A program made the position numbers and the translations under genes. The notes beneath the pieces are model-generated. The model made no database searches. It was given only the letters and a program-made list of their open reading frames with translations, and was not told the DNA's origin. Below are positions 1 through 64,000 of a stretch of 64,000 nt of DNA, in pieces (the first letter of the stretch is position 1; each line of letters starts with the position of its first letter). This stretch comes from Bolinopsis microptera. Lineage: Eukaryota > Ctenophora > Tentaculata > Lobata > Bolinopsidae. The stretch covers positions 11,136,169-11,200,168 of the forward strand of contig NC_087072.1 of NCBI RefSeq assembly GCF_026151205.1. Reading direction: 5' to 3'.

Positions 1-1540
1 TGATGTGTTTAAGATGAACAAGATCTTAGACCAAAGTAGAGGAAACCTGTTCTTCATGAAATAAAAGGATGTCAATCTAAAAATGTAAAACCCGAGGCTT
101 AATTGGGGTTCAAAGAGGGTCTTGGAACAACTTCTCACATTGTGAAAGCTTATCCTGTTTCCATATCTGTTTGGTTTCATAGTCCACAGATCATATTTAC
201 CAGTAAAAACTATCTTCGTCCCTGAACACTGTCTCTTTTATCGTGACCCAGCGCCATCTTTATCTTTTTAAAGCTTTGTCCATTTATATTTGGCTTGAGC
301 ATGAGGATTTTAGTTGTTGGTTCCTAATTTAATCTTTCAATATAACTTATTATAAGACAAAACAATTGTTGAATCAGGAAACAAAAGGGTTGTATAATAA
401 CAAACACGTTTAAGCAGTATTTCTGATCCATCTACTTGTAAATTGATATACGTTTTTTTGCAAATTTGTGCACTCAGCTAAGAAGGCATATTTTTAAAGA
501 TTTGGAGATTACCGTCCACGATGATGAAAGGGTAGACTTTAGAATTGGTGGGATATAGCCCTGAACTGAGTATTTAAAAAGACAACATAAGGGTACAGTA
601 AATAAGGGGCGAAAAGTTGGTGTTTGAATATAAGACCGTCGATCAGATGTAAACCTTAACGAGGACCCGACATGAGCTTTAAGATTTTTCGTTTAATCTA
701 TTCTTGACCTAGTATCAAAATCAAACCATAATTCTCTTGATTATAAACTATGCTCCATACGCATAGAGTATTAAATTACTCGAAACTGCGTAGAAGCAGT
801 TAAGAGGTGTAATGATATTAATGGTTCATCTAATGGATTCCATAAGGATCTAATCAAATGATGCGTTTTGTGACTGGAGGCCGCCCACACAAGCAATTAA
901 ACAGTTAAGCATAAACGATCTGCAAGTTGCGTAAAACCTCCTTATAAAGGGTATAAGTAGCAATTGCAGAGGCAAGGGAGTAAATGGTGACCCACATCCA
1001 TAATAGGTAACAAAAACAATGGTCAATCTGTATCAGCTTCCTTAAATAAACGCGGGTCCACTAATACAAGGAGCCATTTCCAGTTTTCATTCTCAGCTTT
1101 GTTTTGACTTTTCAGTGGAAACTATTTCGGTGAGTTACTCAACACTTCATTTCATTTTCATATACAATGCAGCCGGTCAAGTTTAAGGGAGTTGCCATTT
1201 GACAACTGCACCATCATAATATAGGTTAAGCTCGTACGTCACGAATTTAACTCTGCTGCTGCTCATGCTGCTATACCCTCTTTATAATCATATCTACATT
1301 GACCGGAAATTTGAAACTTACAGAAGCGCAACAGAATATTATGTCATTTTTGTTCAACGATATACATCTTCAATATCAGTCTGAGTACTGAATAAAAATA
1401 TAACCGAACGAATTTATGGTGATTTTGAGAAAAGAAATAACCTCGCGGATATCCATAAATTAATAAAATTATCCCAAGTTCGCTCCTTTTGAGGCCAAAT
1501 CGGTGAATAGAATTTGACATTCGCGGTCTTTGGAGTAAAG
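1..1540. other. Upstream region of PNT gene copy A, no gene seen
   Basis: No convincing coding exon. It is the counterpart of 15,079-16,855 in copy B. The part matching the ORF1 zinc-knuckle relic of copy B is mostly missing here: bases about 926-1,001 hold unrelated filler where copy B has about 310 bp. Bases 1,001-1,085 still match the outer part of that relic. Confidence 0.6.
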
Positions 1541-1543
1541 AAT

Positions 1544-3518
1544 GAAATGAAATGAAATGAAATGAGGTATTTATATCCCGCTCATATGATTAACCAACAA
1601 CACAAGGAAGAGGTTAACCATGTCAGAGCGGCTGACTGTGAGTAATGTGAGCAAATGTGTAAAATGAACAAAAGTATAACTCAAAAGGGCTTAAGACAAA
1701 ATTAAAACATCTTTTATTGTAAACACCACACTAAACTAAAAAGAAACAGAAACCATACAATACGTGTAGGTATTATAAATGATAATACAGTGACATGATC
1801 AACAAAAAAGAGAGACAGATCCTAGAAAGGTAGAGATCAGGACATAAAATGGAGTGCAGTAAAAAATAAAAGCCAATGTGTCTTGCAAAGTGAAGACAAA
1901 TGGGAAGAAAAAACATCAAAACTGATTATATAAATGGTTCTTTAACATTCGCTTGAAGCAGTTGGTATCAGTAATACATCTCAACATTATTGGAAGAGAG
2001 TTCCATGCAATCGGTGCATGGCTTGAGAAACGTCTGTCATCAACTTTGGACCTTTTATTCTTTGGTACCTTTAACATGAGATGGTCACCAGATCTTTTCG
2101 ACCTGGTCATGGTGTTTGAAAGTTCTGTATCCACTACAGCCACATCTAGTAATGCTTTTAGGTAATCAGGCGCAGTACCGTGAACTGATTTGTGGGTTAA
2201 AAGACAGACCTTAAAGAAGATTCGTTGGTCTATAGGGAGTATGTGGGCCTTCTTATAGAAGGGAACCAAGTCCGTGGTTCTGTCTTCTATGTTATAGATG
2301 AAACGAACTGCCCCATTAAGGGTGGATCTAAGTTTGTTTAGTCTGGTCTTGGGTAGATTCATGTATAGAGAATTACAGTAATCTAACTTAGATATAACCA
2401 GTTGTTTCACCAACATCAATTTAATGCCTTCATCTAGGTAACGACCAATAGTTGTTAGGTTCATCATTGTCCAGCTACATTTCCTTTTGACATTATTGAT
2501 CTGTCTTTCCATATTTAAAGTTTCATCAAATTTGACACCCAGACTCTTCCAGCTGTCTCCTTTGCACTCCGTAGGTAGAATTTCAGTGCTTCCAAATTGC
2601 AGTCTGACACTGAGTTCACACTTTTTTAGAATATGGCTCTTTCCTAACACCAATAGTTCTGTCTTACTTTCATTCAGTTTCATGTAATTCTTCACCATCC
2701 ATGCTTTTATCTCTGCGAGACATTTGTTTGTTCTGTCTTGGACATCAGTGAACTGTACCACACGGTTTGGTTGAAATGAGATGTACAGTTGAGAATCATC
2801 TGCATAGAGCTGTATATCAAGACCATATTTGGCCGCAATTTTCTGGAGAGCTTTGATATAGAGGATGAAAAGAATAGGCCCCAAGAGTGATCCCTGGGGA
2901 ACTCCAAACAAAAGCTCCACGAAAGAAGAAAGAGTATCATCAATCTTGACACAGAAATGTCTTTTCTCAAGGTAGGACTTTATTCATTGCAGCGCACTTC
3001 CAGTAATTCCATAGTCTTTCATAAGCTTTTCCAATAAGACTGTGTGGTCAATGGTATCAAATGCTGCACTTAAGTCAAGAAGTACAACTATGACAACATT
3101 CCCAGCTTCAATTTCTTTGTTAAGATCATCACACATTCTTACAAGTAATGTTTCACAGCTGTGATTAGGGCGGTATCCAGATTGGACTTCTGAGTAAAGG
3201 CTATGATTCGTAAGATGGACATTGAGCTGGTTTAGTACAATTCTCTCTAGGATCTTAGAGAAGGCAGAGAGGTTAGAGACTGGTCGATAGTTACTGAGAA
3301 TATCAACATCAGCATTTTCCTTTTTCAAAGTCGGCTTAATGACAGCTTTCTTCATATCCGAGGGAAAGACTCCAGTCTTCAAGGATGAGTTCAATACGTG
3401 GAGTAAAAAAGGCGTTAGTTCATCAACACAGTTTTTTAAGAGAAATGCTGGGATCGGATCCAAGCAGCAGAACTTGTTGGACATCTTTGATACCTTGTTG
3501 GACATCTTTGATACCAAT
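1544..3518 (-). mobile_element. 5'-truncated non-LTR retrotransposon (CR1/L2-like)
   Basis: The element is inserted on the - strand into copy A. The uninterrupted target is visible in copy B at about 16,857-16,862, so the limits can be read to within the 3-bp repeated target AAT. Its 3' end (low coordinates) is a short TTTCA microsatellite tail, typical of CR1/L2-type elements, and its 5' end (high coordinates) is truncated. A 21-bp unit is tandemly doubled at the truncated end (3,474-3,494 and 3,495-3,515). It carries the C-terminal two thirds of a reverse transcriptase. Because copy B is empty, the insertion is younger than the duplication, or copy B derives from an allele lacking it. Confidence 0.93.
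1916..3517 (-). pseudogene. Reverse transcriptase of the inserted LINE, one nonsense codon
   Basis: The reading frame stays open for about 534 codons apart from one in-frame TGA at 2,984-2,986. There the sequence reads ALQ*IKSYLEKR, where this family normally has a tryptophan (TGG), so a single change broke it. Reverse transcriptase motifs appear in order: the NYRPVSNLS block, motif A LDLSAAFDTIDH, motif B GVPQGSLLGP, and the catalytic YADDSQLY. The thumb and C-terminal region follow to the stop near 1,916. The endonuclease and ORF1 are absent because of the 5' truncation. The motif wording places it in the CR1/L2 group; the exact clade is not certain. The otherwise intact frame suggests a young copy. 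Confidence 0.92.
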
Positions 3519-3641
3519 TAAATATGTAATTTCAATATTGAGCCATTTTTTACACTAGGATAAAATAATTCTTGCCAGACTACATAAAGTTATGTCTTAA
3601 AAAAGCTTGATGAATCGTATGGTTGCCACTCTTCAACTTAT

Positions 3642-3970
3642 GTTGTGACCCTTTTAAGATACTGCAGATACGTGATTTTGGCACTTAATCATTGATTTCG
3701 TCACCAATCAGTAATCTCATCGGGAGCTATTCGCTAGCGAGCAACAATGAGACTCATTAGGCGGTAACGAGCATGTTGGTGGATGACAATCTGATCACTT
3801 TGAGTGAATACTGATAGTGACGTTCCTTAAAACCGAAACAATTTGCGTTATAGCGCTTCGGTTGCTGTCCTATTAAAGCAGTCTCCAACCAATCAAGGCA
3901 TTGATTGTGTGAAGATATTACTGATTAAGTGCTGGATCACATATCTGCAAAATCTTAAAAGGGTCATAAC
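3642..3970. mobile_element. MITE-like inverted-repeat element (copy A)
   Basis: The first ~40 bases (from GTTGTGACCCTTTTAAGAT) are repeated in imperfect inverted orientation at the end (...AAAAGGGTCATAAC). The interior has further complementary stretches. It is present in both duplication copies (also 16,970-17,304), so it predates the duplication. No clear target-site duplication was seen, and superfamily is not assigned. Confidence 0.5.
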
Positions 3971-4384
3971 TCGATTAAATTGTGAACAACCAACTTAAAA
4001 TTTGGGGAAAGCACTTCAATTATCAAGCCAAATGTGTCTAGAAACTTTGAAGTTCCTAGCTGAAAGCGTTCTCACTTTATGGTGACAATAGTGAAAAAGA
4101 GGGAGTGGCGTGCCACATCCACTGTAATTAATTAAATTTAAGATTACATTTCTAAGAAGAATTACGTGGGTTATTAAAGGGTTGCGTGTGGGCAGTTACT
4201 TTTGGGCCACCCTGTAGGTTCATGGGCAAAGGGGTGTCCGTACTAAGTTAGTGGTACATTAACTTTGAACACACGTTTTGGTAACCCGTGTTCTGTCTAT
4301 TACTATGAGACTCTAACCCCACCTGCAGCTACGAACTTGTAGTTATTTTGTGAATATTCTGTTTAAAAGCTGTAAATTACAGTC

Positions 4385-6296
4385 ATGTCATCAATGATGG
4401 AGTTTTATAACACAACCTCGGAACATTTTTTAACTGGGATGTAAGTATTATCGATTAATTTAAACTTTTCTACATAAAGCTAAATGTTACTATCGTTACA
4501 AACATTAGACATTAAAGGAAAAAAATCTACACTGATAAATATTAAAAAACGGTATCACCGGAATCAAAATGTGTCGTTTTTCTGAGGACAGCGGGGGTGA
4601 TCTCAAAAACATTTTGGAAATTGTTTTGGTGAAAAGTGTTCATTTAACAGTAGATATATGTAAATATTAAAGGATTGTTGGTAGATCAAGGATAATGGAG
4701 CAGTTTTTATGTTTCATTTACACACTATTATACTTCCATTTACCAAATAATATCTCTGCTGTTCATCCAAAGCAGTCTTCTAATAAATATTATTTTGCAG
4801 GTTCCTGTCCGTTCTTGCGCTCTGCATTTTACACAAAGTAATGTACTGTGGTTATTACAATTCCTGTAAGCTTGGAAACCAGGCTCCTTTTCCACACCTT
4901 GAACACCGACAAATAGCTCAAGTGTTTAACTACTCTGCTTACGACTCAAATAGCTACTGCAAAAAAGAGGTTTTTGATTTATTATATCTTTTTATTGTGG
5001 TATTAAAATTTGACTTTGATTTCCCATTCATGTAAAATCCAGATGTGGTTCTTAAATCTTAATATCCTTAATCTGTTAATGACATAGTTCATAATCTTTC
5101 AGATGACATCCGAGGTAAACTACTACAAGAGCAGCTGCCAGGAGATGTATTCAGCACCGAGCGTTAGTACTGATCGGAATGAGCACTACGATTACATCAA
5201 TGATGGGAACACTGATGTCAAGAGAAGTCTGATTCCGAGCAAGGATATGATCCGATCACCAATAAGAAAGAAGCCAAATATCCAGATCCAAAAGAAAGAC
5301 TACGTTGTTCCTCAAGGATACGTTTTAAGCCCCGACCCAGTGGCTAAAAGCTGTCAATACGAAAAGAAAGAGAGCCCCTCCAGTAGTCCTGCACCTCAGA
5401 AAGAACCTCTTACTCTGGCTGACTGTAAGACAACATTTCTTTAATTTCTTAACCATATTTTGGGACGTTATAAACTTTCGACGTGTGTTCAACCAAATTA
5501 AGCAAATATTTTGAATATATCTAACATGATCTCCAATTGAGTGATTCACTTTCACTTTCAGTGCTATTGTCGGGTGAGATCCCTTTCTCCCCAATAGAAA
5601 GACCTAATACTGAAGCTGCCAGGATATTCTACAGTGCTCCCAATACACCACCTATACTTCCAATTGGTAAGATCATACGTGACAAAATGGGTGACAAAAT
5701 TCATTTATGAACACATGTCAATCTTAATGACGACATATTGATGTACCTGTGCAGAATGTTAAAATGTTTAAAAAGATTGCAGATTCATCCATATTCCATT
5801 GATGAAGTTTTGAAGATCATTATCCCTCTCAACCCCCAGATCCACAAAGTTGGAGTGTAGCAGAAGTGATGTTTTGGCTAAGATGGTGCTCCAGGAAATA
5901 CGAGATTCAGAACATTGATCCGCATATGTTCGGGTTTAATGGAAAAGCAGTGTGTCTTCTGACCAAGGCTATGTTTAGATACCGAGTACCAACAGGGAAA
6001 GGAGCTCTCATTCTCTACATGGTTAGTATTTTAGATATATTTCTGAATTTCATTGAAGTATGGAGGGAAAGAAAGAGGTGTGGCAGAGACAGAATGGAAT
6101 ATTTTACTTACATTTTCAAAGACACATTTATTCAAGAAAAATGATCAATAACCAACGTTTGCTACAGGAGATCAAGAACAGAAAGAAACATGCTAAAGTT
6201 CAAAAAGAGGCGAACGAGCTGAGGCATCGCAGAAGAGAGGAGGAATTTAAACGAGAACAGGGACGACAGAATTCGACTGGATTAAATGTAATGTGA
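4385..6296 (+). CDS. PNT/SAM-domain protein, TEL/Yan-type, without ETS domain (copy A)
   Basis: Six exons join with consistent phases: 4385-4440, 4801-4969, 5103-5424, 5562-5666, 5840-6021 and 6168-6296, giving 320 residues. All junctions are GT-AG and are conserved in copy B. Residues ~218-283 form a Pointed domain: SWSVAEVMFWLRWCSRKYEI, then FGFNGKAVCLLTKAMFRYR, closest in wording to ETV6/TEL and Drosophila Yan. A basic, probably helical tail follows and the frame stops at TGA 6294, with AATAAA at 6,393. No ETS winged-helix domain follows. PNT domains of this class polymerise or pair with other ETS proteins; Drosophila Mae/EDL is a known PNT-only antagonist, so a regulator of an ETS factor is the likely role (inference). 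Residues ~18-32 are unusually hydrophobic, so exons 1-2 are less sure than exon 5. Confidence 0.82.
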
Positions 6297-6392
6297 CGTC
6301 ATGTAATATTTGATATTTATATCATGGCACTTTGATGAGATATTTGATAGAATCATATGAACCTTCAGTGATTGCTAGACAGCGTGGAGATT

Positions 6393-6398
6393 AATAAA
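6393..6398 (+). terminator. Poly(A) signal AATAAA, PNT gene copy A
   Basis: AATAAA lies about 97 bp after the stop codon and is conserved in copy B. It supports the gene ending here, without a downstream ETS exon. Confidence 0.65.
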
Positions 6399-6585
6399 GT
6401 AATATAGTTTTACTGTTATTCTGTATGCTTAATTAATTTGACAACTTATCTTTTTGATATCATAGTTTAAATTGTATCCAGTAAACACTCTCCATCAAAT
6501 TAAAAGCTCAATCTACCCAATTTACCAAATCTATTCCTCGAAATGAAACTTGAAGTAAAATAATCAAATGATTTAAAATTTACTT

Positions 6586-6607
6586 CATTCCATCGACACA
6601 GCCATAC
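6586..6607 (-). pseudogene. RAD52: RAD52 exon stub at the duplication edge
   Basis: Reverse-strand reading gives YGCVDGM followed by a donor-like GTAAAT. This matches the end of the RAD52 exon at 19,915-20,011. The sequence to the right (6,608 on) is unrelated, so this is the break left by the tandem duplication. Confidence 0.75.
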
Positions 6608-6660
6608 ATATTGATATACATATATCGTCTCGCTTTACATTTAAATTGAATAACTCCTAA

Positions 6661-6966
6661 AGTGCTGGGATTGACGAAATCTCTGATGAGCAGTTTAAGT
6701 ACGGGACAAGTGGTCTTGTGGATAGGTTGGAGATATTGTTCTCTAAAGTTTGGAATTCAGAAACAGTGCCTGACGACTGGTTGAAAGGCATCGTGATAAT
6801 TGTCCCGAAGAGGGGTGATACCTCCCACTGCTCCAATAATAGGGGGATCACTCTTAGATCTACAGCATCTAAACTGTATCAAATCATCATATTACAACGT
6901 ATTTTGAGCCCGTTTTTTGACGTATTTAAAAGCAATATGGGGAATGGGGACGTTCTGCTGGCTTAA
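6661..6966 (+). pseudogene. Reverse transcriptase N-terminal fragment
   Basis: An open stretch of about 100 codons reads SAGIDEISDEQFKYG, then VPDDWLKGIVIIVPKRGD and NNRGITLRSTASKLYQIII. This is the block just before motif A of LINE reverse transcriptases (KAAGID... VPDDW...PK.GD....NRGI). It degenerates after about residue 85 and stops at 6,966, only 14 bp from the stop codon of the receptor gene on the other strand. It differs from the LINE at 1.5-3.5 kb. It probably lies antisense in the receptor's 3' untranslated region. Confidence 0.75.
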
Positions 6967-6979
6967 ATTACATTTGCAA

Positions 6980-9900
6980 TTAAGTTTGCTTCACTTTTAA
7001 AACTTTCATCTCAATCATTTGAACTTCATTGATTGATTGTTTCATTGATATAGGAAGTGCTTGATTGTTCAGGGGAAACTTTCCGATTTCTCCACTTTTT
7101 AGCAAAACATTGTTTCGATTTTTGTTGACCTTTTCTAATAGCATTGTGGCGAAATCGTTGTACAAGATAGGGTTAATTACAGAGTTGAGAGGTAAGAATA
7201 CTATGGATATAAGAGAATAGTAGGGTGTAGCATCGATGACGGCTCCCGAGTGGAGACAGGAAGCTATAGTAACTGGTAACCAACAAAGGAAATCCGTTGC
7301 TATAATCAGCGATATTTTTCGCTGTAATCTTCGGTTTCTTTTCCTAACCTCATGGCCTGTATTTGTTTTTCCCCGAGTAAGCACTTTGGACGTTGTTCTG
7401 GTCCTATAGTTGATGAAAATGTAGCAGACTGAGATTATTAAGAAGCAAACCATGTTTAATGATAGGATGCCCCAAGCATAAATTCGTTGAGGATCGTCTG
7501 CTTTAACAAAGAACTTGAATAGACAAACTCCTTCATTCCCGTAAAAGTCTATTTTCTTTCGACCAAGTGCATCACCTCCATAATCACTTGAAAACATACC
7601 ATCAACAAGATCATTTATCACTCTCCATTTCAGATTTTTGCCCTTAATTTTGCCATAGTATTCTTGTAGGATGCTGAGATGGATTTCTTTTCCAGGAGCT
7701 CCGATAAAGAGTCTTACTGAGGATTTGTATGTCATGCCATTTACAAAGAAGTCTTCAAATTGAGGCACCAGAGGAATTACTGCAATAGTAATACACAGCA
7801 TGACGATAATTATTGCAATTAGACACATTTTGAAAAGGAATTTTCTTGTAAATGGTTCGCTGATCCGAGTCTTACCTCTTATTACCCCTAGCCTAGCTAA
7901 AGCAAGAATAGTCATGGAAATAAGAGTCATTTCAGAACCAATGGTGCTGATGACGCCTATAATGTTACAATGAGCGCTAGACAGCCAATTTATATGTTCG
8001 GAACAGTATCCACTCCCATAAACTATTGTGTCCATTATTGCTATATAGATCAAATACACTCCGATCAGCAGATCACCTAGATTTATTACAAGTATCAGCA
8101 TCTTATTGTTCATAGCCACTTTTGATATTTTGTTGTTGAAAGCGGTTAGATTTTGATAGAGTGAAATCAAGTTCAGGAATATGGCTAACACAGCCAGACT
8201 CCAGCTCAAAATCTTGAGAAAAGTGTTTTGTAATATTTGTTTGCCACAGTGTGCGTTACACTCGTCTGAGAAATCCAGACAGTCGATAATTCCATTACAC
8301 TTTTCAGTGATTGGGACCAGTTGGTTTTTGGAATCACACAAAAACACATTGGTGCAGAGTATTTCGTCAGAGCCATCCCCACAATCATCGACCACGTTAC
8401 AAACTTGGTCATAGTTTATGCAAATACCGTTGTCACAACTAAAATAGTCATTTCTGTACGACTCATTACCTACTTTTGTCACGAACGAAAGAAAAGTATT
8501 ATCAGAAACTGTGTATATCCTATTTTGGTGTTGTTGAGGACAAGAAATGTATTGGATCTTTTTTTGCAAAGGGCAATTCGAGTCTTTACAATACCCAGCA
8601 CAACTCAGTGTCACGTAAACTTCTCCAAAGATATGATCACAGTTAACTATTGTGTTAGGGCGGATTATTTTCAATATGGATTGAACTCCAAAGACTTCAA
8701 GTCCCGTAAGATTGACTTCATTGATAACGCAACGATTTGCTATTTCCTGCAGACCCTCTAGACCAGGCAAGCAATACAGCAAAACTTTCACCTCTCTGCC
8801 TGATTTCCGCACAGTCAGTACACTGTCAAAGGTAGGATTGATCTTATGCGACTTCTCGCATACTGTAGTTTCACGACCACATGTATTAATCCCATCACAT
8901 AAATCTTTGAATTCTACGAAGGCTGCTTGATCATGTTTACAAAGAAACACCTCCTCACACGTTTTATTGATTGACACTACGAATCGTTTTGTTGGACCAA
9001 TGCCACAAGTTTGCCACACGTCCTCCTCATCGATTGCATCTAAACAGTCCTCAACCCCATCCCTTAGCCATGCAATGGGAATTTGTAATGCCTGGTCGTG
9101 TTTGTTGACCCTGTGACAAACCCTCTTTGTCATGGAGCGACAGATTGCTATTTTCTCATCAGCCCCGCTCAGACAATCTTCAATTTGGTCACAAAGTTGG
9201 TGTTTGTGTATCTCACAGGTGAGGGATACCTTGACACAGACCTGGTCTATTCCGTTGTCACATAATGTTGGAACCTCTTGTTGACCATGACACACAACAA
9301 ATTTGGATACGGTTGAAAGATATCCATTGATATAACAGGTTATTGTCGACCTGCTCTGGTCTGTACAGTTGGTTTGATCTACAAAGTTATCACAGATAGG
9401 ATCACCTAAAACTTCAGTGTCAATATTCTGCTCAACGCTGAATGGAGCGCTACACCTTGTTATATTTATAATTGGGATAACCGAAGAAGTTTGCCTTCCT
9501 GTAAAACCATTGAAGATTGACCTTCTACATTTTTCGTGTCTTGGTAAGGAGTCAGGATCTGAACAGTTTCTTTCATCCTCACCATTTAAACACAGGAATG
9601 TCAAGTCCCCATTGCACACTTCACTTGGTTTGACGTATTTGAGTTTTTGTCCCCAGCCGATGCAGTACAAACCGTATAGGTAACCACTACAGAAAGCCTC
9701 GTCCTCGCACCATTTTCCTTCACAACGTCCGTTACAAACTGAGGACTTTCCCACTGTTAGTCCGCTTCTTAAAGTTAGATGAACTATATCATCCTCTTTA
9801 TTTTCTGCTGAACAAAAGTTGGCCGGTAAATTGAAGCAGGTTTGCGAAAAGGATAGATTGTCAGCTAATGGGTTCTTGTGGCACATCGTCGCTGAAGAAA

Positions 9901-10575
9901 CTGTAATGACAGACATACTTCCCTCCCAATAGGCGTTTGGGATGACAGCGTTTGTTTTCAGTACGCAGACGTATTCGTTACAAATTGCAGCAGAGTTTGA
10001 TAAAGTCAGCAAATTTTTGATACCACAGCTTTGATAGAAATTAGGGTCGTTGTCGCAGACGGTGTCGAATGTAGAGTAGAGGTACACTGGTAGTGGTCTG
10101 GCTACGTATAGCCTGTCAGAGTAGGGACATTGAAATACTGTGTAGCCTAATTCCTCAAAACAAACTCTCTTGAGGAAATTGTATCGCTCCACGATTGGAC
10201 AAGTGCTCTTCAAAGGACCGCAGAAGAGGATAGCAGCTGATTGTAAATTATTGTGTCCTTCACTTTTTTTAATTTTAAACGTCGCATTAACAGTTCCGTT
10301 GTTATCCACCGAACAGAAAATATCATCGAATTCAAACATGAATTGCGTATGCTTCCATTTTGATTCGACGACGGTTTTTAGATTTGAGAACCAACTTATT
10401 GCAACCTGGTACCCTATCTTTTGACATATGTGGTTAGGCAGACAATCTTGATCGAATCCTTTGCTTTCGTGAAATAATATAGGGCCCCAGGATTTGCCAT
10501 CCTGGACGAACAGGACACCGAATCCATTCGTTGCTAGCGTACCCTCATCGTTGAGCAGGTAAAACGTTGCATTAC
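6980..10575 (-). CDS. Large adhesion-like receptor: SRCR-like region, LDLa repeats, 7TM (3' exon)
   Basis: One exon of about 1,197 codons ends at TAA 6,980-6,982. The frame stays open upstream of the first internal ATG (10,339) to an acceptor AAACAG at 10,576, so the start lies in unseen 5' exons. Order from the N end: an SRCR-like region (GFGVLFVQDGKSWGP, CQKIGY, DDIFC...ILFCG), then five or more Cys-rich LDLa-type repeats, some degenerate, the clearest being CDNGICINYDQVCNVVDDCG. The C-terminal ~370 residues are a class-A 7TM domain with NLGDLLIGVYL in TM2, DFLCWLPV in TM6 and PLNSVINPILYN in TM7. TM6-TM7 wording resembles glycoprotein-hormone/relaxin-type LGRs and snail GRL101. No leucine-rich repeats are visible, unlike RXFP or GRL101. 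The DRY position reads ARLGVIRG, without DRY. Ligand unknown; plasma membrane expected. Confidence 0.85.
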
Positions 10576-10748
10576 CTGTTTAAATCGTTTCTATGGTAAA
10601 TGAAGCTAAAATTTGGGCCCATAGGGACGTCAACTTATTAATTACATATCTCGTATGCCTTGATGTGGCTAGTTAAAGCTCTGAAGACAGAATTTTAAAC
10701 TTAAAAGGCGACGATTTTGTGTCAGTTAAGAAAAATATTATCACCAAT
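10576..10748. other. Upstream of the receptor exon, no exon recognised
   Basis: This should be intron of the receptor gene. No signal peptide or further SRCR exon could be picked out here. Confidence 0.4.
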
Positions 10749-10756
10749 CCACAAAA

Positions 10757-10817
10757 CAGTGGCGTAACGAAGGGCCCCGCCGATCCCGCTGTGGCAACAG
10801 GCAACGTTACGCCACTG
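10757..10817. mobile_element. 61-bp hAT-type micro-MITE
   Basis: The terminal inverted repeats are perfect over 13 bp (CAGTGGCGTAACG ... CGTTACGCCACTG). The element is flanked on both sides by the same 8 bp, CCACAAAA (10,749-10,756 and 10,818-10,825). CAGTGGCG-type ends and 8-bp target duplications are hallmarks of hAT transposons. It has no coding capacity, so it would have moved with a transposase from elsewhere. Confidence 0.88.
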
Positions 10818-11065
10818 CCACAAAATATCATATCTAAAAATCCCCATTTAACAACAGCTAGTAAGTTCATTGAAGTATACATAGTATATACTTACTTTTG
10901 GGTAGAGTGTGTAAAGATCGTATCAGAATAACTATTAGCAGCAACATTTTTCCAGATTCCATACACTGCAGACTGCTGTAAACTTCGGATAGTGAGCTTT
11001 GTTTCAATACATAAAACTAGAATTACTAGCATACCATTCCCTTAAATAATGGGGTGGGTGACAAT

Positions 11066-11380
11066 TTACCCCCCCCCCCCCCGACAATTGACCCCCCGAC
11101 AATATAATTTAATACAATTAACCCTGACCATGACCCTGACATAGGACCCTGACCCTGACCCAGGACCCTAACCCTAACCCTGACCCTGACCCAGGACCCT
11201 GAACCTGACCCGGACCCAGGACCCTGACCCTGACCCTGACCCTGACCCTGACCCTGACCCTGACCCTGACCCTGACCCTGACCCTGACCCTGACCCTGAC
11301 CCTGACCCTGACCCTGACCCTGACCCTGACCCGATCAATTGACCCCAGTGTAGTTACATGGGGGGTCAATTGTCGAGACA
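11066..11380. repeat. TCAGGG/CCCTGA hexamer array between inverted repeats
   Basis: About 215 bp (11,120-11,333) is a nearly pure CCCTGA array, with a few CCCTAA and CCAGGA variants at its left side. It is bracketed by a GACAATTGACCCCC motif on the left (about 11,091) and its inverse GGGGGTCAATTGTC on the right (about 11,359). A poly-C run sits at 11,071-11,084. On the - strand the array reads TCAGGG, one base from the animal telomere repeat TTAGGG. Confidence 0.85.
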
Positions 11381-11452
11381 TTTTAAATGCTAACATTGTT
11401 CGTATTGATATATCTAGTCGAAGGTAACAATGGCCACGCAATAATACCACTA

Positions 11453-12377
11453 CAGGGTGAGTTGAAAATAGTGTGTAGAGTGTAAAAATCGAATAAAAAT
11501 TCTCAAAGGCCTATCTCGAAATTCTGTCTGACTCATCTTTTCTAAATGATCCCTAGAACATATCCTGAAAGTTTCAGGGTGATTACTCAAAAAATGTAGG
11601 AGAAGATAGATTTTTAGACTCGATTTTCAGGGTACGCGATCAAAAATCACTCGCGCAATACAATTACCACACACGCGCTGACCTTTGACTGGCAATAATT
11701 TCGGCTAGGAACGATATTTTTCCACGGGATCAAAAGCATATGATAGATATTACTCCCCTCTATCAGAAACAACTAAAAAGTCGATTTTGAGAACATTTCC
11801 ATGTAGACCCCCCCCTGCCCCCTTAATACAGTCAAGTCGGCTATGCCTATAGACAATTGTCTTACACGTTATCAACACTAGCAGGAACCCGTCTAACCCT
11901 AAAGTGGTGTCAAGACTCAAGAGACTAAAATAATTATTACCTATTTAATTTGCGTTTTTGACACCACTTGGGGGTCCAAATTTTGGGCTCTAAAACTCCT
12001 ATTTCTTGGCCAATTTTTTATTTTTTCATGCTGATTTGAAGGCCATTAAAGCATTTGAACCAGTCAAAAAAGTTTCAGTTGTATATCTTTTAAGGTTTTT
12101 GCGGAAAGTCGTGTTAAAGTTGATGCCATGGTGTCAGTAAAATGGCACGGAATCATATATATATATATATCGTCTCGCTTTATATATAGTAAGATGGCAT
12201 AGCTAATAAAGGATGATGGGTTGAGCAAATTATTAATTATTAAGAATTTTAATTGTATGTATTATTATAATATTTTTATATTTTCATTACCTAAATATGC
12301 AAAAATTAAGTGAACATTTCATTTGTCAAAAAAATTAGAGTCATTTACATTTTACACACTATTTTCAACTCACCCTG
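11453..12377. mobile_element. TA-flanked inverted-repeat transposon, 925 bp
   Basis: The left end begins CAGGGTGAGTTGAAAATAGT and the right end is its exact inverse (ending ...CAACTCACCCTG). Both sides are flanked by TA (11,451-11,452 and 12,378-12,379). A TA target and CAGGGTG ends point to the Tc1/mariner superfamily. No transposase frame is visible, so it is non-autonomous. Its interior contains one copy of a dispersed ~320-bp repeat (11,876-12,195). Confidence 0.78.
11876..12195 (+). repeat. Dispersed ~320-bp repeat, copy 1
   Basis: It begins CACTAGCAGGAACCCGT and ends ATCGTCTCGCTTTATATATA. Near-identical copies lie at 34,475-34,786 and, truncated, at 41,788-42,018, all in the same orientation. 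The 3' terminal motif alone recurs at about 6,617-6,640, next to the duplication edge. No coding potential; family not identified. Confidence 0.88.
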
Positions 12378-12379
12378 TA

Positions 12380-13735
12380 TATAACGATGCAATAAAAACA
12401 GTTAGTGTGCAGTACGTTAAAAGCACCGCAACCATTTTGAGACATATTTTTATATTTTATGTTTTAAGGTCTGTTGTTTGCTCTGAAGATTTGATTGGAC
12501 GCATCAAATTTAATCAAAGGGGTTTTTAAAAAGTGTATATTTATTCCGTATATAGTATTTGACCAAAACCCATAATTGGGTAGAGTGGACCGCTGCCAGT
12601 GTCTCTCTTTCCCAAACAAAAGGAAATGATATCAATTTGAATAACCGTTTTTTAAATGCAAAATATTACCAAGAATGAAATCGGTCGCTCGCTTTTGGGT
12701 TTTTTACCGAATTTCGTATAACAGTACTGGTGCGTATTTTTCTTAAATAAAAAAAAATTCTTAAAAATCTCCACATAACTATTTCTTATTCCTGACATCT
12801 TTGACATTCAATTAGAATGTTTTGAACTTAAAATATGCCTGCTGAACTACTTTCGGTCAGTCTAATGCCTGAAAAAAACAGTAAAGGGGGTATAATAGTA
12901 TAAGGGGTAAATAGTGTGGTGAGCATAATGGCGACGGTCAGTCGGTCATGCTTGCCAGCACTGTGACAGTCAGATACGTCCCAATTTAAGCCTTTGTCGG
13001 ACATAATCCGCAACAAGGCGATTTCAACGGAAAATGGTCGGGTACTAGGTCCCAGGAATCATCCCAGAGAGTTCTCAAAATTTCTGACGCCAGCAAAATC
13101 CACAATTACCACTTTTACCACCTTTTTACCACATTGGTTTTCCGCAAATAATTAAGTCAATTTCTGAATATCATAGAAGATCTTAGTTTAAACCAGTGTG
13201 TTAAGAAAATAAAGGATAACAACGTTTCTTTCTAATAATTATTTAGTCTCTCGAGTCTTCATTCAACTTGGTGCCAAACAAATTCAATGTTTGAACTAGT
13301 AAGACTAAGTAACTAAGTAATTTTAATCTCATCAATATCTTCATTTTGGAATTTAATCACGGATTCTGATTAAACAGATCTTGGTTGTCAGTAAATCTCA
13401 ACGAGCTACAGACTAAAACCGGGGAAGTAGGAGTAGCTACGTCAATAGTGGGCAGAAAGATGGTTTTATGATTTGTGGAAATGCTCTCCAACTAGTGACT
13501 TCACAACCTTATTAAACGAAGCCCTATTTAAAGTTCGATCGTAGATATGCAACGAAGCAATATATTAATACATCATGATTAAAGCGAGGAAAAGAGGTGG
13601 TACACCATTTTAGATATGACGCTGCACAGAACCATTTTAACGCTCTATTATATATAAGCGTATGCGAAATAATCTAAATCCCAGGAAGTTTAACCTCGTG
13701 AGACAAGCTAATTATAACACACATAACCCCGGCAT
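12380..13735. other. Intergenic, no gene recognised
   Basis: AT-rich sequence with short open frames only. Neither strand shows family motifs or consistent splice pairs. Confidence 0.5.
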
Positions 13736-13740
13736 GCGCA

Positions 13741-14648
13741 GGGATTATATTTCAATTTTTCCCGCGACGCGCGGGAAAAATTTATAATAATTTCGAGTGC
13801 GAAGCACGAGGGATTATTATGAAAATAACCCCGACGTGCTTTAGCACGAGGGGTTATTTTAATATAACTTAAGCGTGCCGGTGTTATGTGTTATAAACCC
13901 CTCCGGGTTAGTGCTAGGACCAACAAATTTGACATTTTACTCTTAATTCTAGCTATATGAGATCATTATGGAAAATATGAAATGAAATTGGGGACTACCA
14001 AATAAATACAACTAAGGTACTATGACTTTTGAAATTGGCGTTATATCTAAACATTATTCCTCAGTCAGAACGTTGAATGAATATGAATATCGATAAGGGG
14101 CGTCGAGTTAAGCCTGGCAAGCGATAAAAGCTAATAATGATATCGTGTCATGAAGTTCATCAAAGTAGACGACTATAATACATGGCTTATATCAAACACG
14201 ACAAAATTAACCGAACCGGACAAAATCAAATGTAACCGTCGAGACAAGTTTTGGAACTGGTCCAATTAATGTAAGAGTTTAAGTAATGTAAGCAGTGTGC
14301 TGGAGTTTTGCCAGCGCCTGCAATTAGACCGATACGTAGATCGAGTGTATTTATAGTTCTTACGTTAAGCCATAGGTCACGTGACATTTTTTACCAATGC
14401 GCGTCGTAGTAGTTAGTCACGTGATACACGTCATCAAAACACGTGACAGTGCGCGGTTGAAATTCTCATGGAATATCAAAACAAAACAAATCTTGTTGAG
14501 CCAAATTAGCGGGGCGGGATTATAAAAGCTGTGCCGGGGTTATTTATTCAGCGGGAAAAAACTAACAGCGGGAGCCGGGATTATCAGAATCTATTTAGCG
14601 GGAGCCGGGATTATCAGAATCTTATTCTATCCCGGAGGGGTTTATAAC
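13741..14648. mobile_element. Hairpin-rich inverted-repeat element
   Basis: An 18-bp perfect inverted repeat pairs 13,890-13,907 (GTTATAAACCCCTCCGGG) with 14,631-14,648. Immediately outside and inside are strong hairpins: an 11-bp stem of TTTTTCCCGCG type near 13,758, and a two-part stem at 13,822-13,860 (AAAATAACCCC pairs with GGGGTTATTTT). A 26-bp unit around GCGGGAGCCGGGATTATCAG is tandemly doubled near 14,569-14,621. The region is visibly more GC-rich than its flanks. No open frame and no target duplication found; type unknown. Confidence 0.6.
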
Positions 14649-15867
14649 GCCTACTCGCTATTTAAAGGAGAGGGTGCGGATCATTCCCACGAGAGGGAGA
14701 GCGTGAGCTGCTAAATTCAAAAGTGGTTTATATGAAGCTTTGAAGGGGTAATGATTGCTGTGACGCACGTAGAACCCTTTATAGAATCAGTTATATAGGC
14801 ATGCCTAAGTCGTTTAATCTCGTATATGCTCCCCAGTAGTGTTCGATTTCGTGACCTTTTTTAGTAAAAATTTGCTTCTTCGTTTTTTGTGTAATTTGTT
14901 CTATTTCAAGTATATTTGTTATAACTTATAGTATTAATGTACTAAATGTGTAATACAGTGGCATGGGTTACCAAAAAGTGATAATGAGTGTTTCAAATTT
15001 TCCAAGTTACCATAGTGACTAAAATATTAAATCTTTACCTTTTGATCAGTTTATGATATTATGTGGATTCATTTTCTGTGAAGTGTTTAAGATAAACATG
15101 ATCTTAGACCAAAGTAGAGGCAGCCTGTCTATTACAACACAGAACAAATGTTCTTCGTGAAATAAAAGGATGACAATCTAAAAATTTAAAACCCGAGGCT
15201 TAATTGGGGTTCAAAGAGGGTCTTGGAACAACTTCTCACATTGTGAAAGCTTATCCTGTTTCCATATCTGTTTGGTTTCATAGTCCACAGATCATATTGA
15301 CCAGTAAAAAATATCTAAGTCCATGAACACTGTCTCTTTTATCGTGACCCAGCACCATCTTTATCTTTATAGCTTTATCCATAAGACAAAACAATTGTTG
15401 AATCAGGAAACAAAAGGGTTGTATAATAATAAACACGTTTAAGCGGTCTTTATGATCCATCTACAAGTAAAATGATTTGCTTTATTTTTGCAAATTTTTG
15501 CACTCAGCTAGAAGGCATATTTTTAAAGATTTGGAGATTACCGTCCACGATGATGAAAGGGTAGACTTTAGAATTGGTGGGATATAGCCCTGAACTGAGT
15601 ATTTAAAAAGACAACATAAGGTACAGTAAATAAGGGGCGAAAAGTTGGTGTTTGAATATAAGACCGTCGATCAGATGTAAACCTTAACGAGGACCCGACA
15701 TGAGCTTTAAGATTTTTCGTTTAATCTATTCTTGACCTAGTATCAAAATCAAACCATAATTCTCTTGATTATGAACTATGCTCCATACGCATAGAGTATT
15801 AAATTACTCGAAACTGCGTAGAAGCAGTTAAGAGGTGTAATGATATTAATGGTTCATCTAATGCCAT

Positions 15868-15906
15868 CCTTATGGAATCCATTAGATTCTAATGGATTCC
15901 ATAAGG
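15868..15906. repeat. Perfect 17-bp hairpin
   Basis: CCTTATGGAATCCATTA is followed, after a 5-base loop, by its exact inverse. Copy A has only the right arm (near 832-848), so the hairpin was gained in B or lost in A after duplication. Confidence 0.75.
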
Positions 15907-15912
15907 ATCAAA

Positions 15913-16415
15913 TCAAATGAACACATCAGTAAATGATGCATTTAGTGACTGGAGGCCGCCCACAAAAGCAATTAAACAGTCAAGCATAAACGATCTGCAA
16001 GTTGTCGCATACGAGGGACATAGGTTGTCAGAGGCTTTATGGGTCTTTGCTGAGTTCTTCTCCGAGTGTTTACTACTTTTGGCACAGTTAGAGCACTTTA
16101 TCTTTGTGACAATATTTTCACTCTTGCTTCTGCAGTCTTTTGACTTGTGGTTTCCTGCACAGAAGAAACATGTTGGGTCTTTATCTTTGGCTTTACAGTA
16201 CATGGAGTTAGCCATGTGACCAAATTCCTGGCAATGATAACATTGGATGACATGAATTCGGTCTGTAACATGGTGTTCCCTAAGGTCAATATGAACATAG
16301 TCTCTGTTTTGTCCATAATAGGTAACAAAAACAATGGTGAATCTGTATCAGCTTCCTTAAATAAACGCGGGTCCACTAATACAAGGTGCCATTTCCAGTT
16401 TTCATTCCCAGCTTT
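15913..16415 (-). pseudogene. LINE ORF1 zinc-knuckle fragment
   Basis: Reverse-strand translation gives three closely spaced Cys/His knuckles: CYHCQEFGHMANSMYC, CFFCAGNHKSKDC and CSNCAKSS...CP. A segment just before them (YYGQNRDYVHIDLREHHV, DRIHVIQ) is typical of the region before ORF1 zinc knuckles in non-LTR elements. An in-frame stop and frameshift near 16,345 separate it from an upstream piece reading VDPRLFKEADTDS. Nucleic-acid-binding ORF1 proteins of this type coat LINE RNA. It is a dead remnant upstream of PNT gene B. Copy A has lost the knuckles. Confidence 0.8.
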
Positions 16416-16969
16416 GTTTTGACTTTTCAGTGGAAACTATTTCGGTGAGTTACTCAACACTTCATTTCATTTTCATATACAATGCAGCCGGTTAAGTTTA
16501 AGGGAGTTGCCATTTGACAACTGCACCATCATATTATAGGTTAGGCTCGTACGTCACGAATTTAACTCTGCCGCTGCTCACGCTGCTATACCCTCTGTAT
16601 AATCATATCTATATTGACCAGAAATTTGAAACTTACAGAAGCGCAACAGAATATTATGTCATTTTTGTTCAACGATATACATCTTCAATATCAGTCTGAG
16701 TACAGAATAAAAATATAACCGAACGACTTTATGGTGATTTTGAGAAAAGAAATAACCTCGCGGATATCCATAAATTAATAAAATTATCCCAAGTTCGCTC
16801 CTTTTGAGGCCAAATCGGTGAATAGAATTAGACCTTCGGGGTCTTCGGAGTAAAGAATTAAATATGTAATTTCAATATTGAGCCATTTTTTACACTAGGA
16901 TAAAATAATAAAGTTATGTCTTAAAAAAGCTTACTTAATGAATCGTATGGTTGCCACTCTTCCACTTAT

Positions 16970-17304
16970 GTTGTGACCCTTTTAAGATACTGCAGATACG
17001 TGATTTTTGCACTTAATCAGTGATTTCGTCACCAATCAGTAATCTCATCGGGAGCTATTCGCTAGCGAGCAAAAATGAGACTCATTAAGCGGTAACGAGC
17101 ATGTTGGTGGATGACAATCTGATCACTTTGAGTGAATACTGATAGTGACGTTCCTTAAAACCGAAACAATTTGCGTTATACTTATAGCGCTTCAGTTGCT
17201 GTCCTATTAAAGCAGTTTCCAACCAATCAGGGCATTGATTGTGTGAAGATATTACTGATTAAGTGCTGGATCACATATCTGCAAGATCTTAAAAGGGTCA
17301 TAAC
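16970..17304. mobile_element. MITE-like inverted-repeat element (copy B)
   Basis: Same element as 3,642-3,970, with the same ends (GTTGTGACCCTTTTAAGAT ... AAAAGGGTCATAAC) and a small insertion (CTTATA) in the interior. Confidence 0.5.
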
Positions 17305-17719
17305 TCGATTAAATTGTGAACAACCAACTTAAAATTTGGGGAAAGCACTTCAATTATCAAGCCAAATGTGTCTAGAAACTTTGGAGTTCCTAGCTGAAAG
17401 CGTTCTCACTTTATGGTGACAATAGTGAAAAAGAGGGAGTGGCGTGCCACAACCACTGTAATTAATTAAATTTAAGATTACATTTCTAAGAAGAATTACG
17501 TGGGTTATTAAAGGGTTGCGTGTGGGCAGTTACTTTTGGGCAACCCTGTAGGTTCATGGGGCAAAGGGGTGTCCGTACTAAGTTAGCGGTACATTAACTT
17601 TGAACAAACGTTTTGGTAACCCGTGTTCTGTCTATTACTATAAGACTCTAACCCCACCTGCAGCTACGAACTTGTAGTTATTTTTTGAATATTCTGTTTA
17701 AAAGCTGTAAATTACAGTC

Positions 17720-19642
17720 ATGTCATCAATGATGGAGTTTTATAACACAACCTCGGAACATTTTTTAACTGGGATGTAAGTATTATCGATCAATTTAAAC
17801 TTTTCTACATAAAGCTAAATGTTACTATCGTTACAAACATTAGACATTAAAGGAAAAAAATCTACACTGATAAATATTAAAAAACGGTATCACCAATCAA
17901 AATGTGTCGTTTTTCTGAGGACAGCGGGGGTGATCCCAAAAACATTTTGGAAATTTGTTTTGGTGAAAAGTGTTCATTTAACAGTAGATATACGTAAATA
18001 ACTGTATAAAATATTAATGGATTGTTGGTATCTGATCAAGGATAATGGAGCAGTTTTTATGTTTCATTTACACACTATTATACTACCATTTACCAAATAA
18101 TATTTCTGCTGTTCATCCAAAGCAGTCTTCTAATAAATATTATTTTGCAGGTTCCTGTCCGTTCTTGCGCTCTACATTTTACACAAAGTAATGTACTGTG
18201 GTTATTACAATTCCTGTAAGCTTGGAAACCAAGCTCCTTTTCCGCACCTTGAACACCGACAAATAGCTCAGGTGTTTAACTACTCTGCTTACGACTCAAA
18301 CAGCTATTGCAAAAAAGAGGTTTTTGATTTATTATATCTTTTTAATGTGGTATTAATATTTGAATTTGATTTCCCATTCATGTATAATCCTATGTGGTTC
18401 TTAAATCTTAATATCCTTAATCAGTTAATGACATAGTTCATATTTTTTCAGATGACATCCGAGGTAAACTACTACAAGAGCAGCTGTCAGGAGATGTATT
18501 CAGCATCGAGCGTTAGTACTGATCTGAAAGAGCACTACCATTACATCAATGCTGGGAACACCGATGTCAAGAGAAGTCTGATTCCGAGCAAGGATATGAT
18601 CCGATCACCAAGAAAGAAGCCACATATCGAGATTCAAAAGAAAGACTACGTTGTTCCTCAAGGATACGTTCTAAGCCCCGACCCAGTGGCTAAAAGCTGT
18701 CAATACGAGAAGAAAGAGAGCCCCTCCAGTAGTCCAGCACCTCAGAAAGAACCTCTTACTCTGGCTGACTGTAAGACAACATTTCTTTAATTTCTTAACC
18801 ATATTTTGGGACGTTATAAACTTTCGACGTGTGTTCAACCAAATAAAGCAAATATTTTGAATATAATCTAACATGATCTCCAATTGAGTAATTCACTTTC
18901 ACTTTCAGTGCTATTGTCGGGTGAGATCCCTTTCTCCCCAATAGAAAGACCTAATACTGAAGCTGCCAGGATATTCTACAGTGCTCCCAATACACCACCT
19001 ATACTTCCAATTGGTAAGTTCATACGTGACAAAATGGGTGACAAAATTCATTTATGAACACATGTCAATCTTAATGACGACATATTGATGTACCTGTGCA
19101 GAATGTTAAAATGTTTAAAAAGATTGCAGATTCATCCATATTCCATTGATGAACTTTTGAAGATTATTATCCCTCTCAACCCCCAGATCCACAAAGTTGG
19201 AGTGTAGCAGAAGTGATGTTTTGGCTAAGATGGTGCTCCAGGAAATACGAGATTCAGAACATTGATCCGCATATGTTTGGGTTTAATGGAAAAGCAGTGT
19301 GTCTTCTGACCAAGGCTATGTTTAGATACCGAGTGCCAACAGGGAAAGGAGCTCTCATTCTCTACATGGTTAGTATTTTAGATATTTTCTTAATTTCATT
19401 GAAGTATGGAGGGAAAGAAAGAGGTGTGGCAGAGACAGAATGGATTATTTTATTTACATTTTCAAAGACACATTTATTTAAGAAAAATGATCAATAACCA
19501 AAGTTTGCTGCAGGAGATCAAGAACAGAAAGAAACATGCTAAAGTTCAAAAAGAGGCGAACGAGCTGAGGCATCGCAGAAGAGAGGAGGAATTTCAACGA
19601 GAACAGGGACGACAGAATTCGACTGGATTAAATGTAATGTGA
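17720..19642 (+). CDS. PNT/SAM-domain protein, TEL/Yan-type, without ETS domain (copy B)
   Basis: Exons 17720-17775, 18151-18319, 18452-18770, 18909-19013, 19187-19368 and 19514-19642 give 319 residues with the same phases as copy A. The PNT exon encodes exactly the same protein as copy A; the two differences I see there are silent. In contrast, a ~45-residue stretch of exon 3 has about eight changes and a one-codon deletion relative to copy A. The basic tail differs by one residue (Q for K). This pattern suggests selection on the PNT domain and relaxation in the linker. Function as for copy A: probably a dominant partner or antagonist of ETS proteins, by analogy with Mae/EDL. AATAAA follows at 19,741. 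Confidence 0.82.
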
Positions 19643-19740
19643 CGTCATGTAATATTTGATATTTATATCATGGCACCTTGATGAGATATTTGATAGAATC
19701 ATATATGAACCTTCAGTGATTGCTATACAGCGTGGAGATT

Positions 19741-19746
19741 AATAAA
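19741..19746 (+). terminator. Poly(A) signal AATAAA, PNT gene copy B
   Basis: AATAAA lies about 100 bp after the stop codon, conserved with copy A. Confidence 0.65.
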
Positions 19747-19914
19747 GTAATATAGTTTCACTGTTATTCTGTATGCTTAATTAATTTGACAACTTATCTT
19801 TTTGATATCATAGTTTAAACTGTAAACACTCTCCATCAAATTAAAAGCTCTACAATTTACCCAATCTATTCCTCGAAATGAAACTTGGAGTAAAATTATC
19901 AAACAATTTCTCAC

Positions 19915-20488
19915 CTCATTCCATCCACACAGCCATACCCAACATCTTCTCTGAAGCACCCATTCTTCAAGGTAACCTTCACCGTGGCCGACACGCCAAC
20001 ATTAAACTTGCCTGGAAGTAAATTTGGTCAATTTTGTTGTGGTCATTTCTTATCATACAACGGCGAGCGGATCTATATAAGCATATTTACAGATGCTGAT
20101 CTGACCACTGGCTTATTCATTGAACGGATCATAGCGCTAGCGAAAAAAAGAAAAAAGCGCTAGCAAATGGATGAAAGAACATGCAATAACATTTTTATTG
20201 CATGTATTTCAAACGTTTTTAGACCCTGGATATCAGGGGTGCACCGCTGGACGAGGCAAAAAATCCTTCTTCGGCAAAGTTTTGGTTGAATCGTTGTTTT
20301 GACTAACCAGCCAGATGATCCACGAAGTCTACAGTCATGTTCGTAACAGAATAGCCCCATCCATCAAACCCAAAAGTTTCGTTAGCAAGTTGAACCACCC
20401 TCCAGCCTTCCACATAGTATAGTTTCTGTCCACCAGGACCAGGCCTTGTCGCTACGAAATCAGTTCCTAATCTCTTCCTCAGTGCTGC
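19915..20488 (-). CDS. RAD52: RAD52 homologous-recombination protein, two N-terminal-domain exons
   Basis: Exon 20308-20488 encodes ALRKRLG, then GGQKLYYVEGWRVVQLANET, FGFDGWGYSV and VDFVDHL. Exon 19915-20011 continues with GKFNVGVSATVKV and FREDVGYGCVDGM. The splice joins in phase (GCT G | GC AAG). These match human RAD52 from about residue 39 to 133, part of the DNA-binding ring domain that anneals single strands. The exon before (start codon) and the exon after (EKARKEAV...) were not found in the window. The next exon would have to lie left, inside or beyond PNT gene B. The gene is therefore either interrupted by PNT gene B or truncated. The 3' part of exon 19915-20011 was carried into the duplication. 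Confidence 0.85.
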
Positions 20489-21701
20489 CTGGTGTGTTGA
20501 AGGTATTGAACCTTTTAGTTAAAATTTGTTTTCCGAATCTGTTAATGTGCAAAAGAGTACATTCGATGTTTAGAGACGAGAATTAATAACTGTGAAGCAA
20601 CTGGAGTAAGAAATTAAATTTCTAATATTGTACTAATCTGCAACATTATAAAAACCTGGATTTCATTAAACTCATCATCGGTATATGTGATGGATCCGAA
20701 CGACATTATGGACTTTGGATGCACAATTTGCACATGCCTCTCAGCGCATGATAATACGACCTATTGGAGCTGCTAGGAGCCGTTAATGTTATGGAATGAA
20801 ATTAATAACTTCTGAGGTCAAAAGAATAAGCGGTAATCCTTAATTCACTTTGACTATCTCAACAAATATTTAGCCACACGTTCTTACTTTTGATAATTTC
20901 TCTGTAATTTGTATTAGAGGTCGAATCAGATAACATAAAATGAAGTAAAACAGAGCATTTCAAAGGTGAAATAGCATTAACATGGTAAGTAAGTACATAA
21001 CAAATACAAAACTTCAGTAAAAATAAAAACGTGCGAAACAGATTGCAAACTACTCTAATAGTATCATTTACTCATGATTATGAGTAAAATGAATATTCGG
21101 ATTTCAGGTTGAGCTCTGTCTAAATCATAAATTAACAAACCAAATGGGGCAATCTTGAAAAGCTTAAAATACAAGACCTACATTATAAGATTAAGAAAGT
21201 TATCTGTAAAGTTTAAACAGGCTGAATAATCGGAATTATTATCCAATCTAGATGTTTTCCCAATTCATCCATCAACAATTGAAATTTTCTTGTTAATCTT
21301 TCAATAAAATACGATAAATAACGATGGATTAGCTAACACTAAAAAAGTTGTTCACTGGGTTAGAAAACCCTCAGTGGTTTTACCCTAAAAAATGTTTAAT
21401 ATATTAATTGATAATTATCATCATACACAGTTTTGCAGGTTGTCATGGCATTATGTAAATTGTAAGGCGTTGATTACAAAACAAAATAAATTAACAGTGA
21501 TCGGGTTTATCATGATTAAAAATCCAAAAATGGCAGGCGCGTTGTTAAAAACTGTCAAGTTTTCAAATCGAGGCTTTTATTGCACTAAAACATTTTTGTC
21601 GAAAATAAGTTTGTATAAACAGTCCCACAACTATCCCTTTGAATTGTTGCACCGTTAATAATCGACAAGGAAGCTCAATGTTATGATTTCTAAACGATAA
21701 G
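20489..21701. other. Between RAD52 exons and MDC1-like 3' end, no exon recognised
   Basis: The RAD52 first exon should be here or further right, but no matching residues were found. AT-rich, with no clear mobile element. Confidence 0.45.
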
Positions 21702-23146
21702 TTAAAAATCAGGTGATTTTTCCCGAAGAGAAAATTCGTCGATGCAAAGCTCCTGCCTCAAGGCTCCAGTCAGAACGAGTTCGGGGGTACAAATTGGAGC
21801 TCCACATTTCTTTAACGTAGTCAATTTGTCGTCTGAAGCAGCGATGATGATGACGTTGCGATCTGAGGCCTTGGGAGCTCTCTTGAGCATCGTGCCACCG
21901 TTACAACCTGGGAAAAGGTTGTCAAATGTCAGGGTGATTCGAGTTTAGAGTTGGAGTTTTTTAGGGCGGCAGAAATTTAGGAGTTTTAATGAGTTGTACG
22001 GAAGAGTAAGTGGGATTTAGCAGTTTTACGGAAGAGTAAGTGGGATTTAGTTGGTTACTTACTAATAATGGGTTGGAACTGTTCGGGAGTAGGTTCGCAG
22101 GACTTGGTCACAAACACACTCTTCCCGGACAAAAAGGGACAAGTTCGAGCATTTGTCAGGGACTGTGTCAGGACAAACTTGTACTTCTTCTCTGTTTCTT
22201 TGTCTTTGATGAAAAAGTCGGCGGCATCTGTGGAATCAATCATGTATTGCTCAATTTATGGGCGCTAAAGTTGCATGATAAATTATAATTGAATGGTATA
22301 GAAAGTTCTATAACTAGGTGTAACACATATTACTTCAAGCATTTATTATTTTTTAAATAACGTACCGAGAAACGTTTTGCTCTTCTTACTCTCCTTCAAC
22401 CAGTTTTCACTGACGATGGGAATTCCTCGACCAATGGCACACAAGAATTTAGATGTTCTTTTTATCTGAAAGAATTTGAACACGATTAGCTCTCACTGCT
22501 CCAAACTTTAATAATAACATGACATGAACAAGAGATTATCGTCTTTTAGAACTGTTTAGATTTAAATCTAAAATTACCCAAGTTCTTCTTGTTGCTGTAC
22601 ACACTGACACATGCTTTCTAAACTCATATTGAAATTAAAATGTAACAAGATTTCTAAAATGTGTTAACTAATTTTTCCAGTTCCCACCTTGTCAGTGACC
22701 AGGTGAGTACAAGTGCTGATATCGCTGGAGATAAACCCATCCAGAGCGGCTATGCTCTTTTTAGAAGCGCTGTCAGGTGTTATCCCTGTGTACACTATCT
22801 CTACTCTTTTGTTTATCTGAGTAGCAATTTAACGAATATTACAGATATGCTAATGCTAAATCATATGTAAATGAATACGAATGCAATTTCTCATGTGAAA
22901 ATTGTTACATTTTTATTTTAAAAGTAGAACAAAGTGGCGAAAATCAATGGATAATTTTCTGAGTCAAACCAAATCGTTTGTCCCGGAATAAAGCGTAAAA
23001 GTCAAAGTAAGAAGACAAATGGTGTCCTAACAAACCGTGGTAGAGCGAGGTGGAGGAGCTAGATGAGGATCTCCCTGCTTGTACGACTTGTTGATAATAG
23101 CAGCTGAGGGGGACTGAGCTTCTTCCTTTACCGTTGATCCTGACGT
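21702..23146 (-). CDS. Tandem BRCT exons of the MDC1-like gene
   Basis: Five exons encode the last ~235 residues. BRCT1 starts [19 protein letters not shown] and continues [24 protein letters not shown]2 contains [17 protein letters not shown] and [13 protein letters not shown]. Aligned with human MDC1, the phosphoserine pocket is kept: the Thr of the YTG motif, and Arg and Lys of KRTSK at the positions of R1933 and K1936. The protein ends SPDF 11 residues after FSL. PTIP has similar BRCT pairs, but its N-terminal BRCTs are not seen here. The domain identity is secure; assignment to MDC1 rather than another twin-BRCT protein is inference from the disordered partner exons. Confidence 0.88.
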
Positions 23147-26100
23147 CTGTAAGATTAGATTTCTGAGTTAGCAGATATTTAATTATCTATCTAGGTATTT
23201 GATGGATATTGTGTAATTATATTACCAATATTACTTTAATCATTGAATCTGTACTGTAAGTGATCATATGAGCTGATCATAATTCATATAAATGTACAGA
23301 ATTATTTCCATCAACTGCCCTAATTTCCCGATGCTCAAGGCAACAAGGTAAATAATTGCACAGAGTTTGTCGAGGACATTTTAATATTTTGTTGAACTGG
23401 AACGAGACCCCGTGAAAAGTTACATTTTGTAGCTTTATGCGTTTACACATCTTTTTTGTGAGTACTGTCTGTACAACAACATAACGTAACAGAACAATGA
23501 CTTTCAATTTAATTGACCCTGACACTAATTCTATGCGAACATTATGATATAACTACAGACTCACGATAATATGAATCAAGGAGCTGGAAGAATTAACACA
23601 TATAATAATACATTACATATATAATAGTAGTTTAGCAAAACTGTTTGTTATACCGTAGAAGGAAGGCTTTGTGATCTGAGTTTTGCAATTGCATGCATTT
23701 TAGTGATTGTTTTTTGTATCAAGTCCTAATAGCTTTGACCCGCCCTGTCCGTTCATTACTCATTCTACAGAGCGACCAGTCTACATTTTACAGATTCTGT
23801 ATGCGATTTGTTAATTGTAAAATCTTCAAAAACCATGCTCCAATGACCAATATACACAATATACTACAGCTACTCAGGTATCAGTTTGGTTTGGTGTGCA
23901 GAGTGGTGAATGTTCGTAATTTCTAGTAAATGAGACACTTGCTCATTAAAGAAAGGGTAATATGGGTCTATCTGTATAGTGTCTATCGGCTATTTTTTAT
24001 TCAATTACATGAACAATATTCATTCCTCGCGACTCACAAGACTTGATTGATGAGTGTACGCTGTAAACGATGCCATGATTTATTATGAGAGATTTCAATT
24101 TTAATTTCAGTCCGTGTAAACATTCAAAATGGTGGCATCATGGTATGTGACGTAGTATGTGCTGCAGCACGTGCCGTATATTAGGGATCATGTTCCGTGG
24201 CATGTGACACATCACGTATCCGAGAATGTACTATATTATAATATATCCATTTTAATACAACTCTGGATTTATAGTTCAAGTTGTTGTCGCTCTATTTAAA
24301 TTAAGTCTCCTTTAATACAATGATGATCCAAACACAGCATTAACCTTATATTAATTATATATATATATATATATAGACCAGTCACCAGTGTTCACAAAAC
24401 TTTGACCAGGTTGCCGGTTGTTTTTACTACTCATTGCACTATAAGGCTTCCTTAAAATATTTGATCGTATTTATTTTAATGTTGCTTAGACTGCTATAAA
24501 TGGCATACAATTTTTGCTCCATTCTCATTTTATTTTATCTCGTTAATAGTTAATAACGTTGACTTTCTACAATCTAACTTCCTTTAGCCGCAGTGATGAG
24601 ACCCCACGACTTCAATTTCAACAACAGAACCATGTACGGAATAAAAAGTGACACACAACGATACATGTGGGCGGGATATTTCCTGTTTGTAATCCTTTCA
24701 TCCCTGATAGGAGATACGATTATCCTTATAGCATCTATAAAGTTCAAAGCTTTCAAACTTCACAAAGTCATGGTTATCATCATCCAACACATCGCAGTCA
24801 GCGATATGATCCAGTCCCTCATTTACCTGGTCCCCAGATCTGCTGCTATAATGACTGACGGATGGGCGCTAGGAGCCACTTTGTGCTACGTGTATCCGTA
24901 CACAATGTACATTGCTAACTCGAGTGGAGCTCTATTAATCTGCGCCATGACTTTCACCAAGCTTTTTACTCTGAAGTACCCACTTAAATCTAATACTATG
25001 TCATCGAAAAAAGCCCATTTTATCTGCATAGCCGCTTGGGCAATGTCCCCATCATTTCCGATCATGAATTTTATAGTTGACATGAGTGATGTCTCTTTTG
25101 ATTTTCGTAACTATATATGTGATTTCCAGAATTCATCAAACGTATGGAAATGGCTGACTCCAGTGACCTCAGTACTTTTCCTGGTTATCCCTACCTGTCT
25201 TGTTATCACCACAACAGTCGGCGTGCTGATCATTGCTAAGAGGGTAGCAGAAAGAGGTCGTCAGAGTTTAAAATGGCAGGGTATCGCAACAACAGTTCTT
25301 ACAGCAACAGTCTACTGCATCTCGGTGTTGCCTTACGCCGTGTATCGTATCGGTGAATCAGTAATCGATGTGGATGACAAGAGCAAGAGTTTTTTCTACA
25401 CAACTTTCTACAGGCTTGTGAGCTCTTTTTATTCCCTGAACACTATTTGCAACTTTTGTATTTACAGCTTGACAGTGGCGAGTTTTAGAGAGTTCCTCAG
25501 GTCAGGAACCAAGAGAAGGCAATCTCATCAGAAAATATCGTTAGACACTTTCTCCAGTCGAGGTATAGTAAAGATTATGCATCTATCTTACAATTAACAA
25601 ATTTGGCTCCTTAATTTACTGTCGGTTTGAACCGTCTTCAGTATCAAAATATTTAAAATCGACAAAATTAATCAGATGATAATGTTATTCTAAATATTTG
25701 TACTAAGTCTGCCCCTACCCCATACAAAACTTTGTGTTTCGGCAGGTACGAGGGGTGATATAGAGAAGGGTCGGATAATGAGAAAGGAGCTAAGAAGTAT
25801 TCCCAATGCACATTGAGAGTTTAAACATCCCGCTTTAAAGTAAGGTCCTGTTTTAGAAATTATGATATGAGATAGATTAGGTACGGAGATAGATTAGGTA
25901 CGGTGATTTTCAACAAGTTATTAAACAGTACATAGACGATTACACGTCAGTTGAATCCTGAAATTCGTTACATGTGTTGCCAAATGTACTTCTGAACGTG
26001 GGTTTTTCTTAGGAAATAAAAATAGCCTGAGGCCTAATTTTCTACACATGCGAGTGCATGACATGATTGTCTATAAAAAGTGTTGAAAGTGTAAAATGAG

Positions 26101-29100
26101 TAGATAAAACAAAAAGAAGATCCGATGAAGCGCACCAAACTAAATATTCCCCTTTTCATACTTTCCTGATGGTACACGTCCTTTGTTTCGTAGTTCCTAA
26201 ATCATGAGCACAGCTAACAAATACTCTGACCATGATTTGTATGGTATAAAAAGTGATGCAGTGAGATACACTTGGGCAGGATATTTCCTATTTGTGGTTC
26301 TCTCCTCCCTTATAGGAGACACAACTATTCTTGTAGCGTCCATCAAGTACAAAGTTTTCAAACTTCATAAAGCTATCATCGTCATCATCCAATACATAGC
26401 AGTATGTGACTTAATGGTGACAGTAACTTTTGTGATCCCTCGCACGATTTCATTGTTTGCCAACGGCTGGATACTCGGGGACACCCTGTGCTACACAAAT
26501 CCCTACGTAGCATATTATCTGAATGCGGTTGGAGTTTATCTCGTGTGTGCCATGACGTTTTTTAAGCTCTTTACACTTCAGTACCCTTTCCAAACCAGGC
26601 AGCTTTCCGTGAAGAAAGCACATCTGACAGCTGCTGCAGCTTGGGTGTTCTCTAGCCTTATTGCACTGGTATTCTTTATAGTCGATAAAGATGATGTCTC
26701 ATTCGATTTCCGAAGTTATATTTGTGATTACCACATGTCTTCCAAAGTTTGGAACTGGCTGACACTGGTAATATCAACGATTTTCATCGCTGCTCCAACT
26801 TGTCTAGTCCTAACTGGCTCAATAAAGTTACTGGTAATAGCTAAGCGAGTAGCTCGCCGGGGTGAAGAATGTTTGAAATGGCAAGGTATCATGACAATAG
26901 GGCTAACTGCTGCAGTTTACTGCATCTCAACCATTCCTTACGCAGTTTACCGCATAGCGGACCAACATGTTACGACGAGTGACGACCCTCTCGGTTTCTT
27001 CCAGAGGCATTATTTCAAGATCGCCCAGTCTTTCGTTCCCCTGAACACCATCAGCAATTTCTACATATACTGTTTGACTCTGACTAGTTTTAGAGAATTT
27101 CTCTGGTCAAGGATAAAGTTATTGCGGTGGATGCCTTGCAGCCTCGGTAAAGCGTTTAAATTTAAATAACAACTAGATTTTTCAGATAAAATAACTGTGT
27201 TGTGTTTAGAATTCGATTAACAGATTTGCTGGGAACCCTTCAAAACCCTTACAAAACTTTGTATTGTAAATGGTAACACGAAATTTTCTGCAGGTACGCC
27301 ATACGCACGAGAGATGAACTTGACTCATAGAAGAAGAGGTAATAACAACAAATTTGTCAAGTAACTGAAATATTGAACTCTTCCACACATTAAGCGACTC
27401 CCCATCATCCTGTTAAACATTTCAACCCTCGATTGTAAATGTACTTCGAATGTTATAGCACTTAATCTTGAATAATTAATAGTCCAATTCATAATTTATA
27501 GTTGGCAATAATTAATTGCTAATTTCAGTATGCACACGGGCAGGAGTACAGCTTGCGAGCACAAGTGGAGAAGTTAGACAGACAGCAGTTTGACAGTTTT
27601 CTCCTAGATTAGCATCAACTATTACCTACGTAAATTACGATCAACAGTTTGAGTTCTTGATAAGAATTTTAAATTTACAAGAAATACTTTTCTAGCTTCA
27701 AGTAATGAATAGTTAACATATTTAAATCGTGTATTAAATTAGCTTTAAATGCCTCAATTGTTTGACTGTTAATTATTGATTGGGCGCATGTTAAACAATA
27801 ATATAAAAGAATTTTGTTCAAATTGTTTACATTAAAATTTATGGTGGAAATTATTGAAAAACTCATCGTTCGCATGCATATTCTGAAGGAAATTAAAGAA
27901 AGCCAAACACAACCATTCCATCAATATTATCAAAATACATCTCGTTCAACATGAAATTGAAGCGCCATTATAACAGCTTAAGGTTGTGAGATTTTATGAA
28001 TTGAGTTATTATCTATCATAAATATATGTATATTTTCGTGCCCTGAGGGGATTTCATATTATTGTAATTATATATCTTTGAGTAAACATTGACTGGCACT
28101 ACGGTCCAGTCCCCAATCAATCAATTCATTTTAATCTAACATTGGTGGATTTTGAATACTACGTTCTGTTTTTAAAAAACCGAATAATTAGAAAATATTA
28201 TTCTTAAGTCCTTAAAGATGATCACCAATCATATTAATTTTCTAATAAAATCGCCTCATTGACAAGATTATTATTTTTGATTATAGCAACAGCAACTTTC
28301 CGTTGAATATTATGAAATGTTTGTGTTAGTGCTCGGCTAAACCAAAATAGAGTTTGGAGGGCAGCTACAGCTATTCTTGACAAACAGAATAGCTCAAAAA
28401 TATAAATATTTCGAAGAAACCTGAAGATAAAGAGCGTAATCGACAACACAATACTGACGATAGATTGAGCTCCGCCCTTCTAATGCCATTTTCACTATGC
28501 TTGGGTAGTTATAGGAGTATTGGTCGGACTCAATACATCATATTTTAAGTATCGTCCAATGTTTCTGGTGTCTATTTTTGCCTTCAGCTGCCTCATCTTT
28601 TCGATTAATCTGTGGATACACGCCTCCTGTCCGGAGCAACAGCCATGTTCTCGCCGATAATTCCGAGTTTGTTCATTGAATGGTCCTCCAGGAAGAACCT
28701 CTCAACAGGAGAGAAACTACCCAGCACGTTCGCTAAGTTGATAGCAAAGAAGGTGACCTCTAACACAGGGAGACTCTTCAGGATGTGGTCCATGGTAATC
28801 TCCGAGTCTTGATTCGGGGGAGGCATTGTCATGCAGCAAGGAACGTTCGGCTGGAAGGAATAATTTGTGAAGGTCTGGAAATTTACTGCTGTGTGAAAGA
28901 CAGATATATTGAAGACGATTGCTGTGATATACTCAATGAGCTTTTCTCTTTCTGAAACAACTCGTGGAAAACCAGCACCGTTTTCGTATCCTTGAAATCC
29001 GATATCAACAACGTCTTTGGCAAAATTTTGTAGTTCTTCATCCTGGGCCACATCTTCATCAGACGGATATGCTAGGTTCACCATTTCTCCAACATATGCC

Positions 29101-31961
29101 CGGATAACTTCCCAGTGAGAAAGAGTATCGTCTCTGTACAGATACTCAGGAATATCTTGAACACCACGTTTCTTTACATCTTCAGGTAAAATCAGGTCTT
29201 CGTAAGAGAATGTTTTATAGTGATTATGGAAAACAATCCTAATGTTGTCCCCAGCCGACAAAAACAAGGCAAACGCGTTTTTACCAGGGTTCACTAACAC
29301 GGCCCTCGCTTGGACATTAACTGGGATTATTCCCTGAATGTGAGGCTGAAGGAGCCTTAAGATGGGGTGAGCGTTTGACAGGTTCCTGTAAGCAGCAACT
29401 GCAAAAACCTCGTTAGTGGCATGGGATTGAGCGAAGTGAGTGCAGAGAGCGTAACAATTTATATCAGCATTTCTAAACCACATCTTAGCGAACAACCAGG
29501 CCAGATGTTTAGGGTCGTTGAAATCAGTTATCTCCGGCTCAGGGGGTGTCCACCAGGTTGCCGGTTCTCTGTCGTTTCTGTTTTCCAGTCGGATTAGAAC
29601 AGGAACCAACTTGCTGTCACTCCTCTGATACAGGAGACAATCCGCGAGCACTGTGTACCAAGTTTGTTGAGTTCCCGTCAGCATCTTGCTGAATCCTCCA
29701 CCGTGCGGTACGTCCATTAACTCATCGCATGTAACTTCGAACAAATGGCCTTCTTCCAATGCATCTTGAAGGGTTTTGTCTTCTAAAGCGTAACCAGGAA
29801 CAGCCCCTTCTGCCCACCTCGTTTCCAGAGAAGTGACCTTTCTAATTCTCAGAGCATTAGGACCGCAAAGCATCTGTCTCCCGAACTCTTCATCTAAGCG
29901 GAATATTTTAGCAATTTTAATTGCTTCCGAGATACTTTCTTTGGGCCAGCCCATTTCGTTCGATTTTTGTTTTAGATAAAATTCATAATGTTCAAATGAC
30001 TCAAACCTTCCTTCCTTGTATACGCCGAAAACTTTGCCTGCCATATTTTGTAGCGAGTGGATCTTCACCTCCTCTCTACCTCGTTGTCTAAGTTCCGTAA
30101 TTAGGTTATAGTTTGCTTCTTTAAACTTGAGGAACCTAGGCAGCTTATCATACTTCATGACATCTAGACAACCAGGATAGAGCAGAGCTGTTGAATCATC
30201 CTTCACGATATTCCATCTAACCATGGAGTGGGTTATTTTCATGTCTTCTTCTCTTGCCTTGATAATGAAGTCCTCAGTCTCGTGATGCTTTAGAGTCCCT
30301 GCCCCTTCTCGTATAAGAAGATGAGGTGGACAACCCTTCCTTGGTTCATTTGGGTTATGAATTGGGTTGTGAGGATAGAGATAGTTTTTAGCTGGGAAGC
30401 GGTAAGGGTCCCTGTTGTAGACGACAGTTATTTCCCGCACGTATAAAGCATCCTTGATTAACTCAAGGCGATTGCTTTCCAAGTCTACTTTCAACAGCTT
30501 TGGCACTCCAATACTTGATGGAAGCCAAAATTCGGCCGTCACAACTCCCTCCGTCATCATAGAGAAGTCGTCTTTAACCCTCAGCTTTTTCGATGCTGTT
30601 AAACTAGACCCGGGGTTTATTGTTAAGATCATAGTTCCATCGCTCCACTTCTTTGTTGACGGCTCATTCGGAAGATTTGATCCAGTGTAAATTATGAGGG
30701 TGTAAGAAACTTCCGTCCCGTCATTATCGCTCTGCGCTTCTTCGGCGTACATTTAATTACGAAACCTAGGTGAGGCTACCGTAATCTTAATATTAAAAGT
30801 TAAGACACGATATATCTCACTATATAGAAATACGAGACAAATTTGTAAATTACTTGAATCCGTATTTCAACTGAAAGATTAGGGAATGTTAATAAGATTC
30901 TTGAAAAAGGCGAATCTTTAACACAAATATCAGGTATATTTTATAGAACAAAACCCGAAAGACCAGGTGTCTCTTTTTTCAAAAAAAAAAAAATGAAATA
31001 AACACCAAATTTGGCCAGCGCAAATATATTGTAGCCTTGTAGCTTCCCGTCTTCTATTGTATAATTTGAGTTCAGGAGTAGAAGTGAGACAAGGTGTATA
31101 AGATAGGGCAGTGCAATGTAAACGATGAAGATACACTAAAATCTATACGACAAGATCACAACTAGAGTCAACTAAGATCACAATAGAATCACACATAGTT
31201 ACACTAAAATCACACTGAATACGGTTGAAATAGCTAGTATATAAAGCGGGCCAAATGCTTGCGGAGGTTAGCCACAACCTTGCCTAGAGGCCAGTTGAGG
31301 CGTGCAAGCCTTTGCAATGCTTAACCGTTAAATAATAATTGCATGTTATATATCGACCGTTACACAAACTACTATAATAGCCTAATCAGATGTTATATCT
31401 ATTACTCAGCTCTATTACATCACTTCGAGATGGCCAGGCCTACTCTCATGCTGTCTATATGTGATGATTAACTCTGAAAAACTAGGGACAACTGGGGAAT
31501 GATCCCAGAACCTCGAGATTTCGCGTCTCTTGCTCTACCAATTGAGCTACTGACCCTGATTCTCAGAGCGAAATTACCACTCATACACATTACACAGCAC
31601 AATTTCATGCTTTAGCTCTATTACAAGCAAGCGATATCATTATTAATAAAGTAATAAGTATGTGCTCCCTACAGCCTCAATCAGGCGTCAACAGCAAACC
31701 AAACGGTTTAATCTCCTTGACTGGACAGAATCAACTCAAACTTCAAGTTATCCGATGGCTTTTGGGAAAATCGTGACTTGAATTAGCTAAGTAGGAAGCT
31801 GATTCTCACACCTCAAATAAACTTGGTTAAATCATTAATAAGGCTAAGGATAAAGTGTATTATATTACCTTACGAGACATATCTAAAAGGTACGAAATGC
31901 GGAGGTTTTCCGAATATTTTCGGACTAAACACCATATTTTTCACATATTTCCTTTCATTAT

Positions 31962-31994
<33 letters not shown>

Positions 31995-34900
31995 GTCATG
32001 TCCGTCTATGTCCGCCTATGTCCTGTCCTTTTTGGATTCTATGAGACAACGGACGTGTTTTTTGGGACATTGGCGGACACGAACGGACATTGGCGGACAC
32101 GGACGGACATTGGCGGACTCGGACGGACATTGGCGGACTCGGACGGACATTGGCGGACCCGGACGGACATTGGCGGACTTGGATGGACATTGGTGGACAT
32201 TAGCGGACAAACATTTTGAGGACTGAAGAGTAATGAAGAGTACTGAAGAGTACTGAGGAGGATGACTGAGAAGGATGGCTGAGGAGGATGCTGAGGAGGA
32301 TGACTGAGGAGGATGACTGAGGAGGATGACTGAGAGGGAGGAGAAGGATCAGGAAGACCCAGGAGGAGGAGGAGGAGGAGGACCCAGAAGGAGGATCAGG
32401 ACCTAGGAGGAGGAGGAGGAGAACTGAGGAGGATGACTCAGGAGGAGGAGGACTCAGGAGGAGGACTGAGGAGGACTGAGAAGGAGGAGGACTGAGGAGG
32501 ATGGCTGAGGAGGATGGCTGAGGAGGATGGCTGAGAGGGAGGAGGAGGAGGAAGAGGAGGAAGAGGACTGAGGAGGAGGAGGAGAAGGAGGACCCAGGAG
32601 GAGGAGGACCCAGGAGGAGGAGGACCCAGGAAAAGGCCCCAGGAGGAGGAGGAGGACTGGGGAGGAGGAGAACTGTTGAGGACTGATGAGGAGGACTGAG
32701 GACGAGGAGGAGGAGTAGGAGGAGGACTGAGGAGGGGAGGAGGAAGAGGACTGGGGAGGATCAGGAAGACCCAGGAGGACCCAGGAGGAGGAGGAGGACC
32801 CAGGAGGAGGAGGAGGACTGAGGAGGACTGAGGAGGAGGACTGACGATGACTGAGAAGGAGGAGGACTGAGGAGTACTGAGGAGGATGGCTGAGGAGGAT
32901 GGCTGGGGAGGATGGCTGAGGAGGATGACTGAGGAGGATGACTGAGAGGGAGGAGGAGGAGGACTCAGGAGGAGGACTCAGAAGGAAGAGGAGGAGGACT
33001 CAGGAGGAGGACTTAGGAGAAATGAGAAGGAGGACTGAGGAGAACTGAGGAGGAGGAGGAGGAGGAGGACTGAATAGGAGGAGGAGAAGGAGGGGGACTG
33101 AGGAGGACTGAGAAGGAGGAGGAGGACTGAGAAAGAGGAGGACTGAATAGGAGGAGGAAGGGGACTGGGGGAGGATTGAGGAGGAGGATAGAGGACTGAG
33201 GAGAAGGATGAGAAGAAGGACTGAGGAGGACTGAGGACTGAGGAGGAAGAGGAGGAGGATGAAGAGGAGGAAAAGGACCCAGGAGGAGGACCCAGGAGGA
33301 GGACTCAGGAGGAGGAGGAGGACTGGGGAGGAGGAGGACTGTTGAGGACTGATGAGGAGGACTGAGGACGAGGAGGAGGAGTAGGAGGAGGACTGAGGAG
33401 GGGAGGAGGAAGAGGACTGGGGAGGATCAGGAAGACCCAGGAGGACCCAGGAGGAGGAGGAGGACTGAGGAGGAGGACTGACGATGACTGAGAAGGAGGA
33501 GGACTGAGGAGTACTGAGGAGGATGGCTGAGGAGGATGGCTGGGGAGGTTGGCTGAGGAGGATGACTGAGGAGGATGACTGAGAGGGAGGAGGAGGAGGA
33601 CTCAGGAGGAGGACTCAGAAGGAAGAGGAGGAGGACTCAGGAGGAGGACTTAGGAGAAATGAGAAAGAGGACTGAGGAGAACAGAGGAGGAGGAGGAGGA
33701 GGAGGAGGACTGAATAGGAGGAGGAGAAGGAGGGGGACTGAGGAGGACTGAGAAGGAGGAGGAGGAGGACTGAGGAGGACTGAGAAGGAGGAGGAGGAGG
33801 AGGACTGAATAGGAGGAGGAGGGGGACTGGGGGAGGACTGAGGAGGAGGATGGAGGACTGAGGAGAAGGATGAGAAGGAGGACTGAGGAGGACTGAGGAC
33901 TGAGGAGGAAGAGGAGGAGGATGAAGAGGAGGATAAGGACCCAGGAGGAGGACCCAGGAGGAGGACTCAGGAGGAGGAGGAGGACTGGGGAGGAGGAGGA
34001 CTGTTGAGGACTGATGAGGAGGACTGAGGACGAGGAGGAGAAGTAGGACTGAGGATTTGAGGAGGAGAGGAGGAAGAGGACTGAGGAAGATCAGGAAGAC
34101 CCAGGGGGAGGAGGAGGAAGAGTAGGAGGAGGAAGCATCTAAATGTTATTTCCATTTTTGTCCGTTTTTGTCCATTTTTGTCCGTTTTTGTCCGCTCTAT
34201 TTTTTGTCCGTTTTGAAAATATAGGGTACCGAACGGACAAAAAACATGATCCCCCTATAACAGCAAAAATTGAACATTTTATTTAGCAATTTAGGTGTCC
34301 ATTAATGTCCGCCTATGTCCGCTTATGTCCGCCTATGTCCGCCTATGTCCGTCTATGTCCGCCTATGTCCGCCTATGTCCGCCTATGTCCTGTCCTTTTT
34401 GGATTCTATGAGACAAGCGGACATAGACGGACGTGACACCCCCCCCCCCCATTATGACTTTGTCGATTTAATATCACTAGCAGGAACCCGTATAACCCTA
34501 AAATGGTGTCAAGACTCAAGAGACTAAAATAATTATTATCTATTTAATTCGCGTTTTTGACACCACTTGGGGGTCCAAATTTGGGGCTCTGTAACTTCTA
34601 TTTCTTGGCCAATTTTTTATTTTTTCATGCTGATTTGGAGGCCATTAAAGCATTTGGCCCAGTCAAAAAAGTTTTAGTTGTATATCGTTTACGGTTTTTG
34701 CGGAAAGTAACGTTAAAGTTGATGCCGTGGTGTCAGTAAAATGGCACGGATAAACATATATCGTCTCGCTTTATATATAGTAAGATTATAGTAAGCTATC
34801 AATATGATTCATCTAACAAATTAACACTAGTATTACATCTGGGACTACACTGGAGAGAGAAACGTCCCTGAACCAGAAGATCAAGAAGATCAAGAGGAAA

Positions 34901-37900
34901 TTGACTTGTAATTTTTTAAATTTCATATTTTATTTCGTGTAATCGTGTAATATCTTCGGTCCCAAATCATTTAGGTCAACGGAATTTCGTACCTTTTAAA
35001 TATGTCTCGTAAGGTATAGTAAAGTCTAGAATGAGTTATAATCATGTGCCTGGCAACAATCCTGCTCACATTGGGACTTCTGCTAAGTTTCTCGATGTAA
35101 TCCGACTTATATTACCCTAAATAACACTATTTACTCGAATACACTTTTTCACCAGTGGGACATTTCTCGGTATCACGCCCTTTCTGACTACACCCACATC
35201 GCGACCCCCACTATAAATTATCTCAGCTTCTGATTGAGATACAAAACTCACCCATGAACCAAAATGTGCCTAAAATGCATGTTTATCTTAGTGCTATGAA
35301 CATACTTAAGGCCTAAGAGGCTTAGTTATTGAGAAATTGCCAAAAATCCGATCAGCAGTCTCGCAAGTTGCGAGTCACAATTATCTTACTTAGTAGTGAT
35401 TGACACACTCATTACAAGTAATAATCATCACATTAGTGGGGTAAAGCATGTTTCTAGAGATTTAAGTGGATTTTTATTGATCTTTCTTGACAAAACAACT
35501 TTTCCCTGGCGATGTTCACCATTGCGTTGTAGTGAGCACAATTGCGAGAGCGTAAAAATAGGGTTTGACCTAATTATTCAATAACCTGAAGTCAGTAAAC
35601 TTTAAAACCATGCTCTATCCTACTCAATCTGATCATTCTGACCATTTTAATGCAATGATGATGGCTTATCTCCATTTAGAAGCTGAGAATTAAATGCATC
35701 AATTGCTACTCGCGAGAGTGTAAAAATCAAAAATCGGATCTGACCTGATAACTAAACAACCTGGCCCGGAGTCAGCTGACCCTAGGGCCCAGAGGATAAA
35801 GGCGTAGAGACTGTGTGTAATGTGTATCTACAAAAGTGGTTGTTTTTACAAGAGACAGGGCTTGCAACGCAAGAGAAGAAAAACGGGAAAAACAATCACA
35901 AAATGCATATTATATGACTTAGCAAATAAAAATTCAAACAATCCTACACTACAATAAATGTTTATTACATAATTATAATATGTTGTATAACCTAAAGTCT
36001 GAAGACTTTAAAACCATGCTCTACCCCACTCAATGTAATGATTCTGACTATTTCAATGCCCAAGATGAGCGTTTAACTCCAATCATCAGAAGCTGAGATA
36101 TCTTGAAATAAGTGTGATACTTGATACACACGAGACTGCTAATATAATTTCTCAAAAACTAAGTCCCAATGTGAGCGGGATTGTTGCCATGCACACGATT
36201 ATTAGGAATGGTCGAGATATTTGCAAGGTGCAATGATATTCACGCTGGAAAGGATAGCGTTACATGCCGTAACTATTGCTAGGATCACACGTTTTTCATG
36301 ACAGAAAATCAAAAACACCGGAAAGTATAATTACTTTTAAAATCAGGAAAAATATATACTGAAAGTTCGGTCATACATCCGAATCCCGACGGCACTGTTG
36401 TGGCACTCTCGTTGCACTATGGCGGCACTCTCGTGGCACTATGGCGGTACTATCATCAGATAGCAAGTTGATAATGCATTACCAGATTGGACAATAAATT
36501 CTTTGACAAAGAGAACCCTTCTTGATAGGCTACGTACACGATATGTCAAGAGAAATAACCTTAACTTCGTATCGCTGGTAACGTTAGACTCGGACCCCGG
36601 TATTCTAGATGCAGATGTATAATATCAAGAATGCAGAATGATCACGAAGTAAACCTTGATACGTAATTTTAATTTTCTGCAGAAGAAGCAATAGGCCTTA
36701 GAGAACATTTCGAGTCTACAACTACGCTATGAGGGTAATTCTATAGATTTATACAATACTAGTGTACCCGTGCCTACGGCCGGGACTTCACTATCGCAGT
36801 TGAAATGCAAAAGTATAAACCCGCCGATTATATTCGAAAACACGCATTACATTTCACTCCCAGTAAAACACAATAACACTACGCTGTAACCTAAGAGTAC
36901 CTAAAGGCTGCAAATTTGACAAATTGTTCAGCTTTTAATTGTTGGTGTTTTGTCTCAAAATTTGCTGCACATAAAAAAGTTTTAGGCAGGTGCACCTTCC
37001 GATCAGACGATTAAATGTGCGATCAAAGTACAACGTATCAATGTAAAGTTTGGAATTAACTACCGTCGTGAATTGTTGCGTTATGTAGGAGCACCCCAGT
37101 GAGCACGTGCATTATCTACCATTCAAAATATTTCGTTTTTTTCGGATTTTGAGTTGATTTTGAGTTCCTTATTTTGTGGATAAGTTGTTGTATGTGGAGA
37201 TGTGGTTTCATAAGTTTGTTAAATCAGCTGCATAGTTTACCTAATAGTTTATACCGCCTGTATCCATGAAATTAATTTTTATAAAACTTAAGTAGTGGTA
37301 TTACGCGCACCGAAGAACACAAACTGAAATTCTATACTTATCAGTACTCACCAAATGGTATGATCTATAAAATGATGAGTTGGGTGATTGTGCTCGTTGT
37401 CGGTCAGCGGTTATAGTTAAAATGCAGTAAAGTACCGTACAGTGTACGTTTTAACTGCTAATAATTTTATCAAAATCTATCAAATAATTTGATTGATGAT
37501 AGAAGGCATCAGGAAGTACTCGGCACTATAACAATAACTACTTACTACTCGGCACTATAACGATAACTACATACTACTCAGGAGGTGACCGGGATTCCCG
37601 GTTCCGGGAATCCCGGTACCGGGATTGGCAATTTTGAGCTATCCCGGTCCCAGTCCCGGTCCCGGTCAAATGCTGATTTATTTATTTATGATCCCAGTCC
37701 CGGTTAATTCGGGATTCTTGGTCCCGGTCCCGGTCCCGGTCAATCACTCAAATTTGCCGGGATTTTGACCAGGATCTTTTACATAATTTCATTCACTCTG
37801 ATTTTAAGTTTTTCCTTTCATTCATTGTGAATTTCATCTTTAAACATCCTCTGAGCCAAATACAACAATGTTTAAAATTGCTAAACAAGTTTGAGTAATA

Positions 37901-40900
37901 AATTATGATCATGAATTAACCAGTAATCGACCGGAATTCCCGGTACCGGGAATCCCGGTACCGGGATTGGCAATTTTGAGCTATCCCGGTTCCGGTCCCG
38001 GTCAAGTCACATTTTTCATCCCGGTCCCGGTCCCGGTCCCGGTAAATTGATAATCTCAGTGGATCTCAGTCCCGGTCCCGGTCCCGGTCAAGTCACATTT
38101 TGTATCCCGGTCCCGGTCAGGCCTGAAATCATGTCCCGGTCACCTCCTGATATAGTACAGACAGATCCGTCTGAAAAAATCGATCTGCCGACACACAAAG
38201 CTTACAAAGGATTTTTGACGTTTTTGAGTCCTAATAGATGTCCTTTATGGCTGACCAACTTTTCCAAACTTTTCCACGTGTCTTAAGGCCACTTTTTGCC
38301 ACTTTACCACTTTTTACCACCTTTCTTGTTTGTCGAATATCTTTAGTTGTGAACATCGTAAAAGGTTGCGGATTAATCGAGGGTGTTCATATTATCAGGA
38401 AGAAAAACTTTTGTTCAAACAATTTTTACGTCAGATAATCAGTTAATTGGATAATTATCAATTAGCTAATTAGCAAAATTCTAAAAAATTTTTATTGGCT
38501 CAAAATGTTCGCAATAGCTTGAAACACGGAGAAAAAAGTTTTTAGAAAAACTTTGAAAATTTTTCACTTACATTTTTTTTCGAGACTTGAAAAAATTTCG
38601 AAAATTCAAAATATTTTTTTCCTCCAAAAGTGATCAAATTGCATGAAACGCGGAGAAAAATGCTTTTCAAAAAAAACTTAGTGAATTTTTCGTTTCAAGA
38701 ATACCTCAATCACCAATATTTGTAGTTGGAGTTCAGTAAATCTCGGCAGATTTTAGTAATCAGGAATTACGGATTATTAAGTGGAAAGGTCTGAAACTGA
38801 AAAACGTTAACCATACGATATAAGAGTTTCATAACTAATTACTAAAGTCTAAATTACAATACAGCCTTATCGATATTCACAGAAACTGCACCAATGGCAC
38901 AGTCAAGATCGAACCGATAGCCTGCTGTACTATCATTTTATTGATTTCAATGATGAATCAGTGGGGTTAAGATAATCACATTTGTAATAAATAAAACCTC
39001 TCTGTACCGTCAATTGTGCTAATCTATACCGGCCTACCTGTATTACCAGACCTCTTCTTTTCCTCAACAATCAAACCGAGTTGTTCATATCGCATTTGGT
39101 GGGTGATGTAAGTACATAATATCGAGCTGTATTCAATCACAATACGAGACAATACGTGTATAATATATTATGGCCCTTAATGAGGAATATGAAACGCTCT
39201 ATACCGCGAGAAACCCGGCTCTTTGACAGCTCAAAGAAGGCAAGAAAAGACCAGAAAGCTTAAAATTTCAACTCGCTCTTTTCAATGCTCTTCGATCCGT
39301 CCCACATTAATCCCGAGCTGATCATCATGGCCTCAAATATCCTGCGGCAAGAACCTGTATTTTTACTTCACAACGTCCGGATTGCAAATCAACATCCTCA
39401 ATAACATTAACAATCCTTCCTGATCACTGATCAGGATCTGTCCCGTCGTCTCTATTAGCAATTTCCAAAATATCCTGACTCTCGTGGAACAGTTCACTGA
39501 ATTAATTATTACCGGTTCTTTACTTCCCCTTGCCCGACGCTCGTATCTAAATCTTACCCTTGCCCGTATGTTACCCTTGTTGATTTTACTTGACATATGG
39601 GGGTGATTTGAGGTATCCCGCATAGCAAATGAAGCGGTATGCAGTACAATACAAAACAAATTTCTTTCCGTCGTTAATTTTTACACATGTTTAACAATTT
39701 TATTACAGAACTGAAGAAGACGTTGTTACGTGGAATGATTATTTCAATTCAATAAAGTTTCTAGCCTAAAGTTTGCTGCTTCAATTTGTTCGCAAGTTAA
39801 GAGTCTAAAGAGAAATTCTCCAAGAGAAATCAAGTTCAAATGCGACTCATAAATATAGCCCCCTTGAACTATTAATACAAAACAAGTCACAGTAGATGTT
39901 GGAAGGTGTATTAACACTTGCTTCCTGGACCTGGCTGTTCCTTATAGTTTCCCTGGTCTTTTCTTGCCTTCTTTGAGCTGTAAATGAGCCATGAGGCCAA
40001 GTAGACATTTTCGTGATAAACTGTAAAACCTCTCTATACCGGGTTTCTCGCGGTATAGAGCGTTTCATATTCCTCATTAAGGGCCATAATATATTATACA
40101 CGTATTGTCTCGTATTGTGATTGAATACAGCTCGATATTATGTACTTACATCACCCACCAAATGCGATATGAACAACTCGGTTTGATTGTTGAGGAAAAG
40201 AAGAGGTCTGGTAATACAGGTAGGCCGGTATAGATTAGCACAATTGACGGTACAGAGAGGTTTTATTTATTACAAATGTGATTATCTTAACCCCACTGAT
40301 TCATCATTGAAATCAATAAAATGATAGTACAGCAGGCTATCGGTTCGATCTTGACTGTGCCATTGGTGCAGTTTCTGTGAATATCGATAAGGCTGTATTG
40401 TAATTTAGACTTTAGTAATTAGTTATGAAACTCTTATATCGTATGGTTAACGTTTTTCAGTTTCAGACCTTTCCACTTAATAATCCGTAATTCCTGATTA
40501 CTAAAATCTGCCGAGATTTACTGAACTCCAACTACAAATATTGGTGATTGAGGTATTCTTGAAACGAAAAATTCACTAAGTTTTTTTTGAAAAGCATTTT
40601 TCTCCGCGTTTCATGCAATTTGATCACTTTTGGAGGAAAAAAATATTTTGAATTTTCGAAATTTTTTCAAGTCTCGAAAAAAAATGTAAGTGAAAAATTT
40701 TCAAAGTTTTTCTAAAAACTTTTTTTCTCCGTGTTTCAAGCTATTGCGAACATTTTGAGCCAATAAAAATTTTTTAGAATTTTGCTAATTAGCTAATTGA
40801 TAATTATCCAATTAACTGATTATCTGACGTAAAAATTGTTTGAACAAAAGTTTTTCTTCCTGATAATATGAACACCCTCGATTAATCCGCAACCTTTTAC

Positions 40901-43900
40901 GATGTTCACAACTAAAGATATTCGACAAACAAGAAAGGTGGTAAAAAGTGGTAAAGTGGCAAAAAGTGGCCTTAAGACACGTGGAAAAGTTTGGAAAAGT
41001 TGGTCAGCCATAAAGGACATCTATTAGGACTCAAAAACGTCAAAAATCCTTTGTAAGCTTTGTGTGTCGGCAGATCGATTTTTTCAGACGGATCTGTCTG
41101 TACTAAGTGGTTATTGTGCGATGCATCAGCACTAGCAGGAAGAAACTAGATCACTAAACAAAAGAACAAACAGTTGATTGATTAGATCAGTATAACTTGG
41201 AGGCCCATCCTATAATAACAACCCAATTCTATCAGATACGCGAGGTGAACCGGGCATGAAGAGCAGGTGTGGTATTGGTGAGGACTCAGCGGTCTGAGGA
41301 TTACATCAGCTTTATAGAAGACATTTGTGACGCACTTTCCTCATGTTAAGCAACACGGACACAGTATTACAGCACAGTCCATATCTGCGTGAACTTTTGT
41401 CAGCTCTATTAGGAGTAAACAAACTGATCATGTAATTTAGCAAGACATGGTGTTGAGGTGGAAGATAATACACTGTTTTTCAAATTATAGAGTCGTATTA
41501 AAAATAAGACTCTAAATTTACTTACAATATATTTGATTTATAATTAGATAGCATCTAAGTAAGTTGCAGACAATTTCCTTAGTGATTATGGATTACGATT
41601 ATTTTAAGATTCAGTGTAAACCCTGAGAGATATACTTTTGAAACCTTTTTGGCTGGGCCGAATGCTTTTATGGCCTTTACGTTAGTAAAAAGAAATAAAA
41701 AATTATTTTTATAATTTTACCATATACAAAAAAAACCCTCTTAAAACATGTTGTATTTGTAATATTTGGTTGACTTATAATTATACACACTGGCAGAAAC
41801 CCGTCTAACCCTAAAGTGGTGTAAAGACTCAAGAGACTGAAATAATTATTACCTATTTAATTCGCTTTTTTGGCGCCACTTGGGGGTCCAAATTTTGGGC
41901 AATAAAATTCCTATTCCTTGGCCAATTTTTATTTTTTCATGCTGATTTGAAGGCCATTAGACTTTAAAGCATTTGAACCAGTCAAAAAGGTTTAAGTGGT
42001 ACATCTTTTAATTAAGGTATTCACAATTTTTGTTTGTTTCACTAATTGAAAAACTTTATCGATAACTATTGTGGTCATATTTGGAATTCGACCTTTGCAT
42101 AATATTTTTGGGCTTTAGTATTGACGATATATTTTCAAGCATATGTTATCTTTTAGCTCAGTATTCATGATATTTTCTGGGATGACTAGTTCTAGTTATC
42201 GATTGTTTAGTAATCGACAAATTATTAGCGGCGACATATACGAGAAAGAATTCCCGGAACTGTTCGCACATCATGAAACAATAATTTAGTATCAAATTGT
42301 ACCTAAATTGTTTCATGTTTGGGCGGGGGGGGGGGGGGGGGGGGGGTGGTGGGGGAATAGGTACCAAGTGCCGTACGTGACGTCGACTAAGTGCAACTTT
42401 GGATGATGAAAGCAAGCTTCTAAATTCGGGATAGCCTGTGGCAGACAACGCCCGATTCTAATGCTTCTATAGACCTACAGAAGTGTAAGTAAGTAGGTAA
42501 ATATTTCATGCTAGTCATGTGGCACCCATTACGGTAACCATCCATAAAAATCAACTAAAACAACAAAACAACAAAAAGCAACTTTGGAATTTACAAAAAA
42601 GACCCACCTACTCCCTTCGCGGTACTAACTGTTTTTTCGGATAATATTAAGGACACCCACCCCTTTTGCGGTACTAACTATTGAGAAATCACGGTACTAA
42701 CTGTGTCTTGGTATATAAAATAAGATACCCACCCATACTTTGCTTTAAACAGCTCATTAAACATTGCCAGGAAATGGGCAAATGATACCCATCATTTAGT
42801 AGGGGTTTTGTTTTCAATGTAGTCGAATTAGATAAAAAGTTACAAAAATAGGAAAATTTTTTTTAAAACCCAAAAAAAGGGAAAAAAACCTCGAAACCCT
42901 CTTCTTTTGATTGGTCGGCGTCGACTGTAAGCCTTCCTTGCGGTGGCTTTCACAACGCGTCCCCATTCTCCAACTCCTGCTGCTAGAGAGAGAGACTCCC
43001 AAATTATATACCATAATTATATTATACATAGATATCGACAACAGACTCCGAGAGTCTTGAAGTTCTGTTACCACCGCCCCTGGTGCAACCCCTTACGGGT
43101 TAACGATGAGGAGACAGGGACTTCCAGGGACGGTCATGGCCTGCTACATGCAACTCGTAGGAGTGTGCAATGTTCCTGTAACGTCACTGTAGACCACTCT
43201 TCTGTCGTTGTTTTGAGTGTCCGATCCAAAAACCAAATCCTAGGGTACACGAGACGTGGAAGCCTGTGAGCGTGTTAGAGTCTGTTAAGTGTTAGAGTCC
43301 TAGGGTTACACGAGACGTGGTAGCCTGTGAGCGTGTCAAATCCTAAGGTTACACGAGACTTGGTAGCCTGTGAGCGTGTTAAATCCTGGGGTTACACGAG
43401 ACGTGGTAGTCTGTGAGCGTGTAGACCGCTCCTCTATCGTTGTTTTGAGTGTCCGATCCAAAACCAAATCCTAGGGTACACGAGACGTGGAAGCCTGTGA
43501 GCGTGTTAGAGTCTGTTAAGTGTTAGAGTCCTAGGGTTACACGAGACGTGGTAGCCTGTGAGCGTGTTAAATCCTAAGGTTACACGAGACTTGGTAGCCT
43601 GTGAGCGTGTTAAATCCTGGGGTTACACGAGACGTGGTAGTCTGTGAGCGTGTAGACCGCTCCTCTATCGTTGTTTTGAGTGTCCGATCCAAAACCAAAT
43701 CCTGGGGTTACACGAGACATGGTAGCCTGTGAACGTGTCAAATCCTGGGGTTGCACGAGACGTGGTAGCCTGTGAGCGTGTAGACCGCTCCTCTATCGTT
43801 GTTTTGAGTGTCCGATCCAAAACCAAATCCTAGGGTACACGAGACGTGGAAGCCTGTGAGCGTGTTAGAGTCTATTAAGTGTTAGAGTCCTAGGGTTACA

Positions 43901-46900
43901 CGAGACGTGGTAGCCTGTGAGCGTGTTAAATCCTAAGGTTACACGAGACTTGGTAGCCTGTGAGCGTGTTAAATCCTGGGGTTACACGAGACGTGGTAGT
44001 CTGTGAGCGTATAGACCGCTCCTCTATCGTTGTTTTGAGTGTCCGATCCAAAACCAAATCCTGGGGTTACACGAGACATGGTAGCCTGTGAACGTGTCAA
44101 ATCCTGGGGTTACACGAGACATGGTAGCCTGTGAGCGTGTAGACTGCTCCTCTATCGTTGTTTTCAGTGTCCGATCCAAAACCAAATCCTGGGGTTACAC
44201 GTCATATCATGTGGGGGCCTGTGAGCGTGTTAGTTTCCTGCGGAAGGTGTTATTTGCCTGTGGGAAAAGCGGTTATGCTGCGGTTCTAAGGTTAGTAGAG
44301 GCTATTAGAGCCTTTCCTTGTTGTAGAGATGGCTAGTCCCTTCCTTTGCATAGGTTAGAAACACCCATGCACCTCCCGTTCGAGCCACCCACCCCACACC
44401 GCGTGGAGGTTCGGTGAGGTTTTTCGTGGGGCAACCTCGAAACCCATTCCCGAAATTGAAATTAGAGGTAAAATGGGTTTTTTTGGGGTTGGACACCCCC
44501 CTTAGTACCATGTACTAACTTTTTTTCTGGGAAATGAGCAGCAGACCCACCACTTAGTACAAAAGTATTAACTGCGTTTCGGAAGAAAATATGACCCACC
44601 CCCCAACGTCACGTACGATTCTGACCTTATGATCCCTCCCCCCCCCCCCCAGTTTGGGACCATAATTTGGGACTTGTACATGTTGGGCACAAACTAAGAT
44701 TATTATTCCACGATGAAAACTAACCTTTTTGCGTTTTCCTCTGCCAACCGTTATGAGGGGTTCAGGAGAGACATCAAACTCCTGTTTCACTCCGGGCTTC
44801 TTCGTGTTCCGACCTCCTCTCTTCTTCGGTTCAACCTTCACTGCAACATTTTCCTGGTCTTCCTCCACAACCATTTCCTCCTTCACTTTAGCTCCCCCTT
44901 TTGCTCTCCCAATCTTAGTTTCCAACTCTTTCTTCGCTTCTTTCAGGAACTCCTTGACGTCGGAGTTCACTTTTCTTCTTCTACCACGTTTTGATATTGG
45001 AGCTGGTGAACCTTCGATAGAGTCAGAGGGGTTGGTTCTCCTTCGGGTAGAGGGTGCAGGAGAACATTCCATCTTTAAAGAGACTGCTGGTGAACTTCTA
45101 GACGCTCGGTTAGTTTGTCGCTTCACGGGAGTAGAGAGGGTAGGCTGAGGATCCGGAGATTGACTTCTCGCTTCCTCGTCATCAGTTATATCTGGAGCAG
45201 TGTTCTGCTTCTTCCGCCCCCGTTTCGCTGCAACTGTTTTCTTCTTGGTGGTAGGGATTTCAGATTCAGCTTTGAGGGAAAGTTCTCCATCATCTGATTC
45301 AGTTTCAATGATTTTGTTCTTATTTCCCCTTCGTGTTGACCTTGCTATGGATTGATTCGATTTCATCGAATCCTGCGTATCATCGCTATCATCATTTCCT
45401 CTTCTTGCGCTTCTCCTCGAGACACCACTTGAATCACCTTCCGAATCACTCAGTGGACGTTTCTGCTTCCTTGCCGCAACCTTCTGTTTTAAGCTTGCAG
45501 GTGGTAACTTTGTGGTCCTCTTCGCGTTGTCAAGGTCTGTTAAAGGAAGTGATAGCTTGTCTTTTTTGGGGTTATTCGGTAGTGATTGGACGGGCTTTCT
45601 CTTTCTGGAACTTCCTGTAGAGAAAACAATAATCATGGTGTTAAAGTTTAAGACTAAAACACGATTTTAATATAGATTAGTGAAGAAGGATTAAATAGTA
45701 GCAATAACCAGATTGAGATCGCTTTTTAAATCGGCAGCAGCCACCAACTGAAAGCAGGCTAAATCTTTTAAGATTGAGAAAATGCACTATGAAAAATAAT
45801 AGCATATAATATATTATATACATTTACGTACCAGTGACCTTCCCTTGTTCGCACGGAGTAATATTGGAATCTTGTTGCGGTTCCTGTTTGAGAACTGGTA
45901 TCTGGACAGGGACTATCTTGGGTTTTCTACAAGAGGTGATCAAGTCAAGCTCTATGACCTCGTCACTGTCATCACTTGCATCATCCATCAAACCTGGAAG
46001 TATTACGTGATCAGCATCACGATTTATAACCATTATTTTAAAAAGATAAAACATGAGAGATAACAAATACACAGTATCTACAAATTCTTAACGAAAAAGT
46101 GAAAACAAACCGAATTCAGGCAAATCATCTTCGTCATCCAGAACTTTCGTTGATTTCTTATTCTTACCTAAAAGAGTCAATCAATAGTCAATATCTGTTT
46201 ACTCCGACTATACTGCCGGATAATCTATTATTCATTCACAAGAACTATGCCAGGTCTCGGTCACAAACATAGTTCTGCAGAGGCAACATAATATAGCAGG
46301 TGCGGTATAATTTTGCCAAAAGTGCGATTCTGCACCTACCTAAAATTGCTTTGTGTGCAGCAAGAGTGCGGCAAAATTGGTGATTATTGGGACTTAAATG
46401 CAGCATTTTTTGGAAAAAAAGTACGGATAACGCCAAATCACAAATAGTACGAAACAGTTCTGCAAGTGATAAAAAGTGCGATTCCGCACCCACCACCCAC
46501 CGCACTTAAAGCGTTGCCTCTGTAGCTCTGAAGTACTGAAGAGAACAGGCGGACTTCTCCGTACAACTGAGCCAGAGCTAGTTATTTTAATGTATCAATC
46601 CCTTGAACCCATATCCTTAGCTACAGCCCTGTTTCACCTGATCAGTCAGCTTTATGCGGAGTGTATCTAGTACTGAATGTTCATTATCCAACGTTCATGA
46701 AAAACTTGCTCAAAAGAGCAATTTCAGGAGCATCTCAGGTTATGATACTGATATAATATGATGATATAAATCATCATAAACTGTGATAGCCAGGCGACAA
46801 TAATGGCAATGAGCAATATCAAAGTCAAATGACAAATCAAAAAGCACCAGCACAGCAGTAAGTGAGCTGAACCAACTAGCAATGGACAATCAAGTCCTAC

Positions 46901-49900
46901 TACGATGGATACCAGCTCATAAAGGCTATTATGGTAACGAAAAGGCAGACTCTCTTGCAAAAAAGGCTCTGATAACTTGGACTCCGCCCAAGTGCTACTA
47001 CCAATACCAAAAGTATTATGGAAGGGAGCGCTGCGGAGTATAAGTAATCGGAAAATGAATATAATGATAAATATAGCAATATAATACTGGACGTAGTAAG
47101 TCTTCTTCAGCTGATCAAGCTATCTTCTTTGCTTAAATGTCATGTGATTATCGTCCGGGTATGATTCACTACTCAATGACGGATCGGATCATTACATATT
47201 TCTGATTACTCGCTTAGTTCTAATCGCAGATATTAATGTATAGTATGCAGTATTGCATAATTCATGGCCGTAGTGAGGTTTCGAAAGGATATATTCTACT
47301 AACAATTGTATTTCATTTGAAATACACGTCATAAAACGTATGCAGACATTATCTAAGTAAGTCGTAATACTATTACGTAGATTATTTCTGTATGTGTTTT
47401 ATTACTAATTATTATTTATTACTAATAGTTGTAGTGGAAAGTACATTGAACGGTTATCGGTTGTTCTCATAGCTGTTCAGACATGTTTATTGTGTACTGT
47501 TTAGACGCTTAGGATAGAACATATATATTTCAGAGTTTGTCCTGTAAAAAGAGCAACCCCTGCTTTACATACGTCGTACACATCATTATCATATCATATT
47601 TTCTTGTACGTGTTACAACTACAGTCTACAAGGATCCCGATTTCAAACCTAATCTAGAGATGAAAAGAACCCCAATTTCAAACCTAATCTAGAGATGAAA
47701 AGATGAGTCATGAATATGCAGGCATATCAAACATACCTTTATTTTGGGTTTTGTGTGCTTTGTTGGTCTCTTTTGCGTCCAACCTTTGTTTAACCTCTCT
47801 CCGTTTTCGGAGAAGTTCCTCGACACTTTCTAACTTTAGAACTGTCCGATGAGTACTTTTCTCTTCCTTCTTCGCAGGTTTTGAATCTTCAGCTGTCAGA
47901 CCACTTTCAGTGCCTTCTCCTTCTTTTTTAGCAGCTGAATTTTTGTGCAAACTTCGGCCTTTTGGTATGTCCTCTTCCTGATCCTCCTCGGACTCATAAT
48001 CGAAAGGGTTGTGTTTCTTTCGATTTGGAACTGCTTTGGGTTTCGTCGCTCTGGGTTTTCTTCCTCTGCCTGCACCTTTTTTATTTAAAGGCTCCTTCTT
48101 TTTGACTGGACCTGGAGATGAAAATCGATCTAGTGATGATATTTTACTTTTCAATTTTCAGTATGATAGGGTAAGCCTGGTTTAGTCTGTCCAAATCCTG
48201 ACATGTAGGTTGCATTTTCATCTGTTAATGAAAAGCGTTAATAAATTTTATGGAGCAGATTACTGATCATTATAATTACCACTTTAATTACCACCTGTTT
48301 GTTTATTAATAATAATCTGAGCACCAACTTTGTATTAATATTACTGAAATTCTTGTGTAGATGAGTAAATTGAGCATCATAATCCTGACTATAAACTCAC
48401 TTATAAGGTCGAACGACTGAGCTACATAGTCTCCAGCTGAAAAAGCTTATATTAAAGATAAACAATTAAACCGAGTGTACCATTACCAATTAATCGCTTC
48501 AGTTCGCGTCACTAAGTAACACTGCGTGATGTACATCTTCATTTCGAGCAATTCTATCAAGTTCTGACTTATTAAACGATTTGCGCGTGTTTCACAGTGG
48601 ACCCGACCTTTTTTCATCCTCATTCACGACACGTGAGGGTTTAATTTACTGATCACCCGTGTAAAACGTGCCTTTCGCCAGAAAGGCACAATCTCATTTG
48701 ACATAGACCACTCTAAACGTTGTTTCGTAAAACCTTTTATTAGATCGATAGACGATATGAGTTAAAAACTGATAAGAGCCGATTGTTGAACTCAATTGGC
48801 AAACTATGTAGACAAAATAAAAGTACGTTTATTCACTTTCAAAACGACGTAACGAGTCTCCGTGATCATTTTAGATCCAATAATTAAGCAAAATTTCGGT
48901 TCCTTGAGTAGGATTAATAAGTTCGAGTCAAAGCTGTTCCACAGTTTAAGGAAGGTTTGTTAAAAAAAATATTGTTAGTACCTGGCAAGGTGTTGAGCTG
49001 AGAATCGTACACTGGTCCATCTTCTTCGTCACTGTCAAACATCGACATGAACGACTTGCTTGCTTTTTCCTGAAACACAGCATATCTTTTAGTACGGAGC
49101 ACAATACATCCCCCAAATTTAAAAATTTTTATTTCCTAATCCCCCAAATTTGGTTCATGAAAATGTCGCTTACAATTGTAGACTGATACAATGGTTCAGC
49201 TTCTAGTGATTTAGACCTTAGCTGGTAATTTTTAAATAAATTTTAAAGTACGTAGTTTTCGAAATGTTGCAATAATTTTATTGTTCATATTTAATTATGA
49301 TGATTCAAACTATTTTTAGTTTGTGGTTCGAACTTCGGTTTCTGACCAATGTTTTTTTTAACTTCGCTCACTGTGTCAATAAGTTCGCTATCGATCTCTT
49401 CTGATAGACACAACGAGGTGGAGACTACAGTCCTCTTCCTCAACAATCCGTTTCACTAAACTTCGCAGCGTTTCCGAGCTGATAACGTTTTTGGTTGTGA
49501 ATTCTCGACGACTGAAGTCTAACGTCTGAACTATTATAGGCGGCTTAAACCGAGTCAATAACAGATGACTTAACAGTGTTCTTAAACGTTTCAAGTCATT
49601 CAGTCATAAAATCGTAAAGCTCTGCCTGAACACTGATCACCAGCTGCTGACTTCCTATGAGACTGTTCTGCAGTAAACTAGCCCTATTCCGAAGACCCTT
49701 GACATAGTCCTGTATCCAACAAAATGGAACGATGCCCAAAACAAATCGACTAGTCCCAGCTTGTTCAACTTGTATGATCCCTCATACCAATATCACTGAA
49801 TCTCCCGTTAGGTTTCTGGGCAATCTTAGAACATATTTCCCCCATACAAACAAGCTTTTTTTTGCTCCATGTAAACGCTTCATTGGGTTCATTATACCCG

Positions 49901-52900
49901 CGATCAATTTCATTTAAAAGTCACTTTGTATTACAAGCTGTGGCCTTTAAACAAGCTGTGTCGGAACAAATTTTATTTTTTATTTGTTTTATACAATAGA
50001 ACCTCTTACTAAGGAGCATTTTTTTTAAATTAAAAAAAAGAGAGGCTAGGCCTGGTTGGCCCACGAGAAGATAGCATATGAATGCTTTGCCTACCTCTGG
50101 GGTATGGCAGTCCTGTGGGAGGATGCCAGTGGAATCAAGATGTGTAATCAAGGATGATGGTAAGTGTTGTGGGGTGTGTCATAGATGAACGCTTAAGTGG
50201 TGGTTGAGTGTGGAAGAGAGAGGCGAAATAAGACGGCGTTAAAGTAGTCGCTATGTTACACCTGTCTGGTCCAACTCCTCTGGCACCATTAAGCGTTTAG
50301 TGTGGTTTGTAAAGTTGACAATGGTGGAGATGTGTTGGATGTCGAATATGTCATTGGCAGAGAGGTAGTAGTCCCGGAAATATTGACCTCTTATTTGGGC
50401 AATAATACTAAGGAGCATGTTCTGAGCTTGACTATTAATCAGGTGATCTGGTTATTTTCAAGCCAGTAAGGCTAGTTATCCAACTCTGTAACTTGCAGCA
50501 GGAATTATGGTAGAATAATCTAGGCAATTATTCAATAATCAAGCTGTCAATAATCCAGCTGCCTTATAAACTGTGTATGATTCGCCTCTCGAAACAAATC
50601 CAAAGAATAATCAAGGTGGTACGACTACTCCTCTTTGTCTTAGCTCATCTTTCTATTTCATGATTTAAAACAGATTAAAGTGGTAATTTCTATGGTAGAT
50701 AGTCTGGTCAGTTACGCACTTTTACCTGCATTTCATAGTCGAGGGCTGACAATTTTTGGGGCCACTCCAAGGTCTGTAGAACTGAAAGAAATTCGGAGCA
50801 CAAAAATTCAGTCTAGGAAAATCGCCCTTTTGGCCACGCCCATTTGTGTTATATTCGTGTATAGTTATATTCTTAGCTTTTGAACATCGCGGACATTCGG
50901 ATAAGTTCAAATTAATTGCTATGGCCACATTTATTTACAAATTATAAGGCAACAGTTGCAACAGTGCATAAGTTTAACTGATACAATAGTAAAGCCTAGC
51001 TATTAGTTATTTAGGCTTTACCTGGTGATTACTGATTATCTTTATGAATTCTTAAGTATATGTTAAAATAATTCTATTACTCATATTGTGATGATTCGAA
51101 CGAGCAAATTCTATCAATTTATTTGTTTACTAGTGTAACCTGGCCTTCTGCTGGGATTTCACTGCCGCAGTTAAAAAGGGTAGGAGTATTTACCCGCTGA
51201 GTCAAAACCCGCATTAGGTGAGCAAATGCAATACTATTCGGAGTGCCCTCACGTATCCAATAGTATCTTAAAACAATAGTATCTTAAAACAATAATCAAT
51301 AGAAATTAACCCTTATTAACTCCGCACCACACCCGCATATTTGAAAACATGCATTACATTGTCGTATGAAAGTATGAACTCTCTCTACAGTCCAAACAGA
51401 ACGTTATAGTATTAAATGACAGTGTAATTATGAATTATGATATAATTTATGTACCAACGCTACATAATATGCAGTAATGGGAGAGAGCGAGGAGGGAGAA
51501 AATGTGAGCCATTTTATGTAACATTTGTGGTTTAAAACCATCAATTAAACCACTTACCACCGACCGATTTAAAAAACCTTTACCATTTGGCTTACTCATA
51601 GTTTTGTCGGCACTATACCGAAAAAACCAGCCCCGTAACTCTTACCGTTTTCTTGATTAATCCGCTCGGAAATTACACGCACACAGACAGACAGACGATC
51701 AGACACACATTCTGAGATTATTGTTGAGATACAATATGACCTCTTGCTAAGCAGCTTGTAATACCGAGTTTGCCTGGGAATTCCAGTAGAAATATTCAAT
51801 TATACGACTACTCTTCATTGTCTTTATTTAATGATAAACATATTAGAAGTGGTGGTTCCTGTGGTAGTGGTCATTACTCTGGAGTACAAACTAACTGCAC
51901 AGTTTTCATTACTCTGCAGTACAAACTGAGTACTGACTGCACAGTTTTCATTACTCTGCAGTACAAACTGACTGCACAGTTTTCATTTCTATGCAAGAGT
52001 TTGCGGTAAGTCTCTCCGCAAAAGCAACGAACCACCCTAATAATCGCTACCCGTCACTTGCCCTCCTTGTGCAAATAAATAATAACATCCTTCTTTTGCA
52101 ACACTTTTAAAGTAAGCTTCTTGGTCTATCCTCATTTCAAGCTCAACAGTTATAAAGAAATTCATTTCTCAGCTGTAAAACCATTTTCTTCACAATGTCG
52201 CAATCTAAATGTAACTTTTCATCTCATTTAAATAGTAGACGTGACTTGATTAAGATGCTCCGTTTAAATGCAATCGATGACTATATACTGCGGGTCGAAA
52301 ATCACAAGGTTTCAATCAGCGAAAATGTCTGATTGGGGATGATTCGCAGCTATGAAATTAATCAAAAATCGGCCAGGAAAGGTTTGAAAAAAATCGCAGA
52401 TTTCCAAGAAATCGTTGATATACGATTCGTTATTGGAGCAATCTAGTCAGGGGACATGTTCAATTCAATCTCGAGAAGTTCGTCTGGTTGACGTTAGTTA
52501 GATGTTAATACTGTAAAATAATGCCCTAAACTGTTCAGGAACGTGACGACTGGTGGTGTAGACATTAAGGTAATTTTGACATAGAGAGCGTTCACATAAT
52601 ATTACGTAGGGGGGAGGGGGGTTTGGAAATGTTTTACACAATAGCTCAATAGGTATGTTTAAAGTGGCTCTCACAGCTTCACAGAGGGGGTTCTAAAATC
52701 TGTTTAATATGTGAACGATCCCTTTTCGAATTATTCTCAATAATTATTAATTACAAGTCTAGCTAAACACTTTAATTTTGGGTATTTACCTGCGAATTTG
52801 GCTCTCCCTTAATTTTAACATCGAATCCATCTGTTCCTCCGATGAGTCTAACGTCAAGCTCCAATGTGCAGGGGGTATCTTCCTGAAATTAATATTTGTT

Positions 52901-55900
52901 AATGATGCTGGATAATGAAATTATGAAGTGAAACTGATAAGGCCAAGGGTTGCTCTGGCCTCTGTCTATCATGGCATCCAATAGTTATCATCTGGGGAAG
53001 TTTGTTGAACGTCCAGTATTAAATCTATGATCGATAGAAATCATATCATTGCAAACCTCAATAAGCTCAGGGTCTGGAACGTCATCAACTGTAGCAATGG
53101 GAACATCCTCAACCTCGGAAATAGAAACGTCATCAACTGCAGCAGTAGGAACCTCATTAACCTCAGTAACCGGGGCCTCACTAACCTCATTCACTTGGAC
53201 TTCGCTGACCTCTGAGGTATCCTCTACATCCATAACATGAGTTATGACCAGCGAACATGCCTCCTGCACCGATGTTATCTGCAGCTCATCATCTTCGTCA
53301 TCATCCTTAACAACCTCAGTTATTCCACCTTCTCGCCCCTTATTTGTCATCTCATCATCATCATCAATCTCACAGTCTGTTTCATCGTCGTCCTCAGTAG
53401 CCTTCATGTCATCAGAATTGTCAATAAGCAAGACGGGCTCGTCATCTAGCCGAAGCTCTGGCATAAATTGCTTGTCGTCACCTTCTTCAATACCATCCTC
53501 CTCATCTTCCGTGTCCATCTCATCGACGGCACTTCCCTTTGCACACACAGATGGTTTAGTTGTTACCTCTTTCGTGTTATCTGATTTATTATTCGTGCTT
53601 CCGTTAGCACTTTTACCAACTTCATCATAAGTATTTTCATCTTTCTCCTCGATGGTAATGTTAGGAACTTCCTGTGTTTCCACAAAGTCACCTTCCACAA
53701 CTTCATCAGACATCTCGATCATTTGAATCTGAGATTTGACCTCTAGAATTTTTGTAGGGGTGGTGACAGGATTCGTGTTTGGTCTCTCGGTGACAGATCG
53801 AGGTGGAGTCCTGGCAATATCTTCCATAAAGTCCTCTCTGGGAGGGGTCTTCTCAGGGTCCCCTTGAGAGTTACTATTGCTTGCTGTAGAGGACGTTTTA
53901 GTTGACATCACACTCGCCCACATTTGGCTGTCCTCTGAAATAATGGGTAATTTACAGGATTTAACAGAGTTACCTCGTTGACAATGTACTACTTTTTTCG
54001 GGGAAAAAGACATGAAGGTGAGCTTATCTTACCGTTACATCCTATTTTTCATAAACAAAAAGGGCCATCCTTCCCAAATTAAGGCTCTATATTTCCACCA
54101 TTTACCAACATATTCATTATTCATATACATCATACAATGAAAGTGAGTAGCATATAATACATATTAGGGAACGACCCATGTGACATGAGATGTATCTGAT
54201 ATATCTCGTTACAACACTAAGTCTCACTAAAAGAATAGCGGGTAGACTCATGACTACGATCTTGTAGACTGCTTTACAAACAGCCCAACAGCTCCTTATT
54301 GCGACCGTTTAGGCAGGGCAGTAATTACATTTAAACATTACTAAATGTTAACTCGGACGATCCCCTATCATCAATTTCTTGCCATTTCTTTACAAGCCAT
54401 CTTCTCGTCATTATACAGATCCTTTCTCAGTCTATGATAATACTACAACACCACAAACACTTGCATCGCCCTATTTTCAAGTAAGTGACACGCCCAAAAT
54501 ACCTGCCATGGAGTTCATCAGACTCCTTCTGTATTTGTCTCTTCTGTCAATTGAATTTTCTAGTTCCGATTCTGACATTGCCGGTGGTTCTATCAAACTT
54601 TCTTGAAGATTTGTAGATCTCCGGTTGGAGGCAGGAAGATGGCCTGGTCGAGCAGGAATAACAGGTATATCTTCCTCTATATCGGTGGCATCACTATCTC
54701 CCTCAATCTGAGGGATTTAAAATTAGGATGAATACAGTTTATTGCACCAACTCTTAAGGTTTCAACCCTCACAATATCATAATTAAGGTGAGAAACCACT
54801 TCCAAATTTTGTGGATAAGAGTGAGGTTATCACTGGATTAATGAGGAACTTCACGATGTCATTTGCTTAGGGTAGCTTTCAGGTACTTGGTATGCAATTT
54901 GTAATGATATTGTGTGAAAGAGAGAGGATGGCCCACTTTCCCAAAAGGTCACACCAGCAATCAGTAATCTCCTCTATAATTCGACACTTGTTTTGGACAA
55001 TTTCATGCCACATCCGTGAGTTTGAAGTATAGGGCAGTATAATCATCCCAATCATCCCAATATTGTAAATTAGTGGTCAACAATATAAAAGCTCGACAAC
55101 CGTTCTGCCATTAGTTAAGAAATTAAAGGTTAAACCTCAACTTTACCCACCTAGAGTCCTAGACTAGTTTCACAAAATATATTTTATCAGCTTTCGATGT
55201 TTTTATGTATTTTCATTAACATAATATGTTGTATCTAGTTATTATCTTCGGTCTTATCTGCACGATGCTGATTGATGACGGATGCTGGCCATGGCCAATT
55301 TAAGATCAATCCGTCATTCTTCGTATCGACATAATTTCATCTCCACTAGTCAACCGATCGTTCTGATGAACATCTTGGGAATATCTAGTTCGTTGGTGCT
55401 AAAACGTTACGTAACGTATCCAGTAATAGCGATCTTTTCTAACGCCGATAATAGAAGCGGTGCTAAGCACAAATCTCCACCAAAAATATCGTAATCTCAC
55501 TAACAGAGATTCGCCAAATTAGCCGCACATTAAGCAATTTTAGGCGATTGCAGGATCGCACTTTTCGCAAAATGTTGCTGCACTTAAATATTGCCTTATT
55601 ACATAAATATGGTTAATAGATATTAAAATAGTTAAAAGTGAAACGTATGGTACATCCCACTTATACTCCTTAGCTAGCAGCTGAGATCTCAACTACATGG
55701 TAGATTTATCTAGAAGTTTCATTATCACCGCCGGTCGAAGTAATTTATAACTAAGTAAACTGTGAGAAGAGTTTTCTTTCTAGGTGGGGATTCAGCCGTT
55801 TTTAAGTCGGTACGTAACAGCTGCATAACAATAGTCCTCGCTCGTTCATTTGCCCTGAATGTCTCAATCCTTTAGATTCAAATCTCAACTACATTGTTTA

Positions 55901-58900
55901 ATTATCTAAAAGTTTCATTATCACCGCCGGTCTGGCCCCGAGGGCAGAATTTGACGATATACCCAATTGTTTATTCTTCCAGCTTAAACTTTTGAAGCAA
56001 GTGTAGACATAACCTCATCACATCAAGACTAATGGAATGGATATAATTAGTTAGTTTCCAATAGAGGTGGTAACTAACTCCACCCTAGCACTCAGTGGAA
56101 TTGGTTCATGATGTGATGAGGGAGAGTCACCACAAGCCTCAAAACACAAAGACTCGCGACTTAACTTAGACGGAAAGCAAAGTTTAAGCTAGAACATGAA
56201 ACAACAGATAACTATTGCACTACCACACGTGAAATAGTTATCTGATTAGTAAACTGACCACTCGTACTGAAACATATACAATTCAGTTCTGAACTTATAT
56301 TGTGTTTTTACTTTTGATTACGTCTTGAGAGTCGAGTACGATTATTAAGTTTTTCGTTATAATCCTATTGACGTAAGCTCTGGAGCGGGCGATGGGTTCC
56401 AAAAAGTGCCGTCCTAAGAGTCTGCGCTGCTGGACTGACCAACCTTTCAACTGGGCAATGTTTCTACTTCGATCATATTACCACTCGACCATTAGGAAAA
56501 CCACTGCTACTCACGTAGCGGGTTATCTATTAATGAACTGATAATGCAAACACTTATAAACCTAGACTGTGATCTAGGTTGCGATGGACTCCGGTTATTT
56601 AACTAGGCTCTATTTTATCTTGAATGTTCGTAACCACATATAGCTGGCTTAAATTTTAAAGCATCGCCAGTTTATCATTTAGATAACAACCTTCAGTCAG
56701 GTGTAAAATGTTGGCTCCTCATTATGTGAGGCCCTTCTTCTTTGCTTATAAGGGGTCGCAAGCCAGGAGGGACTTTCCAATTTAATCAGCCTAGGTTTTT
56801 GTCGAACCTTACATATTATAACCATTTGCTCAGTTTAACAATCTAAATGGCGCGCCGTTATTATAAGATCATAATCCCAATTTTCTCACTTTATCAACCT
56901 AAATAGTGCGCCGTTAAAACGGTGTCATTATTGTACGATTATGATCCAAATGACGATTGTTAAATTGTGGCCATAAACTTTAAGGCCTGATTGGATCCCG
57001 TTTTAGCTAAAAATCCTACCGAGATCGACTATAATGACAACTGCCACACCCGATGCAATCATGAAGGAGTTACAATTTTCGTATAATAAGCAGTGAACAA
57101 TTTGGTAATCTGTCTTGATTTCTGACAGTGACAAAATAGGCTAATTTTGGTACCGCAAGTAGTTCATACACACTTTGAATTGTACTTCCAACCTTTTAAC
57201 TCTACTACGATCTTTTCAATTTTGCTACTTGAATAATATTATGCTCGTTTTTCGTGAGCCATATTTCAGTGCTGGTATGGCTCCTCGCCTGTATGAGTGG
57301 TCTCCACTCACTGTAACATTCTTTTATTCTGCACCGCACCAAAATATCACAGTGGGTTTACTGTGTTAAAGAAGCCTCTCAAAAGTAAGTAAAAATCACC
57401 TTACCAGCTCAAAATAAGATTTTTTGCATTATCTTCAAGATTAAAGGTTTTACGTTCGTTCATAAGTATGATATTGGTGTGATCATTTCAGATATTTTGC
57501 ACCTATCCGGAATCCTCCAAAATATTCCTGGCAACAGTTATATACAAAAATGTGTCGATTATGCTTCGTTGAAGCCCATCAGTTAGTCTAGGCATTTACA
57601 ATGTTTAGAAGCCAAGATTTTAAAACAACCATCAGGCATCACGTTTCAAGTCTTATTCAGGGAAACTTGGTAGAAAATTCGCTGAACAACCCCTGCCCTC
57701 CCCGATCCCCCAATTAACAAACCTCAGTAGCAGGGGCCGATGTAGGAGAGAATCCTCCTGCTAATCCTTCAGATAGCATACTGATCTCTCCCCCTGAATC
57801 AAGTTTGATAATGTGTCAGAAACTTGTCAAAAAATTAATATCCAGAGACAAGAAGTAACTATGTGTTCGAGCTTTTTGTTTAGAATTGTGGACTAGCTGC
57901 ACCTGGCTGTCACAAGCTAAGGGCGATAATATTTTAGAGAAGGTCTCTGAACTTCTGTTTTGTATAAAACTATTTCGTAGCAAATCATACTAAAGGATTT
58001 CATCAGTTCTATGTTTTTAGTCTTGTGACAGACTTTTTCACAGCAGCCGGATGAACTAGACATTGTTTGGGAACCCATGTTAAACTTTAAGACTTTAAAC
58101 AAGTCCTGAGCAAGATTTTGATCAAGGATTTTAACCATAGAATTAGTAGAATTTTTCTCTAACTGGATACGGCCTGCCTTATAGCTCTGTAGAATATCTA
58201 CAGCATTAATTTCTTGATGATTTTCTTATAAGTGGATAAGCTTTCTTTTTATATGTAGGTGGGTAGTTCTGCCTCCGGACTCGACAAGGAAATCCTCTGT
58301 GATTTAGCGACCAGTTTAATGGATCAATTACAACCAACTTTGCTTTTTATCTCAAAGTAACCTTACAGGTAATTAAACAAACCTGGGACTGATTTACTTT
58401 GATCCAGACATGTAATCTCCATATCACTGTTGTCAATATCTTGTGTCTTATCTGTTAACCCCACCTCTTTGGTTTGTTCTTCACTCCCACTCTTCTCACC
58501 AGTGCCCGATATCAAGTCGGAAGTCGTCGCTTGATCATCTTGGAGAGGATCGTCCTCATCTTCACTGGCTGTTGCAGTATCAGCTGTCGTGTCACACTCC
58601 TCTAAAGACGTGTCCTTATCTGTCGAGTCTCCGACTTTTTCAACTTCTGTGTCCTCAATTTTGTCTGTAACTTCATTTTTCTTCTTTTTCTCCTCCTCCT
58701 CCTCGTCGGGTGGAATTGTGATATCCCAACATTGTGTGTTCATTTCATCTCCCATTCCAACATTGCTATCCTCTCCCTCCGATCGCGATTCCTAGAGCAG
58801 ATAGATTAACTTTAACATTCGTAAAATATTCGATAAAAATTTCCTATGCCATAAGTAATCAGTGAAATGTAATATTCAAGACAGTCTGGAAATAATAATT

Positions 58901-60102
58901 AGTCAGGAATTAGTTACTTTTCGGTTACCATATAACCGCGTAACCGAAGGTCATTCCAACGCGACGTAAATCCTAAAAGCTTTTTATAGCTTATTTGAAG
59001 TTCCCAACGACGATTGCACTCACTACTCTTTCTCCCATCGAATGAAATTAGGGCACCTAGGTCCACTGAGTTACTCCATACAGCTTTCCCAGCTTTTTTC
59101 CAATTTGGGCCAGTCATCATATCAGTTAAAATTGCTCACCGATGTTTAAAATCCCGAGGGAGCTCTACATACACACTTACACAGATTTAGTTCTGACTTA
59201 CTCTTGCATCCTGTGTTTCAGCAATCTTCTCAGGCTCATCACATTGATTGTTTAGATCCACAATCTCTGAGCCACAATCTGATTGCTCATCCGCATCTGA
59301 TGGATAATTTCATTAAATATCTTGACTAAGTACGAGATGAAATGTTATTTGTTGCAAAATGTCCTTGAATAAATAATTTGTTCGTGACCTCACGGTCACT
59401 TTAACACAAACCTTCTAACGTGAAGTTGGGTAGTTGTGAGTCGGGGATTGTAGTAGTCAGGTCTTTTCCTTGCAGCTGCGCTAAAGTATTTAGCTCCTTT
59501 AGCGTGTTTATCAGACTTGTATCCTTGCCTAACTCTTCAGACTGATCCAATTGAAGTTGACGACTAGTTACCTGAAATATCTAGTAAGTCGGGGCAGGTT
59601 TCTATAATTACCAGGAAGATGAAACGATTTGTATTCGAACTCCCGAGTTTTCTTTGAATTACCAGGACACAGGAGTACTTAATCGGTTATCATTAACAGT
59701 GATTTAACATGAGAAGCCGCACAAAAGAGTAAACATACCCTGACAGCTCCGGGTGTTTCAGGCACTTGTTGACCGAGCGTCTTATGGGTCTTTAGAGGAG
59801 AGTTTTGTGGAGAGTCTTCGACATAGAGAAGCGAAGATCTGAAACAGTTTGGGTAAAAAGTAATTTGTTATCGATTGGTTGACCGTTGATCGATGACAAA
59901 TTTATGAGAATCCGTACTTTAAAGTAGCTCTAACATCAACAGTAAAAACTATAAAGGAGACATTTGTGTTGATGCTTACTCGTCAAGGTTTGGTAGAAAT
60001 TGTGATGGGGGTACAGCCTCAACGTCACTGCTCTCGCCGTCTGCGCTAATCTCTAGCGCCTGTACTTCGTCTTGTATTCTGACTGTCTTTGCAGGAGTCG
60101 AA
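21702..60102 (-). CDS. MDC1-like DNA-damage checkpoint mediator (5' end missing)
   Basis: Nineteen exons join on the - strand with matching phases and GT-AG borders: 59980-60102, 59739-59838, 59412-59571, 59202-59296, 58383-58791, 57723-57793, 54503-54707, 53057-53934, 52790-52882, 48982-49069, 47737-48111, 46111-46167, 45832-45993, 44725-45614, 23036-23146, 22688-22816, 22366-22465, 22063-22227, 21702-21907. They give about 1,470 residues. The long disordered acidic/basic body with TQ sites is followed by two BRCT domains at the very C-terminus. That layout is MDC1 (Mu2 in flies), which binds phosphorylated H2AX at breaks in the nucleus. The first exon begins in mid-codon with a stop upstream, so more 5' exons (FHA domain expected) exist beyond. 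The 21.6-kb intron before the BRCT exons is the weakest link; two separate genes is the alternative. Confidence 0.68.
24357..24376. repeat. AT dinucleotide run upstream of GPCR gene 1
   Basis: A simple TA/AT repeat about 220 bp before the start codon. It could include TATA-like promoter sequence but nothing decides this. Confidence 0.5.
24596..25597 (+). CDS. Divergent class-A GPCR 1, single exon
   Basis: 333 residues with seven hydrophobic segments and a single intact frame. I start at ATG 24,596. The TM3-ECL2 disulphide cysteines are present (TLCYVYPY and YICDF). TM2 has IAVSD, TM6 has [15 protein letters not shown], and TM7 has [11 protein letters not shown] in place of NPxxY. The DRY box after TM3 is replaced by [12 protein letters not shown]1 has GD rather than GN. 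It is clearly rhodopsin-like in layout but with non-standard switch motifs. The nearest relative is the neighbouring gene at 26,204. It lies inside the large intron of the MDC1-like gene on the opposite strand. Ligand unknown. Confidence 0.85.
   Translation: MRPHDFNFNNRTMYGIKSDTQRYMWAGYFLFVILSSLIGDTIILIASIKFKAFKLHKVMVIIIQHIAVSDMIQSLIYLVPRSAAIMTDGWALGATLCYVYPYTMYIANSSGALLICAMTFTKLFTLKYPLKSNTMSSKKAHFICIAAWAMSPSFPIMNFIVDMSDVSFDFRNYICDFQNSSNVWKWLTPVTSVLFLVIPTCLVITTTVGVLIIAKRVAERGRQSLKWQGIATTVLTATVYCISVLPYAVYRIGESVIDVDDKSKSFFYTTFYRLVSSFYSLNTICNFCIYSLTVASFREFLRSGTKRRQSHQKISLDTFSSRGIVKIMHLSYN
25598..26203. other. Spacer between the two GPCR genes
   Basis: About 600 bp with no gene. It includes an immediate 18-bp direct repeat near 25,870-25,905 (GATAGATTAGGTACGG). 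Confidence 0.5.
26204..27169 (+). CDS. Divergent class-A GPCR 2, single exon
   Basis: 321 residues, tandem paralogue of the gene at 24,596. Both share the opening LYGIKSD or MYGIKSD, then [18 protein letters not shown] in TM1, the cysteine pair (TLCYTNPY and YICDY), a DRY position reading [23 protein letters not shown] in TM6 and [11 protein letters not shown] in TM7. Absence of introns and tandem position suggest local duplication of a single-exon receptor. The absence of DRY in both shows that it is a subfamily trait, not a lesion. Plasma-membrane receptor; ligand and coupling unknown. Confidence 0.85.
   Translation: MSTANKYSDHDLYGIKSDAVRYTWAGYFLFVVLSSLIGDTTILVASIKYKVFKLHKAIIVIIQYIAVCDLMVTVTFVIPRTISLFANGWILGDTLCYTNPYVAYYLNAVGVYLVCAMTFFKLFTLQYPFQTRQLSVKKAHLTAAAAWVFSSLIALVFFIVDKDDVSFDFRSYICDYHMSSKVWNWLTLVISTIFIAAPTCLVLTGSIKLLVIAKRVARRGEECLKWQGIMTIGLTAAVYCISTIPYAVYRIADQHVTTSDDPLGFFQRHYFKIAQSFVPLNTISNFYIYCLTLTSFREFLWSRIKLLRWMPCSLGKAFKFK
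27170..28494. other. Intron interior of the MDC1-like gene, no gene recognised
   Basis: AT-rich, with only short frames lacking any family signal. Possibly 3' flank of GPCR 2 on the left and of the lipoxygenase on the right. Confidence 0.5.
28495..30752 (-). pseudogene. Intronless lipoxygenase copy, frameshifted and lacking iron ligands
   Basis: A continuous frame of 715 codons (30,752-28,605) encodes an N-terminal PLAT/LH2 domain (residues ~15-125) and most of an animal lipoxygenase domain. In the iron site, the usual His-x4-His reads [13 protein letters not shown], so the first His is Tyr (TAC for CAC). The second His, and the HTAVN pair typical of coral 8R-lipoxygenases, are kept. The frame stops at TAA 28,605. 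The expected C-terminal segment continues in another frame just downstream ([20 protein letters not shown], about 28,640-28,495), ending ITTQA where active enzymes end in Ile. A frameshift, a lost ligand and a missing terminal Ile all argue against catalysis. Lack of introns suggests a retrocopy, unless the family is intronless here. A non-catalytic expressed protein remains possible. Confidence 0.85.
31484..31557 (-). tRNA. tRNA-like sequence (pseudogene or SINE head)
   Basis: On the - strand a 74-base cloverleaf can be drawn. The acceptor stem AGGGTCA pairs 6/7 with TGTCCCT. An A-box-like TAGCTCAATTGGTAGAGC forms the D arm, the anticodon stem pairs 4/5, and the T stem is CTGGG/CCCAG. The T loop ATCATTC departs from the standard TTCRANY. 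Position 33 of the anticodon loop is G instead of U (loop CGCGAAA, nominal anticodon CGA, but without the long variable arm of a serine tRNA). These defects favour a tRNA pseudogene or tRNA-derived SINE. Confidence 0.5.
31962..31993 (+). repeat. Run of 32 G
   Basis: Homopolymer, mirrored by a 12-C run at 34,439-34,450. The length may be inexact from sequencing. Confidence 0.9.
32060..32215 (+). repeat. Tandem ~20-bp repeat (ACATTGGCGGAC...GGACGG)
   Basis: Seven or so copies of a unit around GGACATTGGCGGAC. A related 10-bp repeat, TGTCCGCCTA, lies at about 34,300-34,390. Confidence 0.9.
32220..34140 (+). repeat. 1.9-kb GGA/GAC polypurine satellite with ~660-bp higher-order unit
   Basis: The + strand is almost wholly purine, built from GAGGA, GACTGAG and GACCCAG words. 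The phrase CTGTTGAGGACTGATGAGG recurs at 32,673, 33,339 and 34,001, giving periods of 666 and 662 bp. Long identical stretches surround it, so it is a higher-order array of about 2.9 units. Frames through it are low-complexity and not credible proteins. Confidence 0.92.
34475..34786 (+). repeat. Dispersed ~320-bp repeat, copy 2
   Basis: Near-identical to 11,876-12,195. Confidence 0.88.
35038..36201. mobile_element. Possible inverted-repeat element
   Basis: A 41-bp end (TAATCATGTGCCTGGCAACA...) recurs inverted at 36,161-36,201 with about four mismatches. Inside, a ~105-bp segment (about 35,590-35,695) recurs directly at about 35,995-36,100. No frame of interest. Confidence 0.45.
36202..37565. 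other. Intron interior, no gene; short repeats
   Basis: Contains a GGCACTATGGC-type short tandem repeat at about 36,391-36,450. Near 36,760 is a segment (ACTAGTGTACCCGTGCCTAC) that recurs with changes near 51,131. Confidence 0.5.
37571..38145. repeat. CCCGGT hexamer clusters
   Basis: Imperfect CCCGGT arrays. A ~60-bp composite unit containing GGGATTGGCAATTTTGAGC occurs twice (about 37,596-37,660 and 37,935-38,000). It abuts the large palindrome. Confidence 0.9.
38158..41100. mobile_element. Giant palindrome: 2.9-kb element with 1.06-kb inverted arms
   Basis: Left arm 38,158-39,218 and right arm 40,039-41,100 are inverted copies that look almost identical. The only differences I saw were single-base run-length changes, such as 6 versus 7 A. 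The ends are CAGACAG/CTGTCTG flanked by TA on both sides (38,156-38,157 and 41,101-41,102). The ~820-bp centre has a second short inverted pair (GCTCAAAGAAGGCAAGAAAA and its inverse). The sequence AAAACCTCTCTATACCGG near 40,025 resembles pogo/Tigger ends. No transposase frame is visible; the 66-residue frame repeated in both arms has no known motif. TA target and CAG ends suggest Tc1/mariner/pogo ancestry. Confidence 0.85.
41788..42018 (+). repeat. Dispersed ~320-bp repeat, copy 3 (truncated)
   Basis: Matches the first two thirds of 11,876-12,195, with more substitutions and no 3' end. Confidence 0.8.
42324..42355 (+). repeat. Poly-G-rich run
   Basis: G-rich homopolymer tract, interrupted near its right end. 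Confidence 0.85.
43195..44230 (+). repeat. Minisatellite with higher-order structure
   Basis: Basic ~43-bp units contain GGTTACACGAGACGTGGTAG and CTGTGAGCGTGT. A landmark (CTATCGTTGTTTTGAGTGTC) recurs at about 43,201, 43,433, 43,664, 43,792, 44,023 and 44,151. The spacings are 232, 231, 128, 231 and 128 bp, a 359-bp higher-order period. It lies in the large intron, about 500 bp from the exon at 44,725. Nearby 42,600-42,720 and 44,500-44,600 share short CGGTACTAACT-like words. Confidence 0.92.
44725..45614 (-). CDS. Exon of the MDC1-like gene: basic, Ser/Lys/Arg-rich
   Basis: 890 nt, 296 codons. It has many RR/RK/KK clusters separated by SD/SE acidic spots. Clear SP/TP sites include STPVKR, CSPAPST and GSPAPIS, and there is one TQ (DTQDSM). 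It probably contributes nuclear localisation and chromatin contact. It ends VGRGKRKK at a GTTAGT donor, in phase 0 with the next exon at 23,146. The frame continuing past the donor is intron. Confidence 0.8.
45832..46167 (-). CDS. Two short acidic exons of the MDC1-like gene
   Basis: Exon 46111-46167 ([19 protein letters not shown]) and exon 45832-45993 (starting [17 protein letters not shown]). DEVIELDL has the shape of a SUMO-interacting motif (hydrophobic core beside acidic residues). Both enter with a one-base carry and leave in phase 1. Confidence 0.75.
46278..46522. mobile_element. hAT-type MITE, 245 bp
   Basis: The ends CAGAGGCAAC and GTTGCCTCTG are exact inverses. The flanking 8-bp sites are TAGTTCTG and TAGCTCTG (one mismatch). 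CAGAGGC ends with an 8-bp target duplication fit hAT. It lies in an intron of the MDC1-like gene. Confidence 0.75.
46849..47041 (+). pseudogene. Retrotransposon RNase H fragment
   Basis: The + strand reads NQVLL, then [20 protein letters not shown], then [10 protein letters not shown], ending at a stop near 47,041. This is the C-terminal half of the RNase H domain carried by some LINE and LTR elements (W.P.H.G..GNE.AD.LA), including the catalytic Asp of KAD. It has no intact upstream domain and lies antisense in an MDC1-like intron. Confidence 0.8.
47737..48111 (-). CDS. Exon of the MDC1-like gene: Lys-rich with a charged helix
   Basis: 375 nt. It opens with AT-hook-like wording ([15 protein letters not shown]), which would fit DNA minor-groove contact. 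An acidic patch ([12 protein letters not shown]) follows, then a charged helical stretch ([20 protein letters not shown]). Function of the helix is not known. Confidence 0.75.
48982..49069 (-). CDS. Short exon of the MDC1-like gene
   Basis: 88 nt encode [20 protein letters not shown] and onward. FDSDEEDG is a likely casein-kinase-2 site. It enters in phase 0 and exits in phase 1. Confidence 0.72.
49070..52789. other. Intron of the MDC1-like gene
   Basis: No exon with matching phase was found. It contains a ~31-bp tandem repeat (ACTGCACAGTTTTCATTACT) in three copies at about 51,885-51,992, and the degenerate ACTAGTGTA repeat near 51,131. Nothing else recognised. Confidence 0.5.
52790..53934 (-). 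CDS. Two exons of the MDC1-like gene, including the largest acidic exon
   Basis: Exon 53057-53934 (292 codons) is very acidic. It has TPPR and TP sites near its start ([15 protein letters not shown]), a TQ (VETQEVP), and long D/E runs. Near its end are internal repeats built from EVNEVP..AVDDV and EVEDVP.ATVDDV. Exon 52790-52882 adds [20 protein letters not shown]. Clustered TP and acidic SD sites fit a phosphorylation scaffold of the MDC1 type. Confidence 0.78.
54503..54707 (-). CDS. Exon of the MDC1-like gene with an SDTD-like site
   Basis: It starts [20 protein letters not shown]. This resembles the SDTD repeats of vertebrate MDC1 that, once phosphorylated by CK2, bind NBS1, but with one extra residue (SDATD for SDTD). 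Only one copy is seen. The rest is charged and unstructured. Confidence 0.72.
54708..57722. other. Intron of the MDC1-like gene
   Basis: A ~50-bp segment (AAAGTTTCATTATCACCGCC) occurs twice, near 55,689-55,740 and 55,888-55,935. Inverted copies of GGCGCGCCGTTA-like sequence lie near 56,848-56,930. No exon recognised. Confidence 0.5.
57723..58791 (-). CDS. Two exons of the MDC1-like gene
   Basis: Exon 58383-58791 encodes acidic sequence with [25 protein letters not shown] and TQ sites (NTQCW, KTQDID). Exon 57723-57793 (71 nt) encodes [20 protein letters not shown] and bridges phase 1 to phase 0, which is exactly what the next exon needs. Confidence 0.72.
59202..60102 (-). CDS. First four visible exons of the MDC1-like gene
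   Basis: Exons 59980-60102, 59739-59838, 59412-59571 and 59202-59296. Notable sites are [30 protein letters not shown], and ETQDA. Many S/T-Q and S/T-P sites fit ATM/CDK control. The first exon starts with a two-base carry from an unseen exon; the frame upstream meets a stop without an ATG. Confidence 0.72.
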
Positions 60103-60702
60103 CTGCTGAATAAGGCCGTTGCTTAGCTGATTGATCGTACATAGGGAGTTCCGATGTATCATATTGTAAAGAGTTTAAGATCGAGAACACATAGCAGAAG
60201 ATATGAACATTGAACACGCCAACACGTTGATGTTTACATAAAATGCCATGCGCGGCGTAAAGCTATAAAACTGCGGGAAACTGGCTTGTAATGAAAATTT
60301 ATATGGCATTCAATCGTTTGGCGCCTGCGCCAGCTGCAAATTCCGGTCCACTTAAAACCTTCCTCCCTAGTCTTTGATCTCCCTTCCTAGTTTTTTACTA
60401 GCTACGAAGAAATTAAAATCAGGGCGTCATTAAAAGTAAACCATGTACACTTATTTATTCATTCCAAGCCAATTTAAGTAAATTTTGCTATTCCGAGTTG
60501 TGAACGGAGAACTGAGAAGTGAGAATCAATTCATTAGGTTAAATGCTATAAATAGAACTACAGTAGTATTTTGGCAGTCAAACTTCTGAACGAACAACAA
60601 GTTGAATGTAGACATTTTTAGGCTCTGATTTCTTCAGAATCAACCAGAAATTTATTTTGGTAATCTTTGTTCGCTCTTATGAGTGGGTCAATCATATTTA
60701 GA
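60103..60702. other. Upstream intron of the MDC1-like gene, nothing seen
   Basis: No exon recognisable on the - strand, and no FHA residues. Confidence 0.45.
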
Positions 60703-61948
60703 TTGATAGTTGGTGACGAAGTGAGAGTCTCCACTCAGTGTTTCAAAACATATTAATTAAGAAACTGTTTACACCATTAAAATATTCAAAACCCCTAAAA
60801 TGTAAAATAAATCAAGTCATCCTAAAATGGTGATCAGTACAGATCAAGACAGCTAGAGTTAAAATTTGATTCTCCAAGCAACTCTATCATCGGCTAATAT
60901 CTTAAGCTTATTAAGATCATTCAAAGAGTTAAGTTTTAAACCTCTACGGGTCAAATCATTCACAATAATCTTGAACAAATTCTTACGATGCGCACCGACG
61001 CGCCCTCTACAGTTTGTTGTGACAGCAAACTTTAACGCTAATGCAGCGGGGGAGTCATCAGCACTACGCAAGATATGACCTAGGAGCTTCCACCTTGCTT
61101 TAGGGACACGATCTGATAGCTTAACTGAGTTACATCTTAGGTATAATAATATATACCTAAGAAAACATATTTAAGTATATTAAAATGTAGGTTTTTTTCC
61201 CGATTTAGGGGCAGGGATATAGTTTAATATACTTTAATACATCCCTATGTTTTTGGAGGCCTAAATCAAAAATCGCTGCCAACAATAAGCTTGAAATGCA
61301 ATGCTTAATCGATTCCGAAAATTTCATGCAAAAATATTGAAAACTGATGGAGTTGTTTCAATTTTAATGAAATCATTTCGGCTAGTATCCCAAACCAAGA
61401 TATTATGTGGACAATTTTGTTCATGGAGGTCTTTTTACTTAGTATCCACTATTCAACAGATATTGAGCTATATATTTCACTTAAAGTTAGTCTCATTCAA
61501 AAATATTGACATTTGATCAAATTTTGGGTGAAAGCTTTCAAATTTGGTGCGTATGCCCAAATATGGGCATATGGTTTAAAGCTCATAACTCAGCCATTTT
61601 TTGACCAAACTGGATGTAAATTCATGTACTAGTCCAAAAACAGGCTTATCTTGCAAATCTAAACGAAGAATATAGCTAGACTAATTTTGGGTATATTAAA
61701 GTATATTAAAATGTAGATTTGTTTCCCGATTTAGGGGCGGGGATTATAAATTGTAATATACTTTAATATGGTCGAGCCCCACCCCCCCCCCCCCCCCCCC
61801 CCCATTAGTTGTCGACGTTTCGGCAACACGCCTTTACAATAACTTACATAGCTCAATAAATGTAAAAGATTTGTAGTGCTGTAATTAGTTTTAAACTAAT
61901 TGTTTTGAAACACTGATTGGAGACTCTCACTTCGTCGCCAACTATCAA
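60703..61948. mobile_element. Inverted-repeat element enclosing a LINE end
   Basis: A 48-bp arm (TTGATAGTTGGTGACGAAGT...) at 60,703-60,750 recurs inverted at 61,901-61,948 with two or three changes. Between the arms are a LINE 3' fragment and two ~70-bp direct repeats (about 61,173-61,243 and 61,699-61,770) sharing AAGTATATTAAAATGTAG and CCCGATTTAGGGGC, plus a poly-C run near 61,781-61,803. Confidence 0.65.
60859..61150 (-). pseudogene. LINE reverse transcriptase C-terminal fragment
   Basis: The - strand reads RWKLLGHILRSADDSPAALA, then CRGRVGAHRKNLFKIIVNDL and KLKILADDRVAWR before TAA 60,859. This is the familiar C-terminal end of LINE polymerases (RW..LGH.LR..DD.....AL ... L..DR..WR). Nothing upstream of it is intact. 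Confidence 0.8.
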
Positions 61949-64000
61949 ACTAGAAATTTATTTTGTGCGATATATTGAACGGTACAGTTATGATGATGAG
62001 GTGTTTTGTTTAAAAATATCCAGTTGATGGGATTCGATTTCATAATCGTGTGAGCAGGAACATTTCGTTGACTTTAGTGTCTTACAGTCATATCGATCTT
62101 TTAGATGCCCCAATGGATCGAATATATATTATATATTATAAGTAAGTAATTTAGTAGGAATAATTTAGAAATGTTATGCTTGTATAGAAATTAATCGAAT
62201 TTGTAGGGTTTTATTTGATTTGTGCTCCTATAGCATTATGCACTGGCCAGTATTTACTTACTTTATGTAGGTTCGGCAGAGATCAAGTGCGCATTATCAA
62301 GTACGTTTGGAGATCCCTTTCCATAAGAGAGCTGTTGGTGCTGTTGGTGATGGCGGTATACCCTTCTGTGGGCGGGGTATCACAGAAGCCTTTCAAGAAG
62401 CATTTTTTAAGTGGAAATCTGGGCTAAGTATTAGTAGACTGCAAATGTTTTGTTCACAGAGAGAATTGCATGAATTACTCTGTGGTAGTAAATTTAGTAG
62501 GTTTTAAAGATTTATTTGAGAGCAGAACTTCATCCTACTAAATAAGATCCGTATTTTTGGCCCACTAAAGGCGAATGCGGCATCTGTGCGACTGTAGTGA
62601 GAGAGGCAGGAGGAACATTCAATAAATTAAATAAATCTTCTGGTCTATTACTACGTCTTCGTATAAATATCTGTTAAATATATAAGTTGTAAGCATGTCT
62701 CCGTTATTCATTAGGTAAATGTTTATTTGTAATTTATAACGCTATAAAAGCGTCTAAATACTATAAGGACTATAATATTTTTGTGTTGCATTACTTAGCC
62801 CTATGTGGTTTTGTACGCTATTTAATGCATATGTTATAATTACCTAAATACCTAATGCGTAAGGTATATTATTTCCTTGTACGGCGGATATTTAAGCGTT
62901 TACACAACCACAGATGATTCACAAAACTGCTCGAAGGACCAGTTGTTTATGTTATTCTCAAATCTCGACGGTGAGATCAACGTTTCGTTACTGACCGAAT
63001 TTTTGATTTTTTTAAATTGAATTCGTTGTGTGTGAACGAACTGAGTTTGTAAATATGCCCATAAACCGCATTTTTTGACACCCTAGATAATTCAAATAGC
63101 TTGTTACAGGCAAGCCAGTTCGTCCTCCAAAAACAAACTTAAATAAGTACACAGAATTGAAGCGATCTGCAGTTACAATTACTGTACAAGTTGGCAGACA
63201 GCCGATTTAACAAGATATAACAGAGGAAATAGCCTAGAAATCAAAGGCGCCGACATTAATCACGTGACACAGGTGCAATGCTAATAATAATATAGTGTGC
63301 AAGCAATGCAAGACGCTTCATTTCTATCTACAGGAACTTGGTATGAGATGTGATAATGTGCCAATTTGGGGGTTGAGCGTCAATATTTAAGTTAGTCAAC
63401 TAAATCAGAAGGTGATGATCTGGCTTCTTAGATCATAATTGACGTATGTTAACCAGAAGCAGGTAAATTGACAGACATGTGTCAATTTGATGGTTTGATG
63501 TGCTCAAGTTTCCTAATTTAATTACGTTTTTTCTGAAGGATCTTATTGATTTTTTAGAATCCAGCTTTCTGAGAAATAATATTCTCGCTAGAATAATAAC
63601 TATATTTTTATTCTTTATTGAGTATATTTTTATGTCGGGATATTAATAATTTAATACCAGAGATACGTGAGATTCTCACTTGAAAAGCTTGACTTTTTGG
63701 AGTTCCAATTTTCTGGAACCGGATCTCTCTCAATTTTGAGTTTTAAAGTATAAAATCAAAAATTTTGTTTAATGTGTCAAATCATATCGTTTTTATCTAT
63801 AGTTTCATAATATGAAGTCAAAATCAAGGGTCCCACCAAAAAAGGTTTTGGTGTACATGTCCCCTTTAATAGATCTTTCTTAGGTCTTTTTTTAAAGTCG
63901 GGATATAAATACTAGAATTAATTCATTTATTCATTTATTCAACTCATACATCAACGTATCAATAGCCAGTGCATTAATCACAGAACCTTTTCTTCGCAGC
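61949..64000. other. Right end, no gene recognised
   Basis: AT-rich, with short frames only. Upstream MDC1-like exons would be on the - strand here or beyond, but none was identified. Confidence 0.45.

What the first reader, a model, noticed from the sequence alone, without database searches (positions are those of the whole stretch)
4385..19642. Twin PNT-only, TEL/Yan-like genes with no ETS domain
Both copies encode a full Pointed domain very like ETV6/Yan, a basic tail, a stop and a poly(A) signal, with no ETS DNA-binding domain. The only well-known animal PNT-only regulator of this type is fly Mae/EDL. Here it comes as a tandem pair with a novel ~215-residue N-terminal region. The PNT exon is protein-identical between copies while the linker of exon 3 has changed at about eight positions, so the domain seems constrained. 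This is the best candidate in the window for an undescribed regulatory system: dosage-doubled ETS antagonists.
Basis: partly seen in the sequence, partly recalled or inferred. Interest (0 to 1): 0.8.

Follow-up and report, generated by a model that had tools for sequence, protein, structure and literature searches.

The report
Eleven-gene Pointed-only protein family
The two genes belong to an eleven-gene family that kept the protein-pairing (Pointed) half of a well-known type of gene switch but has no DNA-binding half, in what is probably a comb jelly, where such proteins most likely tune other gene switches or assemble with each other.

Summary
Both window genes are clean six-exon models (320 and 319 aa) with a TEL/Yan-type Pointed (PNT) domain, a basic tail, a stop and AATAAA. 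The genome (264.65 Mb, 13 chromosome-scale contigs; it fits the comb jelly Bolinopsis microptera) holds 11 such genes: searches with exons 4, 5 and 6 return the same 11 loci. None lies within 3.4 Mb of an ETS match. Only one PNT, GABPA-like on C5, sits beside an ETS domain. No TEL/Yan-type ETS domain was recognised among ten ETS loci, of which six were ranked against PDB chains. Synonymous sites are saturated between family branches while the PNT and a 35-aa block before it change little, so the ETS-less design looks old and selected. A hydrophobic N-terminal segment is conserved in 9 of 11. 'Dosage-doubled ETS antagonist' is not shown: the pair alone is weak evidence, and Mae's acidic EH change is not seen. 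Most likely these proteins co-assemble through PNT domains and modulate PNT-bearing ETS output; self-assembly is the main rival. Verdict: new variant of a known kind.

The parts
4385..4440 (+). Gene A exon 1 (MSSMMEFYNTTSEHFLTG.)
   Evidence: GT donor; coding status supported by the conserved phase of exon 2, start codon not proven
4801..4969 (+). Gene A exon 2, begins with the conserved hydrophobic segment FLSVLALCILHKVM
5103..5424 (+). Gene A exon 3, fast-changing linker
5562..5666 (+). Gene A exon 4, conserved 35-aa block LLLSGEIPFSPIERPNTEAARIFYSAPNTPPILPI with invariant S-P and T-P
5840..6021 (+). Gene A exon 5, TEL/Yan-type PNT (SAM_PNT) domain
6168..6296 (+). Gene A exon 6, continuation of the last PNT helix, basic tail (13 K/R of 42), stop
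6393..6398 (+). AATAAA after gene A
   Evidence: read directly
17720..17775 (+). Gene B exon 1
18151..18319 (+). Gene B exon 2 (hydrophobic segment)
18452..18770 (+). Gene B exon 3
18909..19013 (+). Gene B exon 4, conserved block
19187..19368 (+). Gene B exon 5, PNT
19514..19642 (+). Gene B exon 6, basic tail, stop
19741..19746 (+). AATAAA after gene B
   Evidence: read directly

Best explanation
These are two of eleven genes for PNT-only proteins in a (probable) ctenophore. Shown: a TEL/Yan-type PNT, preceded by a strongly conserved 35-aa block with S-P and T-P sites and followed by a basic tail, with no ETS domain near any copy, and purifying selection on the exon 4-5 core. Inferred: the proteins bind other PNT/SAM domains head-to-tail through the fully invariant mid-loop (ML) side around NGKA. 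They co-assemble with each other and bind the end-helix (EH) face of PNT-bearing ETS factors, of which the only one recognised here is the GABPA-like gene on C5, and so tune ETS output downstream of MAP kinase. The T-P site before the PNT is a plausible MAPK switch, by analogy with ETS1/2 and Pointed-P2.
For: The same 11 loci carry exons 4, 5 and 6. Among single-domain PDB chains the PNT is closest to ETV7 (47.8 bits), Yan (45.9) and ETV6 (up to 45.4), then Mae (31.6); multi-copy ETV6 constructs head the list. Columns 26-36 (DPHMFGFNGKA) are invariant in 11 of 11. Between distant branches exon 5 dN is 0.11-0.14 with dS 1.9 to saturated, and exon 4 dN 0.03-0.11 with dS 1.5 to saturated. S-P and T-P are kept in 11 of 11. 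The nearest ETS match to any of the 11 is 3.48 Mb away, while the C5 PNT is 3.2 kb from its ETS exon. Precedent: Mae binds the EH face of Yan and of Pointed-P2, blocking MAPK docking on the latter (PMC9499636, passages); the TEL2 SAM alone inhibits TEL1 and ETS1/2 (PMC3355116, abstract and sections 3 and 8 part 1).
Against: No binding, expression or localisation data. No TEL/Yan ETS partner was recognised, so the classic target is missing. A hydrophobic N-terminal segment (mean hydropathy 1.93 over 19 aa in gene A) is odd for a nuclear protein. The last PNT helix departs from TEL. The structure could not be predicted usefully: exon 5 alone gave pLDDT 49. Some copies are damaged.
Confidence: 0.4

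Rival explanations
1. Self-assembling scaffold: both SAM faces stay hydrophobic, so the eleven proteins form homo- and hetero-polymers of their own and have nothing to do with ETS factors.
For: The stretch G-A-L-[IL]-L-Y-x at the start of the last helix has no acidic residue in 11 of 11, unlike Mae, whose EH hydrophobic residue is Asp. Several paralogues in one genome make hetero-polymers possible. No TEL/Yan ETS target was recognised.
Against: The last helix departs from TEL (GALILYMEIKNRKKH against GDVLYELLQHILKQ), an invariant Glu follows the stretch, and the register of the EH face is uncertain. TEL's own PNT also polymerises, so self-assembly would not exclude ETS binding.
Confidence: 0.3
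2. Membrane-tethered PNT: the conserved N-terminal hydrophobic segment is a signal anchor with the N-terminus outside (an N-T-T or N-T-S sequon precedes it in the seven copies where exon 1 was aligned, His-Lys follows it), placing the PNT in the cytosol, where it captures SAM partners or is released by cleavage.
For: Hydropathy 1.93 (gene A) and 1.89 (C12_3) over 19 aa. The segment and its exon phase recur in the highly diverged copies C10_b and C3.
Against: The hydrophobic run is short; with exon 2 alone C10_a and C10_b reach only 1.26 and 1.38 over 19 aa. It was not found in C12_b1 and C12_b2. Exon 1 is one base shorter in C12_1 and does not splice as aligned in C10_a. It could equally be a buried helix or an export signal. 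No topology predictor was run.
Confidence: 0.15
3. Decaying remnants of a lost TEL gene, multiplied by segmental duplication, without function.
For: C12_4 has a stop in exon 6 and lacks the AG acceptor there; C12_1 has a one-base-shorter exon 1; C10_a has no GT donor at the aligned exon 1 end.
Against: Low dN against saturated dS in exons 4-5. Third codon positions vary in 31 of 35 (exon 4) and 46 of 61 (exon 5) codons, against 8 and 19 variable residues. Four of 11 six-exon frames are open throughout (one of them with nine bases not fetched).
Confidence: 0.05
4. The ETS part is added by trans-splicing or by a distant exon.
For: Cannot be excluded without RNA.
Against: The nearest ETS matches are 3.5-7.5 Mb away or on other contigs. 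Each of the 11 loci has its own tail exon, which ends in a stop in the models.
Confidence: 0.03

Closest known systems
Drosophila Mae / EDL
   Same: PNT/SAM domain without ETS domain; PNT-only regulator as a gene of its own
   Different: Mae has an acidic residue in its EH face and is a monomeric cap (PMC3355116); not seen in the GALxLY stretch in 11 of 11 copies here. Mae is further from this PNT (31.6 bits) than Yan (45.9), ETV7 (47.8) or single ETV6 domains (37.8-45.4). Here 11 genes, a conserved block before the PNT, a hydrophobic N-terminal segment, and no Yan partner recognised.
Human TEL2a (ETV7) SAM-only isoform
   Same: TEL-type SAM predicted without ETS; the TEL2 SAM construct inhibits TEL1 and ETS1/2, and its action on TEL1 needs both faces (PMC3355116)
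   Different: An isoform of an ETS gene, not a separate gene family
TEL/ETV6 and Yan ETS repressors
   Same: PNT of the same type by sequence
   Different: No ETS domain near any of 11 copies; last PNT helix divergent
GABPA-like PNT+ETS gene on C5 of the same genome
   Same: A PNT domain
   Different: Another PNT class: GABPA 28.8 bits, ETS1 25.1, single ETV6 chains at most 15.3, although multi-copy ETV6 constructs sum to about 30-31; linked to an ETS domain

Membership tests
SAM_PNT (PF02198) | Profile match above the curated cut-off | tested here: met
   55.0 and 54.8 bits against cut-off 24 for the window copies; all 11 loci over cut-off
TEL/Yan ETS factors | TEL-type PNT | tested here: met
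   ETV6, ETV7 and Yan are the best PDB matches
TEL/Yan ETS factors | C-terminal ETS domain | tested here: not met
   No ETS match within 3.4 Mb of any of 11 copies
TEL/Yan ETS factors | Hydrophobic ML and EH faces allowing polymerisation | tested here: inconclusive
   ML block invariant; EH stretch hydrophobic but different from TEL; no usable model
Mae/EDL | PNT without ETS domain | tested here: met
Mae/EDL | Acidic residue disabling the EH face (monomeric cap) | tested here: not met
   No D/E in the GALxLYx stretch in 11 of 11, though an invariant Glu follows it; the position was judged by alignment to TEL only, Mae's own sequence was not seen
Mae/EDL | A Yan/TEL-type ETS partner in the genome | tested here: inconclusive
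   Ten ETS loci; in the 6 ranked against PDB the best match is ETS1/2, ETV1/4/5 or ERG, never ETV6; four not ranked; assembly gaps possible
Mae/EDL | Binds the EH face of ETS-factor PNTs and inhibits them | not testable with these tools
   needs binding and reporter assays
MAPK-switched PNT proteins (ETS1/2, Pointed-P2) | Phospho-acceptor threonine (T-P) N-terminal of the PNT | tested here: met
   T-P, with S-P 19 residues before it, in 11 of 11; that this is a MAPK site was not tested and the exact spacing in ETS1/2 was not compared

The most novel reading that the evidence does not exclude
Ctenophores have an expanded class of stand-alone PNT proteins in place of TEL/Yan ETS repressors: either the TEL lineage lost its DNA-binding half and was kept as an 11-member PNT assembly system, or PNT-only genes are ancestral and TEL/Yan arose later by joining such a PNT to an ETS domain. 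Their conserved hydrophobic N-terminus may anchor them to membranes, making them a cytosol-facing PNT-capture system.
Probability: 0.25. Interest if true: 0.8.

Novelty: new variant of a known kind. Interest (0 to 1): 0.6.

Why it matters
PNT-only regulation of ETS factors is known, as a dedicated gene, from fly Mae and, as a predicted isoform, from human TEL2a. An old, expanded, selected PNT-only family in a ctenophore, a lineage that PMC10232365 (title and start of abstract) places as sister to other animals, with no recognised TEL/Yan ETS gene, would show that stand-alone PNT proteins evolved outside the fly. It makes the order of events (loss of the ETS half, or later fusion) directly testable with other ctenophore and sponge genomes.

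Tried and rejected
Structure: AlphaFold2 on exon 5 of the 11 copies gave pLDDT 49 and pTM 0.38; not used, and no fold search was run. PDB ranks for two ETS domains at over-strict thresholds returned nothing and were repeated at looser ones. NF-kB (PF00554) as a taxonomic marker: no match, but the tool says this does not show absence. COX1 to identify the species: no match. The exon 3 end of C12_b1 and C12_b2 was not recognised, so their joined frames were wrong; their exon 3 was left out of the dN/dS table, and exons 1-2 of four copies were not in it. Exon 2 of C10_b and C3 was found later and was not added to it. Three sub-threshold PNT candidates (C1:8.475 M, C6:6.695 M, C11:3.613 M) were not followed. 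Trans-splicing and pseudogene readings were considered and ranked low. Literature: I saw nothing on PNT-only genes in ctenophores in the listings. These lists are capped (for example 20 of 375 papers, 8 of 391) and cover open-licence papers only; one search returned none. In PMC11193209 the passages shown (12 of 15 places) speak of Nematostella ETS genes and not of ctenophore PNT genes. PMC12221973 holds neither 'ETS' nor 'Pointed'.
Full report
What is there. Both window genes are six-exon models with consistent phases and GT/AG sites, ending in a stop and followed by AATAAA. Each encodes about 320 aa: an N-terminal hydrophobic segment, a variable linker (exon 3), a 35-aa block (exon 4), a PNT domain (exon 5 and, by alignment, the start of exon 6) and a basic tail (13 K/R of 42 residues in gene A). 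For gene A, Pfam finds SAM_PNT and nothing else at E up to 0.01.

Which genome. G000 has 264.65 Mb in 232 contigs, of which 13 are chromosome-scale (C1-C13, 97.5% of bases; C14 is 198 kb). A passage of PMC11797021 gives Bolinopsis microptera as 265 Mb, 346 scaffolds, 13 chromosomes. A passage of PMC10232365 gives 13 scaffolds with 97.23% of bases. I take it as a ctenophore, very likely this species; no diagnostic gene was confirmed (searches gave no match).

The family. PF02198 gives 12 PNT matches over cut-off; one, on C5, is of another class. The exon 6 tail and the exon 4 block each return 11 matches, beside the other 11 PNT exons: two in the window (C1A, C1B), a tandem array of four on C12 near 10.94 Mb (C12_1 to C12_4), C10_a at 8.89 Mb, C10_b at 0.198 Mb, C3 at 21.16 Mb, and C12_b1 and C12_b2 at 13.74 and 13.99 Mb. 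Four of 11 are open in all six exons (C1A, C1B, C12_2 with nine bases not fetched, C12_3). C12_1 has a one-base-shorter exon 1. C12_4 has a stop in exon 6 and no AG acceptor there. C10_a ends exon 1 without a GT as aligned. Exon 1 was not found for C10_b and C3, nor exons 1-2 for C12_b1 and C12_b2, in the stretches fetched.

No ETS domain nearby. PF00178 at E up to 10 gives 14 matches in ten loci, one locus (C10:5.42 Mb) below the cut-off. The nearest match to any of the 11 PNT genes is 3.48 Mb away (C10_a); it is 5.22 Mb for C10_b, 7.48 and 7.50 Mb for the window pair, and there is no match on C12 or C3. As a control, the C5 PNT lies 3.2 kb from its ETS exon. That C5 PNT fits GABPA best among single-domain chains (28.8 bits; ETS1 25.1; single ETV6 chains at most 15.3), although multi-copy ETV6 constructs sum to about 30-31 bits. 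Six of ten ETS domains were ranked against PDB chains; the best matches were ETS1, ETV1/4/5, ETV1/5, ETV4 (only two chains shown at that threshold), ETS2/ERG and ETV5 (where ETV6 is about 5 bits behind). ETV6 was the best match in none. Four loci were not ranked, and assembly gaps or withheld stretches could hide a gene.

PNT class. Among PDB chains the window PNT fits ETV7 (47.8 bits), Yan (45.9) and single ETV6 domains (37.8-45.4), then Mae (31.6), ETS2, GABPA and SPDEF (about 31); ETV6 multi-copy constructs head the list.

Selection. The window pair by itself is weak evidence: exon 5 against introns p = 0.29; exons 1, 4, 5, 6 pooled p = 0.008; exon 3 is no slower than introns. Across the family it is strong. 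C1A against C10_b or C12_b1, and C10_b against C12_b1, are at or near synonymous saturation in exons 4 and 5, while exon 5 dN is 0.12-0.14 and exon 4 dN 0.05-0.11; exon 3 (where compared) and the tail change faster (dN 0.27-0.55). Third positions vary in 31 of 35 exon 4 codons and 46 of 61 exon 5 codons, against 8 and 19 variable residues; in the tail 19 of 31 compared residues vary. In C1A against C10_a, exons 4-6 have a higher synonymous share than exons 2-3 (p = 6.5e-6, counts rounded). Between the closest copies the picture is mixed: C12_1 against C12_4 has exon 3 dN/dS near 2 on few changes. The longest invariant run of the PNT is DPHMFGFNGKA, the ML side by alignment to TEL (the assignment of ML and EH sides rests and on TEL mutants recalled from memory, A93 and V112).

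New features. Exon 4 carries S-P and T-P in 11 of 11 copies. [quoted passage not shown] Exon 2 opens with a hydrophobic segment (FLSVLALCILHKVM in gene A), present in 9 of 11 copies. It recurs in C10_b and C3 as FLCLLVLHLLHKLIM, in the same exon phase and with an in-frame one-codon difference, which argues that it is translated. Up to and including the exon 2 ATG gene A and C10_a differ at 5 of 43 bases, after it at 44 of 123. It may be a signal anchor, a buried helix or an export signal.

How it may work. Mae uses its ML face on the EH face of Yan and of Pointed-P2; on Pointed-P2 it blocks MAPK docking (PMC9499636, passages). Mae cannot extend a polymer because an EH hydrophobic residue is Asp (PMC3355116). 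The family here lacks an acidic residue in that stretch, though an invariant Glu follows it, so a TEL2a-like co-assembling module is a better analogy than a Mae cap. Yan repression depends on tuned SAM affinity (PMC6226293, passages), so added SAM-only protein could tune such systems. That no Yan/TEL factor was recognised points to the C5 GABPA-like PNT or to the family itself as partner. All of this is inference.

Verdict. It is a new variant of a known kind.

Noticed in passing
window 6980-10579 (-): Long open frame (1199 aa) of an LDLa-repeat rhodopsin-type receptor lying between the two PNT genes, on the opposite strand.
   Followed up: partly
window 24578-25597 and 26201-27169 (+): Two neighbouring rhodopsin-family receptors, each in a single open frame.
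   Followed up: partly
window 28605-30752 (-): Lipoxygenase in a single 715-aa open frame.
   Followed up: partly
window 11121-11332: About 35 copies of the 6-mer ACCCTG, resembling a telomere-type repeat, inside the chromosome.
   Followed up: no
window 32248-34133: Long GAG-rich degenerate minisatellite with long open frames on the minus strand.
   Followed up: no
window 43188-44201: Higher-order tandem repeat (43, 128, 231 and 359 base periods).
   Followed up: no
window 1916-3517 (-): Reverse-transcriptase-like open frames in two pieces, a broken LINE-type element by appearance (not searched).
   Followed up: no
L005/L033 (C10:0.19 Mb) and L006 (C3:21.16 Mb): Near-identical PNT genes about 0.13 and 0.2 Mb from the ends of two different chromosome-scale contigs, with GTTAGCAT-type repeats beside exon 2 or 3: a sub-terminal duplication by appearance.
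   Followed up: partly
L006 and L005: Extra fragments matching exon 4 (L006, L005) and exon 5 (L005) within introns of the C3 and C10_b copies.
   Followed up: no
G000:C4:10176776 and 10178445: Two similar ETS-domain exons 1.7 kb apart; the first is closest to ETS1 among PDB chains.
   Followed up: partly
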